A stretch of 64,000 nt of DNA from Mesorhizobium sp. WSM4904 (GTDB lineage Bacteria > Pseudomonadota > Alphaproteobacteria > Rhizobiales > Rhizobiaceae). Position 1 is the stretch's first letter. Every line of letters begins with the position of its first letter. The notes under the pieces were generated by a model. The model did no database searches, had not been told where the DNA came from, and saw only the letters and a list, made by a program, of their open reading frames with translations. The DNA lies in NCBI RefSeq assembly GCF_029674545.1, contig NZ_CP121354.1, positions 3,295,001-3,359,000 on the forward strand, read 5' to 3'. Both the position numbers and the translations under genes were made by a program. This document shows, in pieces, positions 1-64,000 of the stretch.

Positions 1-1077
1 GTAGTCGGTCGCCTCGCGGTCTGCCGGCGGGCTCGGCTCGAGCAAGCCCGACATCTTGTCGAGCAGAGCGCCGACGGCCAGCCTGGCGTCGCCGATAATG
101 GCGCCGTCGGCCTTGTAGACCTTGTCGATCTCGCCGATGTCGATGTTGATGTGGATGAGCTTGTGGTCGGCGAACAGGTCGTCGCGGAAGCCGAAGGTGG
201 CGTGCTGGGCGAAGGAATTGCCGACGGCAAGGACGACATCCGCCTCGAGGAAAGCCTTCCAGGCGGCGCTGTGGCCGCTGTCGCAGAAGACACCGGCGCA
301 CAGAGGGTGCCGCTCGGCTATGATGCCCTTGCCGTCCAGCGTGGTCGCGAAGGGGATCTGATAGCGTTCGACGAGCTGCTTCAGCTCGTGGCCGGCGCCG
401 CTCTTCACCGCGCCGAAGCCGATCAGCGCCAGGAGCTTCTTGCCCTTCTCCAGCGCCTCCACCAGCGTTTCGGCCACGTCCTGCACCCGAGCCGGGTCCG
501 GCAGGACAGGCTTCACCCGAAGATCGATCGGACGGAAATTGTCGACCGAAACGCCGTGATCGGTGAGGTCTTCCGGCACATGGATATGGACGGGACCCGG
601 CCGGCCTTCGAAGGCGATGTTGACGGCTTCTTCCAGCACATCGCAGGTTTTCGCAGCATCGGCGAGCAGGAAGGATTTCTTCGTCGTCGCGGCAAACATC
701 GCCTGCGAGTTCGGCGTGCGGCTCACGCCCGACGTCTCGTTCAGTGCGCCTTTGCCGGTCCATCTGCGCGAGGCGTAACCGGAGACGGCAAGCACAGGGT
801 AGGAATCCGACATCGCGACCGCAAGTCCGGAGAACAGGTTGAAGGCGCCGGGGCCGGCCGTGGCGAAGCAGACGCCGAGGCGGCCCGATAACATGGCATA
901 GCCGCAGGCCATGAAGGATGCAGCCTGCTCATGCCGCGTGATCACCGGCCGGATCGACTTGGAGTGTTTCAGCGCCAGCATCAGCCCGGCGGCATTTTCG
1001 CCCGCGCCGCCGAACGCGGCGCCGACGCCGATCCCCTCCAGCCCTTTGACGATCGCCTCGTAGACCCGCATCCGCAT
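1..1077 (-). CDS. Thiamine-diphosphate-dependent enzyme, acetolactate synthase large-subunit family (3' truncated by window edge)
   Basis: The reading frame on the minus strand stays open from an ATG at 1077 to the window edge, giving 359 residues of a normally 540-600 residue protein. The N-terminal pyrimidine-binding domain is complete: the catalytic-type glutamate lies in TRHEQAA (about E50), followed by FATAGPGAFNLFSG and the domain closure GRPGPVHIHVPEDL. The central domain (from about residue 190, LLALIGFGAVKSGAG) is also present; the diphosphate-binding domain is outside the window. A second ATG at 1071 is better placed behind GGGGG and may be the true start. The family includes acetolactate synthase, benzoylformate decarboxylase, sulfoacetaldehyde acetyltransferase and oxalyl-CoA decarboxylase; nothing here decides among them. 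The next gene is divergent. Confidence 0.85.
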   Translation of the reverse strand, partial: MRMRVYEAIVKGLEGIGVGAAFGGAGENAAGLMLALKHSKSIRPVITRHEQAASFMACGYAMLSGRLGVCFATAGPGAFNLFSGLAVAMSDSYPVLAVSGYASRRWTGKGALNETSGVSRTPNSQAMFAATTKKSFLLADAAKTCDVLEEAVNIAFEGRPGPVHIHVPEDLTDHGVSVDNFRPIDLRVKPVLPDPARVQDVAETLVEALEKGKKLLALIGFGAVKSGAGHELKQLVERYQIPFATTLDGKGIIAERHPLCAGVFCDSGHSAAWKAFLEADVVLAVGNSFAQHATFGFRDDLFADHKLIHINIDIGEIDKVYKADGAIIGDARLAVGALLDKMSGLLEPSPPADREATDY

Positions 1078-1468
1078 CGCCCCCGATTGCGCTTCCGGCC
1101 TGCGCGATCGAAGGGGTCCGATGTCGCGCGGCGGAATGGGCAGAAGTATTTACAAATGGAATCGATAGGCCCGGCAATTTATGCTTCTGGCCGCGTGCTG
1201 ACTGTGAAACAGCTAACATTCATGGAAAATGGAGAAGAAGCTCAAGGCAGAAAAGCCAAGTATTTCCAACGCAAGGGACTGCACGCGCCCGAAAAGATCG
1301 GCTAGGCGCCGGCGACCAAAGTGGGGGCCAGCCGTCGGCCGGCCATTCGCCGTATAGCCGCGCTCTCGCGAGCGCCCGGCGCCATATACTCCGCCACATG
1401 CGGCCGATTGGGAGGAACGATCTCGCGGCTGACGCATTTTGGTTCCCGTCAACAGTTTGAGGGAATCC
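1078..1468. other. Divergent intergenic region, no supported gene
   Basis: This stretch separates the divergent TPP-enzyme and glycosyltransferase genes and should hold both promoters. Open frames crossing it on either strand have no recognisable domain and run antisense into the neighbours. A short inverted repeat (GCGCTC/GAGCGC, 1360-1375) is the only structure I noted. Confidence 0.5.
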
Positions 1469-2527
1469 ATGCGCATTGCCCATGTCGCGCCGCTCTATGA
1501 ATCCGTCCCCCCGAGATTTTATGGCGGCACGGAGCGCATCGTCTATCATCTCACCGAAGCGCTGGTGGAACTGGGACACGACGTGACGCTGTTCGCGAGC
1601 GGCGACAGCGAGACCTCGGCGCGGCTGGTGCCGGGCCGCGACCAGGCGATCCGCCTCGACCCGCGGCCGAAGAAATCGGAAATCGCTGCGCATCTGGCGA
1701 TGCTTGCCGACGTGCGCGAGCGGGCCGACGAATTCGACGTCATCCATTTCCATCTCAGCCATTTCGCGCATTTTCCGTTCTTCGAGCACATGTCGGATCG
1801 AACGGTGACGACGCCGCATGGCAGGCTCGACTATGTCGACCTGGCGCCGGCCTACAAGCGCTTCCCGCGCTTTCCGATGATCTCCATCTCGCACAGCCAG
1901 AAGCAGGGATTGCCCGACGCCAACTGGCTGGCGACGATCCATCACGGGATCCCGGTCGATGCCTATCGGCCCACGTATGACCCGTCACCCGAAGAGCCGT
2001 ATCTAGCCTTCCTCGGGCGCCTTTCGCGCGACAAACGGCCGGACCGAGCGATCGAGATCGCGCGCCGGTCCGGATTGAAGCTGAAGCTGGCCGCCAAGAT
2101 CGGCGATGACGACCGCGCCTATTTTCACGACGAGATCGAGGCGCTCATCGACGGCGACCGCGTCGATTATGTCGGCGAGATCGCGGAAGACGAGAAGGCC
2201 GGCTTTCTCGGCAACGCCGCGGGCCTTCTGTTCCCCATCGACTGGCCGGAGCCGTTCGGCCTGGCTCCGATCGAGGCCATGGCTTGCGGCACGCCGGTGA
2301 TCGCCTGGAACTGCGGCGCCCTGCCGGAGATCATCGACCAGGGCGTGACCGGCTTCGTCGTGGACAGCGCCGATGAGGCCGTCGCCGCGATGCCCACCCT
2401 GCTCGAACTTGATCGAAGGCGGGTGAGGGCAGCCTTCGAAAAGCGGTTTTCAGCCACCAGGATGGCGCGCGACTATCTCGCCGCCTATATGCGCCTGATC
2501 GGCATCCGGGAGGCGAGAGCCTCCTGA
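1469..2527 (+). CDS. Glycosyltransferase family 4 protein
   Basis: A 352-residue GT-B fold glycosyltransferase, predicted cytosolic, that transfers a sugar from a nucleotide-sugar donor with retention. The N-terminal Rossmann half contains the acceptor-side loop PRFYGGTERIVYHL near residue 20. The C-terminal half carries FLGRLSRDKRPD and the donor-binding motif EPFGLAPIEAMACGTPV (about 261-277) with the two GT4 glutamates spaced seven residues apart. The ATG at 1469 is preceded by GAGGGA at proper spacing; a TTG ten codons upstream lacks a good ribosome site. It opens a same-strand run with a glycogen-debranching-type enzyme and otsAB, so a role in storage or stress glucan metabolism is inferred. 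Acceptor and donor cannot be read from sequence. Confidence 0.85.
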   Translation: MRIAHVAPLYESVPPRFYGGTERIVYHLTEALVELGHDVTLFASGDSETSARLVPGRDQAIRLDPRPKKSEIAAHLAMLADVRERADEFDVIHFHLSHFAHFPFFEHMSDRTVTTPHGRLDYVDLAPAYKRFPRFPMISISHSQKQGLPDANWLATIHHGIPVDAYRPTYDPSPEEPYLAFLGRLSRDKRPDRAIEIARRSGLKLKLAAKIGDDDRAYFHDEIEALIDGDRVDYVGEIAEDEKAGFLGNAAGLLFPIDWPEPFGLAPIEAMACGTPVIAWNCGALPEIIDQGVTGFVVDSADEAVAAMPTLLELDRRRVRAAFEKRFSATRMARDYLAAYMRLIGIREARAS

Positions 2528-2570
2528 TCGGCATTGTCTTCGGGGGCGGGACAAAACGAAGAGGTGACGA

Positions 2571-4733
2571 ATGACGCAACTCGACGAGCGAAAGCTCGAT
2601 CCCGCGGTGGCCCTTGCCTCACTCGACGAGACGGCACCGCGGGAGCCGCATCGGCTGTTCGCGCTCAAACAGGGCGACTGTTTTGCCGTCACGGACGCCT
2701 ATGGCGACATCAGGGGCGCCGGCGACGGTTTCTTTCGCGACGATACGCGCGTCCTCTCCGAATTCCGCCTGACGGTCGGCGGCAGACCGATGTCGCTGCT
2801 TGGCGCCTCGCTCAGTCAGGACAATGTGCTGTTCACCAGCAACCTGACCAACCTGCCGATCCAGAGCGCCGCCGGCCGCGACATTCCGCAAGGCGCGATC
2901 CATATCGAGCGCGTCAGGCTGATCTGGCAGGATCGGCTGTTCGATCGCATCACGCTTTCCAACTACAGCCGCGAGCACTCGACCATTGCCGTCTCGTTGC
3001 ATTTCGCCGCCGACTTCCGGGACATGTTCGAGGTGCGCGGCTCGACGCGGCCGAAGCGTGGAACGGTCCATGTCGCCAAGACCGACAAGGCGTCGGTGCT
3101 GCTCGGCTATGACGGTCTCGACGGGTTGCCGCGCCTGTCGGTGATTTCCTTCTCGCAAGCCCCTGACCGGTTGGGCGACAATCGCGCCGATTTCCTGATC
3201 GCGGTCACCAAGCGCAGCAGCAAGGTGCTTTATGTCGAAGTCGGTCCGGAGGTCGCCGACATACCCGGGCGCGACCGCTTCCGCGCCGCCGCGGCCCGCG
3301 CCCGTTTCGGCATGCGCGCCAAGCGCCGGCACGGCGCCACGGTGCACAGTTCCGGTCGCGTGTTCAACGACTGGGTCGAGCGCGCACGCGCCGATGTCGC
3401 GCTGCTCACCACCGAGCTCTCGACCGGGCCCTATCCCTATGCCGGCATCCCGTGGTTCTCGACGGCCTTCGGCCGCGACGGCGTGATCTCGGGACTGCAG
3501 ATGCTGTGGCTCAATCCCGGTCTGGCGCGCGGCGTGCTGGCGTTTCTGGCCGAGCATCAGGCGACGGAGACCTCGCCCTTCATCGACTCCCAGCCGGGCA
3601 AGATCATGCACGAGACCCGCAAGGGTGAGATGGCGGCGCTGCGCGAGCTTCCTTTCGGCCGCTACTATGGCGGCGTCGACACGACCCCGCTCTACATTCA
3701 TCTCGCCTGCGCCTATGCCGACCGCACCGGCGACATGGCTTTCATCGATACCCTCTGGCCATCGCTCAAGGCGGCCGCCGAATGGACGGAAGAGGCAAGC
3801 CGGGCGACAGGTTTCGTCACTTACCAGCGTGGGGCCGAGTCCGGGCTCGCCAACCAGGGCTGGAAGGACAGCATCGACTCCGTCTTCCATGCCGATGGCC
3901 GCATGCCTAAAGGACCGATCGCGCTGGTCGAGGTGCAAGGCTATGTCTTTGCAGCTTACCGCGGCCTTGCCGCGCTCGCGCGCCGCCGCGGCGAATTCGC
4001 CGATGCCGAGCACTGGGAAAACCTCGCCGAGGAAATGCGGCTGGCCGTCGAGCGCGACTTCTGGATGGACGATCTCAACTTCTACGCCCTTGCCATCGAC
4101 GGTGAGGGCGAGCCCTGCAAGGTGCGAACGTCGAACGCCGGGCATCTGCTCTATGTCGGGCTGTCGCAGCCGGAGCGCGCCAAGATGGTCGCCGACCAGT
4201 TGCTGTCGGCCTCCTTCCATTCCGGTTGGGGAGTGAGGACGCTCGCCGACGACGCGATCTTCTTCAACCCGATGTCCTACCACAACGGCTCGATCTGGCC
4301 GCACGACACGGCGCTCTGCGGCGTCGGCCTGGCGCGCTATGGCGAGCGCGAGAGCGTGGTGCGACTGATGAGCGGCACCTTCGAGTCGGCCGTGCATTTC
4401 AACATGCGCCTGCCGGAGCTGTTCTGCGGCTTCACCCGAGCGCCGGGCGAGGCGCCGATCGCCTATCCGGTCGCCTGCCTGCCGCAGGCCTGGTCGGCAG
4501 GCTCAACCTTCATGTTGATGCAGGCCTGCCTCGGCCTGGAGATCGATGGCTGGGAAGGTGAATTGCACATTACGCGCCCAAGGCTGCCGGCTGGCATCGA
4601 CACACTCACGCTTCGGCATCTATCGGTTGGCGACAGATCTGTCGACCTCACCTTCCAGCGTGTCGGCGACCGCGTCGTTGCCTTCCTCGCTGATCGGCAT
4701 GAGGGCCTGGTGCCGCTTATTGTGCGCACGTAA
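2571..4733 (+). CDS. Amylo-alpha-1,6-glucosidase / glycogen debranching-type protein
   Basis: A 720-residue protein with the two-part architecture of bacterial glycogen-debranching-like enzymes: an N-terminal beta-rich domain (about 30-240, starting FALKQGDCFAVTDAYGDI) and a C-terminal (alpha/alpha)6 glucosidase-like barrel (about 290-700). Recognisable barrel segments are STAFGRDGVISGLQML near 295, NQGWKDSIDSVFHADGR near 430 and NPMSYHNGSIWPHDTA near 565, which hold the acidic residues expected of the active site. No signal peptide is seen, so it is probably cytosolic. The start has AGAGGTG seven bases upstream. It lies 43 bp behind a GT4 glycosyltransferase and before otsA. Exact glycan substrate is unproven; homologues are commonly annotated amylo-alpha-1,6-glucosidase. 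Confidence 0.85.
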   Translation: MTQLDERKLDPAVALASLDETAPREPHRLFALKQGDCFAVTDAYGDIRGAGDGFFRDDTRVLSEFRLTVGGRPMSLLGASLSQDNVLFTSNLTNLPIQSAAGRDIPQGAIHIERVRLIWQDRLFDRITLSNYSREHSTIAVSLHFAADFRDMFEVRGSTRPKRGTVHVAKTDKASVLLGYDGLDGLPRLSVISFSQAPDRLGDNRADFLIAVTKRSSKVLYVEVGPEVADIPGRDRFRAAAARARFGMRAKRRHGATVHSSGRVFNDWVERARADVALLTTELSTGPYPYAGIPWFSTAFGRDGVISGLQMLWLNPGLARGVLAFLAEHQATETSPFIDSQPGKIMHETRKGEMAALRELPFGRYYGGVDTTPLYIHLACAYADRTGDMAFIDTLWPSLKAAAEWTEEASRATGFVTYQRGAESGLANQGWKDSIDSVFHADGRMPKGPIALVEVQGYVFAAYRGLAALARRRGEFADAEHWENLAEEMRLAVERDFWMDDLNFYALAIDGEGEPCKVRTSNAGHLLYVGLSQPERAKMVADQLLSASFHSGWGVRTLADDAIFFNPMSYHNGSIWPHDTALCGVGLARYGERESVVRLMSGTFESAVHFNMRLPELFCGFTRAPGEAPIAYPVACLPQAWSAGSTFMLMQACLGLEIDGWEGELHITRPRLPAGIDTLTLRHLSVGDRSVDLTFQRVGDRVVAFLADRHEGLVPLIVRT

Positions 4734-4883
4734 GCGGAATTCTGCAAGTACGCGTCGGATAATCGAAAAATGTCGGAACCGACGACCGGTTTACGCGTTT
4801 GCAAATTCGTACCGGTCTACCGCTCCGCAGCCGGCAAGAACGAAAAACAAAATAGCGGACAGCCGGAGGCAACCTGGCATTCA

Positions 4884-6671
4884 ATGATACAATATGGCGT
4901 CGACCTTTGGTGGGTCCTTATTCTAGCAAGTCTGACACTTTCCGCTCTGGCGATCTTCATTTCAATGTTCCGGCACCGCCGCCGGCATCCGAAGGACGTG
5001 AACACGTTCGCCTTGGGTGAGGACGTCGCCTCGGAAACCGCGCGCAAGGTGCTGCGCGAATTCGAGAAGAACGGACAGTCTGTCGATGCCGCCCTCGTCA
5101 CTTGGTCGCCGGAGACGTTGCGCAAGATCCTCACCGAGGATCTGCCGGACGCACAGGTCATCGTCGTTTCCAATCGCGAGCCCTACATCCACAACGAGGA
5201 CAAGAATGGCGATGTCGAACTCGTCGTGCCCGCAAGCGGACTGGTTTCGGCACTCGAGCCGATCACCCGCGCCTGCGCGGGCACGTGGATCGCCTATGGC
5301 GGCGGCAGCGCCGACCACCTGGTGGTGGACGGGGACGACCGTGTGCAGGTGCCCCCTGGCAGTCCCTCCTACACGCTGCGCCGGGTCTGGCTGACGGACG
5401 AGCAATATCAGGGTTACTATCTGGGCTTTGCCAATGAGGGCCTGTGGCCGCTCTGCCATATCGCCTTCACCCGCCCGATCTTTCGCGATTCCGACTGGGA
5501 AGCCTACGAAGCCGTCAACCGCAAATTCGCCGATACCGTGGTCGCCGAGGCGCGCAACAAGCGGCCGATCGTGCTGGTGCAGGACTATCACTTTGCGCTT
5601 TTGCCGCGCATGATCCGCGAGCGGCTGCCAGAGGCGATCGTCATCACCTTCTGGCACATCCCATGGCCGAACTCCGAGGTGTTCAGCATCTGCCCGTGGC
5701 GCGAGCGCATCCTCGACGGCCTGCTCGGCAGCTCCATCATAGGGTTCCACACGCAATTCCACGCCAACAACTTCACCGAAAGCGTCGACCGCTTCATGGA
5801 GAGCCGGATCGAGCGCGCGGATGCCGCCGTGTCCTATGGCGGCCAGACGACCTTGGTGCATGCCTATCCGATCTCGATCGAATGGCCCGTCGAGTTGCTG
5901 AGGACCCTGCCTTCGGTCGAAGAATCCCGGCAGCACATCCGCGAGCGGTTCGGCATTCCGGCCGATGCCAAGCTCTGCGTCGGCGTCGAGCGGCTCGACT
6001 ACACCAAGGGCATCCTCGACCGCTTCCACGCGCTGGAGGAGCTGTTCATTCGCCACCCCGAGACGATCGGCCAGGTGGTGTTCCTGCAGATCGCCGCGCC
6101 CAGCCGAGGCTCGCTGCCTGCCTACAAGCAGCTGCATGAGGAATGCCAGCACTTAGCCGAGGAGCTCAACGAGCGTTATGGCAGCGAGAATTATCGTCCT
6201 GTGGTCCTGGTGGCCGCGCATCACTCCCAGAAGGACGTCTACGAAATCTACCGGGCGGCCGACATCTGTCTGGTCACCAGCCTGCATGACGGCATGAATC
6301 TCGTCGCCAAGGAATTCGTCGCCGCGCGAGACGACGAGCAGGGCGTGCTTCTGCTCAGCACCTTCGCTGGCGCATCGCGCGAGCTGCTGGAGGCGCTCAT
6401 CGTCAACCCCTACGACGCGGCGATGATGAGCGAGGTCATGCTGCAAGCGCTGACCATGGGGCCGGAGGAGCAGCGTGGGCGCATGCGGCGCATGCGCGAA
6501 ATCGTCCGCGACAACAATGTCTATCGCTGGGCCGGCAGCATGCTGCTCGACGCGGCGCGGCTGAGGAAGCGCGACGAGCTCGACCGGGTTACCGCATTAT
6601 CCGACCGGTCGGTGAACGGCGACAATGTCGTCTCCATGTTCGAACGCAAGCAGGCAGTCGGATTCCGATGA
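4884..6671 (+). CDS. otsA: Trehalose-6-phosphate synthase with N-terminal membrane anchor
   Basis: A GT20 enzyme making trehalose 6-phosphate from a nucleotide-glucose and glucose 6-phosphate. The catalytic part begins near residue 92 ([10 protein letters not shown]) and carries the family blocks [17 protein letters not shown] (about 255), [15 protein letters not shown] (about 367) and [16 protein letters not shown] (about 468). Unusually for OtsA, about 90 extra residues precede it and include a clear membrane helix (residues 8-28, [20 protein letters not shown]) followed by RHRRRH, predicting a membrane-anchored enzyme with a cytosolic catalytic domain. I chose the ATG at 4884, with GGAGG 14 bases upstream; an in-frame ATG at 4770 would add 38 polar residues and has no evident ribosome site. 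It overlaps otsB by 4 bp. Confidence 0.9.
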
Positions 6672-7450
6672 ATATCCAGACAGATTTGACGCCGCGCCTT
6701 TCCGACGGCCGGTGGGCGCTCTTCCTCGACATTGACGGCACCTTGCTCGAGCATGCCGCCCATCCGGACAGCGTGTCGGTCAGCGACGGCCTGCGGCTCC
6801 TCCTGGAGACGATCGAACGGCGTCTGGACGGCGCGCTCGCCTTCATCACCGGCCGTTCGATCGCGGCCGTCGACGGACTGTTCGATCCCTTGAGGCTGCG
6901 GATCGCCGGCCTCTATGGGCTGGAGCACAGGCTGACGCCGAACGGTCAAATCGAGGCCGCCGACGAGCCGGCGGACATGGCAGCACTTGCCGACGAAATC
7001 GAGCTGGAGCTGGCCAGCAAAGCCGTCTATGTCGAACGCAAGGGCCCGGTGCTCGCCATTCACACAAGGGCGGCCCCGCATCTTCTGGCGCGCGCGACGG
7101 AACTGGTCGAGGCGGCACTTGCCCGCCTGCCGGAAGGGTACAGGGTCATCGCGGGTAACGCGGGGGTCGAACTGATGCCGCTGGAAGCCGCCAAAGGCGC
7201 CGCGATCCGGCGCTTCATGCAGCTCGATCCGTTCAGCGGCAGACGCCCGGTGTTCCTTGGCGACGACACGTCCGACGAAAACGGTTTTGAGACCGTCAAT
7301 GCCGCGGGCGGGATCTCGATCCGCGTGAAGCCGCAGGGCGAGACCGCGGCACGTTTCGCCATTGCCGACGTCGCCAGCGCGATCGCCTGGCTTGAAGCCA
7401 ATTTCGGCGGCGGCGCCGAACAGGCGAGCCGCGGCGATCTCGTTGCCTAA
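6668..7450 (+). CDS. otsB: Trehalose-6-phosphate phosphatase
   Basis: A 260-residue HAD-superfamily phosphatase that converts trehalose 6-phosphate to trehalose. HAD motif I is FLDIDGTLLEH (about 19-29, nucleophile Asp and general-acid Asp), motif II is ITGRSIAAVDGL near 61, and motif IV is LGDDTSDENGF near 196. Length matches bacterial OtsB. Its ATG overlaps the otsA stop (ATGA), so the two are probably translationally coupled, giving a complete OtsAB trehalose route for osmotic or desiccation tolerance. Confidence 0.94.
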   Translation: MNIQTDLTPRLSDGRWALFLDIDGTLLEHAAHPDSVSVSDGLRLLLETIERRLDGALAFITGRSIAAVDGLFDPLRLRIAGLYGLEHRLTPNGQIEAADEPADMAALADEIELELASKAVYVERKGPVLAIHTRAAPHLLARATELVEAALARLPEGYRVIAGNAGVELMPLEAAKGAAIRRFMQLDPFSGRRPVFLGDDTSDENGFETVNAAGGISIRVKPQGETAARFAIADVASAIAWLEANFGGGAEQASRGDLVA

Positions 7451-7539
7451 AGCGTCTCATCGTTTCACGGAAACGGCGAAACGCTCTCTTTGTTTTGATG
7501 CAATTCCGGGCGGAAAACCGCTGCACACTTTTCCTGGAA
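7451..7539. repeat. Rhizobiales-type intergenic palindromic repeat
   Basis: Directly after the otsB stop lies a mosaic of short inverted repeats: AGCGTCTCATCGTTTC facing GAAACGCT, then TTCCGGGCGGAAAA facing TTTTCCTGGAA. From memory this resembles a repeat seen downstream of many genes in mesorhizobial genomes; copy number cannot be checked here. No coding sense is apparent. Confidence 0.55.
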
Positions 7540-7541
7540 GA

Positions 7542-7562
7542 ACGGCCCCGCGAACGGGCCGT
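7542..7562. terminator. Candidate hairpin between convergent otsB and small-protein genes
   Basis: A 7-bp perfect stem (ACGGCCC at 7542-7548 with GGGCCGT at 7556-7562) sits between two genes that converge. It could serve either strand as a terminator, though no long T-run follows on the plus strand. Confidence 0.45.
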
Positions 7563-7586
7563 ATCATATTCGCCTACACTGACTGC

Positions 7587-7892
7587 CTACTTGCTGCCGC
7601 CGTTCTCCTTGACGCTGCTGCAGAACTCCGGATGGGTGTTGGCCGCGTTGGCGTTCTTGGCCTCATCGGCGCATGCGGTCATCATCGCCGTTTGATCCTC
7701 CGGCGACAGTGCCTTCCACGCCTTCACGAAGGCGTCCTTGCTGACCATCGTCTTCATGCTGGAGTCGGTATAGAAAGGCTGCATCTTGGCCGGATCGTCG
7801 AGCGCCGAAGTACCAGTCTGTCCGGCGGCGAGCGCGGAGCCCGCAACCATCGAAAGCGCCATCGCGCCGAAGCAGATCATCTTGACGTTCAT
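7587..7892 (-). CDS. Small secreted protein of unknown function
   Basis: A 101-residue protein with a clear Sec signal peptide (MICFGAMALSMVAGSALA, probable cleavage near residue 22), leaving a mature chain of about 79 residues. The mature part has two cysteines (in MMTACADEAK and PEFCSSV) that could form a disulfide in the periplasm. AGGAGG lies eight bases before the ATG, a strong ribosome site. I do not recognise a named family. It is a monocistronic gene converging on otsB, and an inverted repeat lies just upstream of it. Confidence 0.75.
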   Translation of the reverse strand: MNVKMICFGAMALSMVAGSALAAGQTGTSALDDPAKMQPFYTDSSMKTMVSKDAFVKAWKALSPEDQTAMMTACADEAKNANAANTHPEFCSSVKENGGSK

Positions 7893-7915
7893 GACATAGA
7901 CCTCCTGTTTCTCCG

Positions 7916-7934
7916 GATCGTTCGAGAAACGATC
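7916..7934. promoter_or_regulatory. Inverted repeat upstream of small secreted protein gene
   Basis: GATCGTT at 7916-7922 faces AACGATC at 7928-7934 across a 5-bp spacer, 24-42 bp before the start codon of the minus-strand small secreted protein gene. It could be a protein-binding site or a 5' UTR hairpin. Confidence 0.35.
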
Positions 7935-8110
7935 ATGTCATCAACGGAAGATTTGGATCAAAGTTCCTCTACTTCATGCAACGCAGAAAAGGTTTTCTGA
8001 GCAAGCTTACAAGCGAGAAACTTCTCATCATCCGCCGTTAAGTTTGGTTGTTCTGCTTCAGGATGCAATCATTAGTAGGAAATTCCGCTGCCTGGCCGAC
8101 AAGGCGCGGG

Positions 8111-9142
8111 TCAGTTCCTATCGACCGGTTTGGAGCGCATCCGCGAGACGGTCTCGCGCTCGGCGCGCTTGGAGCGCATCGGCGGCAGGCCGCGGTCGAC
8201 AAGGTCCATGTCCTCCAGCACCATGTCGCCCATGCGCCTGAAGGCGACGTCGAGCGCGCCGGCGCGGTGGGCCGAACGCAGGAAGCCGGGCAGCGCGCGC
8301 ACCGGATGCTTTTTCGCCAGCGGCTCTTCCGGGAAGACATCGCTGGCGGCAACGATGTGGCCGCTTCGCACGGCCTCCATCAAGGCCGCGAAATCGACGA
8401 CGTCTGCGCGGCTGAGCAGGATGAAGGCGGCCCCTTTGCGCATTTTCGCGAAAGCGTCGGCGCCGAGAAAACCCTGGTTCTCGCTGGTCACCGACGCGAC
8501 GACGAAGACGAAGTCGCTTTCCGACAGCACCTTGTCGAGAGAAGACGGCTCGACGCCATGCTCGACCAGCACGGAAGGCGGCAGCCACGGATCATAGGCC
8601 CTGGTGCGGGTGCGGAAGCCGGAGAGCAGGCGGTTGAGCGCGCGGCCGAGGTCGCCGAAGCCGACGATGCCGACATCGGCGCCGGAGAGGAGACGCGCGG
8701 TCTGGTTGCCGTCGCCGCCCCAAAGCTCCTTGCCCTGCCGGAAGGCGAGATCGGCATCGACGATGCCGCGCGCCAGGTTGAGCGCCATGGCAAGGCCCAA
8801 CTCGGCGACCGGCTCGGCGAAGACCAGTCCGGTGGTGACGACGTGGATGCCGCGGGCAAACAGCGTCTCATAGGGCATGTTGTTGATGAGGTTGGTTTCG
8901 ACATTGAAGATGCAGCGCAGCGCCTTCAATTTCTCCAGCGTTTCGGGCGCGATCGGCGGCTGGCCGACGATGTAGCGCGCTTGGGCAAGCACGTCGGCTG
9001 GCAACTTCGCCACGCCTTCGGGCGTTGTCTCGACGATGCGATATTTCCTGCGAAACAGCGCCAGCTGCGGCGGCGTGAAGATCAGATCGAGCGTGCGCGG
9101 TTCGGGTGCGCTGATCACCAGCGGCAAGGCTTTGGCGGACAT
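8111..9142 (-). CDS. D-isomer-specific 2-hydroxyacid dehydrogenase family protein
   Basis: A 343-residue NAD(P)-dependent oxidoreductase. The nucleotide-binding motif is VGIVGFGDLGRALNRLL (about 157-173). The catalytic triad of the family can be placed: Arg in ILLSRADVVD, Glu in DVFPEEPL and His in RSAHRAGAL, the last replacing the more usual PHIAG context. GGGAGGA precedes the ATG. The gene is divergent from a LacI regulator and sugar ABC operon, and the shared 144-bp promoter region holds candidate LacI operators. It may oxidise a product of the imported sugar; the substrate is unknown. Confidence 0.85.
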   Translation of the reverse strand: MSAKALPLVISAPEPRTLDLIFTPPQLALFRRKYRIVETTPEGVAKLPADVLAQARYIVGQPPIAPETLEKLKALRCIFNVETNLINNMPYETLFARGIHVVTTGLVFAEPVAELGLAMALNLARGIVDADLAFRQGKELWGGDGNQTARLLSGADVGIVGFGDLGRALNRLLSGFRTRTRAYDPWLPPSVLVEHGVEPSSLDKVLSESDFVFVVASVTSENQGFLGADAFAKMRKGAAFILLSRADVVDFAALMEAVRSGHIVAASDVFPEEPLAKKHPVRALPGFLRSAHRAGALDVAFRRMGDMVLEDMDLVDRGLPPMRSKRAERETVSRMRSKPVDRN

Positions 9143-9203
9143 GATTTTTCCTCCCGGCGCGATTGGATCGCGTCAATCACATCTGTGTTTTTTACTCCGG
9201 ATG

Positions 9204-9234
9204 AAACGATTTACAACAGCGAAAAATCGATTTA
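9204..9234. promoter_or_regulatory. Candidate LacI-family operator pair
   Basis: The 10-bp palindrome AAATCGATTT lies at 9224-9233, with flanks giving AAAATCGATTTA (9223-9234). A degenerate copy, AAACGATTTA, is at 9204-9213. LacI regulators typically bind such CG-centred palindromes. The sites lie between the divergent dehydrogenase gene and the LacI gene, and a perfect 12-bp version recurs at 10459-10470. Confidence 0.55.
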
Positions 9235-9286
9235 TCGGTTATATTGGTGAGAGGGCAGGCGATTACCTGTCCTCAGGAGGAGGCTA

Positions 9287-10360
9287 ATGGCGCAACAGGA
9301 AGGCCAGCAGCGGCGCCCGTCGATCCACGACGTGGCAAGCCATGCCGGCGTGTCGGCGGCGACCGTCTCCAAGGTGCTGTCCGGCGTCACCACGGTGAAG
9401 CCGGAAAACGCACAGCGCGTCCTCGATGCCGTCGAGCTTCTGGGCTACCGCGTCGATCCGCTCGCTTCCGACATGCGCAGGGCCAAGCGCCGCATCATCG
9501 GCGCCATCATGCCGGAGTTCGAAAGCGAGTTCTTCGGCCAGATGGTGAGCGAGCTCGAAGGCCTTGCCGAACAGCGCGGCTATACGCTCGTCGCCGCCTC
9601 CAGCCGTGAATCGGAACAGCGCGAGAAGGAGATCCTTGCCCGCATGCACGACTGGCGCGTCGCAGGCGTCGTGCTGGCGCCGGTGCGCAACGAGCATGGG
9701 CCGGCGGCCGCCTTCATGAAGGCAAACGGCATGACCGGCGTGCTGATCGACCGCGTGCTTGCCGACGATGCCTTCGATACGGTTTCAGCGGACAGCGCGG
9801 CGGCAAGTGCCGAAGTGGCGCGCGCGCTTGTCGGCCAGGGCCATCGCCACATCCTCGTCGTCGGCCTCGGCCAGCAGGCGGCGACGGTGCGCGCTCGCCT
9901 CGAAGGGTTTCGCAACACCGCACTCGAGCTTGCGCCCGACATTCGTATCGACGTCGTGCTCTGCGAAAGCGACGTCGAACCGCTGCGAACGCTGCTGCGC
10001 GACTATTTCAGCAAGCGCGAAGCCGGCGACGACCGGCCGACGGCGGTCTATTCCCTCTTCCTCAAGGGCACGCTGGTAGCGCTGTCGGAATTCCGGCGGC
10101 GCGGCTGGCATTGCCCGAACGACATCTCGCTGGTCGGCTTCGACGATGCCGAATGGATGCAGGTGACCTGGCCGGCGATCGCCGCGGTGGTGCAGCCGGT
10201 GCGCGAGATCGCCGGCAACGCGATGGAGGTTTTGTTTCGTAGGATAGAAGGCGAGGGGGGGCCGCCAAGGGCGCGGCTCGAACCCTGCAAGGTGTTGATG
10301 CGGGAATCCGTTGGCTCGCCAGGCAGCGTCCCGCATTCCGGGGGAGGAGACCGACAATAG
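9287..10360 (+). CDS. LacI-family transcriptional regulator
   Basis: A 357-residue regulator with an N-terminal LacI helix-turn-helix (SIHDVASHAGVSAATVSKVL, about 12-31, plus hinge near 50-60) and a periplasmic-binding-protein-like effector domain (about 65-340; GFDDAEWMQVTWPAIAAV near 282). AGGAGGAGG precedes the ATG. It heads the run into the adjacent binding protein, permease, ATPase and epimerase genes, and palindromes of LacI type lie in front of it and at the start of the binding-protein gene, so autoregulation and operon control by a sugar effector are inferred. Confidence 0.92.
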   Translation: MAQQEGQQRRPSIHDVASHAGVSAATVSKVLSGVTTVKPENAQRVLDAVELLGYRVDPLASDMRRAKRRIIGAIMPEFESEFFGQMVSELEGLAEQRGYTLVAASSRESEQREKEILARMHDWRVAGVVLAPVRNEHGPAAAFMKANGMTGVLIDRVLADDAFDTVSADSAAASAEVARALVGQGHRHILVVGLGQQAATVRARLEGFRNTALELAPDIRIDVVLCESDVEPLRTLLRDYFSKREAGDDRPTAVYSLFLKGTLVALSEFRRRGWHCPNDISLVGFDDAEWMQVTWPAIAAVVQPVREIAGNAMEVLFRRIEGEGGPPRARLEPCKVLMRESVGSPGSVPHSGGGDRQ

Positions 10361-10436
10361 CCCCCATTGTCTACAGCGGAAGAAAGGCGCCGGCCCTGGC
10401 CGAGGCATCCGGCGCAAACAACAAACGGAGGATGGA

Positions 10437-11426
10437 ATGACATCGCTTTTCCCAAAGATAAATCGATTTACCATTGCCTTGGCCGTGGTTCTTGCCGTTT
10501 CGGCTATTGGCGCCGCCAAGGCGGAGGACGGCGAATACGGCGTGCTGATGAAGACCTTGGCCAATCCGTTCTGGGGTGCGATGGCCCAGGGCGTCGCCGA
10601 TGGCGCCAAGGAAGCCGGCGTGAAATACTTCCAGCAGGCGGCCGAAAGCGACCAGGCGGCCGAGCCGCAGCTCAACCTCTGCAACACGATGCTCGAGCGC
10701 AAGCCGGTGGCGATGATCACCGCCGCCATCAACTCGACCAACCTCTTGCCCTGCCTGAAGTCGGCGCAGGACGCCGGCATCAAGATCGTCGACCTCGACA
10801 ACAACCTCGACCAGGCAGTGCTCGACAAGGAAGGCGTCAAGGTCACCTTCCACATCGGTTCCGACAACGTCGCTGCCGGCGCGCAAGGGGCGGAATATCT
10901 CGTTTCCAAGCTCGGCAAGGACGCCAAGGGGCCGGTGCTGGTGATCGAGGGCCTCTCCGGCAACATCACCGGCGAGAAGCGTGCCAAGGGCTTTGCCGAC
11001 AAGCTGAAGGAACTTGCGCCGGGGCTGCAGATCGTCGCTTCATTGCCGGGCGACTGGGATCGCGGCAAGGCGGCCTCGATCGCCACCGACACGCTGACCG
11101 CGCATCCCGATCTCGTCGCCATCTTCTGCGCCAATGACGGCATGGCGCTGGGCGCGGTGGAATCGGTCTATGCGGCCGGCAAGGGCCAGCAGGTGACGAT
11201 GATCGGCGTCGACGGCAATGTCGATGCGGTGAAGTCGATCAAGGAAGGCCGCCTCAACGCTTCCGTCGCGCAACTGCCCTATCTGGTCGGCAAGCAGGCG
11301 GTAGAGAACGTCAAGAAGGCGCTCGCCGGCGAGAAGGTCGAGGAAAGCATCGCCGTGCCCACCCTGGTGCTGACCAAGGACGTGCTCGACGCCGGCAAGG
11401 AGCCGATGCTGCAATATGTGAAGTGA
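10437..11426 (+). CDS. Sugar ABC transporter substrate-binding protein (RbsB/FrcB type)
   Basis: A 329-residue periplasmic sugar-binding protein. Residues 1-24 are a signal peptide (hydrophobic FTIALAVVLAVSAIGAA, cleavage near KAEDG). The mature part begins GVLMKTLANPFWGAMAQG, the classic first strand of the RbsB family, and VIEGLSGNITGEKRAKGF (about 166) is the second-domain block. I start at the ATG at 10437, behind AACGGAGG; a longer frame to 10311 would bury the signal peptide. A candidate LacI operator lies within codons 8-12. Partners are the permease and single-domain ATPase that follow; a hairpin-rich repeat separates it from the permease gene. Confidence 0.92.
   Translation: MTSLFPKINRFTIALAVVLAVSAIGAAKAEDGEYGVLMKTLANPFWGAMAQGVADGAKEAGVKYFQQAAESDQAAEPQLNLCNTMLERKPVAMITAAINSTNLLPCLKSAQDAGIKIVDLDNNLDQAVLDKEGVKVTFHIGSDNVAAGAQGAEYLVSKLGKDAKGPVLVIEGLSGNITGEKRAKGFADKLKELAPGLQIVASLPGDWDRGKAASIATDTLTAHPDLVAIFCANDGMALGAVESVYAAGKGQQVTMIGVDGNVDAVKSIKEGRLNASVAQLPYLVGKQAVENVKKALAGEKVEESIAVPTLVLTKDVLDAGKEPMLQYVK
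10459..10470. promoter_or_regulatory. Perfect 12-bp palindrome inside binding-protein gene, candidate LacI operator
   Basis: TAAATCGATTTA is a perfect palindrome with a CG centre, located 22 bp after the start codon of the sugar-binding-protein gene. It matches the palindrome at 9223-9234 in 11 of 12 positions, which suggests the same regulator binds both and could block transcription or form a loop. Confidence 0.55.
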
Positions 11427-11430
11427 GGAA

Positions 11431-11525
11431 ATAGGCAGTAGGCAGTAGGCAGTAGGGGAAGCGAGCGGTTCGACCGCTCGGATCGCTTCCATATTTTCAC
11501 TACTGCCTAAGCCCTACTGCCTTAC
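11431..11525. repeat. Hairpin-forming intergenic repeat within the sugar ABC operon
   Basis: Three 7-bp direct repeats (TAGGCAG) lead into a stem: GGAAGCG at 11457-11463 pairs with CGCTTCC at 11484-11490, with an inner perfect stem CGAGCGGT/ACCGCTCG (11462-11469, 11473-11480). Inverted copies of the repeat unit (CTACTGCC) follow. It separates the binding-protein and permease genes. Such structures often protect the binding-protein mRNA; mobile-repeat origin is also likely. Confidence 0.65.
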
Positions 11526-11550
11526 CGCCCTCTCTTAAAGGTGCAAAGAC

Positions 11551-12537
11551 ATGGCTTCTGAACAGCCCGGGTTCTGGGCTCGGGTGCAGCGCGCATCCGT
11601 CGAGCGGCTCCATATCAGGCTGGAGTCGCTGCTGGTGCTTGTCTTGCTGAGCGCGGCGATGGCGCTGCTGTCGCCCTTCTTCCTGTCGCTCAGCAATTTC
11701 CTCAACATCCTGCTCGCGACCTCGACGATCGGCGTGCTGGCGATCGCAGCCACCTTCGTCATCGGCTCGGGCGGGCTCGACCTTTCGCTCGGCTCGGTCA
11801 TGGGCCTTGCCGGCGTGGCGGGCGCCTTCGTCGCCGTCAATCTCGGCTGGCCATCGGTGTTCGCGGTGATCGCCTGCATCCTTGCCGGCGCCATCGCCGG
11901 CTACATCAACGGACAACTGGTCACCCGCGCCTTCGTGCCGGCCTTCATCGTGACGCTCGGCATGCTGGGTCTCGCGCGCGGGCTCGCGCTCGTCATCTCG
12001 CAGGGCAGGGCGATCTACGGCCTGCCGCCAGAAATCGTCTATATCGGGCAAGGGAGGCCCCTCGGCATTCCGATGCCGGTCATCATCTTCGTGCTCACCG
12101 CGATCGTGGCGCATGCGGTGCTTGCCTATACGCGCTTCGGACGCCACACGCTGGCGCTCGGCGACAGCGAGGGCGCCGCCCGCGCCGCCGGCATCCGCGT
12201 CGAGCAGCATCGCCGCATCATCTACACGCTTTCCGGCGCGATCGCCGGTCTTGCCGGTCTGCTCTTCACCGCCCGCGTCAATGCCGGCGATCCGACCGCC
12301 GGCATCAACTACGAGCTCACCGCCATCACGGCGGCGATCATCGGCGGCACCAATCTGTTCGGCGGCCGCGCCTCGATCCTCGGCACGATGATCGGCGCGC
12401 TGATCATGGGCGTGCTGCAGAATGGGCTGACGCTGCTTGCGGTGCAGTCCTACTACCAGCAGATGGCGATCGGCGCGGTGCTGATCCTCGCGGTCTTCAT
12501 CGACCAGTACCAGGTGCGGAAGGAGTCGCGCGTATGA
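11551..12537 (+). CDS. Sugar ABC transporter permease (RbsC/FrcC type)
   Basis: A 328-residue inner-membrane permease with about eight to ten hydrophobic helices. Family landmarks are SGGLDLSLGSVMGLAGV (about 73-89), FVPAFIVTLGMLGLARGLAL near 130 and AAIIGGTNLFGGRASILGT near 265. It pairs with the preceding binding protein and the ATPase that overlaps its stop codon by 4 bp. Sugar specificity cannot be inferred from the permease. Confidence 0.92.
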   Translation: MASEQPGFWARVQRASVERLHIRLESLLVLVLLSAAMALLSPFFLSLSNFLNILLATSTIGVLAIAATFVIGSGGLDLSLGSVMGLAGVAGAFVAVNLGWPSVFAVIACILAGAIAGYINGQLVTRAFVPAFIVTLGMLGLARGLALVISQGRAIYGLPPEIVYIGQGRPLGIPMPVIIFVLTAIVAHAVLAYTRFGRHTLALGDSEGAARAAGIRVEQHRRIIYTLSGAIAGLAGLLFTARVNAGDPTAGINYELTAITAAIIGGTNLFGGRASILGTMIGALIMGVLQNGLTLLAVQSYYQQMAIGAVLILAVFIDQYQVRKESRV

Positions 12538-13310
12538 CCCTGCTTTCGCTCCACAACATCCGCAAGAGCTTCGGCGCGGTTGACGTGCTGCACGGCGTCG
12601 ACCTGTCGGTCGCTGCCGGCGAGGTGGTCGGGCTGGTCGGCGACAACGGGGCCGGCAAGTCGACGCTGATGAAGACCATAACCGGCATCTACCGCGCCGA
12701 TACCGGCTCGATCGAATTCGACGGCAAGGACATACTCGCCCTCGACCCCGGCCAGCGCCGCCGGCTCGGCATCGAGATGATCTACCAGGACCTGTCGCTT
12801 GCCAAACAACAGGACGTTGCCTCGAACATCTTCCTCGGCCGCGAGCCGACGAAAAGGCTGCTCGGTCTGTTCCCGGGTTTCGTCGACAAGGCTGAGATGG
12901 ATCGCCAGGCGGCGCGCATGATCGAGCGGCTCGGCGCGCATCTGCCGTCGATCAGCCGCTCCGTCGGCTCCTTCTCCGGCGGCCAGCAGCAGACGGTGGC
13001 GATCGCGCGGGCGCTCACCTTCAATCCGAAGCTCGTCATCATGGACGAGCCGACGGCGGCGCTCGCCGTGCGCGAGGTGCAGAGCGTGCTCGATCTCATC
13101 CGGCGCCTAAAGTCGGAAGGCATTGCCGTCATCCTGATCTCGCACCGACTGAACGACGTGCTGTCGGTCACCGACCGCATCGTGGTGCTGCGCCACGGAA
13201 GGGCGGATGCCGATCTCGTCACCGCCAGGACCAACATGAACGAAGTCGTCAGCCGCATCGTCGGCGGCGGCGATACGGCCGCAGCGGCGGCGCACGAGCA
13301 ACGAGGCTGA
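12534..13310 (+). CDS. Sugar ABC transporter ATP-binding protein, single-domain (FrcA-like)
   Basis: A 258-residue ATPase with one nucleotide-binding domain: Walker A GDNGAGKST (about 36-44), Q-loop MIYQDLSL, signature FSGGQQQTVAIARAL near 146, Walker B LVIMDEPTAAL near 166 and H-loop ISHR. Canonical RbsA-type subunits have two fused domains of about 500 residues, so this is the half-size FrcA type, which must dimerise. The ATG overlaps the permease stop. The following epimerase gene begins one base after its stop. Confidence 0.92.
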   Translation: MTLLSLHNIRKSFGAVDVLHGVDLSVAAGEVVGLVGDNGAGKSTLMKTITGIYRADTGSIEFDGKDILALDPGQRRRLGIEMIYQDLSLAKQQDVASNIFLGREPTKRLLGLFPGFVDKAEMDRQAARMIERLGAHLPSISRSVGSFSGGQQQTVAIARALTFNPKLVIMDEPTAALAVREVQSVLDLIRRLKSEGIAVILISHRLNDVLSVTDRIVVLRHGRADADLVTARTNMNEVVSRIVGGGDTAAAAAHEQRG

Positions 13311-13311
13311 C

Positions 13312-14166
13312 ATGAACACGTTCGGACTGCACACTTTCGCCATAGCCCCGGTCTGGGACCTCGCCCGCATCGAGCCGCAGATGGACAGGCTGAAGGAGCT
13401 CGGCATCGGCCTGATGGAGATCCCGCTGCTCAGACCCGAGGAGATCGACACCAAGCGCACGCGCGGCTTCGCCAACCACTACGGCGTTCAGCTCATCCCG
13501 TCGCTTGGCTTGCCGCGTGCGCTCGACGTTGTCGAGCGGCCCGAGGAAGCGCTCGATTTCCTGCAGCCGGCCTTCAAGGTCTGCAACGAGGTGGGGGCCG
13601 AGGCGCTCGGCGGCGTCACCTACGGCACGATCGGCAAGACCACGGGCCGCGCGCCGACGCAGAGGGAGATCGACGGCATGTGCCGCTTCCTCGAACGTGC
13701 GGCGAAATCCGCCAAGTCGCGCGGCCTGAAGCTCGGCATCGAGCCGTGCAACCGCTACGAGACGCATCTGATCAACCGCGGCATCGACGCGGCGCGCATC
13801 ATCGAGCGCATCGGCGCCGACAACATCTTCATCCACCTCGACACCTACCACATGCATATCGAGGAAGAGAGCTTTGCCGCGGGCTTCGAGGCGGCGGCGC
13901 CCTTCCTCGGCTACGTGCATGTCTCGGAGGCCAATCGCGGCGTGCCGGGGCGCGGCATGCTCAACTGGGCGGCCTGCATGAAGGCGATCGCCGACATCGG
14001 CTATGAGGGCGCGATCACGCTCGAAAGCATGAACCATGTCGACGTCGACATCGCCGGCGGGCTGGCCGTGTGGCGCCCGGTGGCGGAAGATCCGCGCGAC
14101 GTCATCGAGATCGGGCTGCCGTTCCTGCGCGAGGAAGCGAAGAAAGCGGGCCTGACGCTGGGATAG
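13312..14166 (+). CDS. Sugar phosphate isomerase/epimerase, D-tagatose/D-psicose 3-epimerase-like
   Basis: A 284-residue TIM-barrel enzyme of the xylose-isomerase-like fold. The four metal-binding residues of ketose 3-epimerases can be placed: E144 in GIEPCNRYE, D177 in HLDTYHMHIEE, H203 in VHVSEANRG and E238 in LESMNH. The LDTYHMHIEE block is typical of D-tagatose 3-epimerase/D-psicose 3-epimerase relatives. As the last gene of the LacI-SBP-permease-ATPase unit it probably interconverts the imported ketose or its oxidised form. Substrate is inferred only from context. Confidence 0.85.
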   Translation: MNTFGLHTFAIAPVWDLARIEPQMDRLKELGIGLMEIPLLRPEEIDTKRTRGFANHYGVQLIPSLGLPRALDVVERPEEALDFLQPAFKVCNEVGAEALGGVTYGTIGKTTGRAPTQREIDGMCRFLERAAKSAKSRGLKLGIEPCNRYETHLINRGIDAARIIERIGADNIFIHLDTYHMHIEEESFAAGFEAAAPFLGYVHVSEANRGVPGRGMLNWAACMKAIADIGYEGAITLESMNHVDVDIAGGLAVWRPVAEDPRDVIEIGLPFLREEAKKAGLTLG

Positions 14167-14208
14167 GCAGCGGAGCTCCTATAGGGAGCGGCCGAAGCAA
14201 TCCTGGAC

Positions 14209-14227
14209 GGTTTCGATTTACCGAACC
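14209..14227. promoter_or_regulatory. Imperfect inverted repeat upstream of pcaD
   Basis: GGTTTCG (14209-14215) faces CGAACC (14222-14227), 40-58 bp before the pcaD start. This could be a LysR-type activator site, since pca operons are usually activated by PcaQ, but no pcaQ gene is adjacent. The segment also contains TCGATTTA, a half-site of the candidate LacI operator seen upstream. Confidence 0.3.
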
Positions 14228-14266
14228 AAATAGCTGGTGCAATGTGGGCTTCGGAGGATCGAAACC

Positions 14267-15079
14267 GTGCCATTCGCCAGCATAGGCGGCGTCACGCTGC
14301 ACCATCGCTATATCGAAGCGACCGGTACTTCGCGTCCGATCATCTTCATCAATTCGCTCGGCACCGACTTCCGGATCTGGGACGACGTCGTCGCGCGTCT
14401 TGAAGACGAAATGCCGATGCTCGTCTACGACAAGCGCGGCCATGGGCTTTCGGATATCGGCAGCGGCGTGCGTTCGATCGGCGACCATGTCGATGATCTG
14501 AGCGCGCTTGTCGATCACTTCGGTTTCGACAAGGTGGTGCTCTGCGGCCTTTCCGTCGGCGGCATGGTCGCGCAGGGGCTTTATGCTCGCCGACCGGAAT
14601 GCGTCGAGGCGTTGATCCTGAGCGACACGGCGCACAAGATCGGTACCGCCGAGAGCTGGAACAGCCGCATCGCGACGGTCGAGCGCGACGGCATAGAGGC
14701 GATTGCCGATGGCGTGCTGAAAGTGTGGTTCACGCCGGATTTCCATGCCAATCGCGCCGCCGAGCTTGCCGGCTGCCGCAACATGCTGACCAGGCAGGCG
14801 CTGCCCGGCTACATCGGCACATGCATGGCGGTGCGCGACGCCGATTTCACCGACAGCGCGCGCCGTATCGCGGTGGCGACGCTCTGCATCGTCGGCGACC
14901 AGGACGGCTCGACGCCGCCGGACCTTGTGCGCGCGCTTGCCGAATTGATCCCAGGCGCGCGCTTCGAGGTTATCTGTGGCGCGGCGCATATTCCTTGCAT
15001 CGAGCGGCCCGACGCGCTTGTCACCCTGATCCGCGACTTTGTCGCCTCGTTGCCTGAGGGAAGCCACGCCCATGGATAA
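14267..15079 (+). CDS. pcaD: 3-oxoadipate enol-lactonase
   Basis: A 270-residue alpha/beta hydrolase converting 3-oxoadipate enol-lactone to 3-oxoadipate in the beta-ketoadipate pathway. The nucleophile Ser is in CGLSVGGMVAQ (about S96), the acid Asp in VGDQDGSTPPD and the His in CGAAHIPCIERP. I start at GTG 14267 with GGAGG nine bases upstream, rather than an in-frame ATG ten codons earlier without a ribosome site. Its 3' end overlaps pcaC by 8 bp, in the order pcaD-C-H-G-B known from Rhizobiaceae. Confidence 0.93.
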   Translation: MPFASIGGVTLHHRYIEATGTSRPIIFINSLGTDFRIWDDVVARLEDEMPMLVYDKRGHGLSDIGSGVRSIGDHVDDLSALVDHFGFDKVVLCGLSVGGMVAQGLYARRPECVEALILSDTAHKIGTAESWNSRIATVERDGIEAIADGVLKVWFTPDFHANRAAELAGCRNMLTRQALPGYIGTCMAVRDADFTDSARRIAVATLCIVGDQDGSTPPDLVRALAELIPGARFEVICGAAHIPCIERPDALVTLIRDFVASLPEGSHAHG

Positions 15080-15476
15080 CGACTCCAAGAATGAAAACCG
15101 ATACCCAACCGGGGTCGAGGTCCGCCGCTCCGTGCTCGGCGATCAGCATGTCGACCGTGCCGAGGCCGCGACGACCGATTTCGACCTGCCGTTCCAGCAG
15201 CTGATCACCGAGGCCGCCTGGGGGACGGTGTGGTCGCGCCCCGGCCTGACGAAGCGCGAGCGTTCGATCGTGACGCTGGCGCTGCTTGCGGCGCTCGGCC
15301 ATGACGAGGAGGTGGCCATGCATGTGCGCGCCACCGCCAATACGGGCGCCTCGCGCGACGATATCCGCGAAGCCTTCCTGCATGTCGCGGTCTATGCCGG
15401 CGTGCCGGCGGCCAACCGCGCCTTCAAGGTCGCCAAGGAGGTGTTCGCGCAGATGGACGGAGTCCCCCATGCCTGA
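15072..15476 (+). CDS. pcaC: 4-carboxymuconolactone decarboxylase
   Basis: A 134-residue cytosolic enzyme that decarboxylates 4-carboxymuconolactone to 3-oxoadipate enol-lactone. Family landmarks are the N-terminal G(V)[15 protein letters not shown] and the core [17 protein letters not shown] with [13 protein letters not shown]. Length is normal for PcaC. It overlaps pcaD and pcaH by 8 bp each, implying coupled translation; GAGGGA lies upstream of the ATG. Confidence 0.95.
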
Positions 15477-16221
15477 ACCTGGCTCCAACCGGACGCCGGA
15501 AACCGGTGCCTTCTACCAGCGCGACCGCCAATGGCACCCGCCGGCATTCACGCCTCCCTACAAGAGCTCGGTGCTGCGCTCGCCGCAGAAGGCGCTGATC
15601 GCCTTCGACAACACGCTGTCGGAACTCACCGGCCCGGTGTTCGGCCATACCATGCTCGGCGAGCTCGACAACGACCTGATCCACAATTTCGCCAGGCCCG
15701 GCGAGAGCGCCCTCGGCGAGCGCATCATCGTCCATGGACGCGTGCTCGACGAGCGCGGCAAGGGCGTGCCCGGCGTGCTGCTCGAATTCTGGCAGGCCAA
15801 TGCCGGCGGCCGCTACCGCCACAAGAAGGACGGCTATCTCGCGCCGCTCGATCCGAATTTCGGCGGCTGCGGCCGAGCCATCACCGACGAGGACGGCTTC
15901 TATGCCTTTCGCACGGTCAGGCCCGGACCCTATCCATGGCCGAACGGGCCGAACGACTGGCGCCCGGCGCATATCCACTTTTCCGTGTTCGGCCACGGCT
16001 TCGCGCAGCGGCTGATCACGCAGATGTATTTCGAAGGCGATCCGCTGATCTGGCGCTGCCCGATCGTCGGCGGCATTTCCAACAAGGCTGCCGTCGAAGC
16101 GCTGATCGCCTCGCTGGACATGCAGTCGACAATCCCGATGGATGCGCTCGCCTACAAGTTCGACATCGTGCTGCGCGGGCGCCGCTCGACGCTGTTCGAG
16201 AACAGGCCGGAGGGCAATTGA
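15469..16221 (+). CDS. pcaH: Protocatechuate 3,4-dioxygenase beta subunit
   Basis: A 250-residue intradiol dioxygenase subunit that cleaves protocatechuate to 3-carboxy-cis,cis-muconate. The non-heme Fe(III) ligands are all present: Y116 (NAGGRYRHK), Y155 (RPGPYPW), H168 and H170 (RPAHIHF). Their spacing of 39, 13 and 2 residues equals that of the Pseudomonas putida enzyme. It pairs with PcaG, whose ATG overlaps the pcaH stop by one base. Confidence 0.96.
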
Positions 16222-16835
16222 TGGCACAATCGCTCGACCGGCTGAAGGAGAGCCCTTCGCAGACCGCCGGACCCTATGTGCATATCGGGCTGACGCCGAA
16301 TTTCTGCGGCATCGGCGGCGTCTATCCGGGCGACCTCGGCTCGACGATGGTCAACGACCAGACCAAGGGCGAGCGCATCGAGCTGCGCATCCGCGTGCAC
16401 GACGGCACCGGCACGCCACTCAAGGATGCGCTGATCGAGATCTGGCAGGCGGACGCCAACGGGCTCTACAATTCGCCGGCCGAATTGCGTGGCGCGGCCG
16501 ATCCTAATTTCCAAGGCTGGGGACGGCAGCCGACCGACATGGAAACCGGGACCTGCCTGTTCCAGACGATCAAGCCTGGCCGGGTGCCGTTCCGCGACGG
16601 GCGGCTTATGGCGCCGCACATCACGCTGTGGGTCGTGGCGCGCGGCATCAATATCGGCCTCAACACGCGGCTTTATTTCTCGGACGAGGAAAAGGCCAAT
16701 GCCGAGGACCCGATCCTGGCGCGCATCGAGCACCGCGTGCGTGTGCCGACGCTGATCGCCGAGCGCCAGGGCGACACCTACGTCTTCGATGTCCATCTAC
16801 AGGGCGAAAAGGAGACGGTCTTCTTCGACAGCTGA
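16221..16835 (+). CDS. pcaG: Protocatechuate 3,4-dioxygenase alpha subunit
   Basis: A 204-residue non-catalytic partner of PcaH. It begins SPSQTAGPYVHIGLTPNFCG, the typical alpha-subunit N-terminus, and has the intradiol signature region LKDALIEIWQADANGLYNS near 70, where the iron-ligand Tyr is not conserved as expected for alpha subunits. The start codon overlaps the pcaH stop (TGATG). The pair forms the (alpha-beta-Fe) dioxygenase. Confidence 0.95.
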   Translation: MAQSLDRLKESPSQTAGPYVHIGLTPNFCGIGGVYPGDLGSTMVNDQTKGERIELRIRVHDGTGTPLKDALIEIWQADANGLYNSPAELRGAADPNFQGWGRQPTDMETGTCLFQTIKPGRVPFRDGRLMAPHITLWVVARGINIGLNTRLYFSDEEKANAEDPILARIEHRVRVPTLIAERQGDTYVFDVHLQGEKETVFFDS

Positions 16836-16845
16836 CCGTGGCGAC

Positions 16846-19070
<2,225 letters not shown>

Positions 19071-19083
19071 TCGGCGGACGCGG

Positions 19084-20289
<1,206 letters not shown>

Positions 20290-21093
20290 TTATGCGGCTT
20301 TCCCTTTGGCGGTCCCTTGATGCGCCGCCTTGGTGCGGGCCTGCAGGTCGCGCAATGTCTTCAGCTCGAGTTCCGCCGGCGCCGGCGTCTCGTCAAGGGC
20401 CTCCGCGAACTTGACCGTCCAGCCACAGGTCGCCTGCACCTCTTCGCGCGTGACGCCGGGATGCAGCGACACGACGGTGAATTCCTTGGTCACCGGGTCA
20501 GGCTTCCAGATGGCGAGATCGGTGATCAAAAGCGTCGGGCCGGCGGTGTCGATGCCGAGGCGCTTGCGATGGTCGCCGCCCTCGCCATGGCCGAAGGAGG
20601 TGAAGAAGTCGATCTTCTCGACCATGCCGCGCTTCGACTGCGCCATGGTGATGTAGACCTCTCTCGACGAGGTGGCGATCTCCGGCGCGCCGCCGCCGCC
20701 GGGCAGCCGCGTCTTCGGGTGCCCATAATCGCCGATGACGGTGGTGTTGATGTTGCCGAACTTGTCGAGCTGGGCGGCGCCGAGAAAGCCGATCGAGATG
20801 CGCCCGCCCTGCAGCCAGTAGCGGAACATCTCCGGCACTGCGACGGTGGTGACGGCCGTGTCGCACAATTCGCCGTCGCCGATCGACAGCGGCAGCACGT
20901 CGGGCGCCGTGCCGATGGTGCCGCTCTCATAGATCAGCGTGATGTCGGGCGCATGCGTCAGCCGCGCGACGTTGCAGGCGGCCGACGGCGCGCCGATGCC
21001 GACGAAGCAGACATCGTCGTTCTTCAGTGCGCGGCTGGCGGCGATCGTCATCATCTCGTTAGGGGTGAAGCCCAGGTTTGGCGTGTCGTTCAT
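20290..21093 (-). CDS. pcaJ: 3-oxoadipate CoA-transferase subunit B
   Basis: A 267-residue subunit of succinyl-CoA:3-oxoadipate CoA-transferase. The CoA-transferase active-site region is THAPDITLIYESGTIG, with the probable catalytic Glu at about 56. I start at ATG 21093, which overlaps the pcaI stop as ATGA. The gene lies between pcaI and pcaF in one minus-strand operon. Confidence 0.92.
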   Translation of the reverse strand: MNDTPNLGFTPNEMMTIAASRALKNDDVCFVGIGAPSAACNVARLTHAPDITLIYESGTIGTAPDVLPLSIGDGELCDTAVTTVAVPEMFRYWLQGGRISIGFLGAAQLDKFGNINTTVIGDYGHPKTRLPGGGGAPEIATSSREVYITMAQSKRGMVEKIDFFTSFGHGEGGDHRKRLGIDTAGPTLLITDLAIWKPDPVTKEFTVVSLHPGVTREEVQATCGWTVKFAEALDETPAPAELELKTLRDLQARTKAAHQGTAKGKAA

Positions 21094-21947
21094 GCGGCTT
21101 TCCTCAGATGCTCGACGCGGCCGGCAAAGTCTTCCGCCGTGCTTTCCAGGACGTTCTTCCGCATCCATGCCTGAAAGCGGTCGCGGTCGGCGGCGATCTC
21201 ATCCCATTCGAGATAGGCGGCGTTGTCGCGTTCGTAATAGCCATGCGTATAGGAGGGATGCGAGCCGCCGGGCACGACCGCGATCGCCGCGATTGTCCAG
21301 CCCGGCAGCACGGTGAGGTTGGGGTGGAGATCGTCGAAATTGTCGACCACTTCCTCGACCGTCACCACGGCGCGTTTTGCGGCAAGAACGGCCTCCTTCT
21401 GGATGCCGATGATGCCTTCGACCAGCACGTTTCCTTTCCGGTCCGCCTTCTGCGCATGGACGAAGGTGACATCGGGCCGGATTGCCGGCACGGCGGCAAG
21501 CACCTCCCCGGTAAAGGGGCAGGTGACGGACCTGATGTTTGGATTGACCGCAGGCAGGCCTGCGCCGCGATAGCCGCGAAACACCGCGCAGGGGAGGCCG
21601 GCCGCGCCCGCCTCATAGGCGTTGGCCATGCCTGCATGGCTGTGCTCTTCAGCCTCGATCGCGCGCGGAAAACCGTTCTCGATGGCGTCGCGAACGCGCC
21701 TGAGCAGGCCAACACCCGGATTGCCGAGATAGGAGAAGACGATCTTCCTTGCCATGCCCATGCCGATCATCTGGTCGTAGATCAGGTCGGGCGTCATGCG
21801 GATCAGTGTCAGATCGCGAAAACCCTGGCGGATCGCCTCATGCGCGGCGGCGGTCGGGATCAGATGGGTGAAGCCCTCGAAGGCGACAGCGTCGCCATCA
21901 TGCAGGTTCTCCGCGACGGCCTCTTTCAGCGGCAGGAACTTGACCAT
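21090..21947 (-). CDS. pcaI: 3-oxoadipate CoA-transferase subunit A
   Basis: A 285-residue CoA-transferase subunit beginning MVKFLPLKEAVAENLHDGD, the usual N-terminus of the family. VAFEGFTHLIPTAAAHEAIR and VTCPFTGEVLAAVPAIRPD are conserved blocks. I start at ATG 21947 behind CCGGAG; a frame extension to 22157 would run into the GntR promoter region and has no domain content. It is the first gene of pcaIJF and is divergent from a GntR regulator gene, though that regulator more probably serves its own downstream cluster. Confidence 0.92.
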   Translation of the reverse strand: MVKFLPLKEAVAENLHDGDAVAFEGFTHLIPTAAAHEAIRQGFRDLTLIRMTPDLIYDQMIGMGMARKIVFSYLGNPGVGLLRRVRDAIENGFPRAIEAEEHSHAGMANAYEAGAAGLPCAVFRGYRGAGLPAVNPNIRSVTCPFTGEVLAAVPAIRPDVTFVHAQKADRKGNVLVEGIIGIQKEAVLAAKRAVVTVEEVVDNFDDLHPNLTVLPGWTIAAIAVVPGGSHPSYTHGYYERDNAAYLEWDEIAADRDRFQAWMRKNVLESTAEDFAGRVEHLRKAA

Positions 21948-22134
21948 CTCCAGGCTCCGGGGATTCAGTTTGCATTGCGAACACAAGTTTTCCATGGGCA
22001 ATGCGGCGCGTCGAGAAATTCTTCTTCGTTTGATTTGGCGAGTTCCCGCCCCTTTTGTGACGCCGGATACCAACAGGCAAGTGAGCGGCGACGGTCGTAA
22101 CAACGGCATTGACTCGCCCGTCCATATCCAATAC

Positions 22135-22165
22135 TGAACAGGATTATACAGGTTCATTGAACAGG
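22135..22165. promoter_or_regulatory. Candidate GntR operator with repeated TGAACAGG
   Basis: TGAACAGG occurs at 22135-22142 and 22158-22165, 23 bp apart, and the second overlaps an 11-bp palindrome GTTCATTGAAC (22152-22162). The sites end eight bases before the GntR start codon and lie on the pcaI side of the divergent region, so binding by the adjacent regulator is likely but untested. Confidence 0.5.
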
Positions 22166-22172
22166 TATCGAT

Positions 22173-22898
22173 ATGGCCCGTCGCGCGATGCAGCTCACCC
22201 CCGGCACGGGCAAGCCCGAGCAGATCGCAACGGTGCTGGAGCGCGAGATCCGCTCCGGCGTGCTCGGCTTCGGCGATCGCCTGCAGAGCGAGAACGAGCT
22301 TGTTCAGCGCTTCTCCGTCAGCCGCAACACGGTTCGCAAAGGATTGGAGGAGCTATCCAATCGCGGGCTGATCACCACCAAGGTCGGTATCGGCTCCTTC
22401 GTCACTTTCGACGGCATGCCGGTCGATGACGCCATCGGCTGGTCGCGCGCGTTGGCCAATGCCGGCGCCAATGCCGAGACCCGGACGTTGCGGCTCGAGG
22501 TCATCGAGGACGCCGAACTCGCGGCGAGACTCGGTGTCGAAAACCCGTCATTCATCGCCGTCGACCGCGTGCGAACCAATGCGGACGACGGACATGCCAT
22601 TTCGATCGAACGCAGTCGTCTGCCTTTATCGCCGGAGCTTGAAGACGTGCCGCTGCGCGGCCTGCGCGAAGGCTCGCTGCACCAGACATTGCGCGGGGCA
22701 GGGCTCGTTCCAGACCATGGCGAGGAGTGGGTCGACATCGAGATGCTGAGCGCCGCGGACGCCGCCATCCTCGACTGCGCGCCGGGCACGCCTTTCCTCA
22801 GGACGCGGCGGCTGACACGCGCCGCCGACGGGCGCGCCATCGAATTCGTCACCAGCCTGCTCAACCCGGCGCATTTCGCGCTGCATCTGGAATTTTGA
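22173..22898 (+). CDS. GntR-family transcriptional regulator, HutC/UTRA type
   Basis: A 241-residue regulator with an N-terminal winged helix (about 15-80; RLQSENELVQRFSVSRNTVRKG is the recognition region) and a C-terminal UTRA ligand-binding domain (about 95-238, ending EFVTSLLNPAHFALHLEF). UTRA regulators usually sense a small pathway metabolite. The next genes follow closely on the same strand, and palindromic repeats stand in its promoter, so it probably represses the whole cluster. It lacks the aminotransferase domain of true MocR. Confidence 0.9.
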   Translation: MARRAMQLTPGTGKPEQIATVLEREIRSGVLGFGDRLQSENELVQRFSVSRNTVRKGLEELSNRGLITTKVGIGSFVTFDGMPVDDAIGWSRALANAGANAETRTLRLEVIEDAELAARLGVENPSFIAVDRVRTNADDGHAISIERSRLPLSPELEDVPLRGLREGSLHQTLRGAGLVPDHGEEWVDIEMLSAADAAILDCAPGTPFLRTRRLTRAADGRAIEFVTSLLNPAHFALHLEF

Positions 22899-22900
22899 GC

Positions 22901-23935
22901 ATGGGCGCGGCCGATATGACCGACCGGGCAATGGGCGCGCTCATCGGCGGCGCGCTGGGCGATGCGCTAGGCATGCCGACGCAGCTTCTGTCGCCCGCCC
23001 GTATCGCCGAGCTCTACGGCCACGTCGAAGATTTCGTCGCGCCCGCCGCCGACCATCCAGTGTCCAAGGGGCTGCCGGAAGGCGCCATCACCGACGACAC
23101 CGAGCAGGCGCTGCTGCTCGGCCGCATCCTGGTCAGTTCCGGCGAGCGCTTCGACCACGGGCGCTGGGTCAACGCGCTGCTCGACTGGGAGCGGGACGTC
23201 AAGGCGCGCGGCAGCTACGACCTGCTTGGCCCATCGACGAAGCGCGCCATCGACGCGATCAATGAGGGCGTGCCGGCGGAAGAGGCGGGACGCGGCGGCG
23301 ACACCAATGGCGCAGCCATGCGCATCGCGCCTGTCGGCATCATGATGCTACCGGAGCCGCTCGACGTGCTGGTCGCCAAGGTCGCCGAAACCTGCCGGGC
23401 CACGCATAACACCTCGATCGCCATTGCCTCCGCGGCCGCCGTCGCTGCCGCGGTCAGTCTCGGTGTATCGGGCGGCGACTGGCGCGCCGCGTCCGGCCAT
23501 GCGGTCGCAGCGGCGAGACTCGGCGCCGCGCTCGGCCATTGGGCGACCGGCGGCGACATCGCTGCGCGCATCCTCTGGGCGCAGGAGCTGGTTCGCGGCA
23601 AAGCCGAGAACGACGCAATCAGGCTGATCGTCGACCTGGTCGGCACCGGCGTCGCCAGTCAGGAATCGGTGCCGGCGGCATTCGCGGTGCTGGAGGTGGC
23701 GCAAGGCGATGCGTGGCAGGCAGCCGTCATTGCCGCCAATCTCGGTGGTGACACCGACACGATCGGCGCTATCGCCGCCGGCATGGCGGGCGCGTGCTCG
23801 GGCTTGTCGGAGTTGCCGCAGGATCGCATCGCAAGGCTCACGGGCATCGACCTCGCGGAAGTCCGCACGCTGGCCAGCGATCTCGTCACAGCGCGGACGG
23901 CAAAGGCCGGCTCGGGCAAGGAGGCTGCAGCATGA
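22901..23935 (+). CDS. ADP-ribosylglycohydrolase (DraG/ARH) fold protein
   Basis: A 344-residue all-alpha hydrolase of the DraG/ARH superfamily, which cleaves N- or O-ribosyl bonds using two Mg2+ ions. Metal motifs are visible: GGALGDALGMPTQ (about 14-26), ITDDTEQALLLG (about 62), GGDTNGAAMRIAPVG (about 132) and NLGGDTDTIGAIAAGMAGA (about 280). No nitrogenase gene is nearby, so it is unlikely to be a dinitrogenase reductase regulator. Its stop overlaps the PfkB kinase start, and a polyamine-type importer follows; removal of a ribosyl group from an imported N-glycoside is a reasonable inference. An in-frame ATG at 22916 is an alternative start. Confidence 0.85.
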   Translation: MGAADMTDRAMGALIGGALGDALGMPTQLLSPARIAELYGHVEDFVAPAADHPVSKGLPEGAITDDTEQALLLGRILVSSGERFDHGRWVNALLDWERDVKARGSYDLLGPSTKRAIDAINEGVPAEEAGRGGDTNGAAMRIAPVGIMMLPEPLDVLVAKVAETCRATHNTSIAIASAAAVAAAVSLGVSGGDWRAASGHAVAAARLGAALGHWATGGDIAARILWAQELVRGKAENDAIRLIVDLVGTGVASQESVPAAFAVLEVAQGDAWQAAVIAANLGGDTDTIGAIAAGMAGACSGLSELPQDRIARLTGIDLAEVRTLASDLVTARTAKAGSGKEAAA

Positions 23936-24906
23936 GTGGACGGCTCGTCCATGTCGGCAGCGCGGTGGTGGATTATGTCTACCGCATCGATGCCTTGCCT
24001 GCGCCCGGCGCGGAAAGGACCGCGTCGAGCTACGCGCGGGTTGCCGGCGGCGGCTTCAACATGATGGTGGCGGCGAGCCGCACTGGCATGAAAGTGGTGT
24101 TCGGCGGGCGGCTCGGCACCGGACCCGACGGCGATTTGCTGCGGTCGGCATTTGCCGCCGAAGGCATCGAGACGCTGACGCCGCCGTCACCACTGATGGA
24201 CAGCGGCAATTGCGTCGCCATGATCAGCAGCGACGCAGAGCGCACCTTCGTCTCATGGCCGGGAGCCGAAAGCGTGCTCACGCCAGACATGATGATGCCT
24301 GTCCAAATCACCCCGGGCGATTGGATTTTCACCTCCGGCTACACGCTGAGCTATCCCGGCAGCCGCGATGCGCTCGCTGACTGGATCGAGGCGCTGCCGG
24401 CGGACAGTCCATTGGTCTTCGACCCGACGCCGGTGATCGCGGAGATTCCGCGGCCGATCCTGGACAGGGTGTTGGCGTGCACCACCTGGCTGAGCTGCAA
24501 CGCGGACGAGGCCGCCGAAATCGCCGGCGCGGGCGACGCGCAAACCGTCGCCATCCGCTTGCTCGCGCAGCATTGCCCCAAGGCTCAAGGCGTGGTCATC
24601 CGCGCCGGCGCGCGCGGCTGCCTGGTGCGGCTGGCGGAAGGCGGCACGCGTGCGATCCCCGGCTTCGCGGTCAACGCCATCGACACCAATGGTGCCGGCG
24701 ACACGCATATCGGAGCCTTCGTCAGCGCATTGTCGCGCAGCCTGTCGGCTTACGAAGCGGCCGGCTACGCGAACGCCGCCGCGGCCCTTTCCGTCACGCG
24801 TCATGGCGGCTCGTCAGCGCCGACGGACACGGAAATCCGGGAATTCCTCGCCCTTCACGATCGCCCGGTGACCGTGCGTGGCGAGGAGCAAGAGGCCACA
24901 CCTTAA
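23932..24906 (+). CDS. PfkB-family carbohydrate kinase
   Basis: A 324-residue ribokinase-like kinase. The N-terminal glycine motif appears as YARVAGGGFNMMVAASRTG (about 36-54) and the C-terminal PfkB signature as DTNGAGDTHIGAFV (about 250-263) with catalytic Asp in GAGD. It overlaps the ADP-ribosylglycohydrolase gene by 4 bp, suggesting it phosphorylates the sugar released by that enzyme. Sugar or nucleoside specificity cannot be read from sequence. Confidence 0.9.
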   Translation: MSGRLVHVGSAVVDYVYRIDALPAPGAERTASSYARVAGGGFNMMVAASRTGMKVVFGGRLGTGPDGDLLRSAFAAEGIETLTPPSPLMDSGNCVAMISSDAERTFVSWPGAESVLTPDMMMPVQITPGDWIFTSGYTLSYPGSRDALADWIEALPADSPLVFDPTPVIAEIPRPILDRVLACTTWLSCNADEAAEIAGAGDAQTVAIRLLAQHCPKAQGVVIRAGARGCLVRLAEGGTRAIPGFAVNAIDTNGAGDTHIGAFVSALSRSLSAYEAAGYANAAAALSVTRHGGSSAPTDTEIREFLALHDRPVTVRGEEQEATP

Positions 24907-24909
24907 CAA

Positions 24910-24924
24910 GCCCGCAAAGCGGGC
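24910..24924. other. Hairpin between kinase and binding-protein genes
   Basis: GCCCGC (24910-24915) pairs with GCGGGC (24919-24924) around an AAA loop, three bases after the kinase stop and before the binding-protein ribosome site. No T-run follows, so partial attenuation or mRNA 5'-end protection is more likely than full termination. Confidence 0.45.
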
Positions 24925-24945
24925 AAACAATGAGAGGAAAACAAC

Positions 24946-26010
24946 ATGCGCATGCCCAGACTGACTGCTTTTCTGACGGCGGCCGCCGTCTTGGTTTCCG
25001 CATTCACGCTGGCCGCCCAGGCCGCCGAAGAAGTGCACGTGTTGAACTGGAAAGGCTACGGCACCGACGAGCCGTGGGCGGTCGCCAATTTCGAGAAGGC
25101 AACCGGCTTCAAGGTGGTCAACGACTTCTTCAACTCCGAGCAGGAGATGCTGACGAAGCTGAGGACCAATCCAGGGCTCTACGACGTCGTCATGATCAAC
25201 GCTGCCTTCAACGATCAGGCGATGGCCGGCAAGCTGATCCAACCGATCGACACATCGAAGCTCTCCAACTACGCCGACATCGCCAAGGACAAGGCCGGCT
25301 CGCCGATGCTGAACCACGACGGCAAGGTCTATGGCGTGCCGTGGGTCTGGGGCCTGACCGCGCTCGCGATCAACGAAAAATCCTTCGACAAGCCGCCGAC
25401 GAGCATCACCGAAATGTGGGATCCGGCGCATAAGGGCCGCGTCGTCATCCGCGACGACGCGGTCGAGGCGGTGCAGTTCGGCGCCATTGCATCGGGACAG
25501 AACATCAACGACATCAAGGACATGGAGGCAGTCAAGGCGAAGCTCACCTCGCTGATGCCGCAGATCAAGACCTTCTGGAGCTCGGAGAACGACTGGAACC
25601 AGATGGTCGCCTCCAACCAGATCGACATCGGCACCTATTGGAGCGGCTCGGCCGACCGCGCCAAGACGCATTTCAAGCTGCCGGTCTCGCTGGTCATTCC
25701 GCAGGAAGGCGCCGTCGCCTGGCTCGATGCCTTCTCAATTCCCGCCGGCTCGAAGAACGTCGCCGGCGCCGAAGCCTTCATCAACTACATGATCGACCCG
25801 AAATTCTATGTCGAATGGGTTACCAAGGTCGGCGCGCCGGTCTCGGCCAACACCAAGGCGGTCGAGGCTCTCCCTGAGGACGCCTTCAACCGCAAGGTCA
25901 TGGGCAGCCCCGAGGTCGCCAAGCGCATCCAGTTCCAGGCGCCGGTCACCGATGAGCAGCGCGAGAAATACCTGGCGCTCTGGCAGGAGCTGAAGGTCAA
26001 CGTGAAATAG
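24946..26010 (+). CDS. ABC transporter substrate-binding protein, spermidine/putrescine (PotD) type
   Basis: A 354-residue periplasmic binding protein with an N-terminal signal peptide (FLTAAAVLVSAFTLAAQA, cleavage near 26). The mature start VHVLNWKGYGTDEPWAVANF matches the PotD/PotF family pattern of an aromatic-rich first strand. WVWGLTALAIN (about 137) is the usual hinge block. The family binds polyamines and other cationic or amino compounds, so the ligand is likely nitrogen-containing; it need not be a polyamine given the sugar-active neighbours. Confidence 0.88.
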   Translation: MRMPRLTAFLTAAAVLVSAFTLAAQAAEEVHVLNWKGYGTDEPWAVANFEKATGFKVVNDFFNSEQEMLTKLRTNPGLYDVVMINAAFNDQAMAGKLIQPIDTSKLSNYADIAKDKAGSPMLNHDGKVYGVPWVWGLTALAINEKSFDKPPTSITEMWDPAHKGRVVIRDDAVEAVQFGAIASGQNINDIKDMEAVKAKLTSLMPQIKTFWSSENDWNQMVASNQIDIGTYWSGSADRAKTHFKLPVSLVIPQEGAVAWLDAFSIPAGSKNVAGAEAFINYMIDPKFYVEWVTKVGAPVSANTKAVEALPEDAFNRKVMGSPEVAKRIQFQAPVTDEQREKYLALWQELKVNVK

Positions 26011-26033
26011 TTGGCTCGGGGAGGAGAGGCATC

Positions 26034-26903
26034 ATGGCCGAGCAGCTCGCGACCGGTCCGCGCCGCGGACTGAAGCCCGCCCTGCCGCTTCTCCTTCCTG
26101 CCTATCTGTGGCTGACGGTGGCGATCTTCCTGCCGCTGTCGGCCATGGTCTTCTTCTCCTTCATGACCGACCTGCCGCTGGCAGGGAAGGATTGGGCCTT
26201 CACGCTCGGCAACTATGCCGCCTTCTTCTCGCAAAGCCTCTACTCGACACTGCTGTTCGCCTCCTTGCGGCTCGGGCTCGAGGTCACGCTGTGGTGCATC
26301 GTCATCGGCTATCCGGCGGCCTATGTGCTGGCGAAGGTGCTGAAAGGGCGCAGCCGCGAGGCGATCTTCCTGCTCGTCATCCTGCCTTTCTGGTCGAACG
26401 GGCTGGTGCGCATCTTCTCCTGGGCGATGGTGCTGCGCGAGGGCGGCATCCTCGATACGGCGCTCAACGCCGTGCTGCCGTTCAAGATCAACATCGACCT
26501 GATGTATTCCTATCCGGCCGTCATCATCGGCCTCGTGCACTCCTACGTGCCCTACATGGTGCTGACCTGTTATCTCACGCTGCAGGCGATCGACGACTCG
26601 CTGATCGAGGCCGGGCGCTCGCTCGGCGCCTCGCGGCTGCAGGTGCTCAAGCGGGTTATCATCCCGCTGTCGATGCCCGGCCTTATCGCCGGCGCGGCAC
26701 TGATCTTCGTGCCGGTCGTCGGCTCCTTCATGGAGCCGCGCATCCTCGGCGGCCGCACCGGCACTTTCTACGGCACCGTCATAGAGGATCAGTTTGTCGC
26801 CGTCTTCAACTGGCCGCTGGGGGCGGCGCTTTCCTTCATTCTGCTCGCCGTGGTGCTGATCATTCTGGCGCTCGCGGCGCCGGTGCTGCGGAGGGCCGGC
26901 TGA
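26034..26903 (+). CDS. ABC transporter permease, PotB type
   Basis: A 289-residue inner-membrane permease with about six helices. The ATPase-contact EAA loop is recognisable as LIEAGRSLGASRLQVLKRVIIP (about 192-213, given here only in part as EAGRSLGAS). It works with the following PotC-like permease, whose ATG overlaps its stop by one base, and with the binding protein 23 bp upstream. Confidence 0.9.
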   Translation: MAEQLATGPRRGLKPALPLLLPAYLWLTVAIFLPLSAMVFFSFMTDLPLAGKDWAFTLGNYAAFFSQSLYSTLLFASLRLGLEVTLWCIVIGYPAAYVLAKVLKGRSREAIFLLVILPFWSNGLVRIFSWAMVLREGGILDTALNAVLPFKINIDLMYSYPAVIIGLVHSYVPYMVLTCYLTLQAIDDSLIEAGRSLGASRLQVLKRVIIPLSMPGLIAGAALIFVPVVGSFMEPRILGGRTGTFYGTVIEDQFVAVFNWPLGAALSFILLAVVLIILALAAPVLRRAG

Positions 26904-27691
26904 TGGCGACGACACGCATCCTCGAATGGCTCGGCCGCTTCTATATCGTCCTGCTGCTCGCCTTCCTCTATCTGCCGATCATCATCATGGCGCTGATGTC
27001 GTTCAACGTCTCGCCCTTCTACCAATTGCCGTTCGAGTGGACGACGGACTGGTATCAATCGCTCTGGCAGAACGACCAGTTGATCGCGGCGACCTGGAAT
27101 AGCATCGAGATCGCTGTCATCACGACGATCATCTCAACGGTGCTGGGCTCGATGGCGTCGCTGGCGCTCTACCGCTATGAATTCCGCGGCAAGAAGCTGC
27201 TGCAGGCGCTGCTGTTTCCGCCGATCGCCATTCCGTGGCTGATCACCGGCACGGCGATGCTGATCTTCTTTTTCGGCATCGGCATCGGCCGCGGTCTGGT
27301 CGCCATCCTGCTCGGGCATGTCGCGCTGGCGCTGCCTTACGTGATCGTCGTCGTGTCCGCCCGGCTGCAGACCTTCGCGCCGGAGCTGGAGGAGGCGGCT
27401 CGCTCGCTCGGCGCCAACCAGTGGCAGGTCACCAACCGCGTGACGCTGCCCTGGATCATGCCCGGCGTGATCGCCGGCGGGCTGTTCGCCTTTGCCGTCT
27501 CCTTCGACCAGTTCGTCGTTTCGTACTTCCTGTCGACGCCCGGCCAGACGACGCTGCCGGTCGAAATCTACGCCGCGATCCGCAAGGGATTCACGCCCGA
27601 GATCAACGCGGTGTCGACGATCATCATCGTGGTGTCGATGGCGCTGATGCTGCTCACGGCGCGCTTCTTCAAATTCGGCGGAGAGAAATAG
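26903..27691 (+). CDS. ABC transporter permease, PotC type
   Basis: A 262-residue permease with about six hydrophobic segments, starting FYIVLLLAFLYLPIIIMALM as in PotC-like subunits. The EAA motif is EEAARSLGANQWQVTNRVTL near 162. The start codon overlaps the upstream permease stop (TGATG), and the ATPase gene begins immediately after its own stop, so the four transporter genes are one unit. Confidence 0.9.
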   Translation: MATTRILEWLGRFYIVLLLAFLYLPIIIMALMSFNVSPFYQLPFEWTTDWYQSLWQNDQLIAATWNSIEIAVITTIISTVLGSMASLALYRYEFRGKKLLQALLFPPIAIPWLITGTAMLIFFFGIGIGRGLVAILLGHVALALPYVIVVVSARLQTFAPELEEAARSLGANQWQVTNRVTLPWIMPGVIAGGLFAFAVSFDQFVVSYFLSTPGQTTLPVEIYAAIRKGFTPEINAVSTIIIVVSMALMLLTARFFKFGGEK

Positions 27692-28759
27692 ATGGCAGGC
27701 GTCCAGGTAGCGAACGTCTTCCGCAGCTTTGGCGCGCACAAGGCGCTGGACGACGTCTCGATCGACTTTCCCGACGGCGGCTTCTACGCGCTGCTTGGGC
27801 CTTCGGGCAGCGGCAAGACTACACTGCTGCGCCAGATCGCCGGCTTCGACTTTCCCGACGCGGGCCGTATCGCCATCGGCGGTGAAAGCGTGGAGCGCGT
27901 GCCGGTCGAGAAGCGGCGCATCGGTATGGTGTTCCAGAACTACGCGCTGTTTCCGAACATGAGCGTCGCCGACAATGTCGCCTTCGGGCTTTCGGTGCGC
28001 GGCGAGCCGAAAGCGACGATCGCCACGGAAGTGCAGCGCGCGCTCGACCTCGTACAGCTCGGCAAGCTCGGCGGGCGCAAGCCTCATCAGCTCTCCGGCG
28101 GCCAGCGCCAGCGCGTGGCGTTGGCGCGCGCCATCGTCACCAAGCCGCGCGTGCTTCTGCTCGACGAGCCGCTCGGCGCGCTCGACAAGGCGCTGCGCGT
28201 CGACATGCAGATCGAGCTGAAGCGCATCCAGCGCGAGATCGGCATCACCACCATCTTCGTCACGCACGATCAGGAGGAGGCGCTGACGATGAGCGACCGC
28301 ATCGGCATATTGCGCGACGGCAGGCTGGTGCAGGAAGGGCCGCCGGAGGAGATCTACGACAGACCGCAAAGCGAGTTCGCCGCGACCTTTCTCGGCGACG
28401 CCAACATCTTTCGCGGTGATGCGACCGGCAACGGCATCCGGCTGCCGGATGGCACGATGATCGTCGCCGCCTCCGGGCCATCGCTGGCGGCCGGCGCCAA
28501 GGCGAGCTGTGCCGTGCGGCCGGAACGCATCCAAATTTCGACCGGTACGACGAGGCCTGACAAAGGCGACGCCAACACGCTCAAGGGGCAAGTCTCGAAA
28601 CGCATCTTCGCCGGCAACAACAGCACCTATTTCGTCGAGCGTGATGGGCAGACGCTGAAAGTGATCGTCCAGAACACCGGCGCCGAGCGGCTGGCCGAAG
28701 GACAGCCGGTGGTGCTCAGCTGGTCGCCGGAAAGCACGGTGCTGATCGCGGCAAGCTGA
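27692..28759 (+). CDS. ABC transporter ATP-binding protein, PotA type
   Basis: A 355-residue ATPase: Walker A GPSGSGKTT (about 36-44), Q-loop VFQNYALFP, signature LSGGQRQRVALARAI near 135, Walker B VLLLDEPLGALD near 154 and H-loop VTHDQEEA near 190. The last third (about 240-355) is a TOBE-type regulatory domain, as in PotA. It energises the two preceding permeases. The next gene, a dehydrogenase, lies 97 bp downstream. Confidence 0.92.
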   Translation: MAGVQVANVFRSFGAHKALDDVSIDFPDGGFYALLGPSGSGKTTLLRQIAGFDFPDAGRIAIGGESVERVPVEKRRIGMVFQNYALFPNMSVADNVAFGLSVRGEPKATIATEVQRALDLVQLGKLGGRKPHQLSGGQRQRVALARAIVTKPRVLLLDEPLGALDKALRVDMQIELKRIQREIGITTIFVTHDQEEALTMSDRIGILRDGRLVQEGPPEEIYDRPQSEFAATFLGDANIFRGDATGNGIRLPDGTMIVAASGPSLAAGAKASCAVRPERIQISTGTTRPDKGDANTLKGQVSKRIFAGNNSTYFVERDGQTLKVIVQNTGAERLAEGQPVVLSWSPESTVLIAAS

Positions 28760-28856
28760 CGGTTGCCGCTGCCGATCCCTGATGGGAAATGATGGTGTGG
28801 GCCTTGGCTGATGTGCAGGCCATGGCGTTATATCCAGTCCTCGACGGGAGGAATGG

Positions 28857-29945
28857 ATGGCGAGCACGGGTTTCGAACCGGATGTGAAGGTTCGTACCAG
28901 AGAATACCGGATCGGCTGCATCGGGGCCGGCATGATCATGGCCGAATGCCATCTCGCCGCTTACCATGAGGCTGGCTTTCCGGTTGTCGCACTCGCTTCG
29001 CGCACGCGGGCGAATGCCGAAAAGGTCGCCGCTCGCTGGGACATCGAGACCGTTCACGATACGCCGGAACAGCTCATCGAGGACAGCCACGTCGAGATCG
29101 TCGACCTTGCCTTCCCGCCCGATCAGCAGCCCGCGCTGATCCGCCATGCCCTGCGACAGCCTCACGTCAAGGCAATCCTGGCGCAGAAGCCGCTGGCGCT
29201 GTCGGTGGAGGAGGCGGTCAAGCTGCGCGACGAGGCGGCGGCCTCCGACAAGATACTCTCGGTCAACCAGAACATGCGCTACGACCAGTCGATGCGCGTC
29301 CTGAAGCAGATCATCGACAGCGGGGCGCTGGGCGAGATCGTCTTTGCCGAGATCGACATGCACGCGATCCCGCATTGGCAAACCTTCCTTGCCGATTACG
29401 ATCGGCTGACGCTCGCCAATATGAGCGTGCACCATCTCGACGTGCTGCGCTTTCTATTCGGCGATCCCGATGAGATCACCACACAGGCGCGCAAGGATCC
29501 GCGCACTCGGTTTGAGCATGTCGACGGCATCACCGTTTCCACGCTCAGATTTCCCTCCGGCGTACTCGCCGTGTCGCTGGAGGACGTCTGGTCAGGCCCG
29601 CGTGAGCAAGGTTATCAGGACGACCAGCACATCAACTGGCGCGTCGATGGCGCCAAGGGTGTTGCCAAGGGCACCATCGGCTGGCCAAAGGGCGTCGCAT
29701 CGACGCTGACTTACGCCTCGACCGAGACGACCGGTGGAAAATGGGTCAGCCCAAGCTGGGAGACGATGTGGTTCCCGCATGCATTCATCGGCGTCATGGA
29801 GCAATTGCAATACGCACTGAAGACCGGCACGCCGCCGGCGCTGTCCGTTGCCGACAATGTCAAGACCATGGCGCTGGTCGAGGCCGGCTACCGCTCGATG
29901 GCGGAGGGCCGTACCATCAAGCTCTCCGAAGTCCGCGTCGACTGA
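28857..29945 (+). CDS. Gfo/Idh/MocA-family oxidoreductase
   Basis: A 362-residue NAD(P)-dependent dehydrogenase. The Rossmann motif is IGCIGAGMIMAECHLA (19-34). The family EKP motif appears as ILAQKPLAL near 106, keeping the catalytic Lys but with Gln for Glu. HHLDVLRFLFGDP near 191 is the catalytic-helix block. Members oxidise sugars, inositols or amino-inositols; MocA of rhizopine catabolism is in this family. The gene is preceded by GGGAGGA and followed by a MocC-like TIM-barrel protein, which suggests oxidation and isomerisation of a cyclic polyol or sugar. Confidence 0.88.
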   Translation: MASTGFEPDVKVRTREYRIGCIGAGMIMAECHLAAYHEAGFPVVALASRTRANAEKVAARWDIETVHDTPEQLIEDSHVEIVDLAFPPDQQPALIRHALRQPHVKAILAQKPLALSVEEAVKLRDEAAASDKILSVNQNMRYDQSMRVLKQIIDSGALGEIVFAEIDMHAIPHWQTFLADYDRLTLANMSVHHLDVLRFLFGDPDEITTQARKDPRTRFEHVDGITVSTLRFPSGVLAVSLEDVWSGPREQGYQDDQHINWRVDGAKGVAKGTIGWPKGVASTLTYASTETTGGKWVSPSWETMWFPHAFIGVMEQLQYALKTGTPPALSVADNVKTMALVEAGYRSMAEGRTIKLSEVRVD

Positions 29946-29995
29946 GAAAGCCAAAGGCACGACGGCGGAATCGCTTACCCGGAGGAGTTCACCTC

Positions 29996-30910
29996 ATGAT
30001 GCAGGCAGGTATCTTCACAGGCTATTTTCCCTACGAGGTCGAGGAAGTCGCCAGGCGAATCCGCGCGCTGGGTTTCAATACCGTGCAGCTCGACCTGCAT
30101 TTCAAGGATATCGATCTCTCGGCCGGGCAGATCACCAGGAACAAGGCAAGGACGGTGCGCGACACGTTCCGCGACTACAATCTGCCGGTCTGCTGCGTGT
30201 CCGGCTACACCAACATCATTCATCCGGACAAAGCCGAGCGTGAGAAGCGGCTTGCCTATCTGAAGGAGATCATCCGCAATGCACGTGAATTCGGCAGCCC
30301 TTACGTGATCTCCGAGACCGGCACCTACAACACCGAGTCCGACTGGGTGCATCACCCGAAGAACAAGACCGAGGAAGGCTTCGAGGAATGCCGAAAGGTG
30401 ATCTCGGATCTTGCGCAGACGGCTTACGACCACGGCGCGGTGTTCCTGCTCGAGACCTATGTCAACAACGTCGTCGGTTCGGTCGAGGAGACGGTCAGGA
30501 TGTTCGCGCAGGTGGATCACCCAGGATTAGGCTTGTTGATGGATCCGACCAATTATTTCGAGGCGCACAATATCGACCGCATGGATCAGGTGCTGAACCA
30601 GGTCTTCGACACGCTGACCGACAAGATCAAAATCGCGCATGCCAAGGACGTGAAGCGCTCGGGCAGCGACAAGACGGAAAAGCATGCCGATATCGGCGAC
30701 GCGGATGCGCATGAAGGGCTGACCTTCCGGGGCGTCGGCGAGATCGAATTGCCGGCGCCGGGGCTCGGCGCGCTCAACTACGACCTCTATCTCACGCGGC
30801 TCAGCGAGAAGCACCCGAATATTCCGGTGATCATCGAGCATCTGACGGAAGACGACGTGCCGCGCGCCAAGACATTTCTGGACGGGAAATTCCGCGCCAA
30901 CGGTCTTTGA
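29996..30910 (+). CDS. Sugar phosphate isomerase/epimerase family TIM-barrel protein (MocC-like)
   Basis: A 304-residue xylose-isomerase-like TIM barrel. Probable metal ligands are E153 in FLLETYVNN, D183 in LLMDPTNYF, H215 in KIAHAKDVK and E281 in PVIIEHLTE. GGAGGAG lies eight bases before the ATG; a second ATG follows immediately. Neighbours are the Gfo/Idh/MocA dehydrogenase and a membrane oxygenase, an order like mocA-mocC plus mocD-mocE in rhizopine-catabolising rhizobia. Alternatives are inosose dehydratase or hydroxypyruvate isomerase relatives. Confidence 0.82.
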   Translation: MMQAGIFTGYFPYEVEEVARRIRALGFNTVQLDLHFKDIDLSAGQITRNKARTVRDTFRDYNLPVCCVSGYTNIIHPDKAEREKRLAYLKEIIRNAREFGSPYVISETGTYNTESDWVHHPKNKTEEGFEECRKVISDLAQTAYDHGAVFLLETYVNNVVGSVEETVRMFAQVDHPGLGLLMDPTNYFEAHNIDRMDQVLNQVFDTLTDKIKIAHAKDVKRSGSDKTEKHADIGDADAHEGLTFRGVGEIELPAPGLGALNYDLYLTRLSEKHPNIPVIIEHLTEDDVPRAKTFLDGKFRANGL

Positions 30911-30931
30911 GAGCCGGCGGGGGAAGCGACG

Positions 30932-32029
30932 ATGACGACGGCCGCCGGGACGAAGCGCGACTACAGCCTTGTCGGCGAAAGCACCCGGCTTGCGATCGAG
31001 ACCGGGCTCGCATCGGCCGAGTGGTACCACACCGACGTGCCGCGCAAGACTATGAAGGAGCTGATGCAGCGCTCCGACGGGCCGGCGATCCGCGACACCG
31101 TCATCTGGATTGCAGCGATCCTGGGCTCGGCCGCCGGCATCGTCTGGTTCTGGGGCACGTGGTGGGTGGTGCCGTTCCTGTTCGTCTACGGCGTGCTCTA
31201 TGGCTCTTCGAGCGACTCGCGCTGGCACGAATGCGGCCACGGCACCGCGTTCCGCACGCGCTGGATGAACGACGTCGTCTACCAGATCGCCTCGTTCATG
31301 CTGATGCGCAATCCGGTGCAGTGGCGCTGGAGCCATGCCCGCCACCACACCGACACCATCATTGTCGGCCGCGACGCCGAGATCGCCGTGATGCGACCGC
31401 CGGACCTCTTGAAGGCGGCGCTTGCCTTCACCGGCGTCCTCGACTTCCGCTATTCGCTGCCGACACTGGTGCGCCAGGCCCTCGGCAAGCTGTCGGATGA
31501 CGAGACGAGCTACATCCCGGAGATGGAGCGGCACAAGGCGGTGGTCGCGGCGCGCTGGCACATGGTCGTGTATGCCGCGACGATCTTTGTCGCGATCGCG
31601 CTTGGATCATGGATACCGATGGTGCTGATCGGCCTGCCGCGCCTCTACGGCACTTGGCACATGGTGCTGACCGGCCTGCTGCAGCATATCGGCCTTGCCG
31701 ACAATGTCATCGACCACCGGCTCAACTCGCGCACCGTCTATATGAACCCGCTCAGCCGGTTCATCTACTGGAACATGAACTACCATGTGGAGCATCACAT
31801 GTTCCCGATGGTGCCCTACCACGCGCTGCCGAAGCTGCACGAGCTGATCAAGCACGATTTGCCGGTGCCGAACCCGTCGATGTGGCACGCCTATCGCGAG
31901 GTGTGGCCGGTGCTGCTCAGACAGCTGAAATACGAGGACTACTACCTCAAGCGCGAGCTGCCGCCGACGGCCAAGCCCTATCGTGGCGAATTTCACGAGC
32001 TCGATATGACGGCAGCGGCTGCCGAATAG
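30932..32029 (+). CDS. Membrane di-iron oxygenase of the fatty acid desaturase superfamily (MocD-like)
   Basis: A 365-residue integral membrane di-iron enzyme. The three histidine boxes are HECGHG (about 99), HARHH (about 135) and HVEHH (about 285). Hydrophobic segments at about 56-92 and 190-225 give the membrane hairpins. The superfamily includes desaturases, alkane hydroxylases and MocD, the demethylating oxygenase of rhizopine catabolism. A Rieske ferredoxin gene directly follows and is the likely electron donor; no dedicated reductase gene is present. Its position in a sugar/polyol cluster argues for hydroxylation or O/N-demethylation of a small substrate rather than lipid desaturation. 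Confidence 0.85.
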   Translation: MTTAAGTKRDYSLVGESTRLAIETGLASAEWYHTDVPRKTMKELMQRSDGPAIRDTVIWIAAILGSAAGIVWFWGTWWVVPFLFVYGVLYGSSSDSRWHECGHGTAFRTRWMNDVVYQIASFMLMRNPVQWRWSHARHHTDTIIVGRDAEIAVMRPPDLLKAALAFTGVLDFRYSLPTLVRQALGKLSDDETSYIPEMERHKAVVAARWHMVVYAATIFVAIALGSWIPMVLIGLPRLYGTWHMVLTGLLQHIGLADNVIDHRLNSRTVYMNPLSRFIYWNMNYHVEHHMFPMVPYHALPKLHELIKHDLPVPNPSMWHAYREVWPVLLRQLKYEDYYLKRELPPTAKPYRGEFHELDMTAAAAE

Positions 32030-32057
32030 GCGTCGCGCAGCAATCCGGAGAAAGACG

Positions 32058-32372
32058 ATGGCGGAGTGGGTCGAAGCATGCGCGGTGGGCGACGTGGACG
32101 AGGAGGACGTGATCCGCTTCGACCACGGCGGCCGCACCTTCGCGATCTACCGCTCGCCCGACGACGAGTTCTTCGCCACCGACGGCTTTTGCACGCATGA
32201 AAAAGCGCATCTGGCCGATGGGCTGGTGATGGACGACATCATCGAATGCCCCAAGCACAATGGACGCTTCAACTACAAGACCGGTCAGGCCAAGGGCGCG
32301 CCGGTATGCGTCAACCTCAAGATCTATCCGGTCAAAGTCGAGGCCGGCAAGGTGATGATCGAGATCGGCTGA
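32058..32372 (+). CDS. Rieske-type [2Fe-2S] ferredoxin, MocE-like
   Basis: A 104-residue soluble Rieske ferredoxin. The cluster ligands are C45 and H47 in FCTHEKAHL and C64 and H67 in CPKHNGRF, the exact CxH/CxxH pattern. It probably passes electrons to the membrane oxygenase encoded 28 bp upstream, as MocE does for MocD. GGAGAAAG precedes the ATG. Confidence 0.92.
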   Translation: MAEWVEACAVGDVDEEDVIRFDHGGRTFAIYRSPDDEFFATDGFCTHEKAHLADGLVMDDIIECPKHNGRFNYKTGQAKGAPVCVNLKIYPVKVEAGKVMIEIG

Positions 32373-32405
32373 GAGCCGTTAGCCAAGTAAAACAGGAATA
32401 TACCG

Positions 32406-33209
32406 ATGAGCCGAAAGAGACCGACCGTCGCCGACCTGCGCGCCATGAAGGGCAAGCGGCAGCTGACCATGCTGCGCGTGCTGACGCTGGACGAAGCGGA
32501 GGCCGCCGAACGGGCCGGCATCGACATCGTCTCGGTACCGCCGGAGCTGGTGCTCAATCCGCAATATCGCGATGCCGCACCCAGCCTTTTCACCATGCCG
32601 GGCGAAAATTTCTTCGAGATCGGCACGGCGGACGATTTCCTGCGCTGGTCGTTCCGGCTCTACAAGGCCGGCGCGGATGCCGTCTATTGCAGCGCCGGCT
32701 ACGCCACGATCAAGCGCATGGCCGACGATGCGATTCCCGTCATCGGCCATGTCGGGCTCATTCCTTCCCGCGCGACCTGGACCGGCGGCTTCAAGGCGGT
32801 CGGCAAGACCGCCGATACGGCCATGCAAGTGTTCGAGGCGGTGAAGCAGCTGGAGGCGGCCGGCGCGATCGGGGCCGAGATCGAGGTGGTGCCGGTCGAG
32901 GTGGCGAAGGCGATCTCCGAGCGCACCTCGCTGATCATGCTGTCGATGGGCGCGGGAACCGGCTGCGATGCCCAATACCTGTTTGCGGAAGACATTCTCG
33001 GCACCAATCGCGGCCACATGCCGCGCCACTCGAAGGTCTATCGCAACTTCGCCGCCGAGTACGACCGGCTGCAGGCCGAGCGCATCGCGGCGTTTTCCGA
33101 ATACGTCGCCGACGTCAACAGCGGCGCCTATCCGGAAGACAGGCACATCGTGCATATGGATCCGGACGAACTCACCCTCTTCATGAAGAGGATGGACGGA
33201 AAGCTCTGA
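32406..33209 (+). CDS. PanB-like (ketopantoate hydroxymethyltransferase superfamily) protein with altered active site
   Basis: A 267-residue TIM-barrel protein aligning with PanB over VIGHVGLIP (112-120), WTGGFKAVGKT (125-135) and EVVPVEVAKAI (160-170, keeping the catalytic-type Glu), and MLSMGAGTGCDAQ. In my hand alignment the three E. coli PanB metal ligands are not kept: GDS (Asp45) becomes VPPE, ADLPF (Asp84) becomes MPGEN, and KLEGG (Glu114) becomes YCSAG. It is therefore unlikely to make ketopantoate; a retro-aldol, lyase or different transferase reaction is possible. It ends the same-strand cluster and converges on the ammonia-lyase-like gene. Confidence 0.8.
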   Translation: MSRKRPTVADLRAMKGKRQLTMLRVLTLDEAEAAERAGIDIVSVPPELVLNPQYRDAAPSLFTMPGENFFEIGTADDFLRWSFRLYKAGADAVYCSAGYATIKRMADDAIPVIGHVGLIPSRATWTGGFKAVGKTADTAMQVFEAVKQLEAAGAIGAEIEVVPVEVAKAISERTSLIMLSMGAGTGCDAQYLFAEDILGTNRGHMPRHSKVYRNFAAEYDRLQAERIAAFSEYVADVNSGAYPEDRHIVHMDPDELTLFMKRMDGKL

Positions 33210-33229
33210 AAGAACAGCTTAATCCAGCA

Positions 33230-34711
33230 TTAGGCCCGCCAGGTCCCGTCGGCGAGCGCGGCGTGGAGCGTGTCGGCATTGGGGCCGAGCGGCCGGTCTT
33301 CCTTGAGGGTCGGCACATGGGCGCGTACAGCCGCATGGATAACGCCGGTAGCGGGCGCCAGCGTGAGGCCTTCGCGCAGGTCGACCGCCTGCGCCGCCGC
33401 CATCAGCTCGAAGGCGATCAGGCGCCGCCACAGCACGATCATCTCGGCGCATTTGGCGACGGCAAGCGGCGTCTGCGTGGCGTGGTCTTCGACGCCCTCG
33501 GACACGGGCAGGAAGTCGAGCATCACCGGATTGGCCTTGTGGCGGATGCCAGCCAGTATCGCCGTTACCGTCTTCTGCAGCGGCACGAAGCCGGCAGAGG
33601 CGCCGCCTACCGGCGACAGATATTTCGGCAGACCGTGGCGGGTTGCGCCGGTGAGCTGGATGAAGCGGGCGGCGGACGCTGCCGCGCATTGGGCGATCGC
33701 CAGCCCCAGCGTCTCGAAGGCCAGCGCCAGCGATGCGGTGTGGAAATTGCCGGTCGACAGCACGAGCGAGTCTTCGACCAGCACCAGCGGGTTGTCGGCG
33801 GCGGCGTTGAGCTCGATTTCGACCGCGAGCCTGGCGTGATCGATCGCCTGGATCAGCGCGCCGTGGATCGAGGGCATGCAGCGGATCGACAGCGGATCCT
33901 GGATGGTCGTCGGCGCCGGCGCCTCATCGCGCGCCAGCAGATCGCGCAACGCCTTCGCCGCAACCTGCTGGCAGGCAGCAGGCCGCGCCAGGTGCAGGCG
34001 GGGATCGAGGATGGTGCGGTTGGCGCCCAGCGCCTCCATGGTGAGCGCACCGGCCTGTTGTTGCTGTTCCAACGCCGAGAGCGCATCGGTGAGCGCCAGC
34101 GCGCCGGCGCCGGTGGAGACGGCGGATGCGTTGATCAGCGACAGGCCGTCCTTGGGTGCCAGGCTGACTGGGGCAAGGCGTGCCATCATCAGCGCCTTTG
34201 CCGAAGGCATGCGCCTGCTCTGATAGTCGGCATCGCCTTCGCCGATCAGCGTGTGGGCGATCGCCGTCATCAGCACCAGGTCGCCGGCGCCGATGGAGCC
34301 GAGCGAAGGCATCACCGGATGGACGCCGGCGTTGAGCACATCGACGAGCGCGGTGAAGACATGCGGCGAGAGACCGGAGCCGCCTGCCGCGAGCATGGCG
34401 ATGCGGGCGAACATCGCCGCGCGTACGAGCTGGGTTGGCAATGCGTTTCCCACCGCGGCACCGCGTCCGTCGAGAAGCTGGCGCTGGAACGCGCCGGCAT
34501 CGCCTTCGACCGTCGTGCCGAGATTGGCGCCTAAGCCGGTGTTCAGCCCGTAGATCTGCTGACCGCCGGCGGCGGCCTCGTCGAGCACCTTGCGCGCCTT
34601 GCCCAGCCGTTCGATGACGGCGGGCGTGACCTCGACCTTTCCTGCATTGCGCGCGACGGCGGCCACGTCCTCGATGCTGACCCCGGCGCCGGTGAGAACG
34701 AGGGGGGTCAT
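33230..34711 (-). CDS. HAL/PAL-family ammonia-lyase-like protein with incomplete MIO motif
   Basis: A 493-residue protein of the histidine/phenylalanine ammonia-lyase fold. The catalytic Tyr is Y54 in IYGLNTGLG, and QDPLSIRCMPSIHGA matches the QDxYSxRCxPQ block with Leu for Tyr. The prosthetic MIO group normally forms from Ala-Ser-Gly in GSVGASGDL; here the stretch reads GSIGAGDL (138-145), lacking the Ser codon, while the rest of the region aligns without other gaps. It may thus be inactive as an MIO lyase or act differently. It overlaps the upstream cyclodeaminase-like gene by 4 bp, so both probably act on one amino-acid-like substrate. Confidence 0.85.
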   Translation of the reverse strand: MTPLVLTGAGVSIEDVAAVARNAGKVEVTPAVIERLGKARKVLDEAAAGGQQIYGLNTGLGANLGTTVEGDAGAFQRQLLDGRGAAVGNALPTQLVRAAMFARIAMLAAGGSGLSPHVFTALVDVLNAGVHPVMPSLGSIGAGDLVLMTAIAHTLIGEGDADYQSRRMPSAKALMMARLAPVSLAPKDGLSLINASAVSTGAGALALTDALSALEQQQQAGALTMEALGANRTILDPRLHLARPAACQQVAAKALRDLLARDEAPAPTTIQDPLSIRCMPSIHGALIQAIDHARLAVEIELNAAADNPLVLVEDSLVLSTGNFHTASLALAFETLGLAIAQCAAASAARFIQLTGATRHGLPKYLSPVGGASAGFVPLQKTVTAILAGIRHKANPVMLDFLPVSEGVEDHATQTPLAVAKCAEMIVLWRRLIAFELMAAAQAVDLREGLTLAPATGVIHAAVRAHVPTLKEDRPLGPNADTLHAALADGTWRA

Positions 34712-35709
34712 GCGAAGCGCAGCCTCTGGCCGATGCCCTTGTCCGCGGCCTTGGCCAGCATCGCCTTGCCGAGCGCGATGTCCGATAGCGACAGGCCGCG
34801 GTGCCAAAATAGGATCGTCTCGCCGTCGCTTTGGCGTCCGGCTTTGAGGCCAGCGGCGATCTGGCCGAGCTCGGCATGCAGCGTCGCCTCGCTCAGCCGC
34901 CCCGTCTCGACATGGGCGCGCAGCGAGCCGAACTTGCCGCCTTTGCACTGACCCCAGTCGTCGACGACGATCTTTTGCATGATCTCGGTGAGCGACAGCT
35001 CGACCGCGCTCATCGTGCCGTAGGGCACGACCAGCGCGCCCCGCTTGATCCATTCGGTCTTGAGCAATGGTTGCGGCTCCGGCAGCCGCGAGGCTTCTAC
35101 GACGATGTCCGCGCCTTCGACGCAGCTCTTCCAGTCGGCCACGGCCATGACCGGCTTGCCGAGGTCGGCGGCAAGCTTGGCGGCGAAAGCGTCGCGGCTT
35201 TCCGGCCGGCGCGAATGGACGCGGATCTCGTCGAAATCGAAGAGGTGATCCAGCAGGCGCACATTCCAGTAGGCGGTGCCGCGCGCGCCGATATGGCCGA
35301 GCACCTTGGATGACTTCTTCGCCAGATGCTTGGCGCCGATGGCGGTGACCGCGCCGGTGCGCATGTCGGTGATGACGGTGGCGTCGAGGATGGCGCGCGG
35401 CGTGCCGGTGCGCGGGTCGAAGAGGTTGAGGATGCCGAATTCGGACGGCAGACCGTGCAGGTAGTTGTCGACATAGTCGCCGACGACCTTCACGCCGGCC
35501 GCCTCGAGCGGCGCCACATAGCCGCGCAGCACGTTGAAATGGCCGTGGAAGGACGGGTCGGGCTCGAGATGGACGCGCGGCTCGATCACCGTCTGGCCCT
35601 TGCCTTGCGCGACCAGCCCGGCTTCGACGGCGCCGATGATCTCGGCGTCGCTCATCGCCAGCGCTTCGATATCGAGAGCGTTGAGGTAGTCGATATAGAT
35701 GGGCTTCAT
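34708..35709 (-). CDS. Ornithine cyclodeaminase / mu-crystallin family protein
   Basis: A 333-residue NAD(P)-dependent protein of the OCD/mu-crystallin fold. VHLEPDPSFHGHFNVLRGYV (about 46) is the substrate-side region, and the Rossmann part includes KVLGHIGARGTAYWNV near 137, where the glycine motif is GHIGARG. Members include ornithine cyclodeaminase, ketimine reductase and alanine dehydrogenase; which applies is unclear. GAGGGG precedes the ATG. Its stop overlaps the ammonia-lyase-like gene (ATGA), making a two-gene operon. Confidence 0.85.
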   Translation of the reverse strand: MKPIYIDYLNALDIEALAMSDAEIIGAVEAGLVAQGKGQTVIEPRVHLEPDPSFHGHFNVLRGYVAPLEAAGVKVVGDYVDNYLHGLPSEFGILNLFDPRTGTPRAILDATVITDMRTGAVTAIGAKHLAKKSSKVLGHIGARGTAYWNVRLLDHLFDFDEIRVHSRRPESRDAFAAKLAADLGKPVMAVADWKSCVEGADIVVEASRLPEPQPLLKTEWIKRGALVVPYGTMSAVELSLTEIMQKIVVDDWGQCKGGKFGSLRAHVETGRLSEATLHAELGQIAAGLKAGRQSDGETILFWHRGLSLSDIALGKAMLAKAADKGIGQRLRFA

Positions 35710-35948
35710 GCATTCCCCTCGGCCGGCCCGCGCTCATCCATAACAGGCGGAGGGCCGGCAAGGAAGTTTGTTGGATAAGTTCTGGACTGAACCGGATTAA
35801 TGCTGTTCAACCAGCGCGTCATGACAAGCATTCCCGACAACGAGGCCGTGTCCCGGCCCGTGCCGATGGCGGCGCGCCAGGCACGGCGCTGAGGTCTCGG
35901 GGCATTTGATGGCGAAATGACGTTCATGCGGGTGGAGGTCAGACTTCC

Positions 35949-36482
35949 GTGGATAAAACGACAAAATTCCCAATCTCGCTTTCCGGATACGAAATCGAAG
36001 GCCTGATTGGAACTGACGCTCCACGGCTGGCGCCGCTGTATAAGGCTTGCTCGGACTATATCGAGCTGGAACACGGCCAGCCCCCCGATCCCGCCAGCGC
36101 GAGCGAGGAATTCGAGAACTTTCCACCGAGCCGGACGGAAGCCGACAAGTTCGTGTTCGGGCTAAGAGCAGCCGACGACGGCCAACTTGTCGGCTTGCTA
36201 GCCTGTGACCGCGACTACCCGAGCGTGGGGTGCTGGTGGATCGCCTTGCTCATGATCGACAAAGCCCTTCGCGGAAGAGGCCTGGCGCGAGCGCTTTGCG
36301 ACGGGTTGTTCACCTGGTTGAAGTCTCAGCATGTCCAACGAGTAGAGCTCGGCGTGATCACGGAAAACGTGCAAGCTCTTGGCTTTTGGCAGGCGCGTGG
36401 CTTCGAGCCAATACGTATGGCGGGACCGGTCAGCATCGGTGCCAAACAGCACATGGTTCAAGTCTTCGGCCGCTCATTGTGA
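35949..36482 (+). CDS. GNAT-family N-acetyltransferase
   Basis: A 177-residue acetyltransferase. The acetyl-CoA binding motif A is seen as KALRGRGLARALCDGLF (about 101-117, R/Q-x-x-G-x-G/A pattern RGRGLA), followed by RVELGVITENVQALGFWQARGFEP, the usual beta5-alpha4 block. The start is a GTG with GGAGG 12 bases upstream. Codon use is somewhat less GC-biased than its neighbours. It is monocistronic, and the substrate is unknown. Confidence 0.85.
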   Translation: MDKTTKFPISLSGYEIEGLIGTDAPRLAPLYKACSDYIELEHGQPPDPASASEEFENFPPSRTEADKFVFGLRAADDGQLVGLLACDRDYPSVGCWWIALLMIDKALRGRGLARALCDGLFTWLKSQHVQRVELGVITENVQALGFWQARGFEPIRMAGPVSIGAKQHMVQVFGRSL

Positions 36483-36519
36483 GCGGCCACGCGCTTCCAA
36501 GGTGGCAGCAGGCATTACG

Positions 36520-37407
36520 CTACACCGGCCGATAGACCTTCTCCGCCGTGTTCCAGAAAATATCCGCCTCGGCCTTAGGCCCGTGCCTGGCCACCGCGGC
36601 GCGGTGCGCCTTGATCAGCTCGGCGTGGCTGGTCCAAAGCTTCTCGATCGGGAAGTTCGAGCCGAACATCAGGCGGTCGCTGCCGAGGATTTCGATCGCG
36701 TTGTCGACGATGTAGGCGATGAGTTCCGGGTCGTTGCGGTGCACGAAGGTGCCGAGGCCCGATAGCTTGGCGTAGAAATTCGGAGCAGCCGAAAGCGTGC
36801 GCAGGCCGGTCTTCCAAGCTTCAGTCGTTTCAGGCTCCATGCCGGTCAGCATGCCGGCGTGGGTGAGGATGAAGTTCGTCTCGGGATTCTCGCCGACCAA
36901 AGTCAGCCCGTCCTTCATCTGCGCCGGAAAGAGCTGCAGGTCGAAGGAGAGGCCGTAGTCCTTCAATCGGGCGACATTGGCCCGCACCTTGGGATCGACC
37001 ACCTGGTCGGCCGAGGCGGCGAAGCGGAAGGCAGGCGTCTCGTGCCAGTGGAGCTGCATGCGCACGCCGCGCAGCAGCGGATACTTTTTCAGCCGGTCGA
37101 TCTGCGGGCGGACATCGTCGACCGTCATGTCGGCATAGCCGACGACGGCATGCGGCCAGCCGGTCTCCTCCGCCGTCTTCTGCAGGAAGGCGACTTCCTT
37201 CTCGAAATCCTCCTTGGCCCAGTTGGTCTGGACATAGACGGCCTTCTCGACGCTGGAACCTTCCTGGTCGTCGAGGAATTCGCCGATCGGATAGTCGCGA
37301 CGGATCGGCTCGTAAGGGCCGAAGATGCGCGGCACCATCGGCCCAACAAGCCAGGGCTGGTCCTTCTGGCGCCAGATGTGGAAATGCGAGTCGATCGCTT
37401 TCTGCAT
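36520..37407 (-). CDS. Amidohydrolase-2 family metal-dependent hydrolase
   Basis: A 295-residue TIM-barrel hydrolase. The metal motif HxH is H8 and H10 in AIDSHFHIW, and FILTHAGM near 180 and MFGSNFPIEKL near 250 supply the further His and Asp. The family hydrolyses lactones (L-fuconolactonase, PDC lactonase) or decarboxylates ring acids. Start is ATG 37407, which overlaps the VWA gene stop by one base; a GTG one codon upstream is possible. As last gene of the molybdenum hydroxylase operon it may open a ring after hydroxylation. Confidence 0.85.
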   Translation of the reverse strand: MQKAIDSHFHIWRQKDQPWLVGPMVPRIFGPYEPIRRDYPIGEFLDDQEGSSVEKAVYVQTNWAKEDFEKEVAFLQKTAEETGWPHAVVGYADMTVDDVRPQIDRLKKYPLLRGVRMQLHWHETPAFRFAASADQVVDPKVRANVARLKDYGLSFDLQLFPAQMKDGLTLVGENPETNFILTHAGMLTGMEPETTEAWKTGLRTLSAAPNFYAKLSGLGTFVHRNDPELIAYIVDNAIEILGSDRLMFGSNFPIEKLWTSHAELIKAHRAAVARHGPKAEADIFWNTAEKVYRPV

Positions 37408-38525
37408 CACGATACCCTTTTCCAGATGGTTTCGGCCGCCGGAGCAGGGCGGGCGAGCGACAGGATGAAGTCGGTCAGGCTTCTGACCGAAGAGCCGTCG
37501 ACCAGGTCGTCGAGCAGCGGCAGGATGGCGCGAAGTGCCGCCGTCTCCGGGCGGAAACGTGGGTCGCCGGCGAGCGGCGTCGCCAGCGACAGCCGGAAGG
37601 CGCGGGCACTGAGCCGCCGTATCGCGGTTTCGAGGTCGGCATGGTCGCCGCGCTCCAGCGCGTCCGAAAGGATCACCACCGCCGCGCCGCGCGCGAAGGC
37701 TGAAAAGCGCGGCACCGACAGGAAGGCGAGCAAGGTCGGTCCCATGCGGGTGCCGCCGTCCCAGTCGTCGACGAGCGCTGCTGCGCGGGCCAGCGCTTGA
37801 TCGCGGCCACGGATGCGCAGCGCCGAGGTGATGCGGGTGAGCCGGGTGCCGAAGGTGAAGACTTCGGCGCGGTCGGCGCCTTGCACCGTCGCATGCGCCA
37901 GCTTGAGGTAGTCGGCGGTGTGCGGCTTCATCGAGCCGGAGACATCGATGAGCAGGAGCAGTTTTCGCGGTACGGCCTGCCGGCGGCGCAGCAGCGGCGA
38001 GGGGATGTCGCCGTCGGCGCTGACGATTTCGCTGAGCGAGCGCCTGAGATCGAGCGTGCCGCGCGAGCGGGTGCGCATGGTGCGGAAGGAACGACGCGCG
38101 GGCAGGGCGGAAGCGAGCTTGCGGCGAAACTGGCCGAGTCCATCGGCGTCGCGCTGGAAATCGCGGCTGCTCAACTGTTCGAGTGCCGAGGACAGCTCGC
38201 CGCCCTTCTCCTGGCGAACGGTCAGGCTTTCCTGCTGACGTGTGCCGCGATCATCCTTGATGCGCGTTTCATCGTCCTCTTCGCCTTCGATCGAAGGCTT
38301 GGCATCACCGTAGAAATAAGCTCGGAAATGCGCTTCGAATTCGCCGCGGCGATCGGGCGAGGGAGCGAGCGTCGCTAGTGCTGCCTCGCGGATCTCGTTC
38401 ATCGAGCGCGGGCCGAGCAGCGTCACGGCCCGCATGAAGCCGGCCACCTGCTCGGGCGCGATGGCGAAGGCGTGGCGGCGCAGCAACCGGGCGAAACCGA
38501 GGAAGGGTGCGGCGGCGCGAGGCAA
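37407..38525 (-). CDS. VWA-domain protein, CoxE-like
   Basis: A protein of about 372 residues with a C-terminal von Willebrand A domain: MIDAS motif LLLLIDVSGSMKPH (near 188), later threonine in DDWDGGTRMGP and VVILSDALERGDH. The N-terminal part (LLRRHAFAIAPEQVAGFMRA) is typical of CoxE, which with the MoxR ATPase CoxD assembles the Mo-Cu site of CO dehydrogenase. The start is uncertain: the frame extends upstream through a palindromic repeat, so I choose a TTG at 38525 behind GGAGAGGAG, which is itself part of the repeat. Confidence 0.75.
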   Translation of the reverse strand: MPRAAAPFLGFARLLRRHAFAIAPEQVAGFMRAVTLLGPRSMNEIREAALATLAPSPDRRGEFEAHFRAYFYGDAKPSIEGEEDDETRIKDDRGTRQQESLTVRQEKGGELSSALEQLSSRDFQRDADGLGQFRRKLASALPARRSFRTMRTRSRGTLDLRRSLSEIVSADGDIPSPLLRRRQAVPRKLLLLIDVSGSMKPHTADYLKLAHATVQGADRAEVFTFGTRLTRITSALRIRGRDQALARAAALVDDWDGGTRMGPTLLAFLSVPRFSAFARGAAVVILSDALERGDHADLETAIRRLSARAFRLSLATPLAGDPRFRPETAALRAILPLLDDLVDGSSVRSLTDFILSLARPAPAAETIWKRVS

Positions 38526-38530
38526 GCTCT

Positions 38531-38656
38531 CCTCTCCCCGTTTACGGGGAGAGGATGCCGGCAGGCAGGTGAGGGGCGGCGCTGAGTTCTGCTTGGCATG
38601 GCGCTGCCCCTCATCCGCCCCTTCGGGGCACCTTCTCCCCGTAAACGGGGAGAAGG
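38531..38656. repeat. RIME-like intergenic mosaic element
   Basis: The element is bounded by two perfect hairpins: CCTCTCCCCG/CGGGGAGAGG (38531-38540, 38545-38554) and CCTTCTCCCCG/CGGGGAGAAGG (38631-38641, 38646-38656). GGTGAGGGGC and GCCCCTCATCCGC inside form part of a larger inverted repeat. This is the layout of Rhizobium-specific intergenic mosaic elements. It lies between the MoxR stop and the VWA start inside an operon. Confidence 0.8.
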
Positions 38657-38674
38657 GATTGTCGAGGTCGCGGC

Positions 38675-39556
38675 TCACCCCAGCGCCTCCTCGACGATTT
38701 GGTCCAGCTCCGGCGCGATTGCGGCCATATCCTCCTCGTCCTTGATCAGCACGCCGATGGCGCGGCGGAAGGCTTCCGGCCACGGGCTGCCGCCTTTTTC
38801 CAGGATGGTCGCGGCATTCGCCCATTCGACGGCCTCCGCGATGCCCGGCGGCTTGGCCAGCGGACGCGCGCGAATTTCCTGCACGGCCTTCGCCACGGCA
38901 CGCGCGGTCGCCCCGGCGACATCGCCGGCGCGCAGCATGATGATCTCGCCCTCGCGCTCGGCGTCGGGATAGCCGATCCAGTGATAGACGCAGCGCCGGC
39001 GCAGTGCCTCGGCAAGTTCCCGGGTTCGGTTCGAAGTCAGGATGACGATGGGCTGGGTCGCGGCGCGGATGGTGCCGCGCTCGGGAATGCTGATCTGGAA
39101 ATCGGAGAGGAACTCCAGGAGCAACGCCTCGAATTCATGGTCCGAGCGGTCGATCTCGTCGACCAGGAGCACGCGCTGGTCCGGCGCGCGCAAGACTTGC
39201 AGCAACGGCCGCGCGATCAGGAAACGATCGTCATAGATGTCGATCTCGTGCTCGCCGGCATGGCGGATGGCGAGCAGCTGGCGCTGGTAGTTCCATTCGT
39301 AGAGCGCGTGCGCGGCGTCGATGCCTTCGTAGCATTGCAGCCGCACAAGCTCGCGGCCGAGCAGTTCGGCGATCGCCTTCGCCGCCTCGGTCTTGCCGAC
39401 GCCCGGCGCGCCTTCGAGCAACAGCGGCTTGCCCAAGCGGATCGCAAGGAAGATCGCGGTCGCAAGGCTGTCGTCGGCCAGATAGCGCGAAGCGGCGAGA
39501 CGCGCGGCCACCGCCTCCGGGGAAGCCGCGACATCTACTGCGTTGACGCGGGTCAT
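38675..39556 (-). CDS. MoxR-family AAA+ ATPase, CoxD-like
   Basis: A 293-residue AAA+ ATPase. Walker A is GAPGVGKTE (49-57), Walker B VLLVDEIDRSDHEFEA near 127, and sensor 1 VILTSNRTREL near 172. MoxR ATPases act with VWA proteins to mature metal enzymes; CoxD is the closest functional model here because the flanking genes encode molybdenum hydroxylase subunits and a CoxE-like protein. The RIME-like element separates it from the VWA gene. Confidence 0.9.
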   Translation of the reverse strand: MTRVNAVDVAASPEAVAARLAASRYLADDSLATAIFLAIRLGKPLLLEGAPGVGKTEAAKAIAELLGRELVRLQCYEGIDAAHALYEWNYQRQLLAIRHAGEHEIDIYDDRFLIARPLLQVLRAPDQRVLLVDEIDRSDHEFEALLLEFLSDFQISIPERGTIRAATQPIVILTSNRTRELAEALRRRCVYHWIGYPDAEREGEIIMLRAGDVAGATARAVAKAVQEIRARPLAKPPGIAEAVEWANAATILEKGGSPWPEAFRRAIGVLIKDEEDMAAIAPELDQIVEEALG

Positions 39557-39563
39557 CTTGCGC

Positions 39564-40568
39564 TCAGCCCGCGGCCTGCGCCTTCAGCGCCCGCAGGATG
39601 CGTTCGGGCGTGATCGGCAAAGTGTCGATGCGCACGCCGACCGCGTCGAAGACGGCATTGGCGACCGCCGGGATCTGCGGGTTGGCGCACATCTCGCCCG
39701 GACCCTTGGCGCCGAACGGGCCGTCGGCGGAAGGACGCTCCAGCACGATGATCTCGGTTTCGGCGAGATCGCCGGGGCCAGGCATCAGATACTGGTTGAA
39801 GTCGGTGCCGCCATGGTCGCGGTTTGGATAATAGGGCTCGGTCGTCTCGTAGAGCGCGTGGCTGATGCCCATCCAGGAGCCGCCGACCAACTGCTGCTCG
39901 ACCATCTTCGGGTTGAGGGCGCGGCCGATCTCGAAGACGTTCTTCACGTTAAGCACCGTCACCTCGCCGGTCTCGTCGTCGACCTCGACCTCGGCCACCG
40001 TGCAGGCATGGGCGTAGCAGGTGGAGGGCTTCATCGCGCCGGTTTCCTTCTCCGGATAGGAGCGCGGGATCAAGAACATGCCGCGGCCGGAGATCGAGCG
40101 GCCACGCTTGAAATGCGCCGACAAGGCGACGTCGAAGATCGAGATCGATCTTTGCGGGGCACCCTTGACCAAAATGTTGCCCTGGCCGTCGGTCTCGAGG
40201 TCCGAGGCATTCACCTCCAGCTCTTCCGCCGCCACTTCCAGCATCACCTGGCGGGCTTCCTTGGCCGCCTGGATGACGGCGTTGCCGGCGCGGTGCGTGC
40301 CGCGCGAAGCGAAGGTGCCCATGCAATGCGGGCCGGTGTCGGTGTCGGCGGTGTCGATGACGACGCGGTCGGTCGGCACGCCGATCGTCTCGGCGCAGAT
40401 CTGCGCCATGATCTGCTTCATGCCCTGGCCGAGATCGACGCTGGAAAGCGTGACCATGAAATTGCCGGTCGGCGTCGAATGGACCAGCGCCTGGGTCGGG
40501 TCGCCGCCGAGATTCATGCCGGTCGGATAGTTGATCGCGGCGACGCCGCGTCCACGCCGGATCGCCAT
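39564..40568 (-). CDS. Molybdopterin-binding large subunit, C-terminal half (split gene)
   Basis: A 334-residue polypeptide equal to the C-terminal half of xanthine-dehydrogenase-family large subunits. VDLGQGMKQIMAQICAE (about 44) and the Mo-site Glu in GAKGPGEMCANPQIPAVANA (about 285) are present, but the N-terminal half is encoded by the preceding gene. GGGAG lies six bases before its ATG, which begins two bases after the upstream stop, so it is made as a separate, coupled polypeptide. Together the halves total 789 residues, the size of an intact subunit. Confidence 0.88.
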   Translation of the reverse strand: MAIRRGRGVAAINYPTGMNLGGDPTQALVHSTPTGNFMVTLSSVDLGQGMKQIMAQICAETIGVPTDRVVIDTADTDTGPHCMGTFASRGTHRAGNAVIQAAKEARQVMLEVAAEELEVNASDLETDGQGNILVKGAPQRSISIFDVALSAHFKRGRSISGRGMFLIPRSYPEKETGAMKPSTCYAHACTVAEVEVDDETGEVTVLNVKNVFEIGRALNPKMVEQQLVGGSWMGISHALYETTEPYYPNRDHGGTDFNQYLMPGPGDLAETEIIVLERPSADGPFGAKGPGEMCANPQIPAVANAVFDAVGVRIDTLPITPERILRALKAQAAG

Positions 40569-40569
40569 C

Positions 40570-41937
40570 TCACGCTCCCTTCCTGTAGGAGGACATCGCC
40601 ATGTATTTTTCCGCCACCGGCCAGTTGGCGGCGCGCGAGGTTTCCTGCATGCATTCGATCAGCGCCGCGCCTTCGGTCGGCTGGCGATGCGCCTTCATGT
40701 CGCCGTCGCGATAGGCGTTGATGAAGCGGAACTCGAACGGATCCATGCCGATCAGCCGCGCCAGCTTATCCATCTGCACCTCCAGCGCGAAGTCGCCGAT
40801 GGTGACGCCGAAGCCGCGCATGGCGGACGAAGGCGTGCGGTTGGTGTAGACGCAGTAGGTGTCGATCCAGACGTTGGGGATCGTGTAGGGCCCGGGATAG
40901 TGCGCGGCGCCCTTCTGCGCCCCGTAGGGCGAATGGCGCGAATAGGCGCCGGCATCGGTGTAGCCGATCACCTTGCGCGCGACGATGCGGCCGTCCTTCA
41001 TCACGCCGTCCTTGATGACGACTTTTTCAGCCGCACGCGGCGAGGAGATCTGCATCTCCTCCTCGCGGCTGTAGATGAAGGAGACCGGCCGTCCGGTGAG
41101 CTTGGCGGCGAGGATGGCGATCGGCTCGACGATGACGTCGACCTTGCCGCCGAAGCCGCCGCCGACCGTGCCGCCGACGAAATGCAGCTTCGAGCCCGGC
41201 ATCTGCAGGATGATCGAGGCATTGTCGAGGGTGAAGAACATCGCCTGGGTGTTGGTGTAGCAGGTGAAGCGGTCGTTGCCCTCGGGCGCCACCACGCAGC
41301 CGGTGGTCTCGGTCGGGGCGTGCTCGATCGGCGAGGACTGGTAGGTCTGCTCGAGAATGTGGTCGGCCTGGGCAAAGCCTGCCTCGACATCGCCGAAGCG
41401 CACCTTGCGGCACTCGCCGCTGTCATAGAGGTAGTAGTTCTGGCCGTGATATTCGTTGACGACCGGCGCGCCGGGCTTCAGCGCCTCCTCCATGTCGAAC
41501 ACGGCCGGCAGAACCTCGTAGTCGACCCTGACCTTGGCGGCGGCTTCCAGCGCCGCGCGTTCGGTCTCGGCCAGCACCGCCACCACGGCCTCGCCCTTCC
41601 AGCGCACCTTGCCGTCGGCAAGCACGGTCTCGTCCTCCGGGCCGATCTGGATCAGGATCAGGATGGTGTAAACATTGTGCGGCACGTCCCTGGCGGTCAG
41701 CACCCTCACCACGCCCGGATGCTTTTCCGCTTCCGATGTGTCGATCGAGCGGATGCGGGCATGGTGGTGCGGGCTGCGCACCATTTTCAGATGCAGCATG
41801 CCGGGGAAGTTGCGGTCGGCGAAATAGGCGGTCTTGCCGGTGACATGTCCTGGCGAGTCGAGGCGCGGCCGCGGCTGGCCGATCTCGTTGAGGCCGTCCT
41901 TGCGGACATCGGCAAAGTAGTCCTTGCGCAGTTCCAT
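40570..41937 (-). CDS. Molybdopterin-binding large subunit, N-terminal half (split gene)
   Basis: A 455-residue polypeptide carrying the first molybdopterin domain. The N-terminal DSPGHVTGKTAYFADRNFPG is typical of the hydroxylase large subunit, GGTVGGGFGGKVDVIVEP (about 255) binds the cofactor, and SSAMRGFGVTIGDFALEVQM (about 370) is the next conserved block. It lacks the CO-dehydrogenase AYRCSFR loop, so CO oxidation is unlikely; a heterocycle or aldehyde substrate fits better. A normal stop follows KGA and the C-terminal half starts at once in another gene. Confidence 0.9.
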   Translation of the reverse strand: MELRKDYFADVRKDGLNEIGQPRPRLDSPGHVTGKTAYFADRNFPGMLHLKMVRSPHHHARIRSIDTSEAEKHPGVVRVLTARDVPHNVYTILILIQIGPEDETVLADGKVRWKGEAVVAVLAETERAALEAAAKVRVDYEVLPAVFDMEEALKPGAPVVNEYHGQNYYLYDSGECRKVRFGDVEAGFAQADHILEQTYQSSPIEHAPTETTGCVVAPEGNDRFTCYTNTQAMFFTLDNASIILQMPGSKLHFVGGTVGGGFGGKVDVIVEPIAILAAKLTGRPVSFIYSREEEMQISSPRAAEKVVIKDGVMKDGRIVARKVIGYTDAGAYSRHSPYGAQKGAAHYPGPYTIPNVWIDTYCVYTNRTPSSAMRGFGVTIGDFALEVQMDKLARLIGMDPFEFRFINAYRDGDMKAHRQPTEGAALIECMQETSRAANWPVAEKYMAMSSYRKGA

Positions 41938-41948
41938 GATAGTGATCC

Positions 41949-42431
41949 TCAGGCGGCGTTCTGCGAGTTGGCGCGCGCGGCGGCCAGCACCGCCTGGATG
42001 ATCGGCTCGTAGCCGGTGCAGCGGCAGATGTTGCCGGAGAGCGCCTCGACCACGTCCTCACGGCTGGGGTTGGGTGTATGGTCGAGCAGCACCTTGGCGG
42101 CAATGATCATGCCCGGCGTGCAGAAGCCGCATTGCGTGGCGAAGGCGTCGAGGAAAGCGCGCTGCAGCGGATGCAGCATGCCGCCTTCGGCAAGGCCGGC
42201 GGCGGTCTGGATGTCGGCGCCGCTGCAGGTTTCCGCCAGCATCAGGCAGGAAAGCCTCAATTCGCCGTCGATGATCACGGAGCAGGCGCCGCAGGTGCCT
42301 TGGTGGCAGCCGCCTTTCGGCGAGGTATCGCCGATCTTGTCGCGCAGCGCATGGAGCAGCGTCGTGCCGCTCTCGATGAATTCGGCCTTTTCGGAGCCGT
42401 TGAGCGTGAACTGAACCGGGACCTTCGCCAT
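41949..42431 (-). CDS. Molybdenum hydroxylase [2Fe-2S] small subunit
   Basis: A 160-residue iron-sulfur subunit with two [2Fe-2S] clusters: plant-ferredoxin-type ligands C42, C47, C50 and C62 (GGCHQGTCGACSV) and C-terminal-domain ligands C101, C104, C136 and C138 (CGFCTPGM and ICRCTGY). It relays electrons from the Mo site to the FAD subunit. AAGGAGG stands five bases before the ATG. A hairpin repeat separates it from the FAD gene upstream. Confidence 0.94.
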   Translation of the reverse strand: MAKVPVQFTLNGSEKAEFIESGTTLLHALRDKIGDTSPKGGCHQGTCGACSVIIDGELRLSCLMLAETCSGADIQTAAGLAEGGMLHPLQRAFLDAFATQCGFCTPGMIIAAKVLLDHTPNPSREDVVEALSGNICRCTGYEPIIQAVLAAARANSQNAA

Positions 42432-42496
42432 TTTTCCTCCTTGCGCGCCTGCCCGGATGACCGGACAGACGCGCGTCCCCCACGGACTTATTTTCG

Positions 42497-42543
42497 TGCT
42501 TGTCGTTGTCCCAAAACCGCTGCGCGCTTTTGGGCGACAAGCA
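42497..42543. repeat. Palindromic repeat between FAD and 2Fe-2S genes
   Basis: Arms TGCTTGTCG (42497-42505) and CGACAAGCA (42535-42543) enclose a second stem, CCCAAAA (42510-42516) and TTTTGGG (42528-42534). It follows the FAD-subunit stop directly. From memory, near-identical palindromes are scattered through mesorhizobial intergenic DNA; here it may also modulate the ratio of subunits made. Confidence 0.65.
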
Positions 42544-43338
42544 TTAGCTCAGCAACAGTCGCCCGAGATGGACCGGCAGAACCTCGGCGCGATACCAGGC
42601 GCTGGCGATCGGGTCGGTGATCGGTGTGATGCCTTCGCCCGCGGCAGCAAGCGCCGGCGCGATCTCTTCGGGCGTGAGCTTGCAACCGAGCAGCGCATTC
42701 TCAGCCGCCTTGGCGCGCATCGGCCGGTCCGCCATGCAGCCCAGCGCGATGCTTGCCGAGGCCACGGTGCCGTCGGCGGAGCGCTGCAGGAGCGCGGCAA
42801 TGCTCAGCACCGAGATGCCCTTGGGTTTGACCCGCGACACTTTCAGGAAGCGGAAGCTCTCCGCCCTGGGCAAGGAGAACTCGACGGCGGCGACGATGGC
42901 GCGGCTGCGATCGCGGCCCGCCAGGAAGGTCTCGATCGGCATTTCGCCGTCCGCAGTGACAACCGCGGCGTCCAGCGCCAGCAGCGCTACGGCGAAATCG
43001 CCGTAGGGAGCGGGGGCAAACAGATTGCCGCCGACGGTCGCCATGTTGCGGATCGCCGGCCCGCCGACGGCGCGCGCGGCCGGCGCGAGCGCGGCAAGTT
43101 CCGGGTGGCGGGCGATCGCCGCCATGGTGACGGAGGCGCCGAGCTTTACCTTGCCGCCGGAAACGGCGATCCGCGCAAGATCGGGGTCGGCGACGCGCAC
43201 AAGGTCGGAGACGGAAACGTCGCCCTCATTGGCGGCGCGAACCACCAGCGTGCCGCCGCCGAGATAACGGGTGCCGGACGCCTGCAGGGCCGTATTGGCG
43301 TCTTTCACCGTCGGAAAGGTCTGCAGCGCAAGCGACAT
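42544..43338 (-). CDS. Molybdenum hydroxylase FAD-binding medium subunit
   Basis: A 264-residue CoxM/XdhB-type FAD subunit. YLGGGTLVVRAANEGD (about 25) is the first FAD block, and GGPAIRNMATVGGNLFAPAP (about 92-111) the second, although the residues after GGN differ from the common GNLxxxSPAxD. It completes the three-component hydroxylase with the 2Fe-2S subunit and the split large subunit, all on the same strand. The start has GGGGAG upstream. Confidence 0.9.
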   Translation of the reverse strand: MSLALQTFPTVKDANTALQASGTRYLGGGTLVVRAANEGDVSVSDLVRVADPDLARIAVSGGKVKLGASVTMAAIARHPELAALAPAARAVGGPAIRNMATVGGNLFAPAPYGDFAVALLALDAAVVTADGEMPIETFLAGRDRSRAIVAAVEFSLPRAESFRFLKVSRVKPKGISVLSIAALLQRSADGTVASASIALGCMADRPMRAKAAENALLGCKLTPEEIAPALAAAGEGITPITDPIASAWYRAEVLPVHLGRLLLS

Positions 43339-43353
43339 GGCGCGCTCCCCGAT

Positions 43354-43797
43354 TTAGCTGTTGCCGGCGAAATAGGCCTTCAGGGCATTGAAGCCGCCCT
43401 GGAAGACATTGGCGCCCATGCCTTCGGCCAGCTTGTCGGCTTCTTCCGGAGCAGCGTCGAAGCTCGCGGTCCATTCGGCATAGGTGCGGTTGCCATCGGT
43501 TACGCGCCGCAATTGCAGCGTTGCCTGGTGATTGGTGAGCGGCTGCGGCGTTTCGAGGATCGAGTAGCTGACCAGGAAATTCTCATCGGAGAAGTCGAGC
43601 AGCTTCTCGCGCAGCCGCGCGCCGCTGACCAATTGGAAGTTGCGCACGCAGCCGATCGTCGCGGGGTCCTTGCCGTCCTCGATATGGCTTTCCACCATGC
43701 GCGGGTGCCAGTTCGGCAGGCCGTTGAAGTCGCGGATGCGCGCCCAGACCTGTTCGACCGGCGCATCGATGACGCTGGAAATGGTGACTTTCGCCAT
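43354..43797 (-). CDS. SRPBCC-family protein, CoxG/polyketide cyclase-like
   Basis: A 147-residue START/SRPBCC fold protein: KVTISSVIDAPVEQVWARIR is the typical first strand-helix, and GLPNWHPRMVESHIEDG the second block. I start at ATG 43797; the frame continues upstream into noncoding sequence. It lies 15 bp before the FAD gene, the position CoxG takes in cox clusters, where it binds the membrane or helps assembly. Ligand unknown. Confidence 0.85.
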   Translation of the reverse strand: MAKVTISSVIDAPVEQVWARIRDFNGLPNWHPRMVESHIEDGKDPATIGCVRNFQLVSGARLREKLLDFSDENFLVSYSILETPQPLTNHQATLQLRRVTDGNRTYAEWTASFDAAPEEADKLAEGMGANVFQGGFNALKAYFAGNS

Positions 43798-43912
43798 ATG
43801 CTCGTTCCCTTGCCAAGATGGGAAGAAGGCTAGGGCGGCCGGCCGGATTGCGCTTATCAACGCGTCTTGCGCGCCTATCAATCAGTCTGAAAAAATGGCG
43901 CGCTTCAGCGGC

Positions 43913-44740
43913 TCAGGACATCGCCCGGGCCGCTTCGCGATAAAGCGTCGGCGGCACGCCGACATGGTCGCGGAAGAAGCGTGAGAAATTGCCCTGCGTG
44001 GTGAAGCCGAGATTGCAGGCGACCGAGATCAGCGGTTCCTGCGACCACTGCAGCTGGCGCACGGCTTCCTCCATTCGCAGCGTGTTCCAGTAGACGTTCG
44101 GCGTCAAATTGGTCTGTTCCTTGAACAGCGCGAAGAAATGCGGTCTCGACAGGCCGACGCTGCGCGCCACGTCATCGAAGGAGATGCGCTCGCAGACATT
44201 GGCCTTCATCAGCTGGATCGCCTTGCGGACGCGGAAATCGAGCATCGTGTTGACGCGAGCCCGCGCTGCCTGGGGCGCCGAAGCATCGGCCGCATCGAGC
44301 ACGCTGTCGATGAAGCGCTCGATCTCGTAGTTGGCGACATCGTCGATGCTTTCATTGTCGCTCAGATGATCGAGCAGGTTTGCCGCTGCTTGATGCAGCC
44401 ACGGCTCCAGCGTGATTGCCGCCTGCGCGAACAGCGGCGCCGACGAGGGCAGATCACGGCGCCGGCGAGCCCAGTCGGGATCGATGTAGAAGGCGAGGAA
44501 CAGGCCGGGCCTGCCGTCATGAGAAAGGGCGTGGCTGTGGGGCTGAAACGAGTTGATGCCGGCGGCGGTGGTCGGTCCGAGCCGCACCGTCTCGCGGCCG
44601 ATCGTCATTTCGCCGGCGGTGCCTTCCAGCCAGATGATGAGATGCGCCTCGCCATGGGCATGGGTGACGAAGTCGTTGGCGACATTCAGGACAGAGACAT
44701 GTCCGAACCGGCCCCAATAGAGCCTGATCGCGTCCGTCAT
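43913..44740 (-). CDS. AraC-family transcriptional regulator
   Basis: A 275-residue regulator with an N-terminal cupin-like sensing domain (FVTHAHGEAHLIIWLEG, about 24-40) and a C-terminal pair of AraC helix-turn-helices (about 172-272; ISFDDVARSVGLSRPHFFAL and VACNLGFTTQGNFSRFFRDH). GGGAGGAAG precedes the ATG. It lies upstream of, and in the same direction as, the molybdenum hydroxylase genes with a 115-bp gap and probably activates them in response to the substrate. Confidence 0.9.
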   Translation of the reverse strand: MTDAIRLYWGRFGHVSVLNVANDFVTHAHGEAHLIIWLEGTAGEMTIGRETVRLGPTTAAGINSFQPHSHALSHDGRPGLFLAFYIDPDWARRRRDLPSSAPLFAQAAITLEPWLHQAAANLLDHLSDNESIDDVANYEIERFIDSVLDAADASAPQAARARVNTMLDFRVRKAIQLMKANVCERISFDDVARSVGLSRPHFFALFKEQTNLTPNVYWNTLRMEEAVRQLQWSQEPLISVACNLGFTTQGNFSRFFRDHVGVPPTLYREAARAMS

Positions 44741-44892
44741 GGGTATACTTCCTCCCGCAGGCGACTGGCCTCCCTTCGCCTGCCGGGGGATTTTGCGGCC
44801 GGCCTCCGGCCTGCGTCAAGGCGCGCCGGAACGACGGGTGCTTCGCATCGTCGGTCCCCGCCGATTTTCAGACTGAACGATATGAGCGTCCT

Positions 44893-44916
44893 CTTCTCCG
44901 CTTGTTGTGGGAGAAG
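44893..44916 (-). terminator. Candidate terminator hairpin after sugar permease gene
   Basis: CTTCTCC (44893-44899) and GGAGAAG (44910-44916) form a 7-bp stem 14 bp beyond the stop of the minus-strand permease gene. It resembles a half RIME. No strong T-run follows on the minus strand. Confidence 0.4.
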
Positions 44917-44929
44917 GGAAAGTTGCGCC

Positions 44930-45928
44930 TTAGTCGCTGCGCCGGAAGTTGCGGATGCGGTCGAACAGCACGGCCAGGATGATCGCGCCGCCGATGAAGG
45001 TGCCTTGCCAGAAGGCGTTGATGCCGAGCAGGCCCAGGCTGTTGCGGATTACTTCGATCAGCGCGGCGCCGACGACGGCACCCAGAGCCGTCCCGACGCC
45101 GCCGGCGAGATTGGCGCCGCCGATGACGGTGGCGGCGATCACCTGGAGCTCCATGCCGGTGCCGATATTGGTGGTGACGGCGCCGAGCCAGCCGGTCTGG
45201 ATGATGCCGGCGAGACCGGCGGAAAGCGCCGAAATCATATAGACCGCGACCTTGATCTGGCGCACCGGAACGCCGGTCAGCGTCGCCGCGTGCTCATTGC
45301 CGCCGATGGCGAAGATATGCCGGCCGAACTTGGTCCAGCGCAGGGTGAAGCCCGTAAGCAGCGCCAGAAGGATCATGTAGAGCACCGGGTTGGCGATACC
45401 GAACACCCAGGCGCCGCCGCCCAAAGCGAGCAGCTTGTCGTGATCCGGTCCAAACTGGAAAACGACGGTGTTGTTGGAGGCGACCATGGCGAGGCTGCGG
45501 GCGACCGAGAGCATGCCGAGCGTCACCACGAAAGGCGGGAAGTCGAGATAGGCGATAAGGACGCCGTTGAAGGCACCGATAATGAGTGCGGTGGCAATCG
45601 AGACGCCAATGCCGGTGACGATGCCGTAACCGGCATGCATCGTGACGGCAAGCACCATCGAGCACAGGCATAGCACCGAGCCGACCGACAGGTCGATGCC
45701 ACCGGTGATGATGACGAAGGTCATGCCGAGCGCGATGATTGCAACGAAGGTGACGTTGCGGGTGATGTTGAAGATGTTCTTCGACGTGGCGAAGGAATCC
45801 GTGGCAAGGGACAGGAAGAGGCAGGCAAGGATGACCGCGATCACCACCCAGAAGGTCTGGCTGGACAGCATGCGCGACAGGAAGGTGTGCTGCTTCTGCG
45901 CGATCGTCTGGTCAAGTGTGACTGCCAT
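44930..45928 (-). CDS. Sugar ABC transporter permease (RbsC/FrcC type)
   Basis: A 332-residue inner-membrane permease with about nine hydrophobic helices. Family blocks are ITGGIDLSVGSVLCLCSMVL (about 74), LDFPPFVVTLGMLSVARSLA near 128 and AATVIGGANLAGGVGTALG near 265. It lies 60 bp behind the single-domain ATPase on the same strand; the divergent binding protein at 47187 is the obvious partner. Confidence 0.92.
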   Translation of the reverse strand: MAVTLDQTIAQKQHTFLSRMLSSQTFWVVIAVILACLFLSLATDSFATSKNIFNITRNVTFVAIIALGMTFVIITGGIDLSVGSVLCLCSMVLAVTMHAGYGIVTGIGVSIATALIIGAFNGVLIAYLDFPPFVVTLGMLSVARSLAMVASNNTVVFQFGPDHDKLLALGGGAWVFGIANPVLYMILLALLTGFTLRWTKFGRHIFAIGGNEHAATLTGVPVRQIKVAVYMISALSAGLAGIIQTGWLGAVTTNIGTGMELQVIAATVIGGANLAGGVGTALGAVVGAALIEVIRNSLGLLGINAFWQGTFIGGAIILAVLFDRIRNFRRSD

Positions 45929-45988
45929 TATCGACCTTTCCTGCCAAAGGTGAAGCGCGCCGGCGGCGCGAGTTCCGGATCAGTGCTG

Positions 45989-46732
<744 letters not shown>

Positions 46733-47186
46733 CAGCCTTAAGCCTCCCCGTTTCCGTTCCACGGGCGCCGTCATCGATGCCGGCGCCGCATGGGCCTCGC
46801 ACGTCCAACTCCTCCCGAGCGGGTGCGATCGGTGCATTTAGGCGAAAGCCTGCATGGGCGTCAATCAACTGTCGGACGATTAATTTCGGATCTCGTCGAA
46901 AAATCGGTTTTGTAGGACAAATAGGAATTGACGTTGGCTGCGAGCCGTTATTAGCTAGCGTTGGAGGAAGGGCTTGTCCTCGCAAGACCGCCGCCCGATG
47001 GAGGCGGTTGGCGGGGTTTGATCAGGATCCGGCAAGACCAGCGTTCATCGAGCTGGAACGGATCGGCAAATGCTTATCGGACCGGTCTAAGACACGAGCA
47101 TTCAAGGTGATTGCCGTGTCCTTGCATCCGGGCCGATCGGTGTGGCGGACACGTCGTGTTCGTCTGTTTTCACGGGAGGAGATGAT
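46733..47186. other. Divergent promoter region of the second sugar transporter
   Basis: This 454-bp gap separates the ATPase/permease genes (-) from the binding-protein gene (+). It contains the 13-bp palindrome TTTGTAGGACAAA at 46909-46921 and a smaller one, GTCTAAGAC, near 47088-47096. Frames crossing it show no recognisable protein. Confidence 0.55.
46909..46921. promoter_or_regulatory. Candidate FadR-family (GntR) operator
   Basis: TTTGTAGGACAAA is a perfect inverted repeat (TTTGT/ACAAA) with a 3-bp spacer and fits the FadR-subfamily pattern TNGTNNNACNA. The same core, TTGTNNNACAA, recurs at 50148-50158 in the other divergent region of this locus, next to FadR-type regulator genes. Confidence 0.55.
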
Positions 47187-48176
47187 ATGAGGAAATCACT
47201 TTTGCTCGCCGCCGTCGCCGCCATGGCGTTGGGGGCCGGGCCGGCTTTGGCCAAGAAACAACTCGTCATTGTCGTGAAGGGTCTCGACAACCCGTTCTTC
47301 GAAGCCATCCACCAGGGCTGCGAGAAATGGAACAAGGAAAACGCCAGTTCCGAATATGAATGCTTCTATACCGGTCCGGCATCGACCTCGGACGAGGCCG
47401 GCGAAGCCCAGATCGTGCAGGACATGCTGAGCAAGCCGGATACGGCGGCGATGGCGATCTCGCCGTCCAATGCGCCGCTGATCGCGCAGACGATCAAGAG
47501 CGCCAATCCGTCGATCCCGATCATGACGGTCGACGCGGACCTGACCAAGGAAGATGCGGCGCTGCGCAAGACCTATCTCGGCACCGACAACTATCTGATG
47601 GGCAAGCGCATCGGCGAATACATCAAGAAGGCCAAGCCGAATGGCGGCACGATCTGCACCATCGAAGGCAATGCCGCGGCCGACAACATCCTGCGCCGCG
47701 CGCAGGGCATGCGCGATGCGCTGTCGGGCAAGGAAGGCCTGTCGGAGTTGAAGGGCGAAGGCGGCTGGACCGAAGTGGCCGGCTGCCCGGTGTTCACCAA
47801 TGACGACGGCGCCAAGGGCGTTCAGGCGATGACCGACATCCTCGCCGCAAATCCGAAGCTCGACGCTTTCGGCATCATGGGCGGCTGGCCGCTGTTCGGC
47901 GCTCCGCAGCCCTATCGCGACCTGTTCAAGCCGATGGCCGAGAAGATCGCCAAGAACGAGTTCGCCATCGGCGCCGCCGATACCATCGGCGACGAAGTGG
48001 CGATCGCCAAGGACGGGCTGGTGACCGCGCTGGTCGGCCAGCGGCCGTTCGAAATGGGCTACAAGGCGCCTTCGGTGATGCTCGACCTCATCGGCGGCAA
48101 GAAGGTCGACGATCCGGTCTTCACCGGCCTCGACGAATGCACCAAGGATACGGTCGACACCTGCATCCAGAAGTAA
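47187..48176 (+). CDS. Sugar ABC transporter substrate-binding protein (RbsB type)
   Basis: A 329-residue periplasmic binding protein with a signal peptide (SLLLAAVAAMALGAGPALA, cleavage near 22). The mature start KQLVIVVKGLDNPFFEAIHQ is the RbsB family first strand, and SPSNAPLIAQTIKSANPSIP lies in the first lobe. I start at ATG 47187 behind GGGAGGAG; an upstream TTG/GTG extension would precede the signal peptide. It is divergent from the matching permease and ATPase genes and followed by a strong hairpin. Confidence 0.92.
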   Translation: MRKSLLLAAVAAMALGAGPALAKKQLVIVVKGLDNPFFEAIHQGCEKWNKENASSEYECFYTGPASTSDEAGEAQIVQDMLSKPDTAAMAISPSNAPLIAQTIKSANPSIPIMTVDADLTKEDAALRKTYLGTDNYLMGKRIGEYIKKAKPNGGTICTIEGNAAADNILRRAQGMRDALSGKEGLSELKGEGGWTEVAGCPVFTNDDGAKGVQAMTDILAANPKLDAFGIMGGWPLFGAPQPYRDLFKPMAEKIAKNEFAIGAADTIGDEVAIAKDGLVTALVGQRPFEMGYKAPSVMLDLIGGKKVDDPVFTGLDECTKDTVDTCIQK

Positions 48177-48188
48177 GCTTCGATAGCT

Positions 48189-48212
48189 GGGGCGCCCCCT
48201 CGTGGGCGCCCC
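48189..48212 (+). terminator. Rho-independent-type terminator after binding-protein gene
   Basis: A 9-bp perfect GC stem (GGGGCGCCC at 48189-48197, GGGCGCCCC at 48204-48212) begins 12 bp after the stop codon and is followed by TTCACCCTTTTCC. The T-run is interrupted, so termination may be partial. Confidence 0.6.
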
Positions 48213-48345
48213 TTCACCCTTTTCCGCTTGGACCATGAACGCGGCCTTTGCCTCCGGTAACAGGCGAGGGCCTTCGTGCGCCCGAAATTTCTTGGCGGAT
48301 GATTGCGGGCGGCCTCTGCCCGCGACGGGAGGCACCGGAACGCGG

Positions 48346-49084
48346 ATGCCACGAGAAAAGTCAGGGAAGCGCCTGGCCGAACCGGTCCAGCCGGCTACGA
48401 TCCGCAGGCCCGAGGCGACGCGGATCGCCGGCCTCAGCGTGCATGCCTCGCTGGCGGGCGAGATCGGCCTCAGGATCGTGCGCGGCGACTACCCTCCCGG
48501 CACCATCCTGCCCAACGAAGCCAAATGGTCGGAAACCTTCAACGTCAGCCGCTCGGCAGTGCGCGAAGCGATCAAGATGCTGATGGCCAAGCAGCTGGGT
48601 CGAGCCAAGGGAGCGGTGGAACCTGCTCGACCGCGACGTGCTCGCCTGGTACGCGACGTCGCCCGATCGCGAAGTGTTCCTGAGGACGGTGCAGGAGTTC
48701 CGCCACATCATCGAGCCGGAGGCGGCCGCCTTCGCGGCGACGCGGCGCTCCGACGAGCAGATGATCGAGATCAGCCAGGCCTGCCGCGAGATGGGCGAGG
48801 CGATGCATTTCCAGGAGCGCACGCGCGCCGATACGCGGTTCCATATCGCCATCCTGCGCGCCTCGGGCAACGAGCTTTTGGTGCCGCTCGGCGTGCTGAT
48901 CGAGTCGGCGCTCGACCATCTCTTCGTCTTCGTCACGCGCGAGCACAGCGACCAGCGGCGGGCCCAGTCCCTGCACGAGGCGATCGAGCGGAACATCCGC
49001 CTGCAGCGCCCCGCCGCCGCGAGAAGCGCGGTGCACAAGCTGCTCGCCAACACCGACGAGGTGATCGGGCGGTCGCGGCGGTGA
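48346..49084 (+). pseudogene. GntR/FadR-family regulator pseudogene (29-bp deletion, frameshift)
   Basis: The first 82 codons match the intact regulator at 51190-51966 (shared LRIVRGDYPPGTILPNEAKW and SRSAVREAIKMLMAK). At 48591/48592, after GCCAAG, 29 bases present in the paralogue are absent, removing the end of the DNA-binding wing and shifting the frame. The remaining FCD ligand-binding domain (EFRHIIEPEAAAFAA, then LHEAIERNIRLQRP) continues in another frame to a stop at 49084. The plus-strand frame running to 49155 is therefore a chimera, not a protein. A fragment from 48638 might still be translated. Confidence 0.85.
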
Positions 49085-49102
49085 GGACTCGCCCGGCGGG
49101 CG

Positions 49103-50041
49103 TCAGATCTTCTGCTTCACGCCGTCCTTCGACGGCATCAGGTCGACGCCGTTGAGCTTGCCGACATGGGTCGCCAGCATCGGCACATACTGGTCGGCCG
49201 GTCCGGCGGCGAAGGCGGTCGCGAACGAGTTCTTGGTGGCGTTGCCCAGCGGGTTGGCAATGCCGGCAGCGCCCGCCATCGATTCCAGATAGGTCAAATC
49301 CTTGAAGGCATTGGCGATGGAGAATTTGTGCGCGTCGCGATCGCCCTCCAGCGTCCAGCGCATGAAGGTCTGATAGAAACCGCAATCCATGCGGCCGTTG
49401 CGGATCACGCTGTCGAAGCGCGGCGGCGAGATGCCGACCTTCTGCGCCAAGGCAAGCGCCTCCGAATAGATCGCCGCGTAGCCCAGCGAGATGAAATTGT
49501 TGAGCAGCTTCATGCGGTGGCCGTCGCCGGTGTCGCCGATATGGACGATGCGGCCGGCCCAGGTCTCGATCACCGGCTTCAGCCTGGCGAACACCGCGTC
49601 GGGCGCGCCGACCATGGCATCGAGCGTGCCTTCCCAGGCCTCCTTCGGCGTGCGGCTGAGCGGCGCATCGACATAATCGACGCCGAGCGCCTTGAGCTCG
49701 GCGGCGAGCCCCATGGTGGAGACCGGGTCGGATGTCGAGCAATCGACGACCACCGAGCCTTCCTTCAAGCCTTCCTTCAGCCCGCCGGGGCCACGAATGA
49801 TCGCCTCCACCTCGCGCGAGCCGGTGACGCAGATGAAGACGATGTCGGACGCCGCCGCCACCTCGCGAGAAGTCGATGCTTCTTTGGCGCCGCGGCCGAT
49901 CAGGTCTTCCGCAGGCTTGCGGTTCTTGCGGCCAAGGAAGGTCAGCGGATAGCCCTTGTCGACGATGTTCTTGGCGATGCCGTGCCCCATCAGGCCGAGG
50001 CCGATGAAACCGATGTTTTCGCGGGCAGCGGTGGTGGTCAT
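49103..50041 (-). CDS. NAD(P)-dependent oxidoreductase, 3-hydroxyisobutyrate dehydrogenase family
   Basis: A 312-residue beta-hydroxyacid dehydrogenase. The nucleotide motif is IGFIGLGLMGHGIAKNI (about 10-26), the substrate-binding block DAPLSRTPKEAWEGTLDAMV is at about 124, and the catalytic Lys is in GHRMKLLNNFISLG near 173. Relatives include tartronate semialdehyde reductase, GarR-type and 2-hydroxy-3-oxopropionate reductases. It is divergent from an epimerase-like gene across a 150-bp region with a FadR-type operator, suggesting joint control in sugar-acid catabolism. Confidence 0.88.
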   Translation of the reverse strand: MTTTAARENIGFIGLGLMGHGIAKNIVDKGYPLTFLGRKNRKPAEDLIGRGAKEASTSREVAAASDIVFICVTGSREVEAIIRGPGGLKEGLKEGSVVVDCSTSDPVSTMGLAAELKALGVDYVDAPLSRTPKEAWEGTLDAMVGAPDAVFARLKPVIETWAGRIVHIGDTGDGHRMKLLNNFISLGYAAIYSEALALAQKVGISPPRFDSVIRNGRMDCGFYQTFMRWTLEGDRDAHKFSIANAFKDLTYLESMAGAAGIANPLGNATKNSFATAFAAGPADQYVPMLATHVGKLNGVDLMPSKDGVKQKI

Positions 50042-50145
50042 GTCGTTTCGTCCCTGTTTTTCCTGATGGTCGGCGCCGGCGCGACCGACCGGCGAGCGAT
50101 TGCTGTTTTCGCGGATCGCGGTTGGCAGGCGATTGCGGAATACCA

Positions 50146-50160
50146 TATTGTCTGACAATA
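50146..50160. promoter_or_regulatory. Perfect 15-bp palindrome, candidate FadR-family operator
   Basis: TATTGTCTGACAATA is a perfect palindrome about a central T, 32 bp before the plus-strand dehydrogenase start and about 105 bp before the minus-strand one. Its core TTGTCTGACAA fits TNGTNNNACNA of FadR-subfamily GntR regulators and the site at 46910-46920. Confidence 0.65.
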
Positions 50161-50191
50161 CACATAATTCTCGTGCAATGTGGAGAGCAAA

Positions 50192-51088
50192 ATGACGAAG
50201 CGGATCATGTTCACCGGCGGCAGCGGCAAGGCCGGCCGCCATGTAGTCCAGTACCTGGTCGAGCATGGCTGCCAGGTGCTCAACATCGACGCCAAGCCGC
50301 TCGACAACCCGAAGGTGCGCACGCTGATCACCGACATCACCGACAGCGGTCAGGTGTTCAATGCGCTGTCGAGCTATGCGGGGTTGCACGAGTTCGATCC
50401 GTCGCTGCGGGCGCAGCCGGTCGATGCCGTGGTGCATTTCGCCGCCATACCGCGCATCATGATCACACCCGACAACGAGGTGTTCCGCATCAACGCGATT
50501 GGCACCTACAACGTCATCGAGGCGGCTGTGAAGCTCGGCATCCGCAAGGTGATCATCGCTTCCAGTGAGACGACCTACGGCCTGGTCTTCGCCAACGAAC
50601 CGCGCAACCCGACGCATTTCCCGCTCGATGAGGACTACGACGTCGATCCGATGGACAGCTACGCGCTGTCGAAGATCGTCAACGAGAAGACGGCGCGCGC
50701 CTTCGCGCTGCGCAGCGGTTTCGACATCTATGCGCTGCGCATCGGCAACGTCATCGAGCCGCATGAATATGCGCTGTTCCCAAAATGGTTCGCCGATCCG
50801 GGTTTCCGCAAGCGTATCGCCTGGAGCTATATCGATGCCCGCGATCTTGGCCAGATCACCTTGCGCGCCATCGAGAAGGACGGATTGGGCTATCAGGTGT
50901 TCAACGCCGCCAACGACGACACCTCGTCCGACCTGCCGACGGCGGAGCTGCTGAAGCGTTTCTATCCGGGCGTGCCGGTGAAAGCCGAGCTCGGTGAATT
51001 CGAGACGCTGCTGTCGAACCGCAAAGCTCGGGAGGTGCTCGGCTTCCGCCCCGAACACAGCTGGCGCAAATACGTCAAGACTGCGTGA
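50192..51088 (+). CDS. NAD(P)-dependent epimerase/dehydratase family protein
   Basis: A 298-residue extended short-chain dehydrogenase. The cofactor motif is MFTGGSGKAGRHVVQYL (about 6-22), followed by VHFAAIPRI near 87, the Ser of ASSETTYG near 128 and the YxxxK pair in DSYALSKIVNEKTA near 155. Uronate dehydrogenases and UDP-sugar epimerases share this fold; with a hydroxyacid dehydrogenase opposite and sugar importers around, uronate or aldose oxidation is a plausible role. The ATG has GGAGA five bases upstream. Confidence 0.85.
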   Translation: MTKRIMFTGGSGKAGRHVVQYLVEHGCQVLNIDAKPLDNPKVRTLITDITDSGQVFNALSSYAGLHEFDPSLRAQPVDAVVHFAAIPRIMITPDNEVFRINAIGTYNVIEAAVKLGIRKVIIASSETTYGLVFANEPRNPTHFPLDEDYDVDPMDSYALSKIVNEKTARAFALRSGFDIYALRIGNVIEPHEYALFPKWFADPGFRKRIAWSYIDARDLGQITLRAIEKDGLGYQVFNAANDDTSSDLPTAELLKRFYPGVPVKAELGEFETLLSNRKAREVLGFRPEHSWRKYVKTA

Positions 51089-51189
51089 AGGGAGCCAAGC
51101 CCCGGCTGAGCTGTGCACATCCCGGCATCTTGCGGCAAAGCCAGCCTTGCCGTGCTTGACAGCTTCTGAAAACCGGACTTTCTGGATAT

Positions 51190-51966
51190 ATGCGGGACGC
51201 AAAGCCGAACAACGAAAAAAGGGCGACGAGAGTGGCATCCGCCGATCGTATGGCGGGCGTTCGCCGGCCGGATGCGCCGCGCATCCCGGGCGCCAGCGTG
51301 CATACGTCGCTGGCCAGCGAAATCGGCCTTCGGATCGTGCGCGGCGACTATCCGCCTGGCACCATCCTGCCCAACGAAGCGAAATGGTCGGAGACTTTCG
51401 ACGTCAGCCGTTCCGCGGTGCGCGAGGCGATCAAGATGCTGATGGCCAAGAGCCTTCTGGCGTCGCGGCCAAAGATCGGCAGCTGGGTGGAGCCGAAGGA
51501 GCGCTGGAACCTGCTCGACCGCGACGTGCTCGCCTGGTACGCGACCTCGCCGGATCGCGAGGTCTTCCTGAAGACGGTGCAGGAATTCCGCCATATCATC
51601 GAGCCGGAGGCGGCCGCTTTCGCGGCGATGCGGCGCACCGATGAGCAGATGGCCGAGATCAGCCAAACGTGCCGCGAGATGGGCGAGGCGACCAGCCTGC
51701 AGGAGCGCACACGCGCCGACACGCGCTTCCACCTCGCCATTCTGCGAGCCTCGGGCAACGATCTCCTGGTGCCGCTCGGCGTCCTGATCGAATCCGCTTT
51801 CGACCACCTCTTCGCCTATACGACACGCGAGCTGGACGACCTGCAGCACGCCCAGAAACTGCACGAAGCGATCGAGAGGAACATCCGGCTGCAACGGCCG
51901 GATGCGGCGCGCAACGCCGTGCGCAAGCTGCTTGCCAATACCGACGACGTCATCCGTTCGCGCTGA
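51190..51966 (+). CDS. GntR-family regulator, FadR subfamily (FCD domain)
   Basis: A 258-residue repressor-type protein: winged helix at about 38-100 (SRSAVREAIKMLMAKSLLAS is the recognition helix and turn) and a C-terminal FCD domain at about 115-245 whose metal or ligand residues lie in EFRHIIEPEAAAF and ADTRFHLAILRASGN. It is the intact paralogue of the pseudogene 3 kb upstream. Candidate operators of its subfamily flank the nearby transporter and dehydrogenase genes, so it probably controls them in response to a sugar acid. Confidence 0.9.
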   Translation: MRDAKPNNEKRATRVASADRMAGVRRPDAPRIPGASVHTSLASEIGLRIVRGDYPPGTILPNEAKWSETFDVSRSAVREAIKMLMAKSLLASRPKIGSWVEPKERWNLLDRDVLAWYATSPDREVFLKTVQEFRHIIEPEAAAFAAMRRTDEQMAEISQTCREMGEATSLQERTRADTRFHLAILRASGNDLLVPLGVLIESAFDHLFAYTTRELDDLQHAQKLHEAIERNIRLQRPDAARNAVRKLLANTDDVIRSR

Positions 51967-51991
51967 GGCCCGCCGCGATTCAGGTCAGGCC

Positions 51992-52279
51992 TCAATCCTG
52001 CTTTTCGCGCCCGAAGGCGACGCGCAACTCGTCCTTGGCCTTTTCCAGCACCCGCTTACGCTCCTCCGGCAGATTCCTGCCGGCACGGTTGATGTAGAAA
52101 TTCAGCATCGACATCGCGGAGCGGAACGGCTCCGCCTTGCGGCGGTGGCTGTGCTCGGCCGAGCGCTTCAACGAAGCGGCGATCTTCCTGGCATCGTCGG
52201 ATTCGAAGACATGCTCCTCGAGATCCAGCGCATCGCTGTGTTTGGTCACTTCGGCCGACCATTTCTTCCTGGCGGTCAT
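51992..52279 (-). CDS. DUF3175-type small protein
   Basis: A 95-residue basic protein, MTARKKWSAEVTKHSDALDL at its N-terminus and SAMSMLNFYINRAGRNLP in the middle, which I recognise as the DUF3175 pattern; function unknown. It is rich in Lys, Arg and Glu and has no signal or membrane segment, so it is cytosolic and could bind nucleic acid. The ATG at 52279 has GGAG seven bases upstream; the longer frame to 52507 is unsupported. It is divergent from an MFS gene. Confidence 0.75.
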   Translation of the reverse strand: MTARKKWSAEVTKHSDALDLEEHVFESDDARKIAASLKRSAEHSHRRKAEPFRSAMSMLNFYINRAGRNLPEERKRVLEKAKDELRVAFGREKQD

Positions 52280-52449
52280 GGTGAAGCTCCTTCCTGGGGC
52301 ACAACTCCCCTTCAGGCACAACTCGGGGCAGCATGGCCGGTTCCAAGTTTCTGGAGCCACGGATTTGCCGGTCGTGGCGCTGCTCGATGCGGGAAATGGG
52401 CAGATAGTGGTGCCGCACCACCGACGCGGGAACGGCAATAGGAAATGCC

Positions 52450-53682
52450 TTGACGATAATCTCCGGAAGCGCGGCAAACAGCCCCGGCATCGACAGCGGC
52501 TATGCATGGATGCGGCTTGCCGTTTCGGTGCTGCTGGCGACGATAGGCGGCGCCGGCATGTGGGCGGTGGTCGTCGTCCTGCCCGCCGTCCAGGCCGAGT
52601 TCGGCGTCGATCGCGCGGCAGCCTCGATGCCTTACACCGCGACGATGGTCGGCTTTGCCGCCGGCAATGCGCTGGTCGGACGCGCCATCGACCGCATGGG
52701 CTACTGGATGCCGGCGCTTGCCTCCGCGCTGGCGCTCAGCGCGGGCTTTCTTCTTGCCTCGCTCACAACGTCGATCCTGGTGTTCACCCTCGTCCAGGGG
52801 CTTTTGATCGGCGTAGGCACGTCGGCGATCTTCGGGCCGCTGATCGCCGACGTCTCGCACTGGTTCAATCGCCGCCGTGGCGTCGCGGTGACCGCGGCCG
52901 CCTCCGGCAGCTATCTTGCCGGCGCCGTCTGGCCAACCGTGATGCCCTATGTGATGCAAAGCGGTGGCTGGCGGTTCACCTATGCAACGATCGGGGTTAT
53001 CTGCCTTGTGACCATGGTGCCGCTGGTGCTGATGCTGCGGCGCCGCGCGCCGCGCGAGGTGGCTCAAGGCTCGCCGGGCAGCCGGCCGGTTCACCCGATC
53101 TCGCTGTCGCCGGCCGCGCTGCAAATGCTTCTGGTCGTCGCCGGATTCGGCTGCTGCATGGCGATGGCTATGCCGCAGGTGCATATCGTCGCCTATTGCA
53201 TGGATCTCGGCTACGGCGTCGCGCGCGGCGCCGACATGCTGTCGATCATGCTGGCGGCGGGTGTCGTAAGCCGCATCGGCTCAGGCTTCCTCGCCGACCG
53301 CATCGGCGCGGTGAAGACGCTGCTCATCGGCTCGGCGCTGCAGTGCCTGTCGCTGCTCTTCTACATTCCCTTCGACGGGCTCGCCTCGCTCTATGTGGTC
53401 TCGCTGGTGTTCGGCCTGTCGCAAGGCGGCATCGTTCCCTGCTATGCGATCATCGTGCGCGACTACATGCCGGCAAAGGAAGCCGGCCAGCGCGTCGGCA
53501 TCGTCATGATGGCAACGATCTTCGGCATGGCGGTCGGCGGCTGGATGTCGGGCTGGATCTACGATCTCACCGGCTCCTACGCCGCGGCGTTCCTCAACGG
53601 CATCACTTGGAACCTGGTGAATCTCGCAGCGGTCCTGCTCCTCATGTGGAAGGCGAGGCGGAGCGCCGAAGCGCTGGCTTGA
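52450..53682 (+). CDS. Major facilitator superfamily transporter
   Basis: A transporter of about 410 residues with twelve predicted helices. The MFS loop 2-3 motif appears as GNALVGRAIDRMGYWMPALA (about 75), and the symmetrical GSGFLADRIGAVKTLLIGS lies near 277. The layout resembles oxalate/formate-antiporter-like or monocarboxylate MFS proteins. The start is uncertain: a TTG at 52450 opens the frame with a weak ribosome site, and an ATG at 52510 would still keep helix 1. Substrate unknown. Confidence 0.85.
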   Translation: MTIISGSAANSPGIDSGYAWMRLAVSVLLATIGGAGMWAVVVVLPAVQAEFGVDRAAASMPYTATMVGFAAGNALVGRAIDRMGYWMPALASALALSAGFLLASLTTSILVFTLVQGLLIGVGTSAIFGPLIADVSHWFNRRRGVAVTAAASGSYLAGAVWPTVMPYVMQSGGWRFTYATIGVICLVTMVPLVLMLRRRAPREVAQGSPGSRPVHPISLSPAALQMLLVVAGFGCCMAMAMPQVHIVAYCMDLGYGVARGADMLSIMLAAGVVSRIGSGFLADRIGAVKTLLIGSALQCLSLLFYIPFDGLASLYVVSLVFGLSQGGIVPCYAIIVRDYMPAKEAGQRVGIVMMATIFGMAVGGWMSGWIYDLTGSYAAAFLNGITWNLVNLAAVLLLMWKARRSAEALA

Positions 53683-53834
53683 TGTCCGTCAGGTGGCTGG
53701 GACAGGCTGACCATCGCTTGACAACGGCCATCGCCTGCGCGACCCAGATCGGATGGGACGGGCTGCGGGATATTGGCTAAGATGTTGACGGTCGGCCCGC
53801 TGCCGCGCTGCTTACGCGCAGAAAGGGCAGGGCT

Positions 53835-54863
53835 GTGACAAAGCCCCGCTCACGCCGCGGCGGCGGTCGCCCGACCATCGCCGACGTGGCGCGCAAGGCG
53901 GGTGTGGGCGCCATTACCGTGTCGCGCGCCCTGCGCGAGCCTGGGCGGGTTTCGGAAGATCTGCGCCGGCAGATACAGGCCGCCGTCGACGAGCTCGGCT
54001 ATGTTCCGGATCCCAACGCGCGGGCCTTGGCCTCGGCGCGCGCGGAAGTCTTCGGCGTGCTGGTGCCGTCACTCACCAACAACGTCTTTGCCGAAGTGGT
54101 GCGCGGCATCTATGACAGCCTCTCCGATGGCCCGTTCCGCATTCAGCTCGGCAACACGCACTATTCGGGTCTGGAGGAAGAGCGGCTGCTGCAGGTGTTT
54201 GCCCTGCAGCGCCCGGCGGCACTGATCGTTGCCGGCATCGACCAGACGCCCCAGTCGCGAAAACTGCTGGAGACGGCCGGCTGCCCGGTGGTGCAAGTCA
54301 TGGAAACCGGACCGGATCCGATCGATATGCTCGTCGGCTTCTCGCATTTCGACGGCGGCCGGGCGGCCACCGAGCATCTGATCGAAGCGGGCTACAGGCG
54401 GATCGGCTTCATCGGCGCGCGCATGGATCCGCGCTCGCAGCGGCGCCTTGCCGGCTATCGCGCGGCGATGGAAGCAGGCGGCCTGTTCGACCCCCGTCTG
54501 GTCACCACCACGCCGCTACTGTCCAGCGTGACGCTCGGGCGCGAGCTTCTGCGCGATGCATTGGCCAAGATGCCGGCGCTCGATGGCGTCTTCTGCAACA
54601 ATGACGATATTGCGCTCGGCGTTCTGTTCGAATGCCGCCGAGCCGCGATCGCGGTGCCGAAGACGATCGGCATCGTCGGCTTCAACGATCTCGACATGAT
54701 GCAGGCAGCCTTTCCGTCGGTCACCAGCGTTCGCACGCATCGCTATGAAATCGGCCGCCAGGCGGTGGCGATGGCGCTTGCCGCGATCGCCGGCCAAAGA
54801 CCGCAGCAGCGGGTCGTCGACCTCGGTTTCGAGCTTATACGCCGCGAGAGCACCACTCGCTGA
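53835..54863 (+). CDS. LacI-family transcriptional regulator (GntR/gluconate-regulator-like)
   Basis: A 342-residue regulator with the LacI helix-turn-helix TIADVARKAGVGAITVSRAL (about 14-33) and hinge GYVPDPNARALASAR, then a sugar-binding effector domain (about 70-335). The protein resembles gluconate-operon repressors of the LacI family, which fits the gluconokinase at the end of the following operon. It starts at GTG. A perfect 18-bp palindrome lies 43 bp after its stop, in front of the transporter genes. Confidence 0.9.
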   Translation: MTKPRSRRGGGRPTIADVARKAGVGAITVSRALREPGRVSEDLRRQIQAAVDELGYVPDPNARALASARAEVFGVLVPSLTNNVFAEVVRGIYDSLSDGPFRIQLGNTHYSGLEEERLLQVFALQRPAALIVAGIDQTPQSRKLLETAGCPVVQVMETGPDPIDMLVGFSHFDGGRAATEHLIEAGYRRIGFIGARMDPRSQRRLAGYRAAMEAGGLFDPRLVTTTPLLSSVTLGRELLRDALAKMPALDGVFCNNDDIALGVLFECRRAAIAVPKTIGIVGFNDLDMMQAAFPSVTSVRTHRYEIGRQAVAMALAAIAGQRPQQRVVDLGFELIRRESTTR

Positions 54864-54905
54864 AACACGCAGAGGCGACTGTGCAAATGCCGGTTTACAG
54901 GCTTT

Positions 54906-54923
54906 AATGGTAGCGCTACCATT
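54906..54923. promoter_or_regulatory. Perfect 18-bp LacI-type operator
   Basis: AATGGTAGCGCTACCATT is a perfect palindrome with a central CG, the symmetry used by LacI-family dimers; TGGTAGCGCTACCA-like sites are known for sugar and gluconate repressors of this family. It lies between the LacI gene and the binding-protein gene and almost certainly controls the latter operon. Confidence 0.8.
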
Positions 54924-54942
54924 TTTGCATGAAGTCTGTTTA

Positions 54943-54984
54943 TTATACATAAGCAACAGCTCATGCTTGTTTATTATGTATAAT
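54943..54984 (+). promoter_or_regulatory. AT-rich inverted repeat with TATAAT, probable promoter region
   Basis: TTATACATAA (54943-54952) and TTATGTATAA (54974-54983) are exact inverted copies, enclosing a small stem AAGCA/TGCTT. TATAAT occurs at 54979-54984. This is strikingly AT-rich against the surrounding DNA and is placed between the LacI operator and the binding-protein gene, so a sigma-70-like promoter is likely, though I see no good -35 hexamer. Confidence 0.5.
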
Positions 54985-55132
54985 ATGATAGTTTCATAAG
55001 CCACCTGGAGGGGATGGGAGGGGGAAAAGAGGGACGGCGCAAGCCACCTCGCAAGCGTATCGGATTGGCAGGAGGGTGCCGGCCGACCGCCAACACATTC
55101 AACAAGCAGAACTGCAACTGGGAGGAATACCG

Positions 55133-56257
55133 ATGATCAAGTCACTTGTTGGCGGCGTCATTGCCGCCACTGCATTCGTCATGCTGAGTTCTTCGGCGAT
55201 CGCCGATCCGGAGATCGTGAAAGGGCCGTCCGCCGAGCCCGACTGCTTCGCGCCGTGGGCGGCCGACACGCAGTTCTTCAAATATCCGAAGAAGGATGGG
55301 CCGTACCGTATCGCGCTCGCCAACGGCTATATCGCCAACACCTGGCGCATCCAGATGATCCAGACGGCCAAGGCCTATGCCGCGCAGCCGGACGTTGCCA
55401 AGAAGCTGAAGGAATTCAAGGTCGTATCGACCGGCGAGGATGTGCCGGCGCAGATCTCGGCGATCAACAACTTCATCGACTCCGGCTTCGACGCGATCGT
55501 CGTCAACGCCCAGAACCCGACGGCGTTCGGGCCGGTCATCAAGCGCGCCAAGGAAGCCGGCGTCATTCTCGTCGCTTTCGACAACATCCTCGACACCAAG
55601 GACGCCATCAACGTCAACGTCGACCAGAAGGGCCTCGGCGAGTTGTGGGGCAAGTGGCTGGTCGCGCATGTGCCGAATGGCGGCAAGGTGCTCGAGGTGC
55701 GCGGCGTCGCTGGTACCTCCGTCGACACCGACCGGCACAACGGCATCCACGAGGTGCTCGACGGCTCAGGCAAGAAGTGGGATGTCACCGAGGTCGTTGG
55801 CAAGTGGGATGACGGCGTGGCGCAGAAGGCCACCGCCGACGCCATCGCCACCAGCGGACCGTTCGACGGCATCACGGGACAGGGCGGCGACACCGGCATC
55901 GTGCAGGCGATGATGGATGCCAAGCATCCGTTCGTTCCGTTCGGCGGCGAGACGGAAAACGGCTTCCGTAAATTCTGCGCGGCGCACGCGGGCGATGGAT
56001 TGAAATGTTCGTCGGCCGGCACCGGCCCGGCCCAGGTCGCGGTCGCCATCAAGACGGCGATTGCCGCGCTCGAAGGCAATGTCGTACCGCAGTCGGTCAA
56101 GCTGCCGCTGGCCATTGTCGAGGACCCGAACTTCAAGGCAGGCCAGGATTTCTTCCCCGACCAATCCGACAATTTCTTCGTCGGCAATTCCTTCCCGACC
56201 TGCGGCATCAATTTCACCGCCCAGGAAATCATGGGCCAGACCAAAGAAAACAAGTAG
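55133..56257 (+). CDS. Sugar ABC transporter substrate-binding protein
   Basis: A 374-residue periplasmic binding protein with signal peptide (SLVGGVIAATAFVMLSSSAIA, cleavage near 24). The mature chain is longer than ordinary RbsB, with an insertion at the start (residues 25-60, containing one Cys) before YRIALANGYIANTWRIQMIQ. FDAIVVNAQNPTAFGPVIKR and GVAGTSVDTDRHNGIHEVL are the ligand-lobe blocks. GGGAGGA precedes the ATG. It heads an operon with one double ATPase, two permeases and gluconokinase. Confidence 0.9.
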   Translation: MIKSLVGGVIAATAFVMLSSSAIADPEIVKGPSAEPDCFAPWAADTQFFKYPKKDGPYRIALANGYIANTWRIQMIQTAKAYAAQPDVAKKLKEFKVVSTGEDVPAQISAINNFIDSGFDAIVVNAQNPTAFGPVIKRAKEAGVILVAFDNILDTKDAINVNVDQKGLGELWGKWLVAHVPNGGKVLEVRGVAGTSVDTDRHNGIHEVLDGSGKKWDVTEVVGKWDDGVAQKATADAIATSGPFDGITGQGGDTGIVQAMMDAKHPFVPFGGETENGFRKFCAAHAGDGLKCSSAGTGPAQVAVAIKTAIAALEGNVVPQSVKLPLAIVEDPNFKAGQDFFPDQSDNFFVGNSFPTCGINFTAQEIMGQTKENK

Positions 56258-56266
56258 CTTGACCAT

Positions 56267-56293
56267 CCGGCGCCGCGGCTTTCGCGGCGCCGG
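56267..56293 (+). other. Strong hairpin after binding-protein gene
   Basis: An 11-bp perfect stem (CCGGCGCCGCG at 56267-56277, CGCGGCGCCGG at 56283-56293) with a 5-base loop follows the stop by 9 bp and precedes the ATPase gene. With no T-run it likely stabilises the binding-protein message or gives partial termination, raising its level over the membrane components. Confidence 0.65.
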
Positions 56294-56332
56294 CCGCTTG
56301 ATGCCAATCGCGAACTGGCCTGGGGAGGGCTG

Positions 56333-57877
56333 ATGGACGGCGCGGCTCCGCTCTTCCGCATGGAAGGCATATCCAAGCGCTATGGCGGCGTACGGGCGCT
56401 GGAGAAGGCCGACCTCACGGTGACGGCCGGCAGCATCCACGCCATTCTCGGTGAAAACGGCGCCGGCAAGTCGACGCTCATCAAGATCATGGCGGGCGTC
56501 GTCGCGCCCGACGAGGGTCGCATGACGCTCGACGGCCGCGAGGTGAGCTTCGCGTCGCCGGCCGCCGCAAACCAGGCCGGCATCGCCTGCATCTTCCAGG
56601 AGCTGTCGCTCATTCCGGAACTCAGCGTCGCCGACAACATCGTCATTTCCGATCCCCCGAAACGCTTCGGCATGATCGACCGCAAGGCGCAGCGGCGCAT
56701 GGCGGAGGAGGCCCTTGCCCGAGCAGGCGCTTCCGACATCCATCCGTTGGCATTGGTCAAGGACCTGCCGCTGTCGCGCCGGCAGATGGTCGAGATCGCC
56801 AAGGCGCTGGCCAGGAAACCGCGCATCCTGATCCTCGATGAGGCGACCTCCGCGCTGACGGCCACGGACGTCGACAAGGTCTTCGACGTGCTCAAGCGGC
56901 TGCGCGAGGAGGGGCTGGCGCTGCTTTATATCTCGCACCGCATGAACGAGATCGCCGAACTGGCCGACCAGTGCACGGTGTTCCGCAACGGTCGCAATGT
57001 CGCCAGCTATCAAGCTGGATCGAAGAGCGACAACGAAGTCGTCGAGCTGATGATCGGCCGGGAGTACAGCCACATCTTCCCGCCAAAGCCCACCATACCG
57101 GCTGCCACGACGCCCGTGCTCGAGGCGCGCAACCTCACCTGGGTCGACCGTCTGGACAACGTTTCTCTGAGTGTCAGGGCAGGAGAAGTGGTAGGGCTCG
57201 GCGGTCTCGACGGCCAGGGCCAGCGCGAGCTGCTGCTTGCGTTCTTCGGCGTGTTGCGGGGTCTTTCCGGGCAGATCCTGGTCGACGGCAAGCCGGTCTC
57301 GATTGCCAGTCCCTCGGCTGCGAGCGACGCCCGCATCGGCATGGCGCTGATCCCTGAAGACCGCAAGACGGAAGGGCTGATGCTGCCGATGACGGTGCGC
57401 GAGAACCTGTCCTTCGCAGCACTCGGCAGGCTGTCGAAAATGGGCGTGATCGACCGCGCGACGGAACAGCGGCTGATCGACGACATGGTCGGGCTGCTGG
57501 CCATCAAAACGGCGGGCCTCGACATTCCGGTCGGCGCGCTTTCCGGCGGCAACCAGCAGAAGGTGGTGATCGCCAAATGGCTGATGCGGCAGCCGCGCAT
57601 CATCCTGCTCAACGATCCGACGCGCGGCATTGATGTCGGCACCAAGCAGGAGCTCTACCAGCTGATGCGCAAGCTGGCCGACGCTGGCGCGGCGATCCTG
57701 TTCTATTCGACCGACTATGACGAGCTGATCGGCTGCTGCGACCGTGTGCTGGTGCTCTATGACGGCGCGGTCAAGCGGGAGCTGGTCGGCGCCGAAATCA
57801 CCGAGCGTGCGCTGATTGCCAGCGCACTGAACATCCACGGTGACAGCAATGGGCCAAGGCAGGGAGAGGGCGCGTGA
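56333..57877 (+). CDS. Sugar ABC transporter ATP-binding protein, double-domain (RbsA type)
   Basis: A 514-residue fused ATPase. Domain 1 has Walker A GENGAGKST (about 42-50), signature-like LPLSRRQMVEIAKAL near 145 and Walker B ILILDEATSAL near 165. Domain 2 (from about 260) has a degenerate Walker A, GLDGQGQRE, signature LSGGNQQKVVIAKWL near 402 and IILLNDPTRGIDVG near 423, as is usual in RbsA, XylG and AraG. It overlaps the first permease gene by 4 bp. Confidence 0.93.
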   Translation: MDGAAPLFRMEGISKRYGGVRALEKADLTVTAGSIHAILGENGAGKSTLIKIMAGVVAPDEGRMTLDGREVSFASPAAANQAGIACIFQELSLIPELSVADNIVISDPPKRFGMIDRKAQRRMAEEALARAGASDIHPLALVKDLPLSRRQMVEIAKALARKPRILILDEATSALTATDVDKVFDVLKRLREEGLALLYISHRMNEIAELADQCTVFRNGRNVASYQAGSKSDNEVVELMIGREYSHIFPPKPTIPAATTPVLEARNLTWVDRLDNVSLSVRAGEVVGLGGLDGQGQRELLLAFFGVLRGLSGQILVDGKPVSIASPSAASDARIGMALIPEDRKTEGLMLPMTVRENLSFAALGRLSKMGVIDRATEQRLIDDMVGLLAIKTAGLDIPVGALSGGNQQKVVIAKWLMRQPRIILLNDPTRGIDVGTKQELYQLMRKLADAGAAILFYSTDYDELIGCCDRVLVLYDGAVKRELVGAEITERALIASALNIHGDSNGPRQGEGA

Positions 57878-58854
57878 AGGATTGGCGCTACTGGCTGGCA
57901 GAGCAGCGCGGGACGCTGCTTGCCTTCGGCATCTTCATCGTCATGTTCGCGATCTACAGCGCCAACCATCCGGCCGGCTTCACCGCCAATGTCGTGCAGA
58001 CGGCGGCGAACAAGGGCGTCCTGCTTGCCTTTGTCGCCATGGCGCAGACGCTCGTGGTGATCACCGCGGGCATCGATCTCTCGGTCGGCATGATCTTCAC
58101 GCTGACCAACTGCATGGCTTCCTGGCTGGTGATCGGCACCGGGCTCGAAACGGCGTTCGGGGTGGTGGCCGTGCTCGGCACCGGGCTCATCTGCGGGGCG
58201 GTCAACGGCGCCATCGTGATCTACGGACGCCTGCAGCCGATCGTGGCGACGATCGCCACGGGCGCCGTCTATTTCGGACTGGCGCTGCTTTTGCGACCGG
58301 TTCCCGGCGGATCGGTCGATGAGGGTCTCGCCGACTTCCTGACCGGGCGCTTTTTCGGCGTGGTGCCGGCGAGCCTGGTGGCGCTGTTCGTCGTCGTGCT
58401 GGTCGTGTGGGTGCCGTTCAGCCGCTCCGAACTCGGTCGCGCGGCTTACGCTGCCGGCTCGTCCGAGACGGCGGCCTATATGTCGGGCGTACCGATCCGC
58501 AGGGGCAAGTTCCTTGCTTATACGCTGGCCGGCCTGCTTGCCGCGATCGGCGGGCTGTTCCTCACCTTCTTCACCTATACGGGCGAAGCCGCCTATGCCA
58601 GCGGCAATGCCTACACGCTGTTCTCCATCGCGGCCGTCGTGCTCGGTGGCGTTTCTTTGTTTGGCGGCAAAGGCAGCGCCGTCGGCGCGATTTTCGGCGC
58701 GCTCGCCTTCCGCACCATCGGCGACCTCCTGTTCGTCTTCGATTTCGATCCGCTCTGGCAGCCGCTGTTCCAGGGCATTATCCTGTTGATCGCGGTCAGC
58801 CTCGGCGCCTTCGCGCTGTTCAGGGTGCGCAACCGGCTGGAGTGGTTCCTGTGA
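57874..58854 (+). CDS. Sugar ABC transporter permease 1
   Basis: A 326-residue RbsC-like permease starting at GTG, overlapping the ATPase stop. The membrane core includes ITAGIDLSVGMIFTLTNCMA (about 65) and VVLGGVSLFGGKGSAVGAIF near 255. Two different permeases in this operon suggest a heterodimeric channel, unlike the single-permease importers elsewhere in the window. Confidence 0.92.
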   Translation: MKDWRYWLAEQRGTLLAFGIFIVMFAIYSANHPAGFTANVVQTAANKGVLLAFVAMAQTLVVITAGIDLSVGMIFTLTNCMASWLVIGTGLETAFGVVAVLGTGLICGAVNGAIVIYGRLQPIVATIATGAVYFGLALLLRPVPGGSVDEGLADFLTGRFFGVVPASLVALFVVVLVVWVPFSRSELGRAAYAAGSSETAAYMSGVPIRRGKFLAYTLAGLLAAIGGLFLTFFTYTGEAAYASGNAYTLFSIAAVVLGGVSLFGGKGSAVGAIFGALAFRTIGDLLFVFDFDPLWQPLFQGIILLIAVSLGAFALFRVRNRLEWFL

Positions 58855-59837
58855 GCGAAACGACGCTTGGCGGCATCGCCAGCCGCATGCCGAAATTCAT
58901 CCGCCGCGCCGATCCGGCGGTGGCGACCGCCTTTGCATGCATCGTGATCCTGCTTCTGGTGGGCAGCCTCTATTCGCGCAGTTTTCTCTCGCCGGAATAT
59001 CTCCTGCAGCAGCTGAAGGTGGCCTCGTTCCTCGGCGTGATCGCCACTGGCATGATGCTGGTCATCCTGCTCGGTCAGATCGACCTGTCGGTGCCGTGGT
59101 CCGTGGCGACCGGCGCCATGATGGCCTGCGCGGCCGCTGCCTATGGTCAGTTCGGCGTCGCGCTCGCCATCCCGTTCGGCATCCTGTGCGGGGTGGCGAT
59201 CGGCATCGTCAACGGCATTGGCGTCGCCTACCTGCGCATTCCCTCGATGATCATCACCTTGGCCACCAATGCCGTCGCGCAAGGGCTGATGGTGGTCTAT
59301 ACGGGCGGGTTCTCGCCGCAGGATTCGGCGACGGCGGCGATGCGCTACCTCGCGACCGGTTTTACCATTCCGGGAGTGCCGAACGCCGTGATCATCTGGG
59401 CGCTGATAGGAGCTGCAATGGTCTTCGTGCTGACACGCACCAGTTTCGGCCGCGCCGTCTACGGCATCGGCAATCGCGAGCGCGCCGCCTATCTTTCCGG
59501 CATCGACACGCGCCGTGTGGTGATGATTGCTTTCGCGGTGTCCGGCGGGCTCTCGGCCTTCGGCGGCGTGCTTCTGGCGGGCTACGCCTCGAAGGCCGCG
59601 CAGTCGATGGGCGATGCCTATCTCCTGCCGTCGATCGCCGCGGTGGTGCTGGGCGGCACCTCGATCCTCGGCGGACGCGGCTCCTATCTCGGAACCGTCG
59701 CCGGCGTGATCCTGATCACGCTGCTGCAATCGATCCTGTCGGTCATGCAGATGCCGGAGGCGGGGCGGCAGATCATCTACGGCGTCGTGATCGTCGCCAT
59801 GCTTCTGCTCTATGGCCGCGCGCCGGCAAGTCGCTGA
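58851..59837 (+). CDS. Sugar ABC transporter permease 2
   Basis: A 328-residue RbsC-like permease, start GTG overlapping the previous stop (GTGA). Core blocks are ILLGQIDLSVPWSVATGAMM (about 75), YLRIPSMIITLATNAVAQGL near 125 and AAVVLGGTSILGGRGSYLGT near 263. It forms the membrane channel with permease 1. Confidence 0.92.
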   Translation: MSETTLGGIASRMPKFIRRADPAVATAFACIVILLLVGSLYSRSFLSPEYLLQQLKVASFLGVIATGMMLVILLGQIDLSVPWSVATGAMMACAAAAYGQFGVALAIPFGILCGVAIGIVNGIGVAYLRIPSMIITLATNAVAQGLMVVYTGGFSPQDSATAAMRYLATGFTIPGVPNAVIIWALIGAAMVFVLTRTSFGRAVYGIGNRERAAYLSGIDTRRVVMIAFAVSGGLSAFGGVLLAGYASKAAQSMGDAYLLPSIAAVVLGGTSILGGRGSYLGTVAGVILITLLQSILSVMQMPEAGRQIIYGVVIVAMLLLYGRAPASR

Positions 59838-59882
59838 TCGCGGATGAAGGATCGGCAAAGGTCACAAGCGTCGGAGGCTCCT

Positions 59883-60386
59883 TTGAACGACATCCGGTCA
59901 GCGCCGGCCATCGTCGCGATGGGGGTTGCCGGCTGCGGCAAGACGGTGGTCGGCGAAGCGCTGGCCGAAGCGTTGGGCGCCGTCTTCATCGAGGGCGACC
60001 GGTTGCATCCGCCGGAGAACGTGGCGCGCATGGCGCGCGGCGAGCCGCTGACGGACGCGTTGCGCGAGGGCTGGCTCGACGCCATCGGCGAGCGCATCGC
60101 GGCTTCCGTCGCCGACGGACGGAAAGCCGTGGCTGCCTGCTCGGCATTGAAGCGCAGCTATCGCGACAGGCTGCGCGGTTTTTGCCCGGGCATCGTCTTC
60201 CTCTATCTCAAAATCGATCGCGAGACGGCCTGGAGCCGGGTCGCGAACCGCAAGGGTCACTTCATGCCGGCAAGCCTGGTCGACAGCCAGTTCTCGACGC
60301 TGGAAGAGCCAGGCCCGGATGAGTTCGCCGTGACGGTGGATGCGACGCGGACCGTGGCCGCGATCGTGAAGGAAGTCCTTGGCTAG
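59883..60386 (+). CDS. gntK: Gluconokinase
   Basis: A kinase of about 167 residues that phosphorylates D-gluconate to 6-phosphogluconate for the Entner-Doudoroff pathway. The P-loop is GVAGCGKTVVGEAL, followed by FIEGDRLHPPENVARMARG, the gluconate-binding block, and CSALKRSYRDRLR, all diagnostic of the GntK family. I choose TTG 59883 with GGAGG five bases upstream; an ATG at 59844 would add 13 residues with a weaker ribosome site. As last gene after the importer it implies that gluconate or a sugar converted to it is the substrate. Confidence 0.9.
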   Translation: MNDIRSAPAIVAMGVAGCGKTVVGEALAEALGAVFIEGDRLHPPENVARMARGEPLTDALREGWLDAIGERIAASVADGRKAVAACSALKRSYRDRLRGFCPGIVFLYLKIDRETAWSRVANRKGHFMPASLVDSQFSTLEEPGPDEFAVTVDATRTVAAIVKEVLG

Positions 60387-60408
60387 AACGTCGGCAATCT
60401 AGTTTGCT

Positions 60409-61557
60409 CTAAGCGGCGTCGCCGCCGATCGCGGGTTGGTCTTGCCGCCCGGTGAGCCGATCGGCGCTGGACCAAGCCATCATCTGATCGGGGTATAATT
60501 TGACCGCTTCCAGCAGACGGTCGCGCTTGAGCAGGATATAGCCCGCCTGCAGGACGAGGTTCTTTGCCGTCACGTCCCTTGCCGGCAAGGAGGCTGGCTG
60601 GATAGCGTGTGGCTTCAGCTCGGGGCTGACGATCGCGCGGTACTCGCGAAAGGGTACGGTCTCCAAGGTCGACATGGCAAACAGCGCTGCACCGGCGCGC
60701 GCCGCGAAATTCGCCGGCGCCGAGGCGAGATGGGTCCAGCCATGCTCGCCCATGGCAAGCTCCGTGAAGGTGGAGCCCGCGTAGATGGTGTTGGTCATCA
60801 GCACGACGCAGTTCTCCTTGAGCGCCTTCTGGATGCGCGCCGTGACCTGGTAGGCGTCGGCGCGCTCGAAGACGATGCGGCTTTTCAGGAAGCGGTTTTC
60901 GACCTCGACCAGCGGCCTGTTGATCACATGCAGGCCGAATTTGCTTTCCGAAAAGCCGTGGAAAGTGACGCTCACCTGGTGCGCCTCGATGCCGGCTTCG
61001 AAGAGGGCGCGCTTGCCGATGATGGTCTGGGCGATGAACTGATCGCACCAGACGATGGCGCCGCGGCCGCGCTGCAAGGCCTCGCGCAAGCCGTCGAGCC
61101 CCTCCAGCCGGATAGAGGGCGACCAGCGGCGAGGGACGAGGTGAGCGGCAAGCATCAGGCGGCGGCGATGCGCGGCGGCGAGATGGCGCCTGAAAAGGCT
61201 TTGCGTATCGACGTCATCGCCAAGCACCGCTTTGATCGCGACATCATAGCGTGCGAATTCTTTGCGAAAATGGCGCTTGCGCCGAAGCGTCGAAACCCAA
61301 TCGCAGATCGGCGCCCACCAGGCGACGGGCAGCAGCGCCGCCACACCGAGATAGAACAGGGACAGCAGGCTTTCGCGCAGATCCCTGTTGGAGAAGCGGC
61401 GCAATTTGCCGGGGCGAACGAGCTTGCGGCTGAAGAAGCGGACGGTTTCGTCGCGCTCCGGCACCAGCACGTCCGCGATGATCTCGGTATGATAGACGTT
61501 TGGAGATGAAGGTTGCCGGCTGGCCCTGCGGCAATTGCCTAGCCAAGGCAGCCTCAT
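60409..61557 (-). CDS. LpxL/HtrB-like acyltransferase-family protein
   Basis: A 382-residue protein with a hydrophobic segment (SLFYLGVAALLPVAWWAP, about 66-83) and a C-terminal part resembling lipid A lauroyl acyltransferases: GRGAIVWCDQFIAQTIIGKR at about 164-183 and HLASAPANFAARAGAALFAM near 280. The HxxxxD/E catalytic motif of LpxL is not evident; the expected place reads VWCDQF. It may therefore be a divergent or inactive relative, perhaps active on a surface glycan or lipid. Start ATG 61557 has a weak ribosome site. Confidence 0.65.
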   Translation of the reverse strand: MRLPWLGNCRRASRQPSSPNVYHTEIIADVLVPERDETVRFFSRKLVRPGKLRRFSNRDLRESLLSLFYLGVAALLPVAWWAPICDWVSTLRRKRHFRKEFARYDVAIKAVLGDDVDTQSLFRRHLAAAHRRRLMLAAHLVPRRWSPSIRLEGLDGLREALQRGRGAIVWCDQFIAQTIIGKRALFEAGIEAHQVSVTFHGFSESKFGLHVINRPLVEVENRFLKSRIVFERADAYQVTARIQKALKENCVVLMTNTIYAGSTFTELAMGEHGWTHLASAPANFAARAGAALFAMSTLETVPFREYRAIVSPELKPHAIQPASLPARDVTAKNLVLQAGYILLKRDRLLEAVKLYPDQMMAWSSADRLTGRQDQPAIGGDAA

Positions 61558-61653
61558 GCGTCAGGTACCCCCAAACCTTGTTCCATCCGTCAGCCGCTTT
61601 ACTGCGTCTGTCGCGGAGAGACAACCAAACGGTATGGCGCCGCAGCTGAGCGG

Positions 61654-62103
61654 TCAGATCTGCGAAGTGAGTTCGGCCGGGAAATCGTCGTTGTCGGCGT
61701 CGCGCATGGCGGCGAGGCTGCGATTGTCGAGCACCTCGGCGATCGCCTGGCGCACTTCCAACATCATGTGGCGAACCTGGCACGTCGCCTCGTCGCAATC
61801 CTCGCAGCGCTGGTATTGCGTGCGGCTGGCACAGGGGATCGGCGCCAGCGGCCCGTCCAGCACGCGCACGACGTGGCCGATCTTGATCTCGGAAGCTGGT
61901 CTGGCGAGGCGATAGCCGCCTTCCTTGCCCTTACGGCTTTGCACGAAACCGGCATTGCGCAATTCGCCGAGGATCGCATCCAGGAATTTCTTCGGGATGT
62001 TGTTGGCGACCGCTATGTCATTGACGAATGCAAGCTGGCCAGCCGGCAGGCTGGCAAGATGCACGAGGGCCTTGAGGCCGTATTTGCCTTTTTTGGTCAG
62101 CAT
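61654..62103 (-). CDS. Rrf2-family transcriptional regulator
   Basis: A 149-residue winged-helix regulator. The helix-turn-helix runs through AVANNIPKKFLDAILGELRN (about 31-50) and the wing is KGKEGGYRLARPASEI. Four cysteines in the sensing region, C91, C100, C103 and C108, resemble iron-sulfur ligands of IscR/NsrR/RsrR-type members. It lies next to sulfate-uptake genes transcribed in the same direction, consistent with control of sulfur or cysteine metabolism, which is an inference. Confidence 0.9.
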   Translation of the reverse strand: MLTKKGKYGLKALVHLASLPAGQLAFVNDIAVANNIPKKFLDAILGELRNAGFVQSRKGKEGGYRLARPASEIKIGHVVRVLDGPLAPIPCASRTQYQRCEDCDEATCQVRHMMLEVRQAIAEVLDNRSLAAMRDADNDDFPAELTSQI

Positions 62104-62305
62104 GCCCGATTCAATTCATCAAACCCCAGTCGCCCTGCATCTGGCGGTTGTTTGTGTGCAAATCATGACAGTTCGGCTGTGCAGCGCATTTTGGCACAAC
62201 AATTCGCCCGCACAGGTTTAGGCACAAACGCATTGATTCTTTGTAACGTTTTCACACCGGTTGTGGGATTTCCCCGACAAAAACGATGCCAGCGCCAGAT
62301 ATAAA

Positions 62306-62329
62306 GAAAGCCGGCAAAAGCCGGCTTTC
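62306..62329 (-). terminator. Terminator of the sulfate-binding-protein gene
   Basis: A 10-bp perfect stem (GAAAGCCGGC at 62306-62315, GCCGGCTTTC at 62320-62329, loop of four) lies 21 bp beyond the minus-strand stop and is followed on that strand by TTTATAT. This is a good rho-independent terminator. Confidence 0.8.
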
Positions 62330-62349
62330 CTGCTTCCTATGATTGTGGA

Positions 62350-63336
62350 TCAGCGGCTGCCGTAGGCCTGGTCGAGCAAGCCGCCGGCCGCGAAATGCTC
62401 TTTCTGTACCTTGTCCCATCCGCCGAAGACCTCGTCCACCGTCAACAGGCGGACGTCGGGAAATTCGGCCTTGTATTTCGCCGCGACCGCAGCGTCGCGA
62501 GCCCGCAGGCCGTTGCGGGCGGCGATGTCCTGGCCCTCGGGCGAATAGAGGAAATCGAGATAGGTCTTGGCGAGATCGCGACTGCCGTGCTCGTCGGCGA
62601 CCTTGTCGACGATCGCCACCGGAAATTCGGCCAACAGGCTGACCGAAGGCGTGACCTGTTCGAACTTGTCGTCGCCATATTCCTTGCGGATGCCACGCGT
62701 CTCCGACTCGAAGGTGATCAGCACGTCGCCGATCTCGCGCTGCACGAAAGTGGTGGTGGCGGCGCGGCCGCCGGTGTCGAAGATCGGCACGTTGTTGAAC
62801 AGCTTGGTGATGAACTCCTTCACTTTGGCGTCGTCGCCGTTGAAGGCTTCCTTGGCGTAGGCGGTGGCGGCCAGATAGGTGTAGCGCGCATTGCCGGATG
62901 TCTTCGGGTTGGGGAAGATCACCTGCACATCGTCGCGCACCAGATCGTTCCAGTCCTTGATGTGCTTGGGATTGCCGGCACGGACCAGGAAGGACGGCAG
63001 GGAATAGAAGGGCGAGGCGTTGTCCGGGAAATTTTTCTGCCAATCGGCGGAGACGAGGCCCTTCTTGACCAGGAAATCGACATCGGTGACCTGGTTGAAG
63101 GTGACGACATCGGCCGCCAAGCCTTCGGCAATGGCGCGCGCCTGAGCCGAGGTTCCGGCATGCGACTGATCGACGGTCACGCCGGGATGCTTGGCGACGA
63201 AGGCCTTGTTGACGTCCGCAAACAATTCGCGGCCGACGTCATAGGATGCATTCAGCAGCTTGTCGGCCGGCCAGGCCTGGGAGGATGCGAGGACGAGGCC
63301 GGCAATAGCGGCGATGCCCAGCAATAAACGCTTCAT
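62350..63336 (-). CDS. sbp: Sulfate ABC transporter substrate-binding protein
   Basis: A 328-residue periplasmic sulfate-binding protein. The signal peptide is RLLLGIAAIAGLVLASSQAW (cleavage near 24), the mature start KLLNASYDVGRELFADVNKA matches the Sbp/CysP pattern, and HAGTSAQARAIAEGLAADVV (about 59) and NPKTSGNARYTYLAA (about 145) are diagnostic sulfate-binding segments. AAAGGAG precedes the ATG. It lies 199 bp downstream of the CysA-type gene, in the same direction, with its own terminator. Confidence 0.94.
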   Translation of the reverse strand: MKRLLLGIAAIAGLVLASSQAWPADKLLNASYDVGRELFADVNKAFVAKHPGVTVDQSHAGTSAQARAIAEGLAADVVTFNQVTDVDFLVKKGLVSADWQKNFPDNASPFYSLPSFLVRAGNPKHIKDWNDLVRDDVQVIFPNPKTSGNARYTYLAATAYAKEAFNGDDAKVKEFITKLFNNVPIFDTGGRAATTTFVQREIGDVLITFESETRGIRKEYGDDKFEQVTPSVSLLAEFPVAIVDKVADEHGSRDLAKTYLDFLYSPEGQDIAARNGLRARDAAVAAKYKAEFPDVRLLTVDEVFGGWDKVQKEHFAAGGLLDQAYGSR

Positions 63337-63535
63337 GGAAATCTCCTTTGGAATGATCGGAACTATGGTGCGACGATAAAAAGGAAAGCCGGGTCCGACG
63401 AGGCACGCACTCCGGGAGCCGTGTGGGCAGCCGGAAAATATCCCGCCCGAATAGCGGTTTGGTAGGATTTTCTTCCAACCCGATTCAGGCGGCGCCACCG
63501 CCGCGCGCAGTGGGAAATGGCAAGCGCAAGATACG

Positions 63536-64000
63536 TCAGGAAGCTGGGAAAAGCTTCCAGCGCCGCGGCCTGAAGGCCACCCGGCTCTTCTGTGCCGCGG
63601 GATGGTCGACCGGCAGCTCGATCTCGACGCGTTGGCGTTCGCCGCCGACCTCGAGCTCGACCCGCCTGGTGCCGGCGACCCGCCGGCTGGCGGCGACCGT
63701 GCCGGCGATGCAGCCGCTGCAGCCGTCGAGCAGTTCGACATCGTGCGGGCGAAAGTAGAGCAGAGCCTCGCCGGACAGCGCGTGCGGCGCCTGCAGGCCG
63801 ATCGGCCGGTCGGCGATCCAGACCTCGCCATTGTCGACCTTGACCGGCAGCGAGCTCGACTCGCCGATGAAGCTGTAGACGAAAGGCGAGTTCGGCGTGT
63901 CGTAAATCTCGTCGGCCGAGCCGACCTGCTCGATGCGGCCCTGGCTCATCACCACGACACGGTCGGCGAGCTCGAGCGCCTCCTCCTGATCGTGGGTGAC
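63536..64000 (-). CDS. cysA: Sulfate ABC transporter ATP-binding protein, C-terminal part (5' end beyond window)
   Basis: The minus-strand frame is open from the window edge to a stop at 63536, giving 154 residues. It begins at the H-loop [20 protein letters not shown] and continues [20 protein letters not shown], the usual end of the nucleotide-binding domain, followed by a TOBE-type domain ([12 protein letters not shown]). The sulfate assignment rests on the adjacent sulfate-binding protein; CysA family membership fits the sequence. Confidence 0.85.

Follow-up and report, generated by a model that had tools for sequence, protein, structure and literature searches.

Does the gene run at positions 22173-33209 of the window (the whole 64,000-nucleotide stretch of Mesorhizobium sp. 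WSM4904 analysed here) encode one catabolic pathway for one substrate, or is it a composite of separable parts? A preliminary description of this DNA had favoured the former, with a single nitrogen-containing glycoside or nucleoside as the substrate. It had counted eleven genes; we find 12, all on the + strand and with the short or overlapping joins already noted at that time, the successive gaps being 17, -4, 39, 23, -1, 0, 97, 50, 21, 28 and 33 bp (none above 97 bp). The genes, with the module to which we assign each of them, are the following.

22173..22898, + strand, module A: GntR/UTRA regulator (Pfam UTRA 66.2 bits, GntR 55.3 bits; 28% to E. coli YegW)
22916..23935, + strand, module A: ARH-fold hydrolase, YegU-like (PF03747, ADP_ribosyl_GH, 201.5 bits; 33% to YegU; the start is the chosen one)
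23932..24906, + strand, module A: PfkB sugar kinase (PF00294, 145.8 bits; nearest to ribokinases; 32% to YegV)
24946..26010, + strand, module A: PotD-like solute-binding protein (SBP_bac_8, 119.3 bits; PotD equivalog 161.8 bits, cut-off 582)
26034..26903, + strand, module A: PotB-like permease (BPD_transp_1, 60.4 bits)
26903..27691, + strand, module A: PotC-like permease (assigned by reading frame and position)
27692..28759, + strand, module A: PotA-like ATPase (Walker A and LSGGQ motifs)
28857..29945, + strand, module B1 core: Gfo/Idh/MocA dehydrogenase (PF01408, 63.9 bits; 67-75% to genes of loci L076, L077, L079 and L080)
29996..30910, + strand, module B1 core: PF01261 TIM barrel, previously named MocC (AP_endonuc_2, 99.7 bits; 70-83% to genes of the same four loci)
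30932..32029, + strand, module B2: MocD-type membrane di-iron oxygenase (FA_desaturase, 120.2 bits; three His boxes)
32058..32372, + strand, module B2: MocE-family Rieske ferredoxin (Rieske in Pfam; NCBIfam TIGR02377, 185.1 bits, cut-off 136.15)
32406..33209, + strand, module B2: PanB-like protein of a divergent family (PF02548, Pantoate_transf, 139.9 bits; PanB equivalog TIGR00222, 101.7 bits, cut-off 207.55)

The Pfam scan, run with curated cut-offs, took in all of these proteins except PotC and PotA, and each of the ten exceeded the cut-off for the family that had been named for it, so that the earlier family assignments hold across the scanned set; the FA_desaturase, Rieske and TIGR02377 matches likewise support the moc-type oxygenase part. 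Characteristic motifs were present in ARH (TDDTE and GGDTDT), MocD (HECGH, HARHH and HVEHH) and MocE (CxH...CxxH). ARH, which had been described as fused by overlap to PfkB, is a separate protein, the two genes overlapping by 4 bp. Neither a ferredoxin reductase nor a separate regulator for module B is found among the 12 genes. A consensus scan of the 97-bp gap between PotA and MocA gave no promoter- or terminator-like match, and Rfam gave none across 20000-36000. This compact form is probably carried on one transcript.

We lean towards a composite reading, in which the cluster combines two catabolic modules with separable functions, A (regulator, ARH, PfkB and Pot importer) and B (the Moc-like and PanB-like genes). 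In fact, module A occurs without the genes of module B, MocA-MocC without the other parts, MocD-MocE-PanB-like without window-type MocA/MocC, and a short form of module B without A upstream; because the parts occur independently in this way, a single-glycoside pathway is not supported. Both substrates and every reaction step proposed below are what we infer.

Module A is found by itself on rhizobial and Paracoccus plasmids, and three loci carrying it (L096, L097 and L098, 17-19 kb each) gave no match to the MocA, MocC, MocD, MocE or PanB of the window. The ARH-PfkB-Pot order is common to Mesorhizobium, Rhizobium, Paracoccus and one further family of the order. Around the ARH-PfkB core the importer is exchanged, being YegT in E. 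coli, a nucleoside permease in Pantoea and a cytosine permease in Paraburkholderia. The ARH motifs TDDT and GxDTDTI are invariant in the seven aligned rows, including relatives with other importers, and the best solved relative of PfkB is a ribokinase (4x8f, 99.3 bits). A sugar kinase and an importer accompany ARH in six of the seven annotated relatives examined; the exception is an Enterococcus plasmid with ARH and a PTS gene and no PfkB, and the context of the ARH gene is accordingly not always nucleoside-like. Because relatives use a nucleoside or cytosine permease as importer, a nucleoside-like riboside is our best guess for the substrate of module A. The nucleoside or riboside type of substrate put forward before is supported for the ARH-PfkB-importer part by these importer swaps, and the single glycoside for the whole cluster is not supported. 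The ABC importer would take up the riboside, ARH would use its metal site to hydrolyse the ribosidic bond, and the freed pentose would be phosphorylated by the ribokinase-like PfkB.

The nearest described counterpart is the E. coli yegTUV-yegW (ggaR) locus, which has adjacent homologs of ARH (33%), PfkB (32%) and GntR (28%); the window correspondingly holds an ARH with metal-site motifs next to PfkB and GntR/UTRA genes. The two differ in the importer, which is YegT in E. coli and a set of Pot-type ABC genes, with no NHS-type symporter, in the window, and no Moc genes are annotated in the 20 kb examined at the yeg locus. Passages of one report call the functions of yegTUV-yegW unknown, describe YegT as a predicted NHS-family transporter and give ADP-glucose as the effector of YegW (PMC10819704). 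Versions of this candidate riboside module are widespread, from E. coli to rhizobia.

Two other readings of module A have to be considered. The Pot genes could encode a polyamine importer lying by chance between riboside enzymes and Moc genes, as PotD and PotF are the nearest solved relatives of the binding protein and as the DDAxE and WxD stretches and one tryptophan of PotD, which we take to function in spermidine binding, are conserved in the alignment. However, other positions of that alignment differ, the PotD equivalog score (161.8) is far from its cut-off of 582, and the ARH-PfkB-Pot order is conserved across the groups named above, so we regard this reading as rather unlikely. There is hardly any chance that ARH is a DraG-type enzyme removing ADP-ribose from proteins in a regulatory module: DraG and ARH3 are among its solved relatives, but the DraG equivalog gives 92.1 bits against a cut-off of 337.05, and a sugar kinase and an importer accompany ARH everywhere except in Enterococcus among the seven relatives.

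The MocA-MocC pair (B1) has a history of its own. Its orthologs sit in LacI/sugar-ABC clusters of Sinorhizobium, Pararhizobium, Pseudosulfitobacter and Variovorax, where MocA (67-75%), TIM (70-83%) and the MocA-TIM order are shared with the window and DUF4432 (60-71%) with the long form of module B. MocA-MocC-DUF4432 lies in such a cluster in four of four records, and MocD, MocE, PanB and ARH had no match in the 29 kb around any of them. These clusters differ from the window in carrying LacI, sugar ABC, SDR and CoA-type genes alongside. When the window was compared with the same-species genome G580, nucleotide identity was 94% for Pot, 84% for MocA-MocC and 97% for MocD-PanB. The MocA-MocC of the window is a different allele, a cassette swapped between shared flanks, and this difference of allele led us to reject a simple deletion as the origin of the compact form. 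The ancestry of MocA-MocC is unlike that of its flanks: all 13 short-form rows fall in one clade of the MocA+MocC tree (100/99), and short and long forms are intermixed in both the Pot and the MocD+PanB trees. The locus is a clear case of gene-cassette exchange. The 13 short-form loci first examined all had Pot upstream, all having been selected through ARH, and a tie between the short allele and the Pot operon was broken by genomes G586, G602 and G635, in which the short MocA-MocC-MocD form has no ARH-Pot upstream.

Within Mesorhizobium the parts are strongly co-distributed: among 119 genomes, 91 carry both ARH and the MocD ortholog, 5 ARH only (one of them, G643, 79% complete), 10 the MocD ortholog only and 13 neither (Fisher p 7.9e-8, uncorrected for phylogeny). 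The MocD ortholog lies 7.0-9.1 kb from ARH on the same strand in 26 of 96 ARH places and 12.6-30 kb away in 53; in the long-spaced loci examined an opposite-strand LacI gene stands between the two, except in L066, where an insertion is present and LacI is absent. As the GntR-to-MocD order is kept in 8/8 further compact loci, the compact order is more than chance, and since the parts are strongly co-distributed on one strand, modules A and B may be co-regulated in this form.

These observations bear on whether one pathway could join the whole cluster, with Pot importing a nitrogen-containing glycoside, ARH cleaving it, PfkB phosphorylating the sugar and the Moc-like genes demethylating, oxidising and cleaving the aglycone. 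The small gaps (at most 97 bp), the 26 compact places and a module B without its own regulator would agree with it, and the co-distribution and constant strand and neighbourhood could mean a functional tie that weakens the two-module view. Moreover, because module B in the window has neither regulator nor importer of its own, Pot might serve it. Nevertheless every part is known without the others, short B lacks A upstream in the three genomes named above, long and short B coexist in G586, G602 and G658, and spacing is wide in more than half of the ARH places, with LacI between in the loci examined other than L066, so that a single pathway for one substrate is unlikely. The view of two modules has its own difficulties: the Enterococcus ARH without PfkB, loci of module B lacking MocE or PanB, PanB-like genes beside MocD with no inositol gene recognised, and PanB-like genes with no queried partner at all (the last three are described below). 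With it, one eye-catching operon becomes two testable ones.

MocA, MocC, MocD and MocE also raise the question of a rhizopine moc system, and the TIGR02377 match over its cut-off, the homology of MocD, the Gfo/Idh/MocA and PF01261 members and a binding protein of the long form that weakly resembles the rhizopine SBP (scoring 67.5 bits against a cut-off of 420) speak in its favour. However, no MocR exceeds the cut-off in the strain's own genome (best match, E 3.7e-115), as compared with 15 of 327 genomes of the order in which one does; at L128, the window MocA and MocC find no match in the Gfo/Idh and TIM proteins encoded next to MocR (BLASTP E 0.56 and 0.095); MocD, MocE, PanB and MocC of the window are without match in 10/10 MocR loci of 20 kb each; and the 12 genes leave no room for a MocB binding protein or a MocF reductase. 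In this comparison the MocR loci stand in as a proxy for the authentic L5-30 moc sequences. By the tests available (MocR, MocA/MocC orthology, MocB/MocF), membership was rejected, and we consider a rhizopine system very improbable here. Our literature search found nothing joining rhizopine with mocD and mocE.

The oxygenase part (B2) is found at other loci without window-type MocA/MocC. MocD-E(-F)-PanB-like adjoins inositol-type genes, as judged by eye, in a second copy of the strain's own genome (L055) and in L056 and L058, and lies beside LacI and TIM genes on R. johnstonii pRL11. According to a study of rhizobial loci, mocDEF adjoins FixV-type LacI regulators (PMC3538637); the MocD and MocE of the window belong to the families found there, and L055 resembles these loci in arrangement, but the window set is without reductase, inositol-type transporter and LacI. 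In the main text of this study panB has 0 mentions. Literature searches joined neither MocE ferredoxin, fatty acid desaturase and inositol, nor mocD and a hydroxymethyltransferase, and MocD had no solved relative by sequence. MocE was not found in L107, L110 and L213, nor PanB in L109, which weakens the oxygenase account at those loci. The substrate of module B would be a methylated sugar-alcohol-like compound. Homarine was weighed as a candidate substrate and dropped. MocD and MocE, with a reductase from elsewhere, would oxygenate a methyl group (probably O-methyl) on a molecule resembling a cyclitol or a sugar, MocA would oxidise a ring hydroxyl, the TIM barrel would isomerise or eliminate, and the PanB-like protein would handle the released one-carbon unit.

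The PanB-like protein is the oddest part of the cluster, having lost positions of PanB and yet being often found with MocD/MocE. It shares PF02548 with ketopantoate hydroxymethyltransferase (KPHMT) but falls short of the equivalog TIGR00222 (101.7 against 207.55 bits). Taking the E. coli PanB residues D45, D84, K112, E114, H136 and E181 to be active-site or catalytic positions, we found D84, K112 and E114 changed in 7/7 aligned rows and D45 in six of them (L056 retains Asp), with H136 and E181 conserved in all seven; the window protein has Pro, Gly and Tyr at Asp45, Asp84 and Lys112. In a PanB-only scan, MocD and/or MocE lay within 6 kb of the PanB-like gene in 64 of 66 proteobacterial loci, and none of the queried partners was found in 14/14 loci of Verrucomicrobia and Planctomycetes. 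Among 80 named PanB-like loci, LacI (30/80), IbpA (14/80) and TIM (23/80), genes of inositol-type loci, were matched; L059, L060 and L081 have PanB-like and MocD with no inositol gene recognised by eye. In the class sample the two genes are less tightly paired than in the named scan: of 25 PanB-like places scoring 143 bits or more, 10 have MocD on their own contig at a distance of no more than 3 kb (counted by hand; the place in G042 may be cut by contig ends). Conversely, MocD matches of 53-58% without a PanB-like match (E 1e-20) occur in G443, G448, G254, G375 and G424.

It is possible, although doubtful, that oxidative demethylation here involves a hitherto undescribed one-carbon enzyme, the PanB-like protein, capturing formaldehyde or a hydroxymethyl group from MocD-type (sometimes PhyH-type) hydroxylation, perhaps onto tetrahydrofolate, in which case mocDEF would be a four-gene unit in much of Alphaproteobacteria. 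That MocD/MocE so often lie near a non-canonical PanB-like protein points to a missing partner of mocDEF and offers a functional hint for a family whose annotation is that of a pantothenate enzyme. A role of PhyH as another partner of the PanB-like protein is borne out only in part: among the 20 genomes searched, it was not beside the MocD-less PanB-like gene in G558, G481, G272, G322, G425, G508, G560, G220, G281, G314 and G042, and it lay within 0.4 kb of that gene in G317, G387 and G358.

The genome of WSM4904 is a single contig of 6.65 Mb, and twelve genes stand in a row in the cluster of the window:

22173 to 33209, plus strand, genes 1 to 7 in order (module A): GntR/UTRA, ARH, PfkB, PotD, PotB, PotC, PotA
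same span, plus strand, genes 8 to 10 in order (module B): Gfo/Idh/MocA, PF01261 TIM barrel (MocC), MocD-type desaturase-fold oxygenase
same span, plus strand, genes 11 and 12 in order (module B): MocE-family Rieske ferredoxin, PanB-like protein

The intergenic gaps are, in cluster order, 17, -4, 39, 23, -1, 0, 97, 50, 21, 28 and 33 bp, and a consensus scan of the longest, between PotA and MocA, found nothing resembling a promoter or terminator. The cluster itself is confirmed, and the families and coordinates of the preliminary description were correct; its count of eleven genes was wrong, and the ARH/PfkB fusion that it reported is a 4-bp overlap between two proteins. The single pathway for a single substrate that it proposed is not favoured by our comparisons, as the modules are found apart in relatives, and our preferred reading of the cluster is a pair of separable modules; both are of known kinds, and the function of one is uncharacterised.

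A tblastn comparison of the 12 window proteins with 20 fetched stretches revealed ARH-PfkB-PotDBCA without Moc genes at four loci, with GntR present in L047 and absent in L049-L051. Module A was found alone on plasmids of Mesorhizobium sp. B1-1-8, Rhizobium sp. TH2 and Paracoccus albus, in whose stretches the window's five Moc-part proteins had no match; in the Paracoccus albus plasmid no GntR is annotated next to it. According to the annotations, the gene order is GntR-ARH-cytosine permease-kinase in Paraburkholderia and nucleoside permease-ARH-PfkB with a convergent GntR in Pantoea, while in an Enterococcus plasmid a PTS gene adjoins ARH and PfkB is absent. The E. coli K-12 counterpart is yegT-yegU-yegV with yegW convergent (identities of 33% for ARH/YegU, 32% for PfkB/YegV and 28% for GntR/YegW). 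The ARH motifs TDDT and GxDTDTI are unchanged across seven aligned rows, and the closest solved relatives of the window PfkB are ribokinases. Because the hydrolase-kinase core is combined with different importers, of which two are annotated for nucleosides or cytosine, our best guess for the substrate of module A would be a nucleoside-like riboside. In general, ARH enzymes tend to favour alpha-ribosides. In the available part of PMC10819704, the functions of yegTUV are called unknown and ADP-glucose is the reported YegW effector.

Among 119 Mesorhizobium genomes, ARH was matched in 97, and we compared 96 ARH places with 104 MocD places (at least 83% identity). Nineteen of the 96 ARH places had MocD 6.98-7.10 kb away, which is the compact arrangement of the window; the distance was 8.8-9.1 kb at 7, 12.6-15.8 kb at 5, 17-30 kb at 48 and 58 kb at 1; MocD lay on another contig or strand at 11, and 5 had no listed MocD ortholog. 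Ten genomes had a MocD ortholog without an ARH ortholog, and the two-by-two table for the 119 genomes (91/5/10/13) gave a Fisher p of 7.9e-8, not corrected for phylogeny. The long forms read contain, in this order, an opposite-strand LacI gene, a CUT1 transporter (most), MocA, MocC, a CUT2 transporter (most), DUF4432 and MocD-MocE-PanB. L045, L046 and L075, which represent the 8.8-9.1 kb forms, have aconitase-X genes in the gap, and L066 (13.4 kb) differs from the long forms in being an aconitase-X form carrying an insertion. TonB-receptor-like and binding-protein-like genes were seen by eye there between aconitase-X and MocA (L066:8154-12501, genome G660). The aconitase-X pair beside MocA at L045:6219-7882 reaches 380 of 700 bits with the cis-3-hydroxyproline dehydratase model, and such a pair also lies upstream of LacI in L069 and L216. 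All eight compact relatives fetched keep the window's gene order up to MocD; among them MocE was not found in L107 and L110, nor PanB in L109.

The compact form could have arisen by a fresh deletion in WSM4904, but this is ruled out by the identity contrast and the trees. Compared with G580, a long-form genome listed as the same species, nucleotide identity is 94% in the Pot genes, 84% in MocA-MocC and 97% in MocD-PanB. Furthermore, all 13 short-form rows fall in one group of the MocA+MocC tree (100/99), whereas the forms are intermixed in the Pot and MocD+PanB trees, the window grouping with G580 in the latter (99/93). On this evidence, the MocA-MocC segment of the short form belongs to a lineage of its own that was moved by recombination. 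The short form occurs without ARH-Pot in the upstream stretch read in genomes G586, G602 and G635; its five genes are apparently whole in G602. The G586 copy (L213:13060-17128) may be decaying, as MocA is called in split form there, PanB is matched as two fragments and MocE was not found. As G586 (long copy L214), G602 and G658 carry both forms, these are probably not redundant.

The rhizopine system is mocRABCDEF according to the part of PMC10107442 available. MocR exceeded the cut-off in 15 of 327 genomes of the order and not in the own genome, and MocR loci stood in for the S. meliloti L5-30 moc genes in a test by proxy. Window MocD, MocE, PanB and MocC had no match in 10 MocR loci (20 kb each), and MocA matched weakly (24-26%) in 2 of them; with the dehydrogenase and TIM genes adjoining MocR in L128, window MocA gave E 0.56 and MocC E 0.095. 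The parts of module B are found in other settings. Relatives of the TIM barrel occur in 171 plasmid records, 28 of these at 80-90%. In the four such records with annotation read, the TIM barrel (70-83%) is preceded by a Gfo/Idh/MocA gene (67-75%), followed by a DUF4432 relative (60-71%) and surrounded by LacI and sugar ABC genes; window MocD, MocE, PanB and ARH had no match in 29 kb of these records. MocD, MocE, a reductase and a PanB-like protein form a separate unit; in R. johnstonii 3841, such a unit lies on pRL11 next to one LacI and one TIM gene. The own genome has a second such set (G000:C1:573248-576752, L055; 69% identity for MocD, 82% for MocE and 64% for PanB), next to an inositol-type ABC transporter, a dehydrogenase and a LacI gene. 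This resembles the FixV-homolog loci in the accessible part of PMC3538637, where mocDEF is adjoined by FixV-like LacI regulators and an inositol derivative is suggested; panB does not occur in its main text.

The PanB-like protein is a PF02548 member scoring under the PanB equivalog cut-off. Of the E. coli PanB positions that we take to be catalytic, H136 and E181 are kept in the window protein and six relatives, while D84, K112 and E114 are altered in all seven and D45 in six. We scanned genome contigs by the PanB-like sequence alone and used the top 80 of 194 relatives. Because the ranking was by similarity to a PanB-like protein whose own gene adjoins MocE, the sample is biased in that direction. 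Fourteen of these 80 are Verrucomicrobia/Planctomycetes loci, at which no queried partner was found; the other 66 had MocD within 6 kb in 54 cases, MocE in 59 and either in 64. The pairing is looser in the class sample, chosen irrespective of the PanB-like protein, with MocD within 3 kb at 10 of 25 strong PanB-like places (hand count). MocD and PanB-like genes are also paired in genomes of about 1.4 Mb with 30-32% GC, which resemble SAR11 in these two respects. The pairing would fit a candidate role in which the protein handles the one-carbon product of oxidative demethylation. No link of a PanB-like partner to mocDEF was found in the papers searched.

Lone PanB-like genes in Verrucomicrobia and one Pirellulaceae genome (L190, L194, L197, L199 and L212, at about 5974-6800) showed no common neighbours by eye. 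In small low-GC alphaproteobacterial genomes (L060:7815-12627, L059 and L081), MocD and PanB-like genes lie beside a glutamine-synthetase-like gene (by Pfam in L060, by eye in L059 and L081), and a Rieske oxygenase is also near in L060 and L081. Finally, histidine-ammonia-lyase-like and ornithine-cyclodeaminase-like genes, named by eye (window 33219-35709, minus strand), converge on the cluster, and the former is also present in L045, L046, L065, L066 and L220.
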